Below, piece by piece: positions 1-64,000 of a stretch of 64,000 bases of DNA (the first letter of the stretch is position 1; every line of letters begins with the position of its first letter). This DNA is from Sabellastarte sp. h YS-2021 (lineage: Eukaryota; Annelida; Polychaeta; Sabellida; Sabellidae), in contig OZ024934.1 of assembly GCA_964017235.1 (NCBI GenBank), positions 60,275,365 through 60,339,364 of the forward strand, given 5' to 3'. The position numbers and the translations under genes are program-made. The notes under the pieces are model-generated. The model did no database searches, was not told the origin of the DNA, and worked only from the letters and a program-made list of their open reading frames with translations.

Positions 1-377
1 TTCTGCATGAAGTCATGAATTTTAATGCATTAAAAATTATTTTAAAAATTCATAAAAAAACAATTAAGATTCAGGTCTGATACTCACACAAGGGAATTTA
101 TACTTGTGGCATCTTGCATATATACAAGATAAGAGAGAAATCCCTTCAATAATCAATGAGAAAATTGTGACAAAGTGTTGAAATTTACACACTTTGGGTG
201 GGGGTACCTCTCTTCTAACTTCACTGGGGAACAGACGGATCTGCATGAATTTTACGATTTATCATAGATAAGGTATTTTTTAAAAGTAACAACATGTCTC
301 TGGGCCTTGTACTTTAGGAGGAGAAGTTGCTCACACATACACCATACAGTGATGTCATAAACTCGGCTGCATAAAAA
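1..377 (+). mobile_element. Family-3 Helentron-like element, 3' part (cut by window start)
   Basis: The segment matches the 3' portions of the copies ending near 22,212, 30,565 and 46,400. Shared landmarks are a run of TTAAAAATT motifs, a line beginning CAGGTCTGATACTCACAC, a GTGGGGGTACCTC block and a closing stretch that describes a GTCAGCTGAC-type hairpin in better copies. Here the terminal hairpin is degraded (GATGTCATAAACTCGGCTGC). The 5' part lies outside the window. Non-coding. Confidence 0.7.
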
Positions 378-3300
378 TGGTTGTCATGGCAACAGTTTTC
401 ATGGCAAGTGGCTGAACAGCTAATGAATTGTAGATCTCTTTGGGATACACATTTCCACCAAATTTGGTGAAAATACATGAAGGGGTTTGGAAGTTATGGG
501 CCAGGTTAAAGTTTTTTTGATGGACAAACAAGATTTAATGTCCCCCTTTCCGCTGAAGCATTCATCAATTAATTGAAGTTCGACATGTGCACTTATCTGT
601 GCAATAGTTCAGAATAGTTCTGTCATTTATTGCATCAACTGGTTCGGATCACATTTTGTGATGACACTTTCTGAGTTGTAAATAAAAGAGACAGTTAGAC
701 TATTCAGTTTGATGTGCATGGATATGCTCCAAAAATCACTGCTTTAATTTTGACATTTTAACAGTACAAGTAAGCTGTGAAATAGCTGGTCAGTAATGCA
801 GTTAATCTCATGAAGATCACATCTGAACTAATAATTGTATTCTAATGTACAAACCTATGTAGTTTTGCACTAAAAACCAGGCACTAAAGTATGCAGAAGT
901 TTTTTTTAATTTATTGACATGAATTAAAGAATGGTGAAGTTGATATAATTTTATTGGATATTGCAACTATAGCATATATCTTTCACTATAAGTAAAAAAT
1001 AATTCTTCGAAATTTCAGCTAACACTATACAACTGAGAAGGAAATATGAACAATTGTTTATAGAAGTATATGTTACAAAGATATACACCTGTACAAAACA
1101 CTTAACATTTCTAACTCATACGATTACAGTAACACCAGTAATAACACATCTATGAACTTCACAATCACAGTCTCTCTTCCATGCAAGACTTCGCTCTGAT
1201 TATTTCAAGTAAAAATACGAAGCTTTGGTTCACAAAATAAAGTACTGTTGAAAACAGCAATGAAATAGGGAATAATACTTTGCGTAGAAATGAAGCATCT
1301 GATTAGAAATCTCTCAAACAAAATAAATATTGGCTTTGAAATAACTAAAACCAAGACATCACCACCCTCTGTGAGTAAACTTGGTACAAAGCTTCCAAAG
1401 TAACCCACCATTTGCAGGCAACATGTAGACATAAACAAATCCTTAACGTGACTAGAATCAGGGAATCTCTTTGTATCGTATTTACCAAAGTATTAAATGT
1501 ATTTCCCCGACTATTTTAAATTATCAATAATATCTTCCACTGTTACAGTATTGATGCCAAGTTTGTGGATCAGAACCCTGACCAGAGACCTTCATAAAAT
1601 GAAAATTCATAGATCACAGAGACTGTTGTTTTGTAATGTTACTCTTCGGAAGAATATAATTCAGTATTTAACTGTATATAAACTCAACTTTGCATATGTT
1701 TTCCAATTAAACCCTGAGGCTATCACTGCAAGTTGTCTGTCTCAGTTTCAGCAAATTCATAAATTTAGCATGACACCAAAATACATGCCTATCCTAACTT
1801 GCACCATCATCTGCACTGTGTCCAGACACTTTTGTTAGATGGTTCAATGCTGGGTTATAACTTTTGCATAGCAATTACATGAGCTAGCTAAGCTTAACTT
1901 TAAAGGGATTATTCTCTGAATAACAAAGAAAATGTCACACAGAAAAATACTTTTTCACAATTTCCCTTTGTCAGAGAGACCAAAAAGGGAGACAAATCTA
2001 GTATTTACAAGCATATTACTCTTATAGGTGTGTTCAGCTCTAGCAAAAATAATAAAAAATAGAAAGTTATCCACAAAACTGCTTCTGTTTTGCAAATGCA
2101 AAGCATCCGAAAAACAAGAGGTTAAATGCTAGTGAAATGAAATATGGCAACAACTCAATGAAAGGCAATAATATGGGAGGTATGACTTTGGAGTGTATGG
2201 AAATCAAATTTGTGATTTGTGACAACTGAAATAAGATGTGAAGATTCAGCTCACAGATCTGAAATGTTTTCTTTTTTTTTTTGTCTGTTAAAAGTAAATT
2301 TATTATATAAATGGAAGTAACTTATGCAAAAAAGAGAGAGTACCAAGGTAGTCTGCATTAATATACTTAGCCAAAAAAGAAATGGAAGATATATGGTTGT
2401 TTATTCTTTATAAAACTCGTGTTTGTTTTTTGACTAAGTCTATAAAACAATAACCCTTAAATTTCATGATCCAGCTCTTACAAATGAATAGGTTCAAAAT
2501 GGGTTCTCTGTCAGCCATTTTAACATTTAAGCCATAGGTTAAATATTATATGTACAATAAAAAGAGGTATGAAGAACACTTTGAAGTCAAATATGAGAAA
2601 AATATAACGTTGCAGTTTATACAAAATATCTATTGTGTTGATCTGATTATTACAGCATACAGTTTTTCATTTTCAAAGTAGTTTAATTTGCAAATTTTTG
2701 TATGTCAATTTAACACCTGACAGTCCATGATTTCTGGTAAATTGTTTTGACATTCCAAACTGACTCAAGGCCAAGTATTTGCATGTGTAGAGTAGATCTA
2801 TCTACTTGTGTATTATACACAATGCCCAAAACATAACTAAAGCTATAGTACGTAAGAAATCAAAATTAGAAACAAATGGCCCAAACTGACCTACTCAAAT
2901 CGCCATTGACACTGAAATTTAAGGGCAAGGGGACCAAGAGAACAAAGTGTTCTTGCAAATATACACCAATATACAAAATATGAAAGCTCCACCTCATATA
3001 CTTTCTGAAAGTTTGCGTCTGGAAGGACAATTTTTGGTGGTAGTGGGACGAGCTCAAAATCAAGGTATACCTGACTTTTGCCAGGATATAATAACGATCC
3101 TGCAATCAAATGCAAACATCTTCTTTGTTACTGTACTGCCATTCTATCCACACTCACACATAACAATTAATATTGTACCACAATAATCACACTTTAATTT
3201 GGAATTCTTAAATTGATTGCATAAATCATGATTCTATTGGGAAGAACATTTGTTGAGTCATTTAAAATATTTCATATTGCACTTTATTGTAACAATATTG

Positions 3301-6200
3301 CATGAGAACATTATAACAGTACAAGAAAACTTGATTTTCTGACTTTGTTGATTGTGACTTTACTGAATGTAATAAACAAGGCAACTGAAACAACAAATCA
3401 CTGCAAAGGCATGATGCGTTTTAGACCAGTTACCAGCTACAGACTATCACTGAAACTTCAAACTGTTATAAATACACACAGTCTACAACAGCAAAAAGGA
3501 CTTTCATAATCAACAATCTGTAAAATTATGTGAACATTTACAAGTACATAATTTTGACACAAAGAGTGAACATTAATGATATATAGCAGAAACATGACAA
3601 TTCCTGTCACCTGAGATAACTAGTCCCAAGTATTCACTGGATCATTAAACTTTAACACTTAGAATACATGTTACATCTTGGGGTGGCAGCAGCCAGAAAA
3701 TACAGTGAACTGGAGCCAGACACAACTCAAATATTACTCAGACATCTAACAACACTACACAGCCTGGCTATGTATACACAAAGCACATTCTGCTCATTGG
3801 TTTTAATTTATAACTTTTTGAGCTCTTCAATAATTTCTAATAGGTATAAGTCTACATGTTAATTCATAACTTTCATGTACCACATAATATATATACATGT
3901 ATATGTGTCATGTGGAGGTTATGATTTGTACAAGATATGTTGTACAAGGTTTAACGTATTCAGAATTTCACCACTATAAAAACCAAACTTCTACAGCACT
4001 TGAGTTCCAAAGAATGTTTGTTGAACTATATGGTTCACTGAAATTAATTCTTATCTTGTGCATTGAAAGATCGGAATTAATTGGAGTGTGATCATTGTGA
4101 TGTACATTACTTTTGTAACAAAAAATAATATTTCATGCACAGAGAACAACTCCTTAGAAAGTTTTGCCAGTGACACCAAACATACACAACACACTGAACT
4201 CAGTTACACATATTTGCATTGCAAGGTCAGAAGCAAGTGACGTTATCCACACTTTGCATCAGGCAGAAAATAATTGAAGTATCCTTTTGATTTGCTAATT
4301 TTTCATGAATGTTCACTGTGACTGATGCTAGCTTTGTTCCTGTCCAGTTTTATACTTAGACTGACCAATGGTACGGTGTTCTTTAACATACTCTTCACCT
4401 TCTCTTCAAACCCTTCAAACAGAAAAGTGTTAATGTGGCTTAAAAGATTTGATATTTAGTGAGTTACCTCAAGGCAAGAAACTATGTACTGTAAGTGCCT
4501 GAGACAAAGATGACTCTGTATGTATGATTGCAATGGTTATTTTTACCTTTGGAAAATAAAGCCAGAAACAATTACTTGCACTGTATCATATTTACACTGA
4601 GATTGTCAAAAAATATGAAAGATAATACCTGACAAAAACCTGTCAGTCATGTGGCTAATTCTCTGGTTAGATTGTACATACTGTCCCATTTTTTGAACAC
4701 CTTTAAAACCTCTGCAAGCGAGTGTTTCTGTCCCAAATACTACGGTAGATCTTGTTAGTGTTCACTGCGTTATTACCTTTCCACTGGCTGCCAACACTGA
4801 TCTTTATGGCCCAGCAACTTCTCTACCTTGCTTATTATCATGCTGATCGACATTTATCTTAATTTTATGTATTTTAGTGTACATTTCATAGAAATATGGG
4901 TTTTGTTTTGATGTAACTTGTACAGGTTCAAAATACGTTCATATTTTACAAGTTGTACCTTGTACAGCTTTCATATACAAGTTTTTTAATTCATACAAAA
5001 TCTCACCTTCTACATGACATGTATATATGTATATATATCTCTGTATCTATTTCAGCCTAATTTTACCTACAGTGCTTGATGGAACCTAGCAAACATTGCA
5101 ATGATAAAGCTACAGTCTACAACTATATGTACAAAATTAACACTATGAAACTAGTCAACAAACAACTTAGTTTTTCATTTAAAACATACAAAGTAGCACC
5201 ATGAAACATGCACATCTTAGCACTAATAATCTAACTAGTATCATATTGTGTATATATAACAAGAATCCATTATTATTTTTCTGCTGAATTCATTAACAGT
5301 GATAGAACATAGAAATGACTTGCATAACCACCATTCACTGGAACTCCCAACTATTTAAATGCAATAGACATAGGTTGGCTTTACCTCCTAGCATGCATGA
5401 TGACAGCTATACTTCTACTGAATTTTACAATATACAAGAGCATGTGATACCATTGAGACACTGTCTTCATCACTGGGGCATGTCCACATAGGATGTCAAA
5501 ATACTCAACACTTCACATACACTTAGAAAACTGGCTCAATTTGTCATCAATATTAATCTAAAGATTCCTGTGTCATTGTATTGGACACACGAGACATCCA
5601 GGGTTATCAATTGAAGGTGTGTAAACACCATATTTGCATAAACATAGGGCATATATTGTAAACATTTTATTCTAACATTTTATTAAGATTGATAAATTGC
5701 AAGGAAGCCTTAATAGTAATATGAAAAGTCAACAAGTGGTTAACCCAACACCTAATCATTAGTTACAAAAACAGTAAATTCAAGCTCTCCCATGTATGCA
5801 TTTTAAAATCATAAAATTTAAGCAACAATACTGCTGTAAAAGGTGCAGTAATAAGTACACAAAGATTCTTATCCTGACACAGAATTTGCCAATTTCTAGA
5901 TCTGACAGGATATTAAGAGAAATACAAAATCAACTGAGACTAATTCAAACTTTTGCTGCCTGAGAAGATTTGCTGGTTGAGTCTAGGGTGCAGAATCATT
6001 CCTAACTCATGAGTTGGATGGTACCCCAGTCAGGTACCACGGAAGTATGGGACTGACATTTGAGGATGAGGAGGTGCAGTAGGGTACTAGCAGCCGCAGT
6101 GGGGGATACTACCTGATATTTAGAATGGGGAAGGTGGTACCATGGGTGGTTGGTGTGTGAGGTGTATGGATGGCTGGTATATGAGACTGCCATGCTGGTG
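378..6200. other. AT-rich non-coding stretch, no gene supported
   Basis: About 5.8 kb of AT-rich, apparently low-copy DNA. The open frames are short, lack coding composition and have no convincing splice sites. The start (about 380-560) looks like worn transposon sequence. The part just below 6,200 follows the stop codon of a minus-strand gene and could be its 3' untranslated region. An AATAAA on the minus strand near 2,301 is one possible processing signal. I cannot place the transcript end. Confidence 0.5.
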
Positions 6201-6464
6201 TTAGCTGGGGATCGTGAGGAAGCTGTTGTGTAGGTCAGTATCTGGTGCAGTGCTAGAGGAGGCTGTATTCTCTGCACTTTGTGGCTTGGGCTGTGGGGAG
6301 GTGGAGGAGCTGACCGCTGGGCAGTCTTGAGCAGGTTCAGTGAATTGCGGAGCAGGGTCTGCGGCCTGGTTAGTCTCGGTGATTTCAGCTCCCTGAGGAA
6401 TGCGGGTCTTGTGGGACTTGCTTATCTCAGGCAAGTCAAGTAGCATCTTCAGTTCATGGAACAA
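6201..6464 (-). CDS. Gene A, last coding exon (unrecognised protein)
   Basis: A minus-strand open frame of 87 codons plus TAA begins directly after a strong acceptor, a pyrimidine tract ending CTTTGTTTCAG at 6,465-6,480. The exon opens in phase 0 with LFHELKMLLDLPEISKSHK, then becomes a Ser/Thr/Pro/Gln-rich, probably disordered tail (PAPQF..., SSSTSPQPKPQS) ending LTIPS. The exon is visibly richer in GC than its flanks. Upstream, the phase-0 exon at 32,069-32,152 joins in frame. Overlapping frames below the stop also stay open, and a CAG|GTAGTA donor lies near 6,110, so an alternative longer exon in another frame is possible. No domain is recognised. The splice sites are seen; linkage to the 32-kb exon is inferred. 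Confidence 0.5.
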   Translation of the reverse strand: MFHELKMLLDLPEISKSHKTRIPQGAEITETNQAADPAPQFTEPAQDCPAVSSSTSPQPKPQSAENTASSSTAPDTDLHNSFLTIPS

Positions 6465-7200
6465 CTGAAACAAAGAGGGGAAAGCTACAAATAAGATCAC
6501 TGTGATTGGTGGTAACAATGTTAAGTCCAGATTTCAGAAATTGCCATCAGAAACAAGACCTAGCATATTTGAGGACCCATATATATATTTGTGTCTGTCA
6601 GAAAGACAAAGCACTCTTGTTAGCAAGAACTATACTGAGCACACATGTAAGGAGTAATAAGCAATGTATCAAGACACATCAAGTTTAACCACCCCTTCTG
6701 ACCTTCAACTAGTGATCCAAGTTCACATTTGATCAAATCAAATGAATCTCAACCTGTGACTTCTCACAGATAGGCTTCATATCCCAAACTTCTAGGATCA
6801 TTAATAAACCAGTTGTTTGCATTTTTATGTTTGGCTACCCTTGCTTAATCTTGAAGGAGGATCGCAAGCTTAAATGTGACCACATCAAAATATCCCACCC
6901 CATTTTCCCTAAAAGTTGGTTTGATATCACAAACTTGTAGCACGACTAATAAGTGGGCTATAATTACTTTTAAGTTTGGATACCCTCATTTAACTCAGAA
7001 GGAGAGGTCCAAAGTCATATCTGACCATATTAAAGGCATGCAACTGATTCCCAAAAGGATGGTTTCACATGATTGCAGTTATGCACATATATATAGGTAC
7101 AATAAAATAATGTGGCAGAGATGGCGATTAAGGTTTCTAAGTATATTATTGACTCCTGGTTTTTATGGGTAAGCAACAGTTAAACATGTATTGCTTACAC
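6465..7200. repeat. Intron of gene A with worn ~135-bp minisatellite-type units
   Basis: About 6,700-7,060 holds degenerate units built on the phrases 'GGAG..GTCCAAGGTCAAATCTGACCA', 'ATTCCCA..CCAT' and 'CTAGGA.CAATAATAA' (here split by substitutions). The same phrases recur in much better condition at 24,170-24,700 inside a DIRS element. This is most likely the core of a non-autonomous transposon. No coding sequence is seen. Confidence 0.4.
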
Positions 7201-7209
7201 TGGAAGCAA

Positions 7210-7453
7210 GGGGCCACGGTGGTAGAGTTGTAACACTCTCGCCTCCCACCTCTGAGATTGGGGTTCGCTTCCAGGGCCCGACCTCAAGTGGGAAAGCTGG
7301 TAGTTGCTTGCTGTTGGTCGGCAGTTTACAGTACAGAACCTTCACCAACTGTATGTACTAGTTTCCTTTGCCCTTCCAACTACCCGTCGTGATATGACCT
7401 GTACAGTGTTGAAAGGGGCACAAAACCCCAAATAAGCAAATAAGGAAGTACGA
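7210..7453 (+). mobile_element. tRNA-derived SINE, copy 1
   Basis: The 5' end reads like a tRNA: GGGGCCACGGTGGTAGAGTTG carries an A-box-like stretch, and GGGGTTCGCTTCCAGG is a B-box with one change from GGTTCGATCCC. A non-tRNA body follows, containing CGTCGTGATATGACCTGTAC, then an A-rich tail (AAAACCCCAAATAAGCAAATAAGG). A 9-bp direct repeat TGGAAGCAA at 7,201-7,209 and 7,454-7,462 is a good target-site duplication. A close relative lies on the minus strand at 46,921-47,151. Inserted in the gene A intron. RNA polymerase III promoter function is inferred from the family type. Confidence 0.85.
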
Positions 7454-7690
7454 TGGAAGCAAATTCAGTCCAACTATTCTGAAGGGTTTAAATGGCAATT
7501 CCTATAAGTGTATAAGTTATGAGCAGAATTGACAGAATTAGAGGCATTTTATACAAACAGATAATAACCATTGATCATTTATGACCAGATTGATTAAATT
7601 GACTGGGCTAGGGGTATGAATATGGACAATATACATTTGTATATACCAAATTTGGCAGACCCATCAGAAAAAGAGTATTTGAGAAATATA
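7454..7690. other. Short spacer, left flank of the large nested element
   Basis: Unremarkable AT-rich intronic DNA. It ends GAGAAATATA directly before the outer family-1 element; the matching right flank is ACAAGCATTC at 20,666. Confidence 0.5.
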
Positions 7691-8194
7691 ACTAGAGGAT
7701 CGCTCGCAAAAAAAAAGATAATGTTTTTGCATAGCAAAAACAAAGCGTCCCGAAAAGGCTATAAAGGTGAGTGCTAAAGTATTAAGAAAATGCTTCGTTT
7801 CTAGCCTTATACTGTTGTGGCAACCAAAGTCAGCGCAGTCTGCTCTATCTAGCACGGTTTTCAAGATATAAGCATTTTTGTGTTTTGCAAAAAGTAAAAA
7901 AATTAAAAATGTCCGCTATATTTGGCGAGACAAAAATATTTTGAAAATTGGCATGGCTACTCTACAGAGATACCCAGCAGGTCCAAAATTTTGTTGAGTT
8001 CGCTCCATATAGCACAGTTTTCGAGATATAAGCATTTTTGTGTTTTGCAAAAACTTTGAAAATTCAAAATGGCCACCATTTTTGGGGAGACAAAAATTTT
8101 TGTCAAGAACACTGCCGCGGTGTGTATCTCCCGCCGAGCATTAAAGCAGAAGAAATAGCTTTTCCGAGATATTCACAATTTTTCATTTTCGTGT

Positions 8195-10028
8195 GTGAAA
8201 GCTCTTCCAAAAGTAGGTGAATGAGTTATTTGAGAAAAATTGGCTATCTGCAATACTATTAAGAGATAATTCACATTTACTCATTTTGAGTAGGTGAATA
8301 ATTATCTATGGGTCTGAAACTTCACCAAGTGAAAGCTCTCCCAAAAGTAGGTGAATGAGTTATTTGAGAAAAATTGGCTATCTGCAATACTTTTAGAGAT
8401 AATTCGCATTTACTCATTTTGAGTAGGTGAGTAATTAGCTATGGGTCTGAAACTTCACCATGTGAAAGCTCTCCCACAAGTAGATGAATGAGTATTTGAT
8501 AAAAATTGGGTATCCGCAATACTTTTACAGATAATTAGCATTTACTCATTTTGAGTAGGTGAATAAATAGCTATGGGTCTGAAACTTCACAGAGTGAAAG
8601 CTCTCCCAAAAGTAGGTGAATGAATTATTTGAGAAAAATTGGCTATCTGCAATACTTTTAGAGATAATTCACATTTACTCATTTTGAGTAGGTGAATAAT
8701 TAGCTATGGGTCTGAAACTTCACCAAGTGAAAGCTCTGCCAAAAGTAGGTGAATGAGTTATTTGAGAAAAATTGGCTATCTGCAATACTTTTAGAGATAA
8801 CTGGCATTTACTCATTTTGAGTAGGTGAGTAATTAGCTATGGGTCTGAAACTTCACCAAGTGAAAGCTCTCCCAAAAGTAGGTGAATGAGTTATTTGAGA
8901 AAAATTGGCTATCTGCAATACTTTTAGAGATAATTCGCATTTACTCATTTTGAGTAGGTGAGTAATTAGCTATGGGTCTGAAACTTCACCAAGTGAAAGC
9001 TCTCCCAAAAGTAGATGAATGATTAATTTGAGAAAAATTGGCTATCTGCAATACTTTTAAAGATAATTCGCATTTACTCATTTTGAGTAGGTGAGTAATT
9101 AGCTATGGGTCTGAAACTTCACACAGTGAAAGCTCTCCCAAAAGTAGGTGAATGAGTTATTTGAGAAAAATTGGCTATCTGCAATACTTTTAGAGATAAT
9201 TCGCATTTACTCATTTTGAGTAGGTGAGTAATTAGCTATGGGTCTGAAACTTCACCAAGTGAGAGCTATCCCAAAAGTAGGTGAATGAGTTATTTGAGAA
9301 AAATTGGCTATCTGCAATACTTTTAGAGATAATTCGCATTTACTCATTTTGAGTAGGTGAGTAATTAGCTATGGGTCTGAAACTTCACCATGTGAAAGCT
9401 CTTCCAAAAGTAGGTGAATGAGTTATTTGAGAAAAATTGGCTATCTGCAATACTTTTAGAGATAATTCGCATTTACTCATTTTGAGTAGGTGAGTAATTA
9501 GCTATGGGTCTGAAACTTCACAGAGTGAAAGCTCTCCCAAAAGTAGGTGAATGAGTTATTTGAGAAAAATTGGCTATCTGCAATACTTTTAGAGATAATT
9601 CGCATTTACTCATTTTGAGTAGGTGAGTAATTAGCTATGGGTCTGAAACTTCACCAACTGAAAGCTCTCCCAAAAGTAGGCCAATGATTAATTTGACAAA
9701 AATTGGCTATCTGCAATACTTTTAGAGATAATTCGCATTTACTCATTTTGAGTAGGTGAGTAATTAGCTATGGGTCTGAAACTTCACCAAGTGAAAGCTC
9801 TCCCAAAAGTAGGTGAATGAGTTATTTGAGAAAAATTGGCTAGCTGCAATACTTTTAGAGATAATTCGCATTTACTCATTTTGAGTAGGTGAGTAATTAG
9901 CTATGGGTCTGAAACTTCACCATGTGAAAGCTCTCCCACAAGTAGATGAATGAGTTATTTGATAAAAATTGGGTATCCGCAATACTTTTACAGATAATTA
10001 GCATTTACTCATTTTGAGTAGGTAAATA
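8195..10028 (+). repeat. 133-bp satellite array (outer element, left block, ~14 units)
   Basis: The tandem unit starts GTGAAAGCTCTCCCAAAAGTAGG and its landmarks recur every 133 bp (8,329 to 8,462, for example). Some units are 132 bp because GAGTTATTTG reads GAGTATTTG. Subtypes include one with ACAAGTAGATGAATG...GGGTATCCGC. It is interrupted at 10,028 by the inner element. Confidence 0.95.
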
Positions 10029-10533
10029 ACTAGAGGATCGCTCGCAAAAAAAAAAGATAATGTTTTTGCATAGCAAAAACAAAGCGTCCCGAAAAGGCTA
10101 TAAAGGTGAGTGCTAAAGTATTAAGAAAATGCTTCGTTTCTAGCCTTATACTGTTGTGGCAACCAAAGTCAGCGCAGTCTGCTCTATCTAGCACGGTTTT
10201 CAAGATATAAGCATTTTTGTGTTTTGCAAAAAATAAAAAAATTAAAAATGTCCGCTATATTTGGCGAGACAAAAATATTTTGAAAATTGGCATGGCTACT
10301 CTGCAGAGATACCCAGCAGGTCCAAAATTTTGTTGATTTCGCTCCATATAGCACGGTTTTCGAGATATAAGCATTTTTGTGTTTTGCAAAAACTTTGAAA
10401 ATTCAAAATGGCCACCATTTTTGGGGAGACAAAAATTTTTGTCAAGACCACTGCCGCGGTGTGTATCTCCCGCCGAGCATTAAAGCAGAAGAAATAGCTT
10501 TTCCGAGATATTCACAATTTTTCATTTTCGTGT

Positions 10534-13500
10534 GTGAAAGCTCTTCCAAAAGTAGGTGAATGAGTTATTTGAGAAAAATTGGCTATCTGCAATACTATTA
10601 AGAGATAATTCACATTTACTCATTTTGAGTAGGTGAATAATTATCTATGGGTCTGAAACTTCACCAAGTGAAAGCTCTCCCAAAAGTAGGTGAATGAGTT
10701 ATTTGAGAAAAATTGGCTATCCGCAATACTTTTAGAGATAATTCGCATTTACTCATTTTGAGTAGGTGAGTAATTAGCTATGGGTCTGAAACTTCACCAA
10801 GTGAAAGCTCTCCCAAAAGTAGGTGAATGAGTTATTTGAGAAAAATTGGCTAGCTGCAATACTTTTAGAGATAATTCGCATTTACTCATTTTGAGTAGGT
10901 GAGTAATTAGCTATGGGTCTGAAACTTCACCGAGTGAAAGCTCTCCCAAAAGTAGGTGAATGAGTTATTTGAGAAAAATTGGCTATCTGCAATACTTTTA
11001 GAGATAATTCGCATTTACTCATTTTGAGTAGGTGAGTAATTAGCTATGGGTGTGAAACTTCACCAAGTGAAAGCTCTCCCAAAAGTAGGTGAATGAGTTA
11101 TTTGAGAAAAATTGGCTATCTGCAATACTTTTAGAGATAATTCGCATTTACTCATTTTGAGTAGGTGAGTAATTAGCTATGGGTGTGAAACTTCACCAAG
11201 TGAAAGCTCTCCCAAAAGTAGGTGAATGAGTTATTTGAGAAAAATTGGCTATCTGCAATACTTTTAGAGATAATTCGCATTTACTCATTTTGAGTAGGTG
11301 AGTAATTAGCTATGGGTGTGAAACTTCACCAAGTGAAAGCTCTCCCAAAAGTAGGTGAATGAGTTATTTGAGAAAAATTGGCTATCTGCAATACTTTTAG
11401 AGATAATTCGCATTTACTCATTTTGAGTAGGTGAGTAATTAGCTATGGGTCTGAAACTTCACCAAGTGAAAGCTCTCCCAAAAGTAGGTGAATGAGTTAT
11501 TTGAGAAAAATTGGCTATCTGCAATACTTTTAGAGATAATTCGCATTTACTCATTTTGAGTAGGTGAGTAATTAGCTATGGGTCTGAAACTTCACCAAGT
11601 GAAAGCTCTCCCAAAAGTAGGTGAATGAGTTATTTGAGAAAAATTGGCTATCTGCAATACTTTTAGAGATAATTCGCATTTACTCATTTTGAGTAGGTGA
11701 GTAATTAGCTATGGGTCTGAAACTTCACCAAGTGAAAGCTCTCCCAAAAGTAGGTGAATGATTAATTTGAGAAAAATTGGCTATCTACAATACTTTTAGA
11801 GATAATTCGCATTTACTCATTTTGAGTAGGTGAGTAATTAGCTATGGGTCTGAAACTTCACCAAGTGAAAGCTCTCCCAAAAGTAGGTGAATGATTTATT
11901 TGAGAAAAATTGGCTATCTGCAATATTTTTAGAGATAATTCGCATTTACTCATTTTGAGTAGGTGAGTAATTAGCTATGGGTCTGAAACTTCACCATGTG
12001 AAAGCTCTCCCACAAGTAGATGAATGAGTTATTTGATAAAAATTGGGTATCCGCAATACTTTTACAGATAATTAGCATTTACTCATTTTGAGTAGGTAAA
12101 TAATTAGCTATGGGTCTGAAACTTCACCATGTGAAAGCTCTCCCAAAAGTAGGTGAATGAGTTATTTGAGAAAAATTGGCTATCTGCAATACTTTTAGAG
12201 ATAATTCGCATTTACTCATTTTCAGTAGGTGAGTAATTAGCTATGGGTCTGAAACTTCACAGAGTGAAAGCTCTCCCAAAAGTAGGTGAATGAGTTATTT
12301 GAGAAAAATTGGCTGACTGCAATACTTTTAGAAATAATTCGGATTTACTCATTTTGAGTAGGTGAGTAATTAGCTATGGGTGTGAAACTTCACCAAGTGA
12401 AAGCTCTCCCAAAAGTAGGTGAATGAGTTATTTGAGAAAAATTGGCTATCTGCAATACTTTTAGAGATAATTCGCATTTACTCATTTTGAGTAGGTGAGT
12501 AATTAGCTATGGGTGTGAAACTTCACCAAGTGAAAGCTCTCCCAAAAGTAGGTGAATGAGTTATTTGAGAAAAATTGGCTATCTGCAATACTTTTAGAGA
12601 TAATTCGCATTTACTCATTTTGAGTAGGTGAGTAATTAGCTATGGGTGTGAAACTTCACCAAGTGAAAGCTCTCCCAAAAGTAGGTGAATGAGTTATTTG
12701 AGAAAAATTGGCTATCTGCAATACTTTTAGAGATAATTCGCATTTACTCATTTTGAGTAGGTGAGTAATTAGCTATGGGTGTGAAACTTCACCAAGTGAA
12801 AGCTCTCCCAAAAGTAGGTGAATGAGTTATTTGAGAAAAATTGGCTATCTGCAATACTTTTAGAGATAATTCGCATTTACTCATTTTGAGTAGGTGAGTA
12901 ATTAGCTATGGGTGTGAAACTTCACCAAGTGAAAGCTCTCCCAAAAGTAGGTGAATGAGTTATTTGAGAAAAATTGGCTATCTGCAATACTTTTAGAGAT
13001 AATTCGCATTTACTCATTTTGAGTAGGTGAGTAATTAGCTATGGGTCTGAAACTTCACCAAGTGAAAGCTCTCCCAAAAGTAGGTGAATGAGTTATTTGA
13101 GAAAAATTGGCTATCTGCAATACTTTTAGAGATAATTCGCATTTACTCATTTTGAGTAGGTGAGTAATTAGCTATGGGTGTGAAACTTCAACAAGTGAAA
13201 GCTCTCCCAAAAGTAGGTGAATGAGTTATTTGAGAAAAATTGGCTATCTGCAATACTTTTAGAGATAATTCGCATTTACTCATTTTGAGTAGGTGAGTAA
13301 TTAGCTATGGGTCTGAAACTTCACCAAGTGAAAGCTCTCCCAAAAGTAGGTGAATGATTAATTTGAGAAAAATTGGCTATCTACAATACTTTTAGAGATA
13401 ATTCGCATTTACTCATTTTGAGTAGGTGAGTAATTAGCTATGGGTCTGAAACTTCACCAAGTGAAAGCTCTCCCAAAAGTAGGTGAATGATTTATTTGAG

Positions 13501-15427
13501 AAAAATTGGCTATCTGCAATATTTTTAGAGATAATTCGCATTTACTCATTTTGAGTAGGTGAGTAATTAGCTATGGGTCTGAAACTTCACCATGTGAAAG
13601 CTCTCCCACAAGTAGATGAATGAGTTATTTGATAAAAATTGGGTATCCGCAATACTTTTACAGATAATTAGCATTTACTCATTTTGAGTAGGTAAATAAT
13701 TAGCTATGGGTCTGAAACTTCACCATGTGAAAGCTCTCCCAAAAGTAGGTGAATGAGTTATTTGAGAAAAATTGGCTATCTGCAATACTTTTAGAGATAA
13801 TTCGCATTTACTCATTTTCAGTAGGTGAGTAATTAGCTATGGGTCTGAAACTTCACAGAGTGAAAGCTCTCCCAAAAGTAGGTGAATGAGTTATTTGAGA
13901 AAAATTGGCTGACTGCAATACTTTTAGAAATAATTCGGATTTACTCATTTTGAGTAGGTGAGTAATTAGCTATGGGTGTGAAACTTCACCAAGTGAAAGC
14001 TCTCCCAAAAGTAGGTGAATGAGTTATTTGAGAAAAATTGGCTATCTGCAATACTTTTAGAGATAATTCGCATTCACTCATTTTGAGTAGGTGAGTAATT
14101 AGCTATGGGTGTGAAACTTCACCAAGTGAAAGCTCTCCCAAAAGTAGGTGAATGAGTTATTTGAGAAAAATTGGCTATCTGCAATACTTTTAGAGATAAT
14201 TCGCATTTACTCATTTTGAGTAGGTGAGTAATTAGCTATGGGTGTGAAACTTCACCAAGTGAAAGCTCTCCCAAAAGTAGGTGAATGAGTTATTTGAGAA
14301 AAATTGGCTATCTGCAATACTTTTAGAGATAATTCGCATTTACTCATTTTGAGTAGGTGAGTAATTAGCTATGGGTGTGAAACTTCACCAAGTGAAAGCT
14401 CTCCCAAAAGTAGGTGAATGAGTTATTTGAGAAAAATTGGCTATCTGCAATACTTTTAGAGGTAATTCGCATTTACTCATTTTGAGTAGGTGAGTAATTA
14501 GCTATGGGTCTGAAACTTCACCAAGTGAAAGCTCTCCCAAAAGTAGGTGAATGATTAATTTGAGAAAAATTGGCTATCTACAATACTTTTAGAGATAATT
14601 CGCATTTACTCATTTTGAGTAGGTGAGTAATTAGCTATGGGTCTGAAACTTCACCAAGTGAAAGCTCTCCCAAAAGTAGGTGAATGATTTATTTGAGAAA
14701 AATTGGCTATCTGCAATATTTTTAGAGATAATTCGCATTTACTCATTTTGAGTAGGTGAGTAATTAGCTATGAGTCTGAAACTTCACCATGTGAAAGCTC
14801 TCCCACAAGTAGATGAATGAGTTATTTGATAAAAATTGGGTATCCGCAATACTTTTACAGATAATTAGCATTTACTCATTTTGAGTAGGTAAATAATTAG
14901 CTATGGGTCTGAAACTTCACCATGTGAAAGCTCTCCCAAAAGTAGGTGAATGAGTTATTTGAGAAAAATTGGCTATCTGCAATACTTTTAGAGATAATTC
15001 GCATTTACTCATTTTCAGTAGGTGAGTAATTAGCTATGGGTCTGAAACTTCACAGAGTGAAAGCTCTCCCAAAAGTAGGTGAATGAGTTATTTGAGAAAA
15101 ATTGGCTATCTGCAATACTTTTAGAGATAATTCGCATTTACTCATTTTGAGTAGGTGAGTAATTAGCTATGGGTCTGAAACTTCACCAAGTGAAAGCTCT
15201 CCCAAAAGTAGGCCAATGATTAATTTGACAAAAATTGGCTATCTGCAATACTTTTAGAGATAATTCGCATTTACTCATTTTGAGTAGGTGAGTAATTAGC
15301 TATGGGTCTGAAACTTCACCAAGTGAAAGCTCTCCCAAAAGTAGGTGAATGAGTTATTTGAGAAAAATTGGCTGTCTGCAATACTTTTAGAGATAATTCG
15401 CATTTACTCATTTTGAGTAGGTGAGTA
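10534..15427 (+). repeat. 133-bp satellite array (inner element, ~37 units, higher-order structure)
   Basis: Same unit as 8,195-10,028. Rare variants recur at multiples of 133: TTCAGTAGG at 12,221, 13,817 and 15,014 (spacings 1,596 = 12 units and 1,197 = 9 units). A monomer with GGGTATCCGC and one with CTACAATAC keep the same spacing. The array therefore grew by copying blocks of 9-12 units. It ends in GGTGAGTAA fused directly to AATGGCCGCC of the 169-bp array. Confidence 0.95.
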
Positions 15428-16581
15428 AAATGGCCGCCATTTTTGGCAAGATAAAATTTTTTTGAAAATTGGCATGGCTACTCTGCAGATATACCCTGTG
15501 GATCAAAAATTTCGTCGAAATCGCTCTATCTTGCAGGGTTTTCGAGATATAAGCATTTTTATGTTTTGCAATTTTTGCGAAAAATTCCAAAATTCAAAAT
15601 GGCCGCCATTTTTGGCGAGACAAAATTTTTTTCAAAATTGGGATAACTACTCTGCAGAGATACCCTGTGGGTCAAAAATTTCGTCGAAATCGCTCTATCT
15701 AGCACGGTTTTCGAGATATAAGCATTTTTGTGTTTTGCAATTTTTACGAAAATTTCGAAAATTCAAAATGGCCGCCATTTTTGGCGAGACAAAAATTTTT
15801 TGAAAATTGGGAAAAGTACTCTGCAGAGATACCCTGTGGGTCAAAAATTTTGTCGAAATTGCTCTATCTAGCACGGTTTTTGAGATATAAGCATTTTTGT
15901 GTTTTGCAATTTTTGCGAAAATTTCGAAAATTCAAAATGGCCGCCATTTTGGACGAGACAAAAATTTTTTGAAAATTGGGAAAACTACTCCGCAGAGATA
16001 CCCTGTGGGTCAAAAATTTCATCGAAATCGCTCTATCTAGCACGGTTTTCGAGATATAAGCATTTTTGTGTTTTGGAATTTTTACGAAAAATTCCAAAAT
16101 TCAAAATGGCCGCCATTTTTGGCGAGACAAAATTTTTTTCAAAATTGGGATAACTACTCTGCAGAGATACCCTGTGGGTCAAAAATTTCGTCGAAATCGC
16201 TCTATCTAGCACGGTTTTCGAGATATAAGCATTTTTGTGTTTTGCAATTTTTACGAAAATTTCGAAAATTCAAAATGGCCGCCATTTTTGGCGAGACAAA
16301 ATTTTTTTGAAAATTGGGAAAAGTACTCCGCAGAGATACCCTGCGGGTCAAAAATTTTGTCGAAATTGCTCTATCTAGCACGGTTTTTGAGATATAAGCA
16401 TTTTTGTGTTTTGCAATTTTTGCGAAAATTTCGAAAATTCAAAATGGCCGCCATTTTGGACGAGAGAAAATTTTTTTGAAAATTGGGAAAACTACTCCGC
16501 AGAGATACCCTGCGGGTCAAAAATTTCGTCGAAATCGCTCTATCTAGCACGGTTTTCGAGATATAAGCATTTTTGTGTTTT
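15428..16581 (+). repeat. 169-bp tandem repeat array (inner element, ~7 units)
   Basis: The unit contains AAAATGGCCGCCATTTT, then a run of A/T, CTCTGCAGAGATACCCTG, GGGTCAAAAATTTCGTCGAA, CTCTATCTAGCACGG and TTTTCGAGATATAAGC. Start points recur at 169-bp spacing (15,730; 15,899; 16,068; 16,237; 16,406). 169 is not a multiple of three, so the ~80-residue frames seen across units rotate frame at each unit and are not genes. Confidence 0.95.
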
Positions 16582-16986
16582 CCTTATTTGGAAAATTCGT
16601 AATGATTAATTAATCATTAATTACTCGGCCATTTCTTGACCAATCAATGCCAAAATCTAATGATTTCCAGATTTTAATAGAATGAATGTATTTGCCAAGT
16701 TTCAGGTGAATTGATAAAATTGCTTTCAAGTTATCATCCGGACAAGCTTCCCCATCGAAAAAAGACATTTTTGGTCATGTGACCTCTCTGATTGGTTGAA
16801 ATGTCACTGCAGCATATTCAAAAAAATTCCCCAAGGCTACTGCCTAAACCTGCCAAATTTGAAAAGAATCCGCCTAACGGTTACAGAGTTATAAGGAAAA
16901 CAAAATGCGGAGCCGGCGGAGCCGCCGGAGCCGGCGGAGCCTGAAGCTCTCCCATACACAAACAAGCGTCCCTTGCGGGACGCTTA
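16582..16986 (+). repeat. Family-1 tail with AT palindrome, GC-rich 9-bp repeat and terminal hairpin
   Basis: The tail starts CCTTATTTGG and contains the perfect 20-bp palindrome TAATGATTAATTAATCATTA near 16,599. It then has GACCAATCA (CCAAT box), the palindrome GGTCATGTGACC, GATTGGTTG (inverted CCAAT) and about four GGAGCCGGC-type 9-bp units at about 16,910-16,945. It closes with a 9-bp-stem hairpin at 16,964-16,985. Sister tails are at 20,270, 43,297 and 57,363. Confidence 0.85.
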
Positions 16987-19116
16987 ATTAGCTATGGGTC
17001 TGGAACTTCACCATGTGAAAGCTCTCCCAAAAGTAGGTGAATGAGTTATTTGAGAAAAATTGGCTATCTGCAATACTTTTAGAGATAATTCGCATTTACT
17101 CATTTTGAGTAGGTGAGTAATTAGCTATGGGTCTGAAACTTCACCATGTGAAAGCTCTTCCAAAAGTAGGTGAATGAGTTATTTGAGAAAAATTGGCTAT
17201 CTGCAATACTTTTAAGAGATAATTCGCATTTACTCATTTTGAGTAGGTGAGTAATTAGCTATGGGTCTGAAACTTCACAGAGTGAAAGCTCTCCCAAAAG
17301 TAGGTGAATGAGTTATTTGAGAAAAATTGGCTATCTGCAATACTTTTAGAGATAATTCGCATTTACTCATTTTGAGTAGGTGAGTAATTAGCTATGGGTC
17401 TGAAACTTCACCAAGTGAAAGCTCTCCCAAAAGTAGGCCAATGATTAATTTGACAAAAATTGGCTATCTGCAATACTTTTAGAGATAATTCGCATTTACT
17501 CATTTTGAGTAGGTGAGTAATTAGCTATGGGTCTGAAACTTCACCAAGTGAAAGCTCTCCCAAAAGTAGGTGAATGAGTTATTTGAGAAAAATTGGCTAT
17601 CTGCAATACTTTTAGAGATAATTCGCATTTACTCATTTTGAGTAGGTAAGTAATTAGCTATGGGTCTGAAACTTCACCAAGTGAAAGCTCTCCCAAAAGT
17701 AGGCCAATGATTAATTTGACAAAAATTGGCTATCTGCAATACTTTTAGAGATAATTCGCATTTACTCATTTTGAGTAGGTGAGTAATTAGCTATGGGTCT
17801 GAAACTTCACCATGTGAAAGCTCTCCCACAAGTAGATGAATGAGTTATTTGATAAAAATTGGGTATCCGCAATACTTTTACAGATAATTAGCATTTACTC
17901 ATTTTGAGTAGGTAAATAATTAGCTATGGGTCTGGAACTTCACCATGTGAAAGCTCTCCCAAAAGTAGATGAATGAGTTATTTGATAAAAATTGGGTATC
18001 CGCAATACTTTTACAGATAATTAGCATTTACTCATTTTGAGTAGGTAAATAATTAGCTATGGGTCTGGAACTTCACCATGTGAAAGCTCTCCCAAAAGTA
18101 GGTGAATGAGTTATTTGAGAAAAATTGGCTATCTGCAATACTTTTAGAGATAATTCGCATTTACTCATTTTGAGTAGGTGAGTAATTAGCTATGGGTCTG
18201 AAACTTCACCATGTGAAAGCTCTTCCAAAAGTAGGTGAATGAGTTATTTGAGAAAAATTGGCTATCTGCAATACTTTTAGAGATAATTCGCATTTACTCA
18301 TTTTGAGTAGGTGAGTAATTAGCTATGGGTCTGAAACTTCACAGAGTGAAAGCTCTCCCAAAAGTAGGTGAATGAGTTATTTGAGAAAAATTGGCTATCT
18401 GCAATACTTTTAGAGATAATTCGCATTTACTCATTTTGAGTAGGTGAGTAATTAGCTATGGGTCTGAAACTTCACCATGTGAAAGCTCTTCCAAAAGTAG
18501 GTGAATGAGTTATTTGAGAAAAATTGGCTATCTGCAATACTTTTAGAGATAATTCGCATTTACTCATTTTGAGTAGGTGAGTAATTAGCTATGGGTCTGA
18601 AACTTCACCAAGTGAAAGCTCTCCCAAAAGTAGGTGAATGAGTTATTTGAGAAAAATTGGCTAGCTGCAATACTTTTAGAGATAATTCGCATTTACTCAT
18701 TTTGAGTAGGTGAGTAATTAGCTATGGGTCTGAAACTTCACCAAGTGAAAGCTCTCCCAAAAGTAGGTGAATGATTTATTTGAGAAAAATTGGCCATCTG
18801 CAATACTTTTAGAGATAATTCGCATTTACTCATTTTGAGTAGGTGAGTAATTAGCTATGGGTCTGAAACTTCACCATGTGAAAGCTCTCCCACAAGTAGA
18901 TGAATGAGTTATTTGATAAAAATTGGGTATCCGCAATACTTTTAGAGATAATTCGCATTTACTCATTTTGAGTAGGTGAGTAATTAGCTATGGGTCTGAA
19001 ACTTCACCATGTGAAAGCTCTTCCAAAAGTAGGTGAATGAGTTATTTGAGAAAAATTGGCTATCTGCAATACTTTTAAGAGATAATTCGCATTTACTCAT
19101 TTTGAGTAGGTGAGTA
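16987..19116 (+). repeat. 133-bp satellite array (outer element, right block, ~16 units)
   Basis: Direct continuation of the array broken at 10,028. It has the same monomer subtypes and ends with the same GTGAGTAAAATGGCC junction as the inner copy. Confidence 0.95.
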
Positions 19117-20269
19117 AAATGGCCGCCATTTTTGGCAAGATAAATTTTTTTTGAAAATTGGCATGGCTACTCTGCAGAGATACCCTGTGGGTCAAAAATT
19201 TCGTCGAAATCACTCTATCTAGCACGGTTTTCGAGATATAAGCATTTTTGTGTTTTGCAATTTTGCGAAAAATTCGAAAATTCAAAATGGCCGCCATTTT
19301 TTGCGAGAAATTTTTTGTTTGAAAATTGGCATGGCTACTCTGCAGATATACCCTGTGGATCAAAAATTTCGTCGAAATCGCTCTATCTTGCAGGGTTTTC
19401 GAGATATAAGCATTTTTATGTTTTGCAATTTTTGCGAAAAATTCGAAAATTCAAAATGGCCGCCATTTTTGGCGAGATAAAATTTTTTTCAAAATTGGGA
19501 TAACTACTCTGCAGAGATACCCTGTGGGTCAAAAATTTCGCCGAAATCGCTCTATCTAGCACAGTTTTCGAGATATAAGCATTTTTGTGTTTTGCAATTT
19601 TTACGAAAATTTCGAAAATTCAAAATGGCCGCCATTTTTGGCGAGACAAAATTTTTTTGAAAATTGGGAAAAGTACTCCACAGAGATACCCTGTGGGTCA
19701 AAAATTTTGTCGAAATTGCTCTATCTAGCACAGTTTTTGAGATATAAGCATTTTTGTGTTTTGCAATTTTTGCGAAAATTTCGAAAATTCAAAATGGCCG
19801 CCATTTTGGACGAGACAAATTTTTTTTGAAAAATGGGAAATCTACTCCGCAGAGATACCCTGTGGGTCAAAAATTTCGTCGAAATCGCTCTATCTAGCAC
19901 GGTTTTCGAGATATAAGCATTTTTGTGTTTTGCAATTTTTACGAAAATTTCGAAAATTCAAAATGGCCGCCATTTTGGACGAGACAAAATTTTTTTGAAA
20001 ATTGGGAAAACTACTCCGCAGAGATACCCTGCGGGTAAAAAATTTCGTCGAAATCGCTCTATCTAGCACGGTTTTTGAGATATAAGCATTTTTGTGTTTT
20101 GCAATTTTTGCGAAAATTTCGAAAATTCAAAATGGCCGCCATTTTGGACGAGACAAAAATTTTTTGAAAACTGGGAAAACTACTCCGCAGAGATACCCTG
20201 CGGGTCAAAAATTTCGTCGAAATCGCTCTATCTAGTACGGTTTTCGAGATATAAGCATTTTTGTGTTTT
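19117..20269 (+). repeat. 169-bp tandem repeat array (outer element, ~7 units)
   Basis: Same unit and order as 15,428-16,581, with matching per-unit variants (for example GGACGAGACA in the later units). It was therefore inherited as a block rather than built independently. Confidence 0.95.
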
Positions 20270-20665
20270 CCTTATTTGGAAAATTCGTAATGATTAATTA
20301 ATCATTAATTACTCGGCCATTTCTTGACCAATCAATGCCAAAATCTAATGATTTCCAGATTTTAATAGAATGAATGTATTTGCCAAGTTTCAGGTGAATT
20401 GATAAAATTCCTTTCAAGTTATCATCCGGACAAGCTTCCCCATCGAAAAAAGACATTTTTGGTCATGTGACCTCTCTGATTGGTTGAAATGTCACTGCAG
20501 CATATTCAAAAAAATTCCCCAAGGCTACTGCCTAAACCTGCCAAATTTGAAAAGAATCCGCCTAACGGTTACAGAGTTATAAGGAAAACAAAATGCGGAG
20601 CCGGCGGAGCCGGCGGAGCCTGAAGCTCTCCCATACACAAACAAGCGTCCCTTGCGGGACGCTTA
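20270..20665 (+). repeat. Family-1 tail, outer copy
   Basis: Near-identical to 16,582-16,986 but with three 9-bp GC-rich units instead of about four. It ends in a hairpin with AAGCGTCCC/GGGACGCTT arms. ACAAGCATTC follows, the start of a family-3 element. Confidence 0.85.
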
Positions 20666-22212
20666 ACAAGCATTCAGTGCCTGTGAACAGGCTCTGCGTC
20701 AGCTGACTGTATGTTTTGAGTTTCAGAGTAGAAGTGACAGAAGAAAATACTGTAAAATGCAATGGTTTTCGAGTTACAACCAATTTACTAAACAGTGAGA
20801 ATCTCAAAGCACATTTTGCTCAGCTTTGGAATGAGCTACAGGTCTGCAATTTTACTGTGGTATAGTTAACCCAAAAGTAGGTGAATAACATATTTAAAGC
20901 AAATTCTCTAAGAGAAATAGTTTTCAAGTTACAACTGATTTACTTTACAGTAAAAACCTGAAAGTAGCTATTACACAGTTATGCAATGAGCTACAGGTCT
21001 ACAATTTCACTATGTTATACCTGACCCCAAAAATAGTGAATAATATATTTAAACAAAATTCGCTAAATGCACTAGTTTTTGAGTTATAACTGATTTACTC
21101 AACAGTGAGAACTTCAAAGTAGCTGTTGCTCAGCTATGCAATAAGCTACAGGTCTATAATTTCACTATGTTACAGCTGATTCCAAATGCAATAGTTTTCA
21201 AGTTACAACTGATTTACTCAACAATGATAACCTCAAAGTAGCTATTGCCCAGATATGCCATGAGCTACAGGTCTGCAGTTTTACTATGTTATAGTTGACC
21301 CAAAAGTAGCTGAATAATATATTTAAAGAAAATACTTTAAATGCAATACTTTTCAAGTGATAACTAATTTACTCAACAGTGAGGACATCAAAGTAGCTAG
21401 CGCTCAGCTATGAAGTACACTACAGGTCTGCAATTACACTATGTTACAGCTGATCCAAAAGTATGTCAATAGCATATTTAAAGGAAATACTCTAAATGCA
21501 ATACTTTCAAGTTCAACTGATTTACTCAACATTGATAACCTCAAAGTAGCTATTACTCAGATATGCAATGAGCTACAGGCCTGCAATTTTACTATTTTTC
21601 TACTTGTTTTCGAGTTACAAGTGATTTTACTCATTATGGAAGTTACTGAAAAGTGAAAAAGTAGCTATTACTCACTTAGCTATTGGGATAGACTCCCATG
21701 TTACTTACCATGTTGTAGGTATGGAAAAAGTAGCTGAATAACATATTTCAACAAAATGCTCTAAATGCAATACTTTCAAGTTAAAAGTGATTTACTGCAT
21801 GATTTCAGGAATTTTAATGCATAAAAATTATTTTAAAAATTCATAAAAAATAATTAAGAGAGATCCAGGCCTGATACTCACACAAGGGAATCTACTAGTG
21901 GGATAGTACATGTATGCAAGATAAGAGAGAAATCCCTTCAATAATGAAGGGGAAAATTATCATAAAGTGTCCAAATTTTCAGACTTAAGGTGGGGGTACC
22001 TCACTTGTAATGGCTTTAGGGAACAAACGAATGAACAGATCTGCATGACTTGACAATTTTTTCATCCTCGATAGATAAGGTATTTTTTAAAAAAAGCAGC
22101 ATGTCTATGTGCCTTGTACTTTTGGAGAAGAAGTTGTTCACACAGATGCCAACGCATACACCACAGAGTGATGCCATAATATCAGCTGACTGACAAGTCA
22201 GCCGACATAAAA
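20666..22212 (+). mobile_element. Family-3 Helentron-like element, copy 2
   Basis: It begins near AAGCATTCAGTGCCTGTGAAC with a subterminal GTCAGCTGACTG. The core is about six degenerate ~150-bp units (GTAGCTATTGCTCAGCTATG, CCCAAAAGTAGGTGAATAAC, TTTTCAAGTTACAACTGATTTACTC). A ~400-bp 3' part follows (TTAAAAATT runs, GGTGGGGGTACCTC). It closes on ATCAGCTGACTGACAAGTCAGC, a hairpin region. The ~150-bp core unit is recognisably related to the 133-bp family-1 satellite. Non-coding. Confidence 0.7.
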
Positions 22213-22329
22213 AGACTTCAAGTGCTCACAAAACAGACTTTTAATACATTAATATACAAGAAGACATTCCATAACGAAACCCATGTCTTCAATATTAACA
22301 CAAAAAATGTACAAAATTTCATATTTAAT

Positions 22330-22540
22330 AAGTAAATTAATTTTTTATAAGTTAATACCTTACCTAATTGATAATTAGCTATATTTTTGTTGCTGGCTGG
22401 CCTTGCCAAACTTCAGAACCACATGTCCTGTGTCTCCACCTTGTGAGACCAGCCAAGTTGCCAACCATCGCTAGGTTGCATGCAGTACTTCCATCCTGGC
22501 CAGAACATGTGATGTCATAGCATTTTTTTGTCGATCTGAC
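22330..22540. repeat. DIRS inverted terminal repeat, left
   Basis: The reverse complement shares ordered blocks with 28,795-28,985: ATGCTATGA.(A/G)TCAC, TACTGCATGC, GGTTGGCAAC/GGTGGCAACC, GGTGGAGACACAGGA, AAGTTTGGC and ATAGCTAATT. Divergence between the arms is substantial, so the element is old. TTATAAGTTAATACCTT near 22,345 recurs inverted at about 22,602-22,625. Confidence 0.75.
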
Positions 22541-22949
22541 CTTGATTGACCCCTAGTAAGATATATGTGGGGTCAGTTGGCAGGGCCTCTCTTTTACATT
22601 AATTAAGGTATTAACTTATAAAACTTATTACTCATTAAATTTGCAATTTTATTGCATTAATACATTTCACTAATCTAAATGGACAATCAGCCAGAATAAC
22701 TACCTCTTGGAAGGCTCAGTAGCTTACTAGGGACTCTAGATTGAACTCAAATCAAGGCATTAGTGGTCTTAAATGGGACAACAGACGGTCCCATTGGTTG
22801 TTTGCCAGTGTCTAAGTTGCCAGCACTTACTGACTTGGCTCCCCACTTCCTTTTTTTACAAACCTACTCTGAGGTTGGGGAAGAAAGGTATGACTTCGGT
22901 CCCTGGAAAGGTCCTCTCAGGAAGGAGGAGGATTCCAGCTGCAGTTTTT

Positions 22950-24060
22950 TTAAAGGCCCTGCCACCTAGAAAACCCAGCTGGGTAAGATGGCAGGCTGTA
23001 TATACATATATATTGACTAGTGGTGGTATCTGCTGGGCAGCCACCACCGTACCCAGGTGAAAAAGCTCTGAATCACCCCAAGCCACATTCTTCACGTAAA
23101 ACCAAAGTGAAGGTGTTCCAATGACAGGCTGATAATATGTTTTCTAAGAAGACTCTCGACTGGAAAGCCTTAGAAGCAGCAAATGCCCTCACATCATGGG
23201 TTTTAACCTGATGTAGGGTGAGGACCTCCTGATCAGAGAGCTTATAGCATAGGATCACAGTTTGTATGATCCACAAGAGCTAGTGGGTGGGGAGGTGTCC
23301 TTGTCTGATGCCTTTCTTGAAGGAGACAAAGAGCAGCTCCTTGTTCTTGCTAAGGTCTGGGGTCCTATCCAAATAATAGCGCAGGGCTCTAACTGGCCAT
23401 AGGGATATGTCAGCCTTGAGTGACTTATCCAGAGTTGGGGCCAGGGCTGGAATAACCACAGGGGCCACTCTGTCTGGACCCTCCTTGACCAGCTGATTCT
23501 TGGAGAGAAAGCTTGGTGAGGAGTATACAGACACCTTAGACCAGTCTGACTGGTGTCTGATATTTTTATTGAGCCAAGCATGAATCTCACTCCTGCGTTT
23601 GCCAGAACCCAAAGCTAAAAGGAAGACAGTCTTGAAGGTCATGTGCTTCAAGGAGGCGTGTTTAAGGGGTTCAATGGGAATCTCTGTGAGCTGGTAGAGT
23701 ACCAGAGAAAGGTTCCAAGAGGAGATGCCTCTCTGACCCTTGGGGCTGTTGCAATGGAAACAACTTCCTATCCTCGTACAAATACAGGAGGAAGTTGGCT
23801 ATTGATTTAATAGGTGGTGCCCTAAAGTTCAACTGATTACTATGGCACCATTTTGAAAACATGGTCCATTTCGCCTCATAGACTGAACTGGTTGAGCCTC
23901 TTTGTAGCACCTCAATATGTGCTGCCACTGCCTCACAGAAGCCTTGCTCCTTGATAGCTCAAGCTCTAGGAGCCAGGCATGAAGATTTAGGTTTGACATA
24001 TTACTGTGTGGAATCTGATTAAAAGGCTGAGTTAGCAAATTGGGCAGGTACAGTGGGATT
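22950..24060 (-). pseudogene. DIRS tyrosine recombinase (frameshifted)
   Basis: Fragments in N-to-C order are an N-terminal part (EVLQRGSTSSVYEAKWTMF, 23,671-23,928), the catalytic core (FKTVFLLALGSGKRRSEIHAW, 23,280-23,651, with the first catalytic Arg region), then HDVRAFAASKAF (23,073-23,276) holding the HxxR motif. A frameshift near 23,100 separates HxxR from the FYVKNVAWG segment that carries the catalytic tyrosine. It ends ...GTVVAAQQIPP near 22,990. In intact DIRS elements this enzyme inserts the circular DNA copy. At least three frame changes mean no functional product. Confidence 0.8.
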
Positions 24061-24169
24061 TGGCCTGACATGGCCACAAGAACCAAAGCATGTTTGGCCA
24101 ACCCAGAGTAATCAGAACTAGACCTACACATCAGATTACCGATGCAAATTTGTATCCATCGGAAAGTCA

Positions 24170-24700
24170 ACTCACCAAAGCCAGTGAACCATCATTTGTC
24201 TTTGAAGGAGGGGGTCAATGGTCAAATCCAACAACATCGGAAGATTCCCAGCCCATGACTTCCTATAAGTTGGTTTCACATTGCAAACCTCTAGGACCAA
24301 TAATAAGCGACCAATAATAAGGAGGGGCCCAAGGTCAAATCTGACCACACCAAAAGATTCCCAGCCCATGATTTCCTATAGGTTGCTTTACCATCCCAAA
24401 ACTCTAGGACCAATAATAAACGAGTTATAAGCACTTTTTGGCTATCTTCGTTTGACCTTGAGGGAGGGGTCCAAGGTCAAATCTGACATAAAAAAATTCC
24501 CAGGCCATGATTTCCTATAATTTGGTTTCACATTGCAAACCTCTAGGACCAATAATATATAAGCACTTTTAAGTTTGGGTATCCTTGTTTGACCTTGAAG
24601 GAGGGGGTCAAAGGTCAAATCTGATCACATCAGAAGATTCCCAGCCCATAATTTCCTATAGGTTTCAGATTGTAAACCTCTAGGATCAATAATAAGGGAG
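24170..24700 (+). repeat. ~115-140-bp minisatellite inserted in DIRS
   Basis: About four units share GATTCCCAGCCCATGATTTCC (starts near 24,243, 24,356, 24,498 and 24,637), CTAGGACCAATAATAA and GGGGTCAAAGGTCAAATCTGA. It splits the DIRS recombinase end from the RNase H region, so it arrived after the DIRS. Same phrase set as 6,700-7,060; probably the core of a small non-autonomous element whose ends I cannot define. Confidence 0.55.
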
Positions 24701-25139
24701 ACACTTTCAAAGTCCGCTACGTGGGGACTTTGGCACTCCATGGATGATCTTGAATTAAGAGCTTCAAGGTCCAATGTCTGCAAGGTTTCAGAGCACATGT
24801 ATATCTGTTATACACATCACCTATGAAGTGATTCAACCTTCTACATATGAGAAACAGCCAGCAGAAAAAGGTAGATAATTTTCAAATAAATGCCCCCGAC
24901 GGCCATCTTGTTTTTTAGAATGAGGCTAATCTAAGTCCCAGAGAAGCTTACCCCCAATGAAAATATGCAAATTTGGTGAACCTAGGTGGTGTAGTTTTCC
25001 TCTGAGAGTGTTAACGCCGAAAATCTCTCTACGTGCAGCAGCAGTGGCGTAGTGAACACTAAACCAAAGTATCCACTGGATGCCTCCGGTGGATACCATT
25101 ATTCTCATGGAAGGGTTGCAGGCTGAGTGGATACGCTGC
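24701..25139. other. Unassigned spacer within DIRS
   Basis: Contains GACGGCCATCTTG and a phrase CAAATTTGGTGAACCTAGG typical of worn non-autonomous elements here. No DIRS protein similarity is visible. Probably more inserted repeat. Confidence 0.3.
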
Positions 25140-26700
25140 CCAAGCTAGGGGTCTGGAAATAGTGACACAGAGACAACTTGTTGTTGAACCTCGTTGCAAA
25201 CAGCTCTATTTGAGGTTGGTGCCACCTGGTACATATCAATGGTACATATGGTAGACCTCTGGAAGGAGAAATAAATCTGTTTGGATGGTCTGGCCTAGCC
25301 TGGACAGCTTGTCTGCCATCACATTTACCTGGCCTATTTGGTTTGAACAGAGATCTTGGAACTCTTTTAGGGCTTAAAGACTGCTTTTATTTCCAGATAT
25401 TTGCAATTTGCATTCTGGGTGGGACTAAGTGCCTCTTGCAGTATACTCCGCTAAGTGAATGTCCTATCTTTCCTTTGATGTGTTTGTAAAAATTTGCACA
25501 GCATGACTGAGAGGGTGTAGTGGTTGACCTTGAAAGATGTTTGCTTCCTGAAGCCACCACTTAAAATGAGGATGGTGCGATCTTGGGATAAAGATCACCT
25601 TTTTCAATGATTTTGGTACCTTCCAATTGTTTTTCAAGTGCCACTGTATCGGCTAGGGGTGTTGCGGAAGCGATTTTTCCCTTCAGGTTTCATGTCTTGT
25701 TAGTTACCGGTTAACCATCTCTTATTTAACAAAACATGAGAACTAAATAGTTTTCCATACTGTAAAACAGGAATTCTAACATGACACGGATGTGTCTGTG
25801 AATTTGATTGGCTAAATGACGAAATAGTTTATTATCGTTTATTATGGCTAACAATAAACTTTTACTGTAAAATTTGCAATAACTATTTATCTTGTATTTA
25901 AGGTTAGTAAACTTTCTTTACATTGAAGTGTAAGCAGAAAACCGGTAGCTGAACTTTATGGCGGTTTGCAATAATTTATTTACCGTACCGACGATACCGG
26001 TACTACTGCAACACCCATAGTATTGGCCTTATATGGAGCTGACTTAGATGGACCTGTTTTTCTGTAGCTGTTACTAGTCCTATAGGGACATAAACGGTTT
26101 GGTTGGACATGTCAGCTTGGAGAGCAGTTTCTGGATCTTTGAGTTTAAAGCCTGGCAACAGTCCAAAGTTGGTCTGACCTTACCCTTTCTGAGCTTGAAC
26201 TGGCAGCCTATGAAGTCAAAGACCTGTTTTGGCTCCAGTTCTGATTTGTCTGTGTTCACTATCCAATCAGACAAGTTTGGTGGGATATGGCTCTGACCAA
26301 CCCATCATCTAGATATTAGTAGATCCTTACACCCTTGTGTAGAACCATCAGTTTGACCTCCTTCATCACTACTGTGGTAGGATTAACCTTCAACGTGAAA
26401 ATGCAGCTATTTCCTGGATTGTGTGTACTGGTATGTGGAAACAGGCGTCCTTGATGTCATCCATTCCTCAGCCTGGTGGGAGGTCTTGAACTTTCTAGTA
26501 TTTTCATTTTGAATTTCTCTGTTTTTAGAAATGTGTTCAGTGTGCTGAGGTCCAAGATAGGTCTCCACTGATTGTTTGGTTTGGGAACCAAGAAAAGTCA
26601 GCTGAAAAAACCTAGAGACTTCAGAGTTCTGACCATTTCTACTGCTTGTTTTTGCATAAGTGCATGTAATGCCTCTTCCAATTAGCTGTTCCTGAGAGGA
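25140..26700 (-). pseudogene. DIRS reverse transcriptase / RNase H remnants
   Basis: Reading the minus strand from 26,700: a start segment with LFLVPKPNNQWRPILDLS (after a stop), then the catalytic YLDD motif encoded at 26,304-26,315, immediately preceded by an in-frame TAA (26,316-26,318). Next come WIVNTDKSELEPKQVFDFIGC (26,080-26,274) and, after the hAT-like insertion, VNVMADKLSRLGQTIQTD, typical of the DIRS RNase H end (25,200-25,380). The family's role is copying RNA into DNA. Many stops; not functional. Confidence 0.75.
25654..26019. mobile_element. hAT-like MITE inserted in DIRS
   Basis: 366 bp with terminal inverted repeats TAGGGGTGTTGC...GCAACACCCATA. An 8-bp target duplication, GTATCGGC (25,646-25,653) and GTATTGGC (26,020-26,027), differs at one base. 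TIRs beginning TA.GG with 8-bp duplications are typical of the hAT superfamily. No coding capacity. Confidence 0.75.
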
Positions 26701-27094
26701 TGTACATAGCCACTTATGATTGTCAGTCCCTTGGCATTGGTGGTCCGATCTGAAAGGGGAGAGTGTAGCCTTAGTTGAGGGTTCTTATAACCTTGGGACT
26801 GGACCCTAGAGCTGCCCACATTTCCCAAATTTGGTGCAGTCTGGACCCTATAGGTAGACTCAGAGCAACATTTGTGATGTTTTGGACAAAACTCAATTGA
26901 TCTACACAGGAAATACCTTTCACAGGCTTTGTTGACTTTACAATGGGATTTTATCCTTTCTTCTGTGGATGCCTGACAATAAATGGTACAAGATCTGCAA
27001 CAAATGAGTTTACATTTATTTAAAGACTGAACATTTTCTAAAGTCTCTCTGCTCCCGGTCTGTCGTGTAACTTGAGCTATAAATTAATTGTCAT

Positions 27095-28707
27095 TTATAC
27101 AACAACTGACCCTTGGCCAGTCGGAAGGAGTAACTGGATGTCTTGCCCGAAACTTTCTTGATGTGGCCAGGCTGGTTTTCCAGACCAGCTCTTGTTATGG
27201 GATGACTTGTCAGATCTCATACCAACCCTGGATGAAGATCCAGAGTATTCGTTGTTTTTATACTGGACTATGTCATCTTCATCCTTTTTGAGATTAATGT
27301 CCAGAAAAAGGGTGGCCAAGTGATGGGGTGAAGATCCGAGAGCAGCAAGAGTGTCTGGTTTAATGCAGGATCTGAAATGAGAAAGATAAGAGTCTCTTCT
27401 TGACAGTGTGAAATTCGCCATGAAGACAAAAACAAGGTCAGATAAATGTTTCATTGTCCTGGCCATTGCTACACTGATGTTTTGGTTAAAGTTCATGAGA
27501 TGCTGCAGTTTATCTCTAGCTGTCTGGCAGATTTTCCTTTACTCTGTTCACCTTGGATGATCTTCAGCTGCGTTTGCATGTTCTCCTGTACCTTAGTGAA
27601 ACATCTATTGAAACTGATGGGTTGGTTGCAAATATAACTGGAAAATTTAGCCACCTTCTGCCACTTCCTCAGGGCTTCTTTGGAAATTTGTCTCGATGTC
27701 AGTGGTGTGGATGACAGGCCTGAAGATCTGGCAATCCGGCTATAGGAACAAGCCGACTTTTTGTACCAGAAGAACACTGAGCTTGAACCTGTCTGTTGAT
27801 GTGCACACCATACCATTTACTCTGTGATGTGGATGTTTTTGACGAACTGGTCCCTTTGCAAGCTGCCGGTCTCAGAACATCTTGAGGAGTGACCCTCCAC
27901 TAGAGTGATGTTAAGTTTGTCCAGTTTCTTACACAGCTATTTATCACTGGGTAAATTGACTGATATCTTGCTGGCTGGTTGGTGCTTTGGCCCCTGCAAA
28001 AGGGTTATCAACTACCCACGAGGAAGAGCTGTCAAAGTCGAGGATGTGGGTCCATCGCATGTAAGATTTAATGCCTCACACTGTCTCTCTATTGTTCTGC
28101 TCTTCAGAGAGAGCCTGTTCAGCTTTGGCAGTGATCCTGTCATGATCCTGGTCAGACAGTTCACCTGCCTCAGAAGGTTTCACAAAGAAATAGTCAGTCG
28201 GTTCAATGTCCATATCAGAGTCCTGGCCAGATTCAAGTTCTGGTTGCTAAGGAGATCTGTGCAGTCTTGGTCGGTCTACCTTAAGACTCTGGAAAGTAGG
28301 CTGCACTGCCGACTTCTGCAATGTTGTTGCACCAACATAGCTTTCACCAAGAACTTCTCTGACAACATGGCATCCAAAGATTTCATGTCCTTGTTAAGAA
28401 GATTTGGTTGGTCTAGTTTTCTTAGATTTCTGAATTTCTTTGACCACTTTATCTTCTAGTGATTTAGTGTTCAAAGCCCCCAAAGCAGACACATGGTCAA
28501 GATGTATAAGGGTGGAATTGTTATTGTCTTTCTTCTCAGCCTTCTTGTCCTTTTTTTGAGCTTGTCTGATGGGGTGGCAAGCTGGACTTTCTGGTCAGTT
28601 GTCAAGGTGTTACAGCATGTACATTTTTGTTTCATCACAAAGGGATCAGAAATTTGTCCCTTATCATGACAGTGTGCACAATGGGAGTGCTGGTCGAATC
28701 CTACCAT
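27095..28707 (-). pseudogene. DIRS gag-like remnants
   Basis: The minus-strand frame at 28,471-28,707 starts MVGFDQHSHCAHCHDKGQ with paired Cys/His (HCAHCHDK...CTCCNTL), a zinc-finger-like N-terminus, followed by a basic stretch (KLKKRTRRLRRK). Further on, 27,493-27,816 and 27,095-27,496 carry a helical region and the phrase FTLSRRDSYLSHFRSCIKP, with a Ser/Gly-rich tail. The order and position upstream of RT fit the first DIRS ORF. Frameshifts split it. The plus-strand frame at 27,905-28,459 is its shadow. Confidence 0.6.
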
Positions 28708-28794
28708 AAGGTTGAAATAAAGTCTATTTCAGAAGAAATTAGCAACTTCCTTTCAACTTTCGAGAGCTTCATGGACCAAGTGAAAAAGATGCTA

Positions 28795-28985
28795 TGATGT
28801 CACGTCCTCTGGCCATGAAAGAATTACTGCATGCCATCTAGTGAATGGTGGCAACCTGGCCAGTCTTGCTGGTGGAGACACAGGATGTCTTTTTTCAAGT
28901 TTGGCGAAGCTGGTCGGCACCGGCAAAATAGCTAATTGTGCATTTAATTTAGTAAGATGTATTAACATAATAAAATGTTGGTTTT
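28795..28985. repeat. DIRS inverted terminal repeat, right
   Basis: Inverse of 22,330-22,540; see shared blocks there. It reads GATGCTATGATGTCACGTCC ... GGTGGAGACACAGGATGTC ... AAAATAGCTAATTGTGC. Confidence 0.75.
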
Positions 28986-29557
28986 TAGTGGACTATAAAT
29001 TATAATAATACTGTGTCAGTGCAGTTAAGGGAGGAGTGTAATTTCTTCTTACAGGACTCCACAGCACAGAACACTTTGTCCTTAACAGCTATCAGTTGAT
29101 GTCAAAGCATTCAGAGGTGACAACACAAACATACATCACACAAACACAGTCATGAGTCAGCCAGGATGAACCAGTTTAGGTAAATAAACATCAATGCTCA
29201 CTTCCCCAATATGTTATTAACAGGCAATTCAAATCTGCGGATTAATTGAAACTAAAACTCATGATAACACAACCATGTCTATATTATTTTTTTAACAACT
29301 GTATTTGTAGGTACATTGAAGAGTGACCTAAAGGTAACACTGGGATGGTTGCTAACTAAAAATCATACAAATTCTATTTGACTCTAACATAGGCACTGAC
29401 ACTGATGATGGCTATTTTCTCACTTTAAAAGACCAACACTCCACTGGATAGGAAACTAAATGTGTGTAAATGAGGATAATTACGTAGGGCTCTCGTATAC
29501 GTATGTTAAGTTAAAAACAAATCACAGGAAATTTTCCTGTCTATCATATTTTAAAGC
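28986..29557. other. Spacer without supported gene
   Basis: AT-rich intronic DNA. A minus-strand frame of about 33 codons around 29,020-29,110 (phrase VKDKVFCAVESC) is open, but it lacks a convincing acceptor and is preceded by a stop. Nothing else seen. Confidence 0.4.
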
Positions 29558-30565
29558 AAGCAATCAGTGCCTGTGAACGGGCTCTGTGTCAGCTGACTGT
29601 GTGTTTTGAGTTTCAGAGTAGAAGTGACAGAAGAAAAGGACACAAAAGTTGTGTCCTGGAAATGGTGTTCAGAAGGAAATTAAGAAGGTAACTGTTAAGG
29701 TGTAAAAAGTAAGTTAAAAACATATTTAAAGAAAATATTGCAAATGCAATAGTTTTAATTTTACTATGTTATAGCTGACCCCAAAATAGGTGAATAACAT
29801 ACTGAAACTAAATACTCTAAATGTAATAGTTTTCAAGTTATAAGTGATTTACTCAACAGTGATAACCTAAAAGTAGCTATGCCATGAGCTACAGGTCTGA
29901 AATTTTACTATGTTATAGCTGATCCAAAAGTAGCTGAATAACATATCTATTCAAAATTCTCTAAATACAATAGTTTTCAAGTTACAAGTGATTTTACTCA
30001 TGATGGAAGTTACTGAAAAGTGCACAAGTAGCTATTACTCACTTAACTATTGAGATAGACACCCAAGTTACTCACCATGTTGTAGCTATGGAAAAAGTAG
30101 CTGAATAACATATTTTAACAAAATGCTCTAAATGCAATACTTTTCAAGTTATAATTGATTTAGTGCATGATTTCATTAATTTTAATGCATTAAAAATTAA
30201 TTAAAAAATTCATAAAAAAAAATAATTAAGAAAGATCCAGGTCTGACACTCAGACAAGAGAATGTACTTGTGGTCTAGTACATATATGCAAGATATGAGA
30301 GAAATCCCTGCAATAGTCACTGAGAAAATTGTGATAAAGTGTTGAAATTTTCACACTTTTGGTGGGGGTACCTCACTTGTAATGGCTCTAGCAAACAGAC
30401 GAACAGACAGATTTGCATGCCTTGAACACTTTTTCATCCTCGATAGATAAGTTATCATTAAAAAAAAACAGTATGTCTCTAGGCCTTATAGTTTTGGAGA
30501 AGTTGTTCACGCGTACGCCAATGCCGCAAAGTGACGACATAATGTCAGCTGACTGACAAGTTTTC
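29558..30565 (+). mobile_element. Family-3 Helentron-like element, copy 3
   Basis: Starts AAGCAATCAGTGCCTGTGAACG with subterminal GTGTCAGCTGACTGTG. It has three or so degenerate ~150-bp core units, then the standard 3' part, ending AATGTCAGCTGACTGACAAG near 30,560. Shorter than copy 2 because it has fewer core units. Confidence 0.7.
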
Positions 30566-30657
30566 TACCTGCAATTCAAAAACTAAGTTCAGCCAATAGG
30601 TTAAGACATTAATCTTTTCAGATTTATGGGCACATAATCTCTCACTAGCATTTTCTT

Positions 30658-30957
30658 ATGCAAGAAAAAACATTTTCCTCATATTTCATACAGTTATTGG
30701 ACCCAAAATGTCTCAAATCTGAAAAACATCACACAATTCAACAAGCCAAGGTGGAAAAGCTTTGCTACCAGACACATGAAAAGGTTCTTTCTGTAATGCA
30801 ATTTACAGAATTAGTCAAGGGTAAGACTTCTAACGAGAAAACTGCAGCATCAACAGCCCAAGCTTCAGTATGTCTCTATGATTTATACCAAAACATCATC
30901 CACATGACTTTTCATGCAATCTATCAAATGTTTCAGTGTGTAGTTGCCAGAAATTAA
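30658..30957 (+). CDS. Unrecognised open frame, 99 codons
   Basis: A complete ATG-to-stop frame preceded by an in-frame stop. The inner phrase QAKVEKLCYQTHEKVLSVMQ looks compositionally protein-like (helical, charged). A GG|GTAAGA donor-like site lies inside it. No family is recognised, there is no partner exon, and the frame starts soon after a family-3 end, so it may be transposon debris or chance. Confidence 0.2.
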   Translation: MQEKTFSSYFIQLLDPKCLKSEKHHTIQQAKVEKLCYQTHEKVLSVMQFTELVKGKTSNEKTAASTAQASVCLYDLYQNIIHMTFHAIYQMFQCVVARN

Positions 30958-30965
30958 TTTTCTTA

Positions 30966-32068
30966 ATTTTTGTAATACATTTAGGTGTGTGACAGATATC
31001 AAATCTTACATAATGTGTACACGGTTTCGAGGTTATTTTTTTGCAAGGACAGAAGGCATCACTTTATATTTGGCATGGAGACATTGTTTTTCATATTGCG
31101 TTTTACATTGCTAGTGATACTGCACAGAGAAGAGCAACCTCCTTTCACCTTTAACTTTTGAGGTAATTTCGCTGTGTTTTTTTGCTTTTAAGATGATAAG
31201 ATTTTTGCAGTGACTGGATGTAACCTGATCCTTTGTGCTATTTGTGAAGATATCAGTGGCACACATAGAGCCACAATGCCAGTCACAAGTCACTGGGTTT
31301 TACAGGCTTCTGACCTAACCACCCCAATCAGAGAAATGCTACCTTACAACACATTGACTCTTAAGGCGTAATATATCACTCTAAAAACCCTTTTCTTGTT
31401 TTTATGTTTTTCAATTCAATTTATATGATATACCATTATGGGTGAAGTGTGAGTGTATGATATTTCATCCCCAGTATTTATAGCTTCCTTAGAAAGTTTC
31501 AATGAGAACTTACATTTCCTTATACAAAAGTTCCTGGCACCATGTACCAGTCAGGATATGGGACTTTGCCCTGATAACAACTCACTTTTCTTACAAACAA
31601 TGTATGTTCTATGACACTTTGACACATTTAACACTGTTTTTCTATTTAGTGAGCATTTCTGTCTATATTTACCAGCGCATCAACACACGGTCACACTGAG
31701 TGTCAGAGATATTAAGGTTCAGTTTCCCATGATAAGGTGGAATATTTTTTTTCTGTGTCTAGTCACTGTGCTGATTGAATGAATTGACACTGGATTTTTT
31801 TAAACTTATTAAACAGCTGATCCTAATTAGTTCCTCATCTCTGTCTGGTGTCTTTGAGTCTTGTTTATTATAATGTGTCCAGACCCAATATTACATTTAC
31901 ACAAAAGGGATGAAAACTCTACTTATGACATTACAAATTCAGATGTTCAGGTATATATTCTGATATACATGCATTTGTTGGCATACATTTTCTGTTAACA
32001 AATGACTGCTGCTATTTTTTTAGGGGTTCTTACACTGGCTTGTACACATGAAGATACTTTTAACTTAC
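30966..32068. other. Intron of gene A, no feature seen
   Basis: Low-copy AT-rich DNA downstream (in transcription order) of the 84-bp exon. Short frames only. Confidence 0.5.
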
Positions 32069-32152
32069 ATTTTGGACCCAGATTCTGTTCTGCAGACACT
32101 GGTCCAGCAGTTCACTGGTGTCCTTCCCTGGACCACGTTTGCAACAGTCAAC
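32069..32152 (-). CDS. Gene A, internal 84-bp exon
   Basis: Minus strand: acceptor TTTTGTTTGCAG at 32,153 and above, 28 open codons, then donor AAT|GTAAGTTA (GT at 32,068-32,067). Both boundaries are phase 0. The peptide starts VDCCKRGPGKDTSELLDQC and ends NRIWVQN. Joining to the phase-0 exon at 6,464 keeps the frame (...IWVQN-LFHEL...), giving a helical stretch of coherent character across the junction. No family recognised. Upstream exons were not found. The plus-strand frame over this region is a shadow. Confidence 0.55.
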
Positions 32153-32244
32153 CTGCAAACAAAACGCATAATACATCTCTTCATCTTCACGGCTCTGTAA
32201 GAGCTTTTAACTATCACTTTCCTGAAACATTAACAAAGTTTCAC

Positions 32245-33205
32245 ACAAAAAAATCGAAAATTTCGACGAAATCACTCTATCTCGTATGGTTAAGGAGATA
32301 GAAGCAAATTTGTATTTTGCCATTTTTGGCAAAAATTCGAAAATTCAAAATGGCCGCCATTTTTGGGGAGGAGAAAATTTTTTTGAAAATTGCCAAGAGT
32401 ACATTGATTAACTCTTTTGGCGCGATTGGCGACTTCCGTCGACATATATTAAAAGCGCGAAGTTAACGTAAATTTAAACAGGTCATCGCGGAATTGTTTT
32501 ACGTAAGTTTGGAAGTGTCTTTTATGACAGGTTTAGAGGGTGAGTAGCGAATGATAAAACAGGATTTTTTTCATTGGCCAAGTCCTTGACCAATGAAATA
32601 TCAGTAGGAAGCAATATATTTTCTTTGCTTCTCATTGGCCGACAGCTATTCAGTAGAATATAAGTATGTATAAGTCTTGGAGCACTGAATTCCTTGCCTC
32701 TTTTGCAGAATAATGTCTTTTAGGCATTTTAAATCACTATGTGACACCAAACGATATATTTACTGCTTATTTACAGCTTAATTACACAAAGAAATGACAT
32801 ATTCCTTATATCATTATTACGGTAAATAATTTCATACGTCACAGCGATTATTGTCGACTTTCGCGCTTCATAGAAGAGTTGACGAAAGGCGACTGCTGCG
32901 TTTTATACGCATTTTATTACGTGAAACTCGCGGCGAAAGAGTTAAATACCATGTGGGTCGAAAATTTTGACGAAATCGCTCTATCTCGCACGGTTAAGGA
33001 GATAGAAGCAAATTTGTGTTTTTCCATTTTTGGCAAGAATTTGAAAATTCAAATGGCCGCCATTTTTGGGGAGAGTAACATTTTTTGAAAATACCCAATA
33101 GTACATTGATTAAATACCCTGTGGGTCGAAAATCTCGACGAAATCGCTCTATCTCGCACGGTTAAGGAGATAGAAGCAAATTTGTGTTTTTCCATTTTTG
33201 GCAAA
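32245..33205 (+). repeat. Divergent 169-bp-type repeat units, interrupted by a MITE
   Basis: Three units similar to the family-1 169-bp repeat: TCGACGAAATC(A/G)CTCTATCTCG, GGTTAAGGAGATAGAAGC, and AAATGGCCGCCATTTTTGGGG. They start about 32,250, 32,950 and 33,120. They differ from family 1 in TCTATCTCGCACGGTTAAGG, so this is a related but separate element family. The first and second units are separated by the MITE at 32,412-32,941. Confidence 0.75.
32412..32941. mobile_element. piggyBac-like MITE with TTAA duplication
   Basis: 530 bp flanked by TTAA at 32,408-32,411 and 32,942-32,945. Terminal inverted repeats are CTCTTTTGGCGCGA and (inverted) CTCTTTCGCCGCGA, with further subterminal matches (GTCGAC, GCGCGAA). 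The adjacent repeat unit reads GTACATTGATTAAATACCCTG uninterrupted, while here GTACATTGATTAA...TTAAATACCATG surrounds the element. That gives a direct empty-site comparison. No coding capacity. TTAA specificity is typical of piggyBac. Confidence 0.85.
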
Positions 33206-33520
33206 GTAGCTAAGTAGCTATTACTCAGTCAGTTATACAGCTATTATCACTAAAAGCAATCCCAAGCAAGCTATCGACCTAACTATTGCTCATACCAAAT
33301 TTGGTAAAGATATGTCAAATATTTTTCCTTAAAATGCCCGGAAACAAAAGAAGTACACAAAAGTAGCTAAGTAGCTATTACTCAGTTAGCTATAGAACTA
33401 TCTTCACCAAAAGCAATCCCATGCAAGCTATTAACCCACTAAACACCCATACCAAATTTGGTAAAGATCGGATAAATACTTTTCCTTCAAATGAGCGGAA
33501 ACCAAGCATCTGGTCGCCGG
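33206..33520 (+). repeat. Two 156-bp tandem units
   Basis: AGTAGCTAAGTAGCTATTACTC at about 33,206 recurs at about 33,362. Each unit also has AAAAGCAATCCCA.GCAAGCTAT and CATACCAAATTTGGTAAAGAT. The phrase GTAGCTATTACTCAG links it to the family-3 core. CATCTGGTCGCCGGATG at about 33,507 could form a short terminal hairpin. Confidence 0.7.
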
Positions 33521-33540
33521 ATGACGGAAAAAGCAAAAAT

Positions 33541-34560
33541 AATATGTAAAATATAGATGTCATGTTTAAGTGTATACAGTTTTGTAAAAAACTGCAGTAA
33601 TCTGAGGGAAAGGCTTGTTGGGTATCTGTATGTGGAAGAAGTAATTGTTCTGAAATTGTTTCTGCAGTTGAGAGCAATTCTATCGTTTCCTGGCTTATTA
33701 TATATTATTATTATTAATAATTTTTTATTTATTGTATGCAGTGTGCATCTTAGGTATCATTGCTCTAATAATCCTGGGAATTCCCATTTCAGTGACCTCG
33801 AGATTGTGTGTCAAACAACTTATTCCTTGAAACACCCATTTTTTCAGGTAATAGATATTAGGTAAATATAACAGGCTTTGCCCATGTTTACAATTATGAT
33901 CCCTGCAAAAATGTTATTGATGTGGCCGTAATCACCTAATTTAACATAAAGTTAGGATTGGCAACTGTCAAAATCATTTGCATTCTGTTAATACTAAAGC
34001 GATATTGAAAGAAGAGCACGATATGACAGCAGTGGAGCCGGTGACAAAAGCAAATTCTAAGCCAAATAAGCAATTTTTTTCGTGGATATTTAAACAGAGT
34101 TACCTCTTTTCCAATAATCTATTTTCAAATTAATTCCATGGGGTACCAAAATAGAATATTCTTGATGCCTTATTTTTCAAATAAACTTTTTCAACATAGA
34201 ACACAATGAGGAGGCTCAGCCTCTTTAACATTTAAAGTGGTTTAATTTGGTAGAAATACTTGTTACAACACATTAACATTGCTGTTCCACTGTCAAGATA
34301 ACAAGGGATCAACCCTGATTTTGCTCGTATTGCATTCTTCTTGTAGGTGCCCCAGGGCTATCTTATACTTTGTTGTACATGTTGCATCAGCCGGGTGTTT
34401 TCTGGATCATCCATGTACTAAAACTGGACTGACAGGGTCCAAATATTTTTAAAATCTGCCCCAATTCTGTAAAATGGCAGCTAAGTACTCCCAATGATCT
34501 AGGATAACTCTGGTTACCTGGACTGCAAGCACGGGTGACCTTCACTCACTCCGAGAAAGC
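33541..34560. other. Low-copy spacer, no gene supported
   Basis: AT-rich. Isolated acceptor-like pyrimidine tracts (for example before 34,348) are not matched by a credible open exon. Confidence 0.45.
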
Positions 34561-34569
34561 TGTGACAAT

Positions 34570-36700
34570 TTTTATCTCCGATAACTCTGCGTCCGTTCGT
34601 CACATTTTTACAAAAGCCTTTCTATCTCTTAAAATATAGCTAGAGCTTCCAAATTTGCAGGATAAATTCATCATTGGAAAAACTTGCCTGGGAATCTTTT
34701 TCGGCTGATTCGGAAAAACAAGATGGCCGCCACGGGTGTTAACAAGATGGCTGCCATGTTTTTTTTTTCAGGTGTTCTGCCATGGGTTTTTTTTTTCGTT
34801 GATTTAGATGGCTGCCATAAGTGTGTAGTTGGACTTTTATACAGCCTAAGAATAGCCTGCTTGATATTTTTCAGACCAAGGTCCATAGCTAAGTGAGTAA
34901 TAGCAATGGTGGCTACTTTCAGTAAAGTGCTCATAACTCCAAAACGACTGCATTTAGAGCATTTCTGTAAAATATGTTGTTCAGCTACTTTCTCCATGCC
35001 TACAAGATGGTACCATTTTTAGGGGTCTATCATGATAGCTAAGTGAGTAATAGCTATTTTCAGTTTTTAACAATGACCAAAATGAGTAAGTTGCTTTTAT
35101 CTTTGTAACTGTTACTTACAATATTGGTCTCAAATATGTTGTTGAACAATTCCTTCATGTACTATATCATGGTGAGGTTTCCAAGGTGTAGCACCATAGC
35201 TAGCCGAGTAATAGCTACACTAACTTTAACATTTGACCATTCAGCAAGTCACTTATAACTCAAAAACTATTGAATATAGAGGATTTTTGTCAAATATGTT
35301 GTTTATCTACTTTTTGATGTACTGTGTCGTGGTGAATTTTCAGAGTTGTAAGTCCATAGCTAACTGAGTAATAGCTACTTTTAAATTTCTTAATTTCAAC
35401 ATTGAATAAATCACTTATACCTCCAAAACTATTGAATTTAGGGAATTATTGTCAAATAGGTTAATCGGTTACTTTTTAATGTTCTGTGTCGTGAAAAAGT
35501 TTCAGAGCTGTATTTCCATAGCTAACTGAGTAATGGCTACTTTGAATTTCAACAATGACTAAATCACTTATAACTCCAAAACTATTAAATTTAGAGAATT
35601 ATTGTCAAATATGTTGTTCACTTACTATTTGATGTACTGTGTCATGGGAAATTTTCACAGCTGTATCTCCATAGCTACCTGAGTAATAGCTACTTTGAGG
35701 GTTTCCATTGAGTAAATCACCTTTAACAGCAAAACTGTTGAATTTAGAGGATTTTTTTCAAATATGTTCTTCACCTACTTTTTGATGTACTGTGAAATGG
35801 CAAATTCTGAGAGCTGTAGGTCCATAGCTAACCGAGTAATAGCTACTTTAATGGTTCTCCATTGAGTAAATCACTTATAACAGCAAAACTGTTGAATTTA
35901 AAGGATTTTTCTCAGATATGTTGTTTAGCTACTTTTTCATGTACTGTGTAATGGCAAATTTTGAGACCTGTAAGTCCATAACTAACTGAGTAATAGCTAC
36001 TTTGATGGTTCTCCATTGAGTAAATCACTTATAACAGCAAAACTATTAAATTTACAGGATTTTTGTCAAATATGTTGTTCATGTACTTTTTAATGTTCTG
36101 TGTCATGGCAAAGTTTCAGAGCTGTAGATCCATAGCTAACTGAGTAATAGCTACTTTCATGGTTTTCCATTGAGTAAATCGCTTATCACAGCAAAACTGT
36201 TGAATTTAAAGGATTTTTGTCAAATATGTTGTTCACCTACTTTTTGATATATTGTGTAATGGCAAATTTTGAGACCTGTAGGTCCATAGCTAACTGAGTA
36301 ATAGCTACTTTGATTTTTGCGGAAAATGAAAAAGTCTTAATATCTTGAAAACTGTAAGAGATAGAGCGATTTTGAGTGAATTTTTGACCCGCAGGGTAGT
36401 ACATGAGTATACTATGCAAAAGGGAAAAATCCAATTTTCGCCACTTTTGGCGGCTATCTTGGATTTTTAGCAGAAAATAAACATTGAAAATATCTTCAAA
36501 ATGGTAACAGACAGAGCCATTTCGAGCGAATTTTTGACCCACGGGGTAGTACAACAGTATTCTGTGCCTAGGGGAAAAATGTCATCTTGGATTTTAGCGG
36601 AAAATGAAAAATTGTGAATATCTCGGAAAAGGTACTTCCTCCCCTTTAATGCTCAGCGGGAGATACACACCACGGCAGTGGTCTTGTTTTATTTAAAATC
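34570..36700 (-). mobile_element. Old inverted composite element: 150-bp satellite plus 169-like units
   Basis: Read on the minus strand from 36,700. A piece of the family-1 head comes first (CACTGCCGTGGTGTGTATCTC, GAGCATTAAAGG), then two degenerate 169-type units (36,320-36,600). About ten units of a ~153-bp repeat follow (36,300-34,870), each carrying in plus orientation CCATAGCTAACTGAGTAATAG, with starts near 35,351, 35,514, 35,667, 35,821, 35,972, 36,128 and 36,280. The core matches the inverse of the family-3 core. The far end (34,600-34,870) has three copies of a GATGGC(C/T)GCCA motif. Unit divergence shows it is older than the family-1 copies. Confidence 0.65.
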
Positions 36701-37107
36701 TCATAGGACTCGACCAATTAAAAAAATTTTTGGAAATATTTTTACTGATTTAACAAATGCCACACAAGAAAGAGGAAGAGCAGGATTACTACAGCATCTT
36801 GGGAGGAAGACTCCTGATTTAACTTTGGTCTTCCAGTGAAATCCTGAGTAATCTTCATGTGCATATGGGTGACCTTTAAGCCTTTATGTGTGACCTTTAG
36901 TCCCAGGGCTGTAGCTACAGTTAACTGTATGAAAATCCAGCATGGCCTGGGCTCTAGGCTCCATGGTGATGCCAAGGGAATGAGATCAGGGTGATATCCA
37001 GGGGGATCCGCCATGAGCCTGGGATAAACCAAGGACCATCGAAAGCATTATTCAAATATATCAACATTTCTTCTCCTCTCCCTGGAGTGGCAGAACACAG
37101 GAAGTGT

Positions 37108-37280
37108 TCATCCAGGCACAGTAGGGCGTGGGGGCTTCCCAGGATAGTCCTGCTCCAGGATGGTCCTTGATAGTGGAATAGGGGTATTAGTCAGGCTGCC
37201 TTTGGTGATGTAAATTGTCTCAGTAAAAAGAGTTTTGTGGGGTATTTTTCTGTCTGGGAGGGAATATAAGGGAACAGTTT
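37108..37280 (-). CDS. Gene B, last coding exon (unrecognised protein)
   Basis: Minus strand: strong acceptor TTTGTTTTTCTCTGTGTAG directly above 37,280. The exon starts with two bases completing a split codon (phase 1), then 56 codons and TGA at 37,108-37,110. The peptide is Pro/Thr-rich with aromatic residues: it starts TVPLYSLPDRKIPHK, has TIYITKGSLTNTPIP in the middle and ends EQDYPGKPPRPTVPG. The phase matches the donor at 46,587, which leaves one base (G), making GAA (Glu) at the junction. Below the stop, an AATAAA at 36,688-36,693 (minus) could end the transcript, at the edge of the inverted composite repeat. No domain recognised. Confidence 0.6.
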
Positions 37281-38939
37281 CTACACAGAGAAAAACAAAG
37301 CCATTACTTCACTTAATAAACCAACCTGTTGCAGGTCAGATTCAGTAAGTACAGCTCATAAAACAATTACTATCTTCTATTTTCAGGGCTTTTAATGCTC
37401 CTGTTCACACACTTTTAAGTTTTCATTTCTTGAATGTGTATTTGAAAGCTATCTTATATGTCTTATATTTCTCATATACTGAACTGCCTATAAAATAATC
37501 TGAAGGGAAAAAAACTGGAAATAAAAACTAACTATTCACACCAAAACACACTGGGGTATATACATTTACAGATATAAAGTCTGTCCGAAAAAAGGTAATA
37601 CCATTTAATATCCAGTAAAAATTTAATACCTAAGGCGAGGAATGCTTTTAAATACCACACAAAATACAGAACATAAGAAGTTGAAATACAGAGTTCTAAT
37701 CAATCATCAAATCAGTCTTGAATCTTAATGGCTATACTCTGAAAAATTGCACTGAGAAATTGAGAAGTATGAGAATACAATCTTTTGGTGCAGTGAAAGC
37801 TCTTACTCAGTCCAACCTTTGTAACAGCACTGCACGTTTATTTAGTAATAACATTCTATACCATGTACATTGTATATTGTAGAAACTATAACTTGTTAAA
37901 AATCTCAAACTGTACATGACATACCAACACGTATATATATTTTTGTCTAGCTACAGGTTCAGTTTTGTTCACTTGCCAAAGTAATTTAAATCAAACTAGG
38001 TTAAACCAACCTAGTCATCATCAGCCTATTTCAATGATTTATTGGTCAAAAAGTTCTGATCTCATAGAGTTCCCCACAAAATTTCTGTTGCAGTACCTCA
38101 AAAATGAAAAATATTAACCTGTCTTGGCACTTCTATGTCAGAGTTCAATGTTTGTAGCTTTTTAATTAACCTTCGCTTTCACAGACATAACCAGACACAA
38201 CAATTCTTAAGAGTAACTTTGTAAAAGCATTAGTTCAAAGGAGGGCATTTTTAACATGAGTAAACAAACATCGCACAATGATCTTCAGAATTCCAGAGAG
38301 AAGTTAGAAATATCCAATTAGCAACACTCTCATGGAGAAAAAAAGGGTACTGATAGTGAGCAGTTAGAACTTATAAGAATAGCAATCAGAAATCTGATGG
38401 GAAGAGTGAAGATTAACTGCCTCTGTGTCAAAACTGCTATATAATCTAGCAGAGAGTGAAAAAGAAAGAGTGAATCTTTGATAAACTTGTCATTCTGCTA
38501 AAAGGCAAATTAAGAAATACTCAAGTCAGCAGGTGTTCCATATATATATATATTAGAACATATGTAACAAGAGCACTTGGACTATGCATACCTCTGCCAA
38601 GGCCAAACACCTCCAATAATGCTTGTGATTGTAATGATAAACAAGACTTCATTAGAACTGTACTGTGTCACTAGCTTCAGTTATAGACTGAACCAGATGA
38701 AATACGAATGCCCACACATTATGCTAAATTATCATAGTTGGTTGACTGGCATTATTTTTACAGACCAACTTTAAGGACTGAGCCATAGTTAGATCCCACC
38801 TTGTTGAAAAATATGACCCAAATCCGATGTACAGTTTTTAACTTAAGCACACAGGCATTTTGTGACACAGCAAACAAATGAGCTCATTTCCTAATCCTGT
38901 GGAGTGTACCGTAATCTAACCTTGCAGTTCTTCATATCC
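37281..38939. other. Intron of gene B, mostly featureless
   Basis: AT-rich, low-copy. From about 38,568 the phrase AACAAGAGCACTTGG...CTCTGCCAAGGCC resembles the start of another small non-autonomous element (compare AACAAGAGGG of family 4), but I cannot find its end. Confidence 0.4.
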
Positions 38940-39920
38940 ATAATAAAAATAGCATTAGAGATGCCCGTACGCCACAGCCCTGGGAGACAATTTTATTATT
39001 TTTGACACCATGAGATTGCAGAAGAGGTGACACAAAAAGACCATGAGACTTTCACAGCAAAAAAGGGTCAGTTATACAAAGATTCAAATAACGTTGAAGT
39101 AGAGAAAATAACATTTAAGAGAGAAAATGTATGCAAAGATAAAGTATTAAAACAAGGAAATTCAATAGCAAGATAACAGCATTAATCCGTGAACTACAAA
39201 TTATCTAGCTGTAAAATTTATTAATCGAAGTATAGCTGTCCATGGAAAGAGCACACTTCAGTAAAAGTTCATACAAGAAACTGGGGTCATGAGACCCCAA
39301 CAAGTGGGTTGTGCAATTGGTACTAGGGATATGGTGCCAGATGTATGCAACAGGATAGCATAGCTTGAAATTTCAAAATAGTGCTGCGTGCCGTCCTTCA
39401 ACTCTGTCAAGTTTGAAATCAATCAGTGGAAGTATCTTTGAGTTAGAATCCGGAAACAAAAATGTTGATATACATGCACATGACCACACAAATGGATTTT
39501 CACATGACCAGACAGACGGACGGACACCAATTTCAAAAATAACTTTGCCCAAGCGGTGTTCTCTAACCCTGGTTTCAAAATGATCGGTAGAAGCAACTTC
39601 AAGTTATAGTCCGCATAATATGGACAGATGTGTGCACGCCATAAAAAGGCAAATGGACGGATATCAATTTGAAAAGTTACCTAGCCCTGGTCAGCGTACC
39701 CAATCACCCTGTTATGTTTCAAATCGATCGAACAAAGGGTCTTCAAGTTACAGTCCGAAAACCAAAATATTTCAGATTAGCACACCCCCAAAACAGACAT
39801 ATGAACAGACACCAATTGCAAAAGCAACCAAGCCCTAGTGGTGTCCAATCACCCTGTTAAGGTTCAAACTGAGTGGACAAAGCGTCTTCAAGTTATAGGC
39901 TGTAAACCAAAATATTTTAG
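38940..39920 (+). mobile_element. Non-autonomous element with ~160-bp repeats
   Basis: The first part (38,940-39,280) is similar to 49,530-49,870: GCATTAGAGATGC.CG, ACACCATGAGA, AAGATAAAGTATTAAAACAAG, TAAAATTTATTAAT. The second part (39,380-39,920) has three worn units with GTCAAGTTTGAA.TC, GAGTTA.A.TCCGGAAAC and GACAGACGGACGGACACC, related to the family-4 core. The element ends are not defined. Short frames here are not genes. Confidence 0.5.
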
Positions 39921-41180
39921 AAGAGTGCAAGCCCAAAATGGGTAATTATAAAATGGAGAGCTGCGCAGTGAACAAAAATGTATCTCTGCGCATTTGTGTG
40001 AGTCCATTAAAGAGAAATAAATGTCCACTGTTCCATTCTGTGAACAAGAATGTGCAATATAACCTCAAAATTAAATTTGAAAACAAACACAAGCAATCAG
40101 TGCCCGTGAATGTTTTGCTCTGTGTGTTTTGAGTTTTAGAGAAGAAGTAACAGAAGGACACAAAGTTGTGCCCTGCAAATGGTATTCAGAAGGAAAGTAA
40201 CAAGGTTTGGGTGAAAAAGAAGGTTAAAAACATGTTCAAAGAAAATACTGCAAACACAATAGTTTTCGAGTTACAACTGATTTACTCAACAGTGAGAATG
40301 TCACAGTAGCTTTTGCTCAGCTATGCAATCAGTTAAAGGGCTGCAATTTTAATATGGTATAGCTCAAGCAAAAGTAGGTAAATAACATATTTAAAGAAAT
40401 ACTGTAAATGAAACAGTTTTCAAGTTACAACTGATTTACTCAACAGTGAGACCTTGAAAGTAGCTATTACTCAGCTATGCAAGGAGCTAGAGGTTTGAAA
40501 TTTTACTATTTTATAGCTGACCCAAAAATACGTTAACAATTTATTTAAACAAAATACTGTAAATGCAATAGTTTTCAAGTTACAACCAATTTAACTGAAC
40601 AGTGAAAATCTAAAAGTAGCTATTGCTCAGCTATGCCATGAGCTACAGGTCTACAAATTATTTTAAAAATTCATAAAAAAAATAACTAGAGGATCACTTG
40701 CAAAAAAAAAAAGATAATAGCAAAAACAAAGCGTCCCGAAAAGGATATAAAGGTCAGTGCTAAAGTATTAAGAAAATGCTTCGTTTCTAGCCTTATACTG
40801 TTGTGGCAACCAAAGTCAGCGCAGTCTGCTCTATCTAGCACGGTTTTCACGATATAAGCATTTTTGTGTTTCGTAAAAAATTCGGAAATTCAAAATGGCC
40901 GCTATATTTGGCGAGACAAAAATATTTTGAAAATTGGCATGGCTACTCTGCAGAGATATCCAGCAGGTCAAAAATTTTGTTGAGTTCACTCCATCTAGCA
41001 CGGTTTTCGAGATATAAGCATTTTTGTGTTTTGCAAAAACTTTGAAAATTCAAAACGGCCACCATTTTTGGGGAGACAAAAATTTTTGACAAGACCACTG
41101 CCGCGGTGTGTATCTCCCGCCGAGCATTAAAGGAGAAGAACTAGCTTTTCCCAGATATTCACAATTTTTCATTTTCGTGT

Positions 41181-42519
41181 GTGAAAGCTCTTCCAAAAGT
41201 AGGTGAATGAGTTATTTGAGAAAAATTGGCTATCTGCAATACTATTAAGAGATAATTCACATTTACTCCTTTTGAGTAGGTGAGTAATTACCTACGGGTC
41301 TGGAACTTCACCAAAAAGTTCTCCCAAAAGTAGATGAATGAGTTATTTGATAAAAATTGGGTATCCCCAATACTTTTAGAGATAATTCGCATTTACTCAT
41401 TTTGAGTAGGCGAAAAATTACCTATGGGTCTGAAACTTCACCAAGTGAAAACTCTCCTAAAAGTAGGTGAACGAGTTATTTGAGAAAAATTGGCTATCTG
41501 CAATACTTTTAGAGATAATTCACATTTACTCTTTTTGAGGAGATGAGTAATTAGCTATGGGTCTGAAACTTCACCATGTGAAAGCTCTCCCACAAGTAGA
41601 TGAATGAGTATTTGATAAAAATTGGGTATCCGCAATACTTTTAGAGATAATTCACATTTACTCATTTTGAGTAGGTGAATAATTAGCTATGGGTCTGAAA
41701 CTTCACCATGTGAAAGCTCTCCCACAAGTAGATGAATGAGTATTCGATAAAAATTGGGTATCCGCAATACTTTTACAGATAATTAGCATTTACTCATTTT
41801 GAGTAGGTGAGTAATTAGCTACGGGTCTGAAACTTCACCAAGTGAAAGCTCTCCCAAAAGTAGGTGAATGAGTTATTTGAGAAAAATTGGCTATCTGCAA
41901 TACTTTTAGAGATAATTCGCATTTACTCATTTTGAGTAGTTGAGTAATTAGCTATGGGTCTGAAACTTCAACAAGTGAAAGCTCTCCCAAAAGTAGGTGA
42001 ATGATTTATTTGAGAAAAATTGGCTATCTGCAATACTTTTAGAGATAATTCGCATTTACTCATTTTGAGTAGTTGAGTAATTAGCTATGGGTCTGAAACT
42101 TCAACAAGTGAAAGCTCTCCCAAAAGTAGGTGAATGATTTATTTGAGAAAAATTGGCTATCTGCAATACTTTTAGAGATAATTCGCATTTACTCATTTTG
42201 AGTAGGTGAGTAATTAGCTATGGGTCTGAAACTTCACCATGTGAAAGCTCTCTCACAAGTAGATGAATGAGTTATTTGAGAAAAATTGGCTATCTGCAAT
42301 ACTTTTAAGAGATAATTCGCATTTACTCATTTTGAGTAGGTGAGTAATTATCTACGGGTCTGAAGCTTCACCATGTGGAAGCTCTGCCAAAAGTAGATGA
42401 ATGAGTTATTTGATAAAAATTGGGTATCCGCAATAGTTTTAGAGATAATTAGCATTTACTCATTTTGAGTAGGTGAATAATTAGCTACGGGTCTGAAACT
42501 TCACAGAGTGAAAGCTCTT
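41181..42519 (+). repeat. 133-bp satellite array (copy 3, ~10 units)
   Basis: Same unit as the 8-19 kb arrays with more substitutions. It breaks off in GTGAAAGCTCTTTGGGATAGC, joining a 169-type unit, the same junction as at 56,095. Confidence 0.95.
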
Positions 42520-43296
42520 TGGGATAGCTGCCCTGCAGAGATACCCTGAAGATCAAAAATTTCGTCGAAATCATTCTATGTAGCACGGTTTTCGAGATAT
42601 TAGCATTTTTGTGTTTTGCAATTTTTGCGCAAAAATTCGAAAATTCAAAATGGCCGCCATTTTTGGTAAGACAATTTTTTTTTGAAAATTGGCATGGCTA
42701 CTCTGCAGAGATACCCTACAGGTCAAAAATTTCGTCGAAATCACGCTATCTAGCAGGCTTTTCGAGATATAAGCATTTTTATGTTTTGCAATTTTTGCGA
42801 AAAATTCGAAAATTCAAAATGGCTGCCATTTTTGGAGAGACAAAATTTTTTTGAAAATAGGCATGGCTACTCTGCAAAGATACCCTGTGGGTCAAAAATT
42901 TCGTCGAAATCACTCTATCTAGCAGGGTTTTCGAGATATAAGCATTTTTATGTTTTGCAATTTTTGCGAAAAATTCGAAAATTCAAAATGGCCGCCATTT
43001 TTTGAGAGACAATTTTTTTTTTTTTGAAAATTGGCATGGCTACTCTGCAGAGATACCCTGTGGGTCAAAAATTTCGTCGAAATCGCTCTATCTAGCAGGG
43101 TTTTCGAGATATAAGCATTTTTATGTTTTGCAATTTTTGCGAAAAATTCGAAAATTCAAAATGGCCGCCATTTTTGGCGAGACAAAATTTTTTTGAAAAC
43201 TGGCATGGCTACTCTGCAGAGATACCCAGTGAGTCAAACATTTCGTCGAAATCGCTATCTAGCACGGTTTTCGAGATATAAGCATTTTTGTGTTTT
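42520..43296 (+). repeat. 169-bp tandem repeat array (copy 3, ~4.6 units)
   Basis: Units share the AAAATGGCCGCCATTTT, CTGCAGAGATACCCTG and GAGATATAAGC blocks. CTAGCAGGG(C/T)TTTCG variants predominate here. Confidence 0.95.
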
Positions 43297-43323
43297 CTTT
43301 ATTTGGAAAATTCATAATGATTA

Positions 43324-44975
43324 ACTAGATTGGGCCAACTCAGCGCCAACATATCCCCAGACAGGTCATCACTCATGCCACAGGTTTTGATCGGGAATTT
43401 TTTATTTAATCCAATTGTTGTATGCCATAAATATTGGGAAAAGTTATATGAACTTCAGCACATCAATCTACTAAGTTTATATCTTCCCAAGGAAGATGGT
43501 GTATCCCCAGACGTCGAATACATAACTCAACAGATCATATTTTCAATCTTCCTGCAATGATAACTCTGAACCTATTTTCAAAGTATTTAAATGATTGATG
43601 ATTGAATGTCCATTCTAAATTAATAATCTCAAAAGAGCATATCTGTTTCTATATTTGTTGACAAATAAAATATTATTTTTAACTCAACTCATCATACTTT
43701 TCAATCTTCCTGCAAAGGGTAACTCTGAACCTATTTTCAAAGTATTTAAATGATTGATGATTGAATGTCCATTCTAAATTCATAATTCCAAAAGCGTATC
43801 TCTGTTTCTATATTTGTTCACAAATAAAATATTATTTAAAAATCATATATTATTTATATTATTATTTTATTATATTATTTTTAGAATTTGCATTGTTTTT
43901 CAGTTATTCATTTCCTCAATTCCTATATATGTGGTCCATATATATGCAACCTAAATATGTGACACAATCTCAGTTCGGACTCCCTTTGTCTTAGATAATT
44001 AGATAATGAAGCAAACACCACCTCCCAGCCCCACCCCACCTCTCTCCCCTTCTCCACACCTCTCTCACTATTACAGAAGATCTGTATACCTTTGTTTATT
44101 TAGTGTCACTCAATAGCTGGAGGTCCCAGAGGTGGGTGGGGGATGGGGGGTGGGTCTACAAAGAGATGGAGTGCTGCAGCACAAATGGTAAACAAACACT
44201 TATAATATAAAAGGGGTAATCAAATACAAAAAGCTCAGTTAATCTTATCACTAAAATCAAATCAAATATATAAATAAGGAATGTCTATTAAAGGCCTAAA
44301 TTTTGGAGTACATACAAGAAAACATATTCATATATTCTCAGATGATATTTCACTTAGATGAGAGACATAGTTTGAAAGCTACAGTGCTTGAAGATGGCAA
44401 AAAGTCCTTAAATTGGGTCTCTGTGGGCAATTTTGAGATCTTAAGTCGGCCTAACAGGTAAACCTACAGCCTTTAAATTTTTCACAGACAAGGATTACAT
44501 ATAAGAGTTACATTTAGTGCAGTTTGAGACTCATCAGAATTAACACTTCCAAATTATAGGGCAAAATAAGTTAAAAATATAGGAAAAAAGTCCTAAGTGG
44601 GGTCTTCATGGGCCTCAAAGACAATTTTCTCCTCAACTTAAAGTCTTGATTTTCGGCACATGTACTAAGAATATATTAATGTGTTCTCAGGTAAAATTTG
44701 AGGCACATAAGCCTCATAGTTTGTGACCTAGAGGGCTCTAAGTGGCCAAAAGTGCAATTTCTGACCTTAAGGTGGCCATAAGTTCTTTATTATTGGGAGT
44801 TTAAGGTCACCTTAAAATAGGGATCTTCCTTTGGGCATCCTTAACATGTGTACCAAGTTTGAAAAAAAAATATTAATCCCTTTTTGAGTTATCGTGTACA
44901 CAAGGAAATTTCTACGGCGCCCGCGGCGCGACGGACCTGAATCCAATATATCCCCGACTTTCGTCTGGGGATATA
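43324..44975 (+). mobile_element. Family-2 Helentron-like element, complete
   Basis: 1,652 bp starting ACTAGATTGGGCC, with 5' motif ATATCCCCAGAC at 43,351-43,362. It ends ATATCCCC-GACTTTCG-TCTGGGGATATA, whose right arm is the inverse of the 5' motif. It sits in the AT palindrome of the family-1 tail. Flanks CATAATGATTA and ATTAATCATTAATT rejoin to the intact tail phrase seen at 16,597, 20,287 and 57,383 with no duplication. The interior has C-rich/G-rich blocks (44,010-44,150) and worn repeats with AAAAAGTCCT.AA.T.GGGTC. No coding capacity. Confidence 0.85.
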
Positions 44976-45748
44976 ATTAATCATTAATTACTCGGCCATT
45001 TCTTAACCAATCAAAGCCAAAATCTAATGATTTCCAGATTTTAATAGAATGAATGTATTTGCCAAGTTTCAGGTGAATTGATAAAATTCCTTTCAAGTTA
45101 TCATCCGGACAAGCTTCCCCATCGAAAAAAGACATTTTTGGTCATGTGACCTCTCTGATTGGTTGAAATATCACTGCAGCATATTCAAAAAAATTCCCCA
45201 AGGCTACTGCCTAAACCTGCCAAATTTGAAAAGAATCCGCCTAACGGTTACAGAGTTATAAGGAAAACAAAATGCGGAGCCGGCGGAGCCTGAAGGTCTC
45301 CCATACACAAACAAGCGTCCCGCAAGGGATGCTTAATTAAGAAAGATCCGGGCCTGATACTCACACAAGGTTATCTACTAGTGGACTAGTACATATATAC
45401 AATCTAAGAAAAAAATCCCTGAAATAGTCAATGAGAAAATAAGTGATTTAGAGTATGACTTCATGAATTTTAATGCATTAATAATTATTTAAAAAATAAT
45501 TAATACAAAAAAAATTAAGACAGATCCAGGTCTAATACTCACACAAGGTAATCTACTAATGGCCTAGTACATATATGCAAGATATGAGAACAATCCCTGC
45601 AATAGTGAATGAAGAAATTGCAAAGTTTTGACATTTTCACAATTTTGGTGGGGGTACCTGACTTGTAATGGCTCTGGGGAACAGACGAATGAACAGATCT
45701 GCATGCCTTGAATATTTTTTCATCCTCGATATTAATGTATCTTTTAAA

Positions 45749-46278
45749 ACAAGAGGGTCAAAGATGCCCCAAAAGGCGGGTTGCACAGACAGCAATAAGG
45801 TTAGCGACTGCTGTAATTAAATTTAGAAACAAGGAAAGAAATGTTAGGTCACCCAGTTAGGGCGATAGTGTTAGACGTGCTAAGAAATATAAAACTTGTA
45901 ATCTAGGTTACATAATTGTATCTATGCTATAAACAGACAAGTGAAAGGACGGAATTACGCCAATTTTGAAAGCAACTTGGCTATGATGATTATGTATCTC
46001 TATGTCAAGTTTGAATTCGATTGGACAAAGCATTTTTGAGTTAGAGTCCGGAAACAGAAATGTTGACGAACAGACAAATGGACATGAAACAGACAAACAA
46101 ACTGACAGAATTACACCAATTTCGAAAGGAACCTAGCTATGATGGTGATCTATCTCCCTGTCAAGTTTGAATTTGATCAGAGTCTGGAAATGAAAATGTG
46201 GACGGCCAGACAGACGGACAGACGGATGTCGGACACATCCATCTAATAGGCAGGTTGGTTACACGCAACCCACCTAAA
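45749..46278 (+). mobile_element. Family-4 small Helentron-like element, copy 1
   Basis: Starts (A)ACAAGAGGGTCAAAGATGCC with 5' motif GCGGGTTGC at 45,776-45,784. The core is about two units of CAAGTTTGAATTCGATTGG, GAGTTAGAGTCCGGAAAC and GACAGACGGACAG. The 3' end is a worn hairpin GCAGGTTG...CAACCCACC. It was inserted into the A-run of the family-3 3' part (TTTTAAAA / AACAGTATGTCTC); exact ends are ambiguous by a few A's. Confidence 0.75.
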
Positions 46279-46586
46279 AAACAGTATGTCTCTGGGTCTT
46301 GTAGTTTAGGAGGAGAAGTTGTTCACGTGGACGCGTTCGCTTATGCGGACGCGGACGCCCATGCTGCAGAGTGACGACATAATGTCAGCTGACATAAAAA
46401 TTCCCCAGGCTCGATCTTTATGGCCCTCAATTAAAGCTTAAACATTAACTTAAGTTTTGATTTCTGGCATATGTAAGAACAACTGTGTTCCTTTGTGAAA
46501 TTTAAGGTGCATGGACAGGATGCTGAAGTGATGGTCACACTGTTAGAGTTATGACTCTTAGAGTTTGATGAGGGTTATTAACATAC

Positions 46587-46704
46587 CATGTAAAGGCACT
46601 TTTTGTATATCCGGTACTTGAAGTGATGCAGTCGGTGGTACTGACGCAGACATTTGGTCGCTGTCTTGCCTATGTGGAATTCCTACAACACAGAAAGTCA
46701 CCCA
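46587..46704 (-). CDS. Gene B, internal exon (118 bp)
   Basis: Minus strand: acceptor AGTTTTTTTCAG before 46,704, phase 0. The peptide starts WVTFCVVGIPHRQDSD and continues with a Ser/Pro/Thr stretch to QKVPLH. The donor is CATG|GTATGT (GT at 46,586-46,585), leaving one base, phase 1. A second AG inside (GTTGTAG, giving a start at 46,682) would make a 96-bp variant, but that start does not fit the phase-0 donor at 47,776. Upstream and downstream partners fit the chosen boundaries exactly. Confidence 0.55.
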
Positions 46705-46920
46705 CTGAAAAAAACTGCTGCAAGTCCTTGCAATCCTCAAGTCAAAGTACACAAAAACCTTACAATCCCTCAGATTTTACATAGATTCAACATAAACTTT
46801 ATGAACTTTTTATTATTCTAAAATATCAGCTCCCTCACAATGTCTTAAATTTTCATGCAGAAATGAAATACACAATCATCTCACTAGTCCCTGTTCCTTG
46901 TTACATATGATATAGGATTA

Positions 46921-47151
46921 TTTGTTTATTTTGGGGTTTTACGTCGCTTTCAACACTGTACAGGTCATATCACGACGGGTAGTTGGAAGGGCAGAGGAAA
47001 CCAGTACATATAGTTCGCTAGGGTTCTGTACTGTAAACTGCCAACCAACGGCAAGCAACTACCAGCTTTCCCACTTACAGCCATGACGGGGATCGAACCC
47101 CGGCCGCAGAGGTGGGAGGCGAGAGTGTTACCACTCCGCCACCGTGGCCCC
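46921..47151 (-). mobile_element. tRNA-derived SINE, copy 2
   Basis: Minus-strand copy of the 7,210 SINE in better condition. The tRNA-like head has GGTGGCGGAGTGGTAACAC (A box) and GGGGTTCGATCCCCG (B box). The body has CGTCGTGATATGACCTGTAC. The tail ends GACGTAAAACCCCAAAATAA. The target duplication is ATATGATATAGGA at 46,905-46,917 and 47,152-47,164. Located in the 1.1-kb intron of gene B. Confidence 0.9.
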
Positions 47152-47158
47152 ATATGAT

Positions 47159-47269
47159 ATAGGAATAACACCCTCCAAACCATGGTATATGCAGAGTTTT
47201 ACCATGGTTTATTGCTCAAACCATGGTAAAATTCTGCATATACCATGGTTTGGAGGGCGTTATTCCTAT
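47159..47269. repeat. 111-bp near-perfect palindrome
   Basis: Two 52-base arms (47,159-47,210 and 47,218-47,269) around a 7-base spacer ATTGCTC differ at only two positions, both transitions. Arms contain repeated ACCATGGT. Outer ends are ATAGGAATAAC/GTTATTCCTAT. A transcript of either strand would form one long stem. Its left edge overlaps the SINE target duplication, so the palindrome predates the SINE. Confidence 0.95.
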
Positions 47270-47670
47270 TCTAACATGACAAAACAATTAAAATACTTGT
47301 AATTTCCTTATATTTTGCAAAAAATCATGCCCATTTCACAAACGTTCAAAACTAATCAGGCTGTTCTACCAATTGTACATTGTGGCAATAGCATTTTCTC
47401 ACTAAATACGCCGAAAATAAAGAGTTTTTTTAAAAATTTTTTAGGTTCTATATATTTTCTTTTCATTATCAGAATTATATCAATTAAAAGTGCTTTTATG
47501 AATAATAATAATAAGTTCTGATCCTTAACTGTCAAAAACCGGAAGCATGTACTTGGTTGTTGTTACTTGCGATGGGATGACAATGGAACAGCCAACATGT
47601 ATATCGAGGTTTTATCATAGCTCTCGACCAATCAGAATCGCGGACACAGCCGTGTCATGTTAGGATACCC
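47268..47670. mobile_element. Possible MITE with 15-bp inverted ends
   Basis: TATTCTAACATGACA at about 47,267-47,281 faces GTGTCATGTTAGGATA at about 47,654-47,669: 15-bp inverted ends with one mismatch. A direct repeat TAGTCCCTGTTCCTTGT occurs outside on both sides (46,884-46,900 and 47,680-47,696), so the palindrome, SINE and this segment may all lie within one older insertion. Class unclear. Confidence 0.4.
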
Positions 47671-47775
47671 TATAAACTCATAGTCCCTGTTCCTTGTGTT
47701 AGACATGATATGGGTTTTCTTCAGTTCAACAAGGTATTTTAAGTGTAACCATGTAGTTATAGTCAACACACTTAC

Positions 47776-47895
47776 AACTGCCTTGTCCAAGATTAGATGA
47801 CCAGATGGTGCTTTGTCCAGTGAATCAAAATGGTAAGGTTCACCATACAGTCGCGCTGTCTTCACTGCCACCTCAGATGAAAATTTACCACTGGC
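47776..47895 (-). CDS. Gene B, internal exon (120 bp)
   Basis: Minus strand: acceptor GGTTTTTATTTTCAG before 47,895, donor GTT|GTAAGT (GT at 47,775-47,774). 40 codons, phase 0 at both ends. The peptide starts ASGKFSSEVAVKTARLYGE and ends PSGHLILDKAV. It looks like folded-domain sequence. Combined with the next exons it gives a C-terminal region of 136 residues (40 + 39 + 1 split-codon Glu + 56). Family not recognised; earlier exons are not found in the window. Confidence 0.6.
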
Positions 47896-48249
47896 CTGAA
47901 AATAAAAACCATGCTTAAAAGGACACCGCAAAACTGGGCAAAATAATGTAATCTTTTACAGAGTGTAGACACTAACAACAACAATAATAAGTGTAAATTT
48001 GTACATCTACAGAAACAAACTGTCCCAAATAAAAAAGAGGAAAAATATCAATATGAACGAGAAAGCTACATGTTGGTCTATTACAAAGGACCATTCGGGA
48101 CACTGAACACCTATTGTGGAATGTGGAAAGTGTTGCTATTAATAAATATACCCAAACTTGAACATTTTAATCTGTTAAATGTAGCTTTTATAATCTACAC
48201 GTTTATCATCTGAGATAGCAAGAAGGTTGTTTTTTAGGGTTAGATGTAT
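47896..48249. other. Upstream intron of gene B
   Basis: AT-rich; no exon or repeat recognised. Confidence 0.45.
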
Positions 48250-49535
48250 CAGGTTTGTGTCTTTCACAGGCTCAAGGGTGCTTTAGTGAGCTCATTTAGA
48301 ATAACAGAGAGGTTCCATTTGAGTAGATTTCTTGAACTCTTGAATTTATCCCTATGTAGGTTGGTGACCAACCTGTTGAGCTCACAGCTTCAAGAGACAT
48401 GAAAGGAGTCAAAATGGGCCGAAGGAGTCAACAAGAGCAGTTCTATAGCCATCAATGGTTAAGGGACATCTATTTAGGTCTGGAAACAGGTACATAAAAA
48501 GTTTTGTTTCACAGAAGGTGAGAAGTCCACTGAACTCTCTCGGCACCAATTTTCCAATAGGGTCCAATTTACTTGTAGATGGTCCTTGTTGTTGACTTTT
48601 GAGGGGTAGCAATTATTCCTGCCACTTCCACAGATAAGCCTTGATCTTGGAGCCGTTTGTTCCTAGAAGCTAGGCATGAAGTTTGAAGTACTGTGGATTG
48701 CTGTAAAATGCTTGGTTGCGAGACTGCTAGGATCTGTTTGAACACTTAAGGGTGATCATTCTGTTGATTGGATCGGAGTTGACCTGGAGTCAGCCATCAC
48801 ATTTAGGCACCCTGGAATGTGCCTAGCAGGCAATGATAGCACCAAGTCATGATTCTCCAAACACATTTCCACTGAGTGGGTTCTTCCCTGTTTGTTTATA
48901 TAGGCTACCACTGTTGAATTGTCCGTGGGTATCAAAACTGATTTGGGCACAGAGTTCTGAAATGTCTCAGGAGAAAAAGACTGCATTTAGTTCTAGTATA
49001 TTATGTGTAGCCTTTATCCCCGTCTGACCAAAGACCTTTTACTGAGACTAAATGAGTACCCCAACATATGTTTGAGGCGTCGGTAAATATCTGAACTTTG
49101 TGGTCTTTGGGATGAAGGTCTTGAGGGTGATTTTGCCAATCCAGGTGAGCTGATAAGGTGTCCGACCACAGAAGGAGGTTGTCCAGTGACTGGGTAATTT
49201 TCAGTTCTCTTTGAGATACCACTGAAAAGGTCTCATATGAAGGTGACCCTATGGGGCCATTTTATGTTGATGCTAGCAACCCAATTGGCAACATCTAACA
49301 GTCAAAGCATACGTTTACTTTGTTTTGAGGATCAAGTTCTGTAGTTTTGCCATGTGTCTTGGGTTTTCCAAGGGCTGAATCTAGGCGGTATTCGTAGCCC
49401 ACAAAGGAGAACACCGGAGTCCATGTCACTCTGACTTTTGCCTGATTGATGATCCATCCCCTTGTTAGCTTCACAATGGTCTTTGTCAGTGTTCACATCT
49501 TGTACAAAATTGTTGAAAAAGTTATTGGCCACATT
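48250..49535 (-). pseudogene. Second DIRS element, RT/RNase H to recombinase remnants
   Basis: Minus strand, from 49,535: reverse-transcriptase end with FSFVGYEYRLDSALGKP (about 49,400), then RNase H with VQIFTDASNICWGTHL (49,080), TDNSTVVAYINKQGRTHS (48,900) and HIPGCLNVMAD (48,790). The start of the recombinase follows (LTIDGYRTALVDSFGP, 48,410-48,460). Frames change repeatedly. It is a different copy from 22-29 kb, with distinct residues. A gag-like end at 52,005-52,220 on the same strand is probably the same insertion split by later elements. Confidence 0.75.
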
Positions 49536-50695
49536 TTAAAACTTAAGATAACATCAGAGATGCTCGAACCCCACAGCCTGGTGAAACAGTTTTCAACACC
49601 ATGAGAAGTATATCTACGTATAGAAGTAGTGACACAATAAAATTTGGATACTTTCAGAGCAGTGTCAGTTATATAAAGCTCCAAATAATAAGTTTAAGTC
49701 AAGAAAATAACATCTAAGATAAAGAAAATGTATGTAAAGATAAAGTATTAAAACAAGAGAATTCAATCGCAAGATGACAACATTAATCAGTAAACTAAAA
49801 ATTATGAAGCTGTAAAATTTATTAATTGGAGAATAGCTGTCAATGGAAAAAGGACAATTGTGTAAAAGTGTACATAATAATCAGTTGCAGCAATCCCTAT
49901 AGCTTTGTCATAAGAGAAAGATGTCACAAATATGGCAGGTAAACACACTTCGGCAGAGCCAAAGGTAAAGGTTACACCATAATACACACCTACACTCCCT
50001 AACCCATGTCGCTTCCAACTGTCAACCTTCTACACCTTATGGAGTCCAAGAAATAGCCTAGAGAATATTTTAAAACTCATGGTCACTATGACAAGGACAA
50101 AGGTCAAATCAAGGTCACACAATTATGTTGCACACCTACACCCCCTGACCAATGTACCTACCAGGTATCAACTTCCTACACCTAATGGTTTCCGAGACAT
50201 AGCACGGACAAAACTTTATAGGTCAAGGTCACTATGGCAAGATCAGAGGTTAAATCAAAGGTCATACCACAACATTGCACACCTACACCCCCTAACCAAT
50301 TTCCCTACTAAGTATCAACTTCCTACGCCTTACGGTTTCTGAGATATAGCTCAGACAAGATTTTATGGGTCAAGGTCACTATGGCAAGGCCAAAGGTCAA
50401 ATCAACGTCACACCATGACGTTGCACACCTACGCTCTCTAACCAATGTCCCTACCAAGTATCAACTTCCTACACCTTATGGTTGCCCAGATATAGCCCAG
50501 ACATAATTTTCAAACTCAAGGTCACTACGGCGAGGTCAAAGGTCAAAATCAAGGTCAAACCATGATGCTGCACACCTAAACCAACTAACCAATGTCCTAC
50601 CCAAGTATCAACTTTCTTCACCTTACAGTTTCTGAGATACAGCCCAGACAAACTTTTTCCCGTCGCCCGCCTGCCCATCCTGACACCATGGGTGA
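49536..50695 (+). mobile_element. Non-autonomous element with 146-bp repeats
   Basis: The front (49,540-49,870) matches 38,940-39,280. The core is four units of 146-147 bp, with GGTCACTATGGCAAGG starts at 50,081, 50,227, 50,374 and 50,520. Each has CAAAGGTCAAATCAAGGTCA, TTGCACACCTACACC, AAGTATCAACTTCCTACACC and GAGATATAGC. It splits the second DIRS. Frames are shadows. Confidence 0.7.
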
Positions 50696-50836
50696 AAACA
50701 ATACTCTGACAGTCCTTAACTGTGTGGTAAAAATGAAGAAATTTAAAAATGAAATTCAAATTTTTTTTTTTTATTCAACATACTTTATAACTTTCAATAT
50801 ACCATTACTTGTAGGAAAAACTAGTGAGGTGTAAAA

Positions 50837-50950
50837 CTAGTAGATTTTTTCTTCAAAATCTTCAATGCCTATCTCCGAGTTAGAAGAGCCATAATCCGAC
50901 TCATCATCTGACTCAAAATCAGAGTAACAAGGGTCAGTGCTTGCTGCCAC
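50837..50950 (-). CDS. Candidate acidic C-terminal exon
   Basis: The minus-strand frame ends at TAG (50,837-50,839) and reads ...STDPCYSDFESDDESDYGSS... then ...IEDFEEKIY. A T-rich tract lies ~25 bp above possible AG acceptors (GTGGCAG). Strong Asp/Glu/Ser bias with intact codons suggests a real protein end, host or transposase, but no partner exon is found and family 4 starts only ~45 bp away. Confidence 0.25.
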   Translation of the reverse strand: MAASTDPCYSDFESDDESDYGSSNSEIGIEDFEEKIY

Positions 50951-50995
50951 ATTTTTAACATATTTCAAAGGAAAAAAGAAAAAAAGAATAAAAAA

Positions 50996-51537
50996 ACAAG
51001 AGGGTCAAAGATGCCCCAAAAGGCGGGTTGCGCAGGCAGCAATAAGGTTAGCGACTGCTGTAATTAAATTTAGAAACAAGGAAAGAAATGTTAGGTCACC
51101 CAGTTAAGGTAAATGTGTTAGACGTGCTAAGAAATACAAAACTAGTAATCTAGGTTACATAATTGTATCTATGCTATAAATGGACAAACGAACAAACAGA
51201 ATTACACCAATTTCAAAGCTAACTTAGCTATGATGGTGATCTATCTCCCTGTCAAGTTTGAATTCGATTGGATAAAGCATTTTCGAGTTAGAGTCCGGAA
51301 ACGGAAATGTTGATGGACAGACAAGCGGACAAAAAACGAACAAACAGAATTACACCAATTTCGAAAGGAACCTAGCTATGATGGTGATCTATCTCCCTGC
51401 CAAGTTTGAATTCGATTGGACAAAGAGTTTTCGTGTTAGTGTCCGGAAACAAATATTTTGATGGACAGACGGACAAACAGATGGACGTCGGGCACATCAA
51501 TCTAATAAGCGGGTTGGTTACATGCAACCCGCGTAAA
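50996..51537 (+). mobile_element. Family-4 small Helentron-like element, copy 2
   Basis: Starts ACAAGAGGGTCAAAGATGCC with motif GCGGGTTGC. The core is two repeats of the GAGTTAGAGTCCGGAAAC unit. It ends in a perfect hairpin GCGGGTTG-GTTACATG-CAACCCGC at 51,509-51,532. Close to copy 1 (45,749) but with an intact terminal hairpin. Confidence 0.8.
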
Positions 51538-51540
51538 AAC

Positions 51541-51903
51541 AAACAAGAAAAAAAGTTCATCAATGGCCTGGTAATTGGTCAAGCAGAACATTTTCCCTTT
51601 ATTTTTAGACCTGAACTAAGCAAATTCCTCTGTTGCTTCATCCAACAGTTTACCCAAGAACTTTATCAAAAACTTATCAGACAGGTGTTAAATTGTACTA
51701 ATGACATAGAAAATGCAGTGAAACAGCACCAAAATGGATCAAAACAACATATCAAAAAGATGGGAACCGAAGCTTCACACACAATTTTCTTTTCATGTTC
51801 TTTGTCAGAAAAGATTGGATACAAGAGGCCAACACTAGATCCTTTTGATGGTCTTTGTAACCGGAGAGGATCAGGGGTTGTCTGGCTAGAACTGGTTTGG
51901 TGA
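51541..51903 (+). CDS. Unrecognised open frame after family 4
   Basis: The plus frame stays open from inside family 4 to TGA at 51,903. The unique part reads FRPELSKFLCCFIQQFTQE and continues with a charged helical segment. TTTATTTTTAG before the segment and AGACAG|GTGTTA inside could be splice sites for a small exon. No family recognised; could be transposon-derived. Confidence 0.25.
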   Translation, partial: KQEKKFINGLVIGQAEHFPFIFRPELSKFLCCFIQQFTQELYQKLIRQVLNCTNDIENAVKQHQNGSKQHIKKMGTEASHTIFFSCSLSEKIGYKRPTLDPFDGLCNRRGSGVVWLELVW

Positions 51904-52004
51904 TGAGTGGAAGAATGTATACTAACTATTTTCTTCTAGCCATTCTCTCCTATAAAAAAAACTGAGGTGATCTTCTACTACAGGACCAACTGAAGTTTAA
52001 TAGT

Positions 52005-52220
52005 CATTGGTTAGAAGGGTTGTCATGCCCTCCGCCCTTGTGGTGTGGTCTAAACTGACCCCTGTTGCCTCTATTACTTGAACTACCCCTGTAAGAGGAG
52101 AATGATTGGTTGTTACTTGGGCTGGCACATCCACCATAGGGGGCATGAAAAGGCTGTTTTTGGTAACTCTTTTTGCCTATTTGAGGAGAAACCCTTCCCC
52201 TTGCTTCATCATTTGTGAAT
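52005..52220 (-). pseudogene. DIRS gag-like C-terminal fragment
   Basis: The minus frame reads KQPFHAPYGGCASPSNNQSF then SSYRGSSSNRGNRGQFRPHH, an Arg/Gly/Ser/Asn-rich end like an RNA-binding tail of DIRS first ORFs. Probably from the same element as 48,250-49,535. Confidence 0.45.
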
Positions 52221-52336
52221 AGAATAATGGAGAGGGAGGAGAAGGGATAGTTCCTAATGTCTAATCTCCCCCAAGAAATCAGGTTGGTCCCTATGGTACT
52301 ACGCCTGTCGAAATAAAATGTCTTTGGGTATGACCT

Positions 52337-53772
52337 ATGTCCTATGTTTCCCTACCCAGAAATTACCTGAAGAATTACCACCCTTTGTTTGGTCTTTGCT
52401 TCCAGTCAAAGTTAGTTGAGCAAGTTGTTGCTAAGCAATTAACATCACACATCAATAACAACAAATTGGACAATCCTCATCAGTCAACTTATAAGCCATG
52501 TCACTCCACTGAAACTGCTTTACTGTCAATAAAAATGAGATCCATCTCTCTTCAGCACATGGTTTGACACTATCGATCATAATATTTTTCCTGGTTACCT
52601 TAAATTCTGGTTTTGTCTTAGTGAATCGTTGTAAAGTGGTTTGTATCCCACATGAGTAATCGTTGCCAGGCCAACAAGATAGGTTTGACACTATCTGAAT
52701 TAAGCAAGCTCATCTACGGGGTTCCCCAAGGTTCTGTTCTGGGTCCATTGTTGTTTTCACTTTATACAACGCCACTTAGCAAAATCATCAGCCTCCATTC
52801 AGATATTAAATTCCACTTCTATGTGGATGGTACTCCGTTATACATCCATCTCTCCCATAAGAATGTTTCTGCTGCTCTCGCAAAGCTAAATGCCCGCCTT
52901 CAGGATATACAACGATTGACGGCTCTAAGTAAATTGAAGCTCTACCCTAAAAAAACTGAATTTATTGTTTTTGGTTCTAAGGTTCAATGTCAGAAAATTT
53001 TCTCTCACTTTCCTGTCAGTATTCTTGGAAGCCTTCTTCATCCGGTTGACTTTGTCAAAAACCTAGGTGTTTGGTTTGATGCAGAATTTTCCTTCTCTGA
53101 ACATGTCAAGAAGACTTGCAAAGTGTGCTTTGTCCAGATGTGTGACCTTCGTAGAATAAGACAGTATCTTACTCATGAAGTGGCAGTCCTTGCTGCAAAT
53201 GCCTTGGTTACTAGTCGTTTGGAATATTGTAACTCTCTGTTTAGAGGTTTGTCATGTCTCAATCAGCACAAATGGCAGAGTATTCAGTATGCTCCTGTTA
53301 CACCGATCCTAAAGCAACTCCACTGGTTGCCTGTTAAGTACCGCTGTATGTTCAAAACTGTAACATTGGTTTAAAAATTTTTACATAGTGGTTCTACTTC
53401 CTATTTTGAAATGTTCTTGTCTCTCAGCAGTTGTTCGTCAATACTTTACAGTTCCTCCATTCAACTCATCAGTCTTTTATTCAGTCAAACATTTTGGGCA
53501 TAGTTTTGCCTTGATGCTCCTAAGATCTGGAATGATCTCCCTAATGATGTGTGCTGCGAAACATCAGTCGCCTCCTTTAGGAAAACTCAAAACTTACCTG
53601 TTGGCAAAACCCTACCTGCCATAGCTTCCCCCTTCACCAATATGTCTCCTTGGTACGACCTGGCTATGTCATTGGATCAACGTTTCTTGCCTTGTTTTAT
53701 GTTCAGATGAACCTTAGTCTGTTATTGATGGAGATAAAATGCTATAAAAGTCCACATTCGATTAGATTAGAT
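52337..53772 (+). pseudogene. LINE (Jockey/CR1-like) reverse transcriptase, 3' part, inactive
   Basis: A first piece (52,370-52,520) carries SKLVEQVVAKQLTSHI and STYKPCHSTETALLSIK, typical of the RT palm entry. A second frame (52,652-53,374, 240 codons) has YGVPQGSVLGPLLFSLY, then FHFYVDGTPLYIH where the catalytic FADD/YADD box should be. The second Asp is lost, so it is catalytically dead. KNLGVWFDAEFSFSEHV and LEYCNSLFRGL follow. A short in-frame deletion before APVTPILKQLHWLPVKYRC and a frameshift precede the last piece (53,388-53,624). It ends with ATTAGATTAGATT near 53,765, a short tandem tail typical of such LINEs. The endonuclease half is missing. Confidence 0.8.
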
Positions 53773-53998
53773 TCTTCGACATGTGATCATTTTACGATAT
53801 ACTCTTGGCCTTCATCCTTTCTTTGAGACACTTTTTGGATAGAATTGCCGAGTATGTCTTGTGCAGTAGTGGTCTATTTCTACAGTTAAACTTAGAAAAT
53901 CAGTAATTTTTGTCAGATTTCAATAATATCATGTCACAAAATTGTTTATGCCTACTCTCTAAATTTGAAAGTAACCTAAAATGGGTTATTCAAAGCAA
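53773..53998. other. Spacer, no feature seen
   Basis: Low-copy AT-rich DNA. It ends TTCAAAGCAA, left flank of the next family-1 element. Confidence 0.5.
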
Positions 53999-54496
53999 AC
54001 TAGAGGATCGCTCGCAAAAAAAAAAAGATAATGTTTTTGCATAGCAAAAACAAAGCGTCCCGAAAAGGATATAAAGGTGAGTGCTAAAGTATTAAGAAAA
54101 TGCTTCGTTTCTAGCCTTATACTGTTGTGGCAACCAAAGTCAGCGCAGTCTGCTCTATCTAGCACGGTTTTCAAGATATAAGCATTTTTGTGTTTTGCAA
54201 AAAATTAAAAATGTCCGCTATATTTGGCGAGACAAAAATATTTTGAAAATTGGCATGGCTACTCTGCAGAGATACCCAGCAGGTCAAAACTTTTGTTGAG
54301 TTCACTCCATATAGCACGGTTTTCGAGATATAAGCATTTTTGTGTTTTGCAAAAACTTTGAAAATTCAAAATGGCCACCATTTTTGGGGAGACAAAAATT
54401 TTTGTCAAGACCACTGCCGCGGTGTGTATCTCCCGCCGAGAATTAAAGCAGAAGAAATAGCTTTTCCGAGATATTCACAATTTTTCATTTTCGTGT

Positions 54497-56103
54497 GTGA
54501 AAGCTCTCCCAAAAGTAGGTGAATGAGTTATTTGAGAAAAATTGGCTATCTGCAATACTTTTAGAGATAATTCGCATTTACTCATTTTGAGTAGGCGAGT
54601 AATTAGCTATGGGTCTGAAACTTCACCATGTGAAAGCTCTCCCACAAGTAGATGAATGAGTATTTGATAAACATTGGGTATCCGCAATACTTTACAGATA
54701 ATTAGCATTTACTCATTTTGAGTAGGTGAATAAATAGCTATGGGTCTGAAACTTCACAGAGTGAAAGCTCTGCCAAAAGTAGGTGAATGAGTTATTTGAG
54801 AAAAATTGGCTATCTGCAATACTTTTAAAGATAATTCGCATTTACTCATTTTGAGTAGGTGAGTAATTAGCTATGGGTCTGAAACTTCACAGAGTGAAAG
54901 CTCTCCCAAAAGTAGGTGAACGAGTTATTTGAGAAAAATTGGCTATCTGCAATACTTTTAAAGATAATTCGCATTTACTCATTTTGAGTAGGTGAGTAAT
55001 TAGCTATGGGTCTGAAACTTCACGGAGTGAAAGCTCTCCCAAAAGTAGGTGAATGAGTTATTTGAGAAAAATTGGCTATCTGCAATACTTTTAGAGATAA
55101 TTCGCATTTACTCATTTTGAGTAGGTGAGTAATTAGCTATGGGTCTGAAACTTCACCAAGTGAAAGCTCTCCCAAAAGTAGGTGAATGATTTATTTGAGA
55201 AAAATTGGCTTTCTGCAATACTTTTAGAGATAATTCGCATTTACTCATTTTGAGTAGGTGAGTAATTAGCTATGGGTCTGAAACTTCACAGAGTGAAAGC
55301 TCTGCCAAAAGTAGGTGAATGAGTTATTTGAGAAAAATTGGCTATCTGCAATACTTTTAGAGATAATTCGCATTTACTCATTTTGAGTAGGTAAATAATT
55401 AGCTATGGGTCTGAAACTTCACCAAGTGAAAGCTCTCCCAAAAGTAGGTGAATGATTTATTTGAGAAAAATTGGCTATCTGCAATACTTTTAGAGATAAT
55501 TCGCATTTACTCATTTTGAGTAGGTAAATAATTAGCTATGGGTCTGAAACTTCACCATGTGAAAGCTCTCCCAAAAGTAGGTGAATGAGTTATTTGAGAA
55601 AAATTGGCTATCTGCAATACTTTTAGAGATAATTCGCATTTACTCATTTTGAGTAGGTGAGTAATTAGCTATGGGTCTGAAACTTCACCATGTGAAAGCT
55701 CTCCCAAAAGTAGGTGAATGAGTTATTTGAGAAAAATTGGCTATCTGCAATACTTTTAAGAGATAATTCGCATTTACTCATTTTGAGTAGGTGAGTAATC
55801 ATCTACGGGTCTGAAACTTCACCATGTGAAAGCTCTCCCCAAAGTACATGAATGAGTTATTTGATAAAAATTGGGTATCCGCAATAGTTTTTGAGATAAT
55901 TAGCATTTACTCATTTTGAGTAGGTGAGTAATTAGCTACGGGTCTGAAACTTCACCAAGTGAAAGCTCTTCCAAAAGTAGGTGAATGAGTTATTTGAGAA
56001 AAATTGGCTATATGCAATACTTTTAGAGGTAATTCGCATTTACTCATTTTGAGTAGGTGAGCAATTAGCTATGGGTCTGAAACTTCACCAAGTGAAAGCT
56101 CTT
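54497..56103 (+). repeat. 133-bp satellite array (copy 4, ~12 units)
   Basis: Same monomer; junction to the 169-bp array is GTGAAAGCTCTTTGGGATAGC as in copy 3. Confidence 0.95.
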
Positions 56104-57362
56104 TGGGATAGCTGCTCTGCAGAGATACCCTGAAGATAAAAAATTTCGTCGAAATCGCTCTATGTAGCACGGTTTTCGAAATATTAGCATTTTTGTGTTT
56201 TGCAATTTTTGCGCAAAAATTCGAAAATTCAAAATGGCCGCCATTTTTGGCAAGAGAAATTTTTTTTGAAAATTGGCATGGGTACTTGGCACAGATACCC
56301 TGTGGGTCAAAAATTTCGTCGAAATCGCTCTATCTAGCACGGTTTTCGAGATATAAGCATTTTTATGTTTTGCAATTTTGCGAAAAATTCGAAAATTCAA
56401 AATGGCCGCCATTTTTTGCGAGCAATTTCTTTTTTGAAAATTGCCATGGCTACTCTGCAGAGATACCCTGTGGGTCAAAAATTTCGTCGAAATCGCTCTA
56501 TCTAGCAGGGTTTTTCAAGATATAAGCATTTTTATGTTTTTGCAATTTTTGCGAAAAATTCGAAAATTCAAAATGGCCGCCATTTTTGGCGAGACAAAAT
56601 TTTTTTGAAAATTGGCATGGCTAATCTGCAGAGATAGCCTGTGGGTCAAAAATTTCATCGAAATCGCTCTATCTAGCAGGGTTTTCGAGATATAAGCATT
56701 TTTATGTTTTGCAATTTTTGCGAAAAATTCGAAAATTCAAAATGGCCGCCATTTTTGGCGAGACAAAATTTTTTTGAAAATTGGCATGGCTAATCTGCAG
56801 AGATAGCCTGTGGGTCAAAAATTTCGTCGAAATCGCTCTATCTAGCAGGGTTTTCGAGATATAAGCATTTTTATGTTTTGCAATTTTTGCGAAAAATTCG
56901 AAAATCCAAAATGGCCGCCACTTTTGGCGAGACAAAAACTTTTTCAAAATTGGGATAATACTCTCCAGAGATACCCTGTGGGTAAAAAATGTCATCGAAA
57001 TCGCTCTATCTGGCACGATTTTCGAGATATAAGCATTTTTGTGTTTTGCAATTTTTGCGGAAAATTCAAAATGGCCGCCATTTTGGGCGAGAGAAAATTT
57101 TTTTGAAAATTGGGAAAACTACTCCACAGACATATCCTGCGGAATTTTGCTCTATCTAGCACGGTTTTTGAGATATAAGCATTTTTGTGTTTTGCAATTT
57201 TTGCGAAAATTTCGAAAATTCAAAATGGCCGCCATTTTTGGTGAGATAAAATTTTTTTGAAAATTGGGAAAACTACTCCGCAGAGATACCCTCTGGGTCA
57301 AAAATTTCGTCGAAATCGCTCTATCTAGCACGGTTTTCGAGATATAAGCATTTTTGTGTTTT
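56104..57362 (+). repeat. 169-bp tandem repeat array (copy 4, ~7.5 units)
   Basis: Units as elsewhere. One unit near 57,120-57,150 has lost ~25 bp of the GGGTCAAAAATTTCGTCG block. Confidence 0.95.
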
Positions 57363-57758
57363 CCTTATTTGGAAAATTCGTAATGATTAATTAATCATTA
57401 ATTACTCGGCCATTTCTTAACCAATCAATGCCAAAATCTAATGATTTCCAGATTTTAATAGAATGAATGTATTTGCCAAGTTTCAGGTGAATTGATAAAA
57501 TTCCTTTCAAGTTATCATCCCGACAAGCTTCCCCATCGAAAAAAGACATTTTTGGTCATGTGACCTCTCTGATTGGTTGAAATGTCACTGCAGCATATTC
57601 AAAAAAATTCCCCAAGGCTACTGCCTAAACCTGCCAAATTTGAAAAGAATCCGCCTAACGGTTACAGAGTTATAAGGAAAACAAAATGCGGAGCCGGTGG
57701 AGCCGGCGGAGCCTGAAGGTCTCCCATACACAAACAAGCGTCCCTTGCGGGACGCTTA

Positions 57759-58568
57759 ATTAAGAGGAGCCATAGGAGCTGGCATATCTTTTGAAAAATG
57801 CCCTCACTTATGAACAAGCTTAGATTAACTGTTCAATTGATTTTGTTTATATATCTTTCGTTTAAACTTTTTTTCTGCTTCTATTATTTGAGAGCCAAAC
57901 ATTGAGATTTATTTGTACTAGGATAACCTTAACAATGATTTATGTGTCAAATCTTTTAGTTCACTCAACATTTCAGTGTCGGAAAGAATCATACATATGA
58001 AAAATTGCAATGAATATTTAGAATTACCACTAATCAAGCCAGGTGCTTTACTGATGAATGAATCGATTTGTTAGCAGCTTGAGGTAATGCAATGGTTCAT
58101 AAAACCAAAACAGTAAGAAATTCTTATGTCTGTTTGGTCCATTTGTCTCCAACACTAGGTTTTGTTTTTTATCAAAAAATCTATATTTGCACCTTTCGAG
58201 GGGGGGATAATGTAAGGATATTCTGCTTTGAAAATGCTTCAGCTGATTTCACCATTATAACACAACAATAGTCAGGTTTATTTCCTTACTTAATAACCAC
58301 TGTCTGTAAATTAAAGATATTCTTCAAACACCTCATTTGATAGATCCTAATTAGACGTAAGAGCCAATACCTGTCAACTACATGAAAGAAGGCTTTTTCT
58401 GTTCTGGTAAAAAAAACATTACTTTTGTTTTATTGACAATTCCAATTTTAACCAGAATAAAGGCCTGTGTTATAATTTAAAAATCCTTCAACCAAAGTAA
58501 CACTCTCCTATGATGGTTTTAAAAAAATTTTTTTTCCTCATTTGATTTTTTCAGTGGGTTTAACACAA
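57759..58568. other. AT-rich spacer, no gene supported
   Basis: No exon, repeat or RNA gene recognised. Confidence 0.45.
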
Positions 58569-59446
58569 ACTAGATTGGGCCAACTCGGCGCCAACATATC
58601 CCCAGACAGGTCATCACTCACGCCACAGGTTTTGATCAGGAATTTTTTAAAACATAATTACCCATTATTATATGAACTTCAGCACATCAATCTACTCTGT
58701 TTATATCTCCCCAAGGAAGATGGTGTATCCCCAGACGCCGAATACATAACTCAAATTATATTTTCAATCTTCCTGCAATGATAACTCTAAACCTATTTTC
58801 CAAGTATTTAAATGATTGATGATTGAATGTCCATTCTAAAATAATAATCCCAAAAGAGCATATCTGTTTCTATATTTGTTGACAAATAAAATATTATTTT
58901 TAACTCAACTCATCATATTTTTCAATCTTCCTTCAAAGTATTTAAATGATTGATGATTCAATGTCCATTCTAAAATTCATAATCCCAAAAGCGCATATCT
59001 GTTTCTATATTTGTTCACAAATAAAATATTATTTAAAAAAAAATTATTTATATTATTATTTTATTATATTATTTTTAGAATTTGCAAATTGTTTTCAGTT
59101 ATTCATTTCCTCTATACCTATATATGTGGTCCATATATATGCAACCTAAATATGTGACACAATCTCAGTTCTGACTCCCCTTTGTGTTATATGTAATGAA
59201 GCCCACCACCTCCCACCCCCACCCCTCTCCCCTTCTCCACACCTCTCTCACTATTACACAAGATCTGCAACCCCATTGAGTTCTTTGTTTCTCATCTGAT
59301 ATCATTAAATACCTTTGTTTATTTAGTGTCACTCAATATAGCTGGAGGCCCCAGAGGTGGGTGGGGGGAATCCGGGTGGGGGATGTGGGTTGAGCATAAA
59401 TGGTAAACAAACAATCTATATAAAAGGGGTACTCAAATACAAAAAG
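58569..59446 (+). mobile_element. Family-2 element, copy 2, 3'-truncated
   Basis: Starts ACTAGATTGGGCCAACTCGG and follows copy 1 (43,324) through the AATAAAATATTATTT blocks and C-rich tract to GGGGTACTCAAATACAAAAAG. After that it diverges. The 3' hairpin is missing. One internal repeat block present in copy 1 is shortened. Confidence 0.8.
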
Positions 59447-59531
59447 AATTGAGAATTTTAAGTATGTGATTATCAACTGAAATGAGTTCATAACTGTAGG
59501 AGCTGTGCCAAAATTAACTGAGGCAAGCTGA

Positions 59532-62500
59532 ACTAGAGGATCGCTCGCAAAAAAAAAAAGATAATGTTTTTGCATAGCAAAAACAAAGCGTCCCGAAAAG
59601 GATATAAAGGTGAGTGCTAAAGTATTAAGAAAATGCTTCGTTTCTAGCCTTATACTGTTGTGGCAACCAAAGTCAGCGCAGTCTGCTCTATCTAGCACGG
59701 TTTTCAAGATATAAGCATTTTTGTGTTTTGCAAAAAATAAAAAAATTAAAAATGTCCGCTATATTTGGCGAGACAAAAATATTTTGAAAATTGGCATGGC
59801 TACTCTGCAGAGATACCCAGCAGGTCCAAAATTTTGTTGAGTTTACTCCATATAGCACGGTTTTCGAGATATAAGCATTTTTGTGTTTTGCAAAAACTTT
59901 GAAAATTCAAAATGGCCACCATTTTTGGGGAGACAAAATTTTTTGTCAAGACCACTGCCGTGGTGTGTATCTCCCGCCGAGCATTAAAGCAGAATAAATA
60001 GCTTTTCCGAGATATTCACAATTTTTCATTTTCGTGTGTGAAAGGTCTTCCAAAAGTAGGTGAATGAGTTATTTGAGAAAAATTGGCTATCTGCAATACT
60101 ATTAAGAGATAATTCACATTTACTCATTTTGAGTAGGTGAATAATTATCTATGGGTCTGAAACTTCACCAAGTGAAAGCTCTCCCACAAGTAGGTGAATG
60201 AGTTATTTGAGAAAAATTGGCTATCTGCAATACTTTTAGAGATAATTCGCATTTACTCATTTTGAGTAGGTGAGTAATTAGCTATGGGTCTGAAACTTCA
60301 CCATGTGAAAGCTCTCCCACAAGTAGATGAATGAGTATTTGATAAAAATTGGGTATCCGCAATACTTTTACAGATAATTAGCATTTACTCATTTTGAGTA
60401 GGTGAATAAATAGCTATGGGTCTGAAACTTCACAGAGTGAAAGCTCTCCCAAAAGTAGGTGAATGAGTTATTTGAGAAAAATTGGCTATCTGCAATACTT
60501 TTAGAGATAATTCACATTTACTCATTTTGAGTAGGTGAATAATTAGCTATGGGTCTGAAACTTCACCAAGTGAAAGCTCTGCCAAAAGTAGGTGAAGGAT
60601 TTATTTGAGAAAAATTGGCTATCTGCAATACTTTTAGAGATAATTCGCATTTACTCATTTTGAGTAGGTGAGTAATTAGCTATGGGTCTGAAACTTCACC
60701 AAGTGAAAGCTCTCCCAAAAGTAGGTGAATGAGTTATTTGAGAAAAATTGGCTATCTGCAATACTTTTAGAGATAATTCGCATTTACTCATTTTGAGTAG
60801 GTGAGTAATTAGCTATGGGTCTGAAACTTCACCAAGTGAAAGCTCTCCCAAAAGTAGGTGAATGATTAATTTGAGAAAAAATTGGCTATCTGCAATACTT
60901 TTAGAGATAATTCGCATTTACTCATTTTGAGTAGACGAGTAATTAGCTATGGGTCTGAAACTTCACCAAGTGAAAGCTCTCCCAAAAGTAGGTGAATGAG
61001 TTATTTGAGAAAAATTGGCTATCTGCAATACTTTTACAGATAATTCGCATTTACTCATTTTGAGTAGGTGAGTAATTAGCTATGGGTGTGAAACTTCACC
61101 AAGTGAAAGCTCTCCCAAAAGTAGGTGAATGATTAATTTGAGAAAAATTGGCTATCTGCAATACTTTTAGAGATAATTCGCATTTACTCATTTTGAGTAG
61201 GTGAGTAATTAGCTATGGGTCTGAAACTTCACCAAGTGAAAGCTCTCCCAAAAGTAGGTGAATGAGTTATTTGAGAAAAATTGGCTATCTGCAATACTTT
61301 TAGAGATAATTCACATTTACTCATTTTGAGTAGGTGAGTAATTAGCTATGGGTCTGAAACTTCACAGAGTGAAAGCTCTGCCAAAAGTAGGTGAATGAGT
61401 TATCTGAGAAAAATTGGCTATCTGCAATACTTTTACAGATAATTCGCATTTACTCATTTTGAGTAGGTGAGTAATTAGCTATGGGTCTGAAACTTCACAG
61501 AGTGAAAGCTCTCCCAAAAGTAGGTGAATGAGTTATTTGAGAAAAATTGGCTATCTGCAATACTTTTAGAGATAATTCGCATTTACTCATTTTGAGTAGG
61601 TGAGTAATTAGCTATGGGTCTGAAACTTCACCAAGTGAAAGCTCTCCCAAAAGTAGGTGAATGATTAATTTGAGAAAAAATTGGCTATCTGCAATACTTT
61701 TAGAGATAATTCGCATTTACTCATTTTGAGTAGACGAGTAATTAGCTATGGGTCTGAAACTTCACCAAGTGAAAGCTCTCCCAAAAGTAGGTGAATGAGT
61801 TATTTGAGAAAAATTGGCTATCTGCAATACTTTTACAGATAATTCGCATTTACTCATTTTGAGTAGGTGAGTAATTAGCTATGGGTGTGAAACTTCACCA
61901 AGTGAAAGCTCTCCCAAAAGTAGGTGAATGATTAATTTGAGAAAAATTGGCTATCTGCAATACTTTTAGAGATAATTCGCATTTACTCATTTTGAGTAGG
62001 TGAGTAATTAGCTATGGGTCTGAAACTTCAAGTGAAAGCTCTCCCAAAAGTAGGTGAATGAGTTATTTGAGAAAAATTGGCTATCTGCAATACTTTTAGA
62101 GATAATTCACATTTACTCATTTTGAGTAGGTGAGTAATTAGCTATGGGTCTGAAACTTCACAGAGTGAAAGCTCTGCCAAAAGTAGGTGAATGATTAATT
62201 TGAGAAGAATTGGCTATCTGCAATACTTTTAGAGATAATTCACATTTACTCATTTTGAGTAGGTGAGTAATTAGCTATGGGTCTGAAACTTCACCAAGTG
62301 AAAGCTCTCTCAAAAGTAGGTGAATGAGTTATTTGAGAAAAATTGGCTATCTGCAATACTTTTACAGATAATTCGCATTTACTCATTTTGAGTAGGTGAG
62401 TAATTAGCTATGGGTCTGAAACTTCACAGAGTGAAAGCTCTCCCAAAAGTAGGTGAATGAGTTATTTGAGAAAAATTGGCTATCTGCAATACTTTTAGAG

Positions 62501-64000
62501 ATAATTCGCATTTACTCATTTTGAGTAGGTGAGTAATTAGCTATGGGTCTGAAACTTCACCAAGTGAAAGCTCTCCCAAAAGTAGGTGAATGATTAATTT
62601 GAGAAAAAATTGGCTATCTGCAATACTTTTAGAGATAATTCGCATTTACTCATTTTGAGTAGACGAGTAATTAGCTATGGGTCTGAAACTTCACCAAGTG
62701 AAAGCTCTCCCAAAAGTAGGTGAATGAGTTATTTGAGAAAAATTGGCTATCTGCAATACTTTTACAGATAATTCGCATTTACTCATTTTGAGTAGGTGAG
62801 TAATTAGCTATGGGTGTGAAACTTCACCAAGTGAAAGCTCTCCCAAAAGTAGGTGAATGATTAATTTGAGAAAAATTGGCTATCTGCAATACTTTTAGAG
62901 ATAATTCGCATTTACTCATTTTGAGTAGGTGAGTAATTAGCTATGGGTCTGAAACTTCACCAAGTGAAAGCTCTCCCAAAAGTAGGTGAATGAGTTATTT
63001 GAGAAAAATTGGCTATCTGCAATACTTTTACAGATAATTCGCATTTACTCATTTTGAGTAGGTGAGTAATTAGCTATGGGTCTGAAACTTCACAGAGTGA
63101 AAGCTCTCCCAAAAGTAGGTGAATGAGTTATTTGAGAAAAATTGGCTATCTGCAATACTTTTAGAGATAATTCGCATTTACTCATTTTGAGTAGGTGAGT
63201 AATTAGCTATGGGTCTGAAACTTCACCAAGTGAAAGCTCTCCCAAAAGTAGGTGAATGATTAATTTGAGAAGAATTGGCTATCTGCAATACTTTTAGAGA
63301 TAATTCACATTTACTCATTTTGAGTAGGTGAGTAATTAGCTATGGGTCTGAAACTTCACCAAGTGAAAGCTCTCTCAAAAGTAGGTGAATGAGTTATTTG
63401 AGAAAAATTGGCTATCTGCAATACTTTTAGAGATAATTCACATTTACTCATTTTGAGTAGGTGAGTAATTAGCTATGGGTTTGAAACTTCACCAAGTGAA
63501 AGCTCTCCCAAAAGTAGGTGAATGAGTTATTTGAGAAAAATTGGCTATCTGCAATACTTTTAGAGATAATTCGCATTTACTCATTTTGAGTAGGTGAGTA
63601 ATTAGCTATGGGTCTGAAACTTCACCAAGTGAAAGCTCTCCCAAAAGTAGGTGAATGAGTTATTTGAGAAAAATTGGCTATCTGCAATACTTTTAGAGAT
63701 AATTCGCATTTACTCATTTTGAGTAGGTGAGTAATTAGCTATGGGTCTGAAACTTCACCATGTGAAAGCTCTCCCACAAGTAGATGAATGAGTTATTTGA
63801 TAAAAATTGGGTATCCGCAATACTTTTACAGATAATTAGCATTTACTCATTTTGAGTAGGTAAATAATTAGCTATGGGTCTGAAACTTCACCATGTGAAA
63901 GCTCTCCCAAAAGTAGGTGAAAGAGTTATTTGAGAAAAATTGGCTATCTGCAATACTTTTAGAGATAATTCACATTTACTCATTTTGAGTAGGTGAGTAA
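59532..64000 (+). mobile_element. Family-1 Helentron-like element, copy 5 (open at window end)
   Basis: Head 59,532-60,037 with intact hairpin and AAGCGTCCCG motif, then 133-bp satellite 60,038-64,000 (~30 units) still running at the window edge. The 169-bp array and tail, if present, lie outside. Confidence 0.9.
60038..64000 (+). repeat. 133-bp satellite array (copy 5, ~30 units, higher-order structure)
   Basis: Marker GTAGACGAGTAATT recurs at 60,931, 61,730 and 62,659 (799 and 929 bp, about six and seven units), each time followed by a CTTTTACAG monomer and then a TGATTAATTTGAG monomer. This array was built from a different block than the inner-copy array. Confidence 0.95.

Follow-up and report, generated by a model that had tools for sequence, protein, structure and literature searches.

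The stretch of Sabellastarte sp. DNA analysed here (64,000 nucleotides, referred to as the window) carries elements of four repeat families, and all four are stacked within 6.3 kb (window 40088-46395). The host of this nest is a family-3 element (40088..46395, minus strand, like all window elements described below) with a 5' hairpin at 46382-46395 and a degraded 3' end near 40088. When the nested elements were left out, this host was 82-85% identical to family-3 copies at two other loci of the genome (R13 and R14). A non-autonomous family-4 element (45749..46276) and a family-1 element (40685..45335) both sit inside the family-3 element, and the family-1 element in turn contains an entire family-2 element (43324..44975). 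The latter, a non-autonomous Helentron-type element (HINE), corresponds exactly to the span that an earlier note on this DNA had singled out. Its 5' hairpin (44948..44974) includes the 5' word ATATCCCCAGAC and folds as DNA with -9.5 kcal/mol (z -3.96), its 3' word GTCTGGGGATAT (43351..43362) lies 26 nt ahead of the terminal T, and the 3' hairpin with the end CTAG^T (43324..43350) is weak (z -2.78). In the family-1 element around it, the 5' hairpin (45313..45334) has an inverted loop (flop) and one altered arm, and the 3' word, which reads AAGCGTCCCG on the plus strand, was found at 40729..40738.

Outside the nest, the window contains a second non-autonomous family-4 element (50996..51534) and two more family-3 elements. 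One of them (20666..22210, 5' limit approximate) abuts with its 3' end the 5' end of a family-1 element, so that the two ends adjoin directly at 20665/20666; the other (29556..30561) is short and has degraded ends and approximate limits, and its 5' part is 88-90% identical to the copies at R13 and R14. Family 1 is represented by an element with 133- and 169-bp arrays (7691..20665), by another one located within the 133-bp array of the former (10029..16986) and by an entire element at 53999..57758. At the end of the window (58569..64000), a family-2 3' end at 58569 was found, the element behind it encloses a family-1 3' end at 59532, and both corresponding 5' ends are outside the window. The arrays of 133- and 169-bp units in the family-1 bodies occupy 8195-20269, 41181-43296, 54497-57362 and 60038-64000. 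Elsewhere in the genome, four family-1 3' ends at C1:2390635-2413717 are spaced by 7,731, 7,591 and 7,731 bp, which is probably a tandem duplication.

Read on the minus strand, the elements consist of a target T, a 5' T, a hairpin bearing the word, a body that is often packed with tandem arrays, the inverted word, a second hairpin, CTAG (families 1 and 2) or CTTG (families 3 and 4) and a target T. On the plus strand, they begin with ACTAGA or ACAAG and finish in a hairpin. The 5' word is located 0-2 nt from the end and within the 5' hairpin in all four families, and the 3' word precedes the terminal T by 52, 26, 30 and 24 nt in families 1, 2, 3 and 4. A second hairpin between the 3' word and CTAG/CTTG was also found in all four families (z -2.7 to -6.3). 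In families 2 and 4 this hairpin is weak, and in family 1 it is separated from the end by about 30 nt. Words, inverted partners and the terminal ACTAGA or ACAAG were all located where the earlier note had put them, and its description of one layout, in which each family combines a word with an inverted hairpin partner, is correct in this respect. However, the family-2 5' hairpin is imperfect (ATATCCCC-GAC vs. GTCTGGGGATAT) and the separate 3' hairpins were missing from that account. Moreover, its strand reading must be inverted: the hairpin described as 3'-terminal forms the 5' end, and the supposed 5' motif is the 3' subterminal word. The minus strand as putative sense strand is supported by the direction of the family-4 genes at R14. 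Since elements with reversed genes are named in the available text of PMC4067079 and PMC3627910, gene direction alone is no proof of the sense strand.

Without prior knowledge of the words, we scanned 309,739 bases for 10-mers with a hairpin partner and an inverted copy 250-14000 nt downstream, at most 85 nt from CT[AT]GT. This word-blind scan returned 13 pairings and all 13 came from the four families. Among these, R14 and another family-4 locus (L051) each contribute two pairings because of a second, internal hairpin, and in the window no fewer than two pairings connect the 5' end of one copy with the 3' end of its neighbour. When the word was reversed or only complemented, 0 and 0 pairings were obtained. 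Six other end words used as controls gave 4, 0, 8, 0, 2 and 1 pairings, and three of these 15 were located away from CT[AT]GT. The longest word shared between the 5' end and the inverted 3' end measures 10, 12, 11 and 12 bp in families 1, 2, 3 and 4, but only 3-5 bp when ends of different families were compared. Thus, families 2, 3 and 4 reach 11-12 bp and family 1 remains one base below the 11-bp rule given in the accessible part of PMC4067079.

All four families were built on the same plan, and three of them were counted in the genome assembly (1.79 Gb, 647 contigs), with matching rules that differ between families. We found 7,246 family-1 5' ends, 7,863 family-1 3' ends with fixed flanks (9,837 with up to 3 mismatches), 8,044 family-2 5' hairpins (up to 2 mismatches) and 3,862 family-4 hairpins (up to 2 mismatches, internal second hairpins included). 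Searches with the backward sequences of the family-1, -2 and -4 ends yielded 0 matches. The family-1 word itself occurs 15,913 times genome-wide, compared with 484 occurrences of its backward reading.

Comparison with empty sites placed five of five insertions (families 1, 2 and 4) at T^T without target duplication. For the family-2 element in the nest, the joined flanks read TTCATAATGATTAATTAATCATTAATTA; this site is intact in three uninterrupted family-1 copies, and the insertion at T^T involved neither duplication nor loss. A second family-2 element lies inside a family-4 Helentron and interrupts its Rep motif, for which R14 provides the uninterrupted sequence CATTGTTTATTTTGGATAG and the join reads PHLHCLFWIENS. 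The family-1 element at 10029..16986 is flanked by GAGTAGGTAAATA and ATTAGCTATGGG, the array sequence is GAGTAGGTGAGTAATTAGCTATGGG, and 78 exact uninterrupted copies of it are present in the window. The insertions of family 1 and family 4 into family 3 constitute two further T^T sites without duplication, at which single-base differences are unreadable because the family-3 relatives are only 83-90% identical. The joined flanks of the family-1 element (40685..45335) aligned gap-free across the junction to the R14 family-3 copy (64 nt, 83%); with the R13 copy no alignment across this junction was returned, so that one of two relatives covers the site. Those of the family-4 element (45749..46276) aligned to both family-3 copies, gap-free at the junction with R14 (98 nt, 90%) and with a T run one T shorter in R13 (89%). 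In addition, TT precedes 26 of 26 family-1 5' ends that were read.

The earlier note had called for an autonomous element with Rep and helicase that carries matching ends, and such an element was found for family 4. The genome contains 24 matches to Helitron_like_N, some of which are fragments of one locus. Six 30-kb loci were read and the other 18 matches with 1.5 kb on each side. At R14 (C2:137343446-137373445, 30 kb), both family-4 ends flank Helitron_like_N, DUF6570 and PIF1, with the helicase part distributed over overlapping frames. Relatives of this Rep (96-99%) are present at C3:168674115 (open frame of 2245 aa), C4:41573068 and C11:69208205. Of these three, the C11 locus (R12) was read: it carries the family-4 3' word, but the sequence following CTTTTGGG differs, and among the Rep-bearing loci R14 is the one at which both ends were seen. 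R12 is also the locus of the second family-2 insertion, which lies within the PHLH motif of the family-4 Rep gene (gene coordinates 10566-14620).

For families 1-3, no partners with their ends were found in the six 30-kb Rep loci or in the 1.5-kb flanks of the remaining 18 matches. Another Rep locus (R09) was considered as partner of family 1 since a hairpin (AAGCATCCC...GGGGTGCTT) about 300 bp ahead of its first open frame looked related. This candidate was rejected: its alignment score of 25 fell within the range of 60 shuffles (mean 22.2, SD 2.5, maximum 28), and R13 likewise scored 25. A weak word pair at R11, with the two words 20 kb apart, was put down to chance.

R09 and R14 have Reps with 37% identity, and the endonuclease domain of R09 exceeds the Pfam cut-off. 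When taken alone, the family-4 endonuclease domains remain below this cut-off (24.0 bits for R12 vs. a threshold of 24.5, and 19.3 bits for L051). The 823-aa frame of L051 aligns end to end with the R09 frame through the motifs GDFN, LDH and SDH. As predicted from these alignments, the family-4 protein has an endonuclease fused behind its helicase.

L051 (C3:84893700-84899000) is itself a family-4 element with ends at 402 and 4778. Its open frame of 823 aa comprises PIF1 and the endonuclease region, and it is devoid of the R14 segment from 3665 to 11815, which includes Rep. At least 25 helicase matches covered query residues 604 or 605 to 789 only (97-99%), a lower bound because 57 of 125 candidates were scored. 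For 10 of these 25, an open frame of 823 aa was recorded, with a stop flagged in one of them; among loci of this type, sequence was read for L051. Judged from this locus, a Rep-less family-4 derivative that keeps an 823-aa helicase-endonuclease frame is new here. Family-4 ends also show an internal second 5' hairpin about 0.75 kb inside (R14 at 2307 and 3075, L051 at 402 and 1151), and a number of the family-4 hairpin places listed genome-wide are paired at distances of 0.6-0.8 kb.

Taken together, these data indicate that the four families are very probably rolling-circle transposons of the Helentron type, each with ends of the Helitron2 type. Only non-autonomous HINEs were seen here for families 1-3, and for family 4 copies bearing Rep were seen as well. 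The class proposed in the earlier note, asymmetric terminal inverted repeats of Helentrons and HINEs, is therefore borne out by the ends, by insertion at T^T without duplication and by the family-4 Rep/helicase copy, but in the opposite orientation. Following the available text of PMC3627910, transposition may proceed as follows. Rep would nick the foot of the 5' hairpin and the helicase would then unwind the element. The emerging 3' word would pair with the 5' word and open the 5' hairpin, and the opened hairpin would mark the end for cutting at the second hairpin. Any word would serve provided that both ends agree, and words would therefore drift between families but stay fixed within one. 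To the pairing of the 3' word with the 5' word we assign about an even chance.

The energetics of the ends are compatible with this pairing step. The calculated DNA energies (5'-3' duplex/5' hairpin, without loop closure) were -15.1/-10.6, -14.8/-8.7, -15.3/-12.4 and -19.8/-12.5 for families 1-4, so that the duplex was stronger than the 5' hairpin in four of four families, and foreign 3' words gave only -3.1 to -9.2. Pairing of the family-4 3' word with the family-2 5' end (-8.1) came close to the own hairpin of family 2 (-8.7). These modelled values fit the switch proposed in PMC3627910, as far as its text was available, but they are partly circular because the word was found by complementarity.

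The most serious alternative retains the same transposons but interprets the word as a protein-binding site, which the Rep of each family reads at both ends without any end-to-end base pairing. We consider the chances of this alternative to be somewhat below even. A conserved protein site would suit the near-identical words described in accessible parts of PMC4067079 for Helentron families that are less than 70% alike, and it would also suit the lack of compensated changes within family 1. Among the first 100 listed copies, 15 family-1 3' words were changed (11 of the 15 by a transition at CpG), as were 10 of 100 5' arm pairs. These are lower bounds because the search patterns fix some hairpin and flank letters and thus miss copies altered there. 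In none of the 10 altered 5' hairpins did the opposite arm carry a compensating change, and none of the family-1 elements that were changed at one end and had the other end listed (10 + 7 = 17; one of the ten 3' pairs, with a span of 14 kb, is doubtful) showed a matching change. A script covered all 100 5' ends and 43 of the 100 3' ends. It reached 13 of the 15 altered 3' words, and the remaining two, as well as the 5' arm changes and their partners, were taken from the lists of matches. Covariation between the two ends, which the earlier note had suggested as a check, was thus absent in family 1, the family in which it was examined. The listed family-1 copies have one word in common, and changes acquired by decay once they had inserted are hardly informative about function. 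On the other hand, the words are wholly different between families, and in families 1, 2 and 4 the unbroken match to the left hairpin arm is longer for the 3' word than for the right arm, as expected for a competitor strand. The corresponding run lengths were 10 vs. 9 in family 1, 12 vs. a stem with one bulged base in family 2 and 12 vs. 11 in family 4. Both observations speak against a protein-binding site.

Canonical Helitrons (Helitron1) are a very improbable explanation. The Rep/helicase partner of family 4, the CTAG of families 1 and 2, which fits CTRR, and the hairpin near the 3' end would be in line with this class. However, canonical features are absent from the 5' end: there is no 5' TC, the target is T^T and not A^T, and a 5' hairpin with paired words is present. 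In addition, families 3 and 4 end with CTTG and the family-4 protein would carry an endonuclease. Cut-and-paste elements of a TIR transposase (MITEs) with subterminal inverted repeats would explain why both ends carry inverted words and why the copy number is high. We regard this possibility as extremely improbable since all five empty sites lack target duplication and the placement of the words is asymmetric. Moreover, a TIR transposase had been named in the earlier note as the partner that would contradict it, and instead Rep and PIF1 are present in the family-4 copy that has these ends. Finally, a chance or compositional coincidence among palindromes is virtually inconceivable, for even though the loci that were read contain many unrelated hairpins, the 13 pairings stand against none with reversed or complemented words and the thousands of copies against backward controls of 0.

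The four families represent an ordinary kind of transposon, the Helentron type. The private word of each family need not be regarded as a puzzle. According to the available parts of the literature, such a word defines Helentron families (PMC4067079), and its 5'-3' pairing with compensatory changes was described in PMC3627910. Private words thus belong to the definition of these families, and no new principle is involved. The Helitron2/Helentron layout published in PMC3627910 and PMC4067079, as far as accessible, matches the minus-strand layout, and the pairing-switch model was put forward by Bao and Jurka (2013, PMC3627910), who reported compensatory changes for two related elements. As in the Helitron2 elements of the latter source, the 5' word is located 0-2 bp from the end in a 5' hairpin, a T is found at the 5' end and the 3' word directly precedes a hairpin, at a distance of about 20-30 bp from the end. 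This distance applies to families 4, 2 and 3 (24, 26 and 30 nt), but the family-1 3' word is 52 nt away. In contrast to Helitron2, which lacks an endonuclease according to the available text of PMC4067079, the family-4 protein is predicted to carry one.

With Helentrons and HINEs/DINE-1 (Thomas et al., 2014, PMC4067079, accessible parts), our families share palindromic words, a 3' palindrome, a TT target without duplication (families 1, 2 and 4), a Rep/helicase/endonuclease partner that is outnumbered by non-autonomous copies (seen here for family 4), and a word that defines the family. They differ in the distance of the 3' word from the end, which is 24-30 nt in three families here and about 38-60 in the mite HINEs of that source. 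They also differ in their ends: CTAG/CTTG^T was found here, whereas the same text gives a 3' CTAG for a Phytophthora proto-Helentron inserting between A and T. Cg_HINE of Crassostrea gigas (PMC7492417, as far as available) likewise combines HINE ends around satellite-like arrays with T-rich targets and no duplication, but its sequences are different and here a copy that bears Rep between the same ends was also seen for one family. FoHeli of Fusarium has asymmetric terminal inverted repeats and hairpins as well. Its joined ends were demonstrated experimentally according to the accessible part of PMC5148889, in which no endonuclease was found in fungal elements.

An additional property of these ends is the orientation of the hairpin loop. 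Among the first 100 listed family-1 5' hairpins, the loop reads GCAA in 74, ACAA in 8, GAAA in 1, TTGC in 15 and TTGT in 2 copies; thus, 17 of 100 are inverted when decayed forms are included. In the window, the inverted hairpin at 45313-45334 can be compared with the usual ones at 16964-16985, 20643-20664 and 57736-57757, and further copies are present at L052-L062. The loop of the family-1 3' hairpin is inverted at 324 places (up to 1 mismatch), roughly 4% of the 7,863 usual ones, which were counted with a different flank rule. The family-4 hairpin is inverted at 14 places vs. 3,862 usual ones, both with up to 2 mismatches. For family 2, 0 inversions were counted vs. 8,044 normal hairpins, because all 58 raw matches lack the inner flank ATTGG and were read as normal copies from the other strand; this reading was checked at one place (C1:1859194 vs. 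C1:1859202). Of these 58 family-2 ends, 57 share the outer flank ATTCAT (e.g., C1:1859194), which suggests a common target repeat or co-amplification.

The inverted family-1 hairpins do not appear to be clustered by ancestry. On a poorly resolved tree of 26 copies, which had been picked as 13 of each orientation (166 flanking columns, 12 of 18 inner branches open), the loop state changed 9 times, compared with 8.2-8.3 changes with shuffled labels. Moreover, one inverted copy was identical to four usual ones across the 166 columns. Since the loop state is not clustered on this tree, the inversion probably happened many times or was spread by conversion. The distance from the consensus was 0.025 on average for inverted and 0.011 for usual copies (one-sided permutation p 0.09, one outlier of 0.146). 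The decayed TTGT loops suggest that the inverted copies have existed long enough to acquire mutations, and this makes an assembly artefact unlikely.

Loop inversion between inverted arms is a general mutation process, known from plastid DNA, and for this reason involvement in transposition is just one possible interpretation of these data. In the literature that we searched, mostly outside subscription journals, no report was found that describes inverted loops in the hairpins of Helitrons or Helentrons. The occurrence of the family-1 5' hairpin in two orientations is, as judged from the copies compared, new here. That this hairpin was physically turned over in its life, like the flip/flop ends of hairpin-transfer replication, we consider unlikely. 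If the inversion took place during transposition, the hairpin would be an intermediate that is processed through cutting and re-joining by Rep, and the proportion of inverted copies would gauge how often this happens. The orientation polymorphism of the family-1 hairpin may be a footprint of hairpin handling. With thousands of similar copies with matched ends, five clean empty sites and one Rep-bearing copy, the pairing-switch model is open to a direct test in these families.
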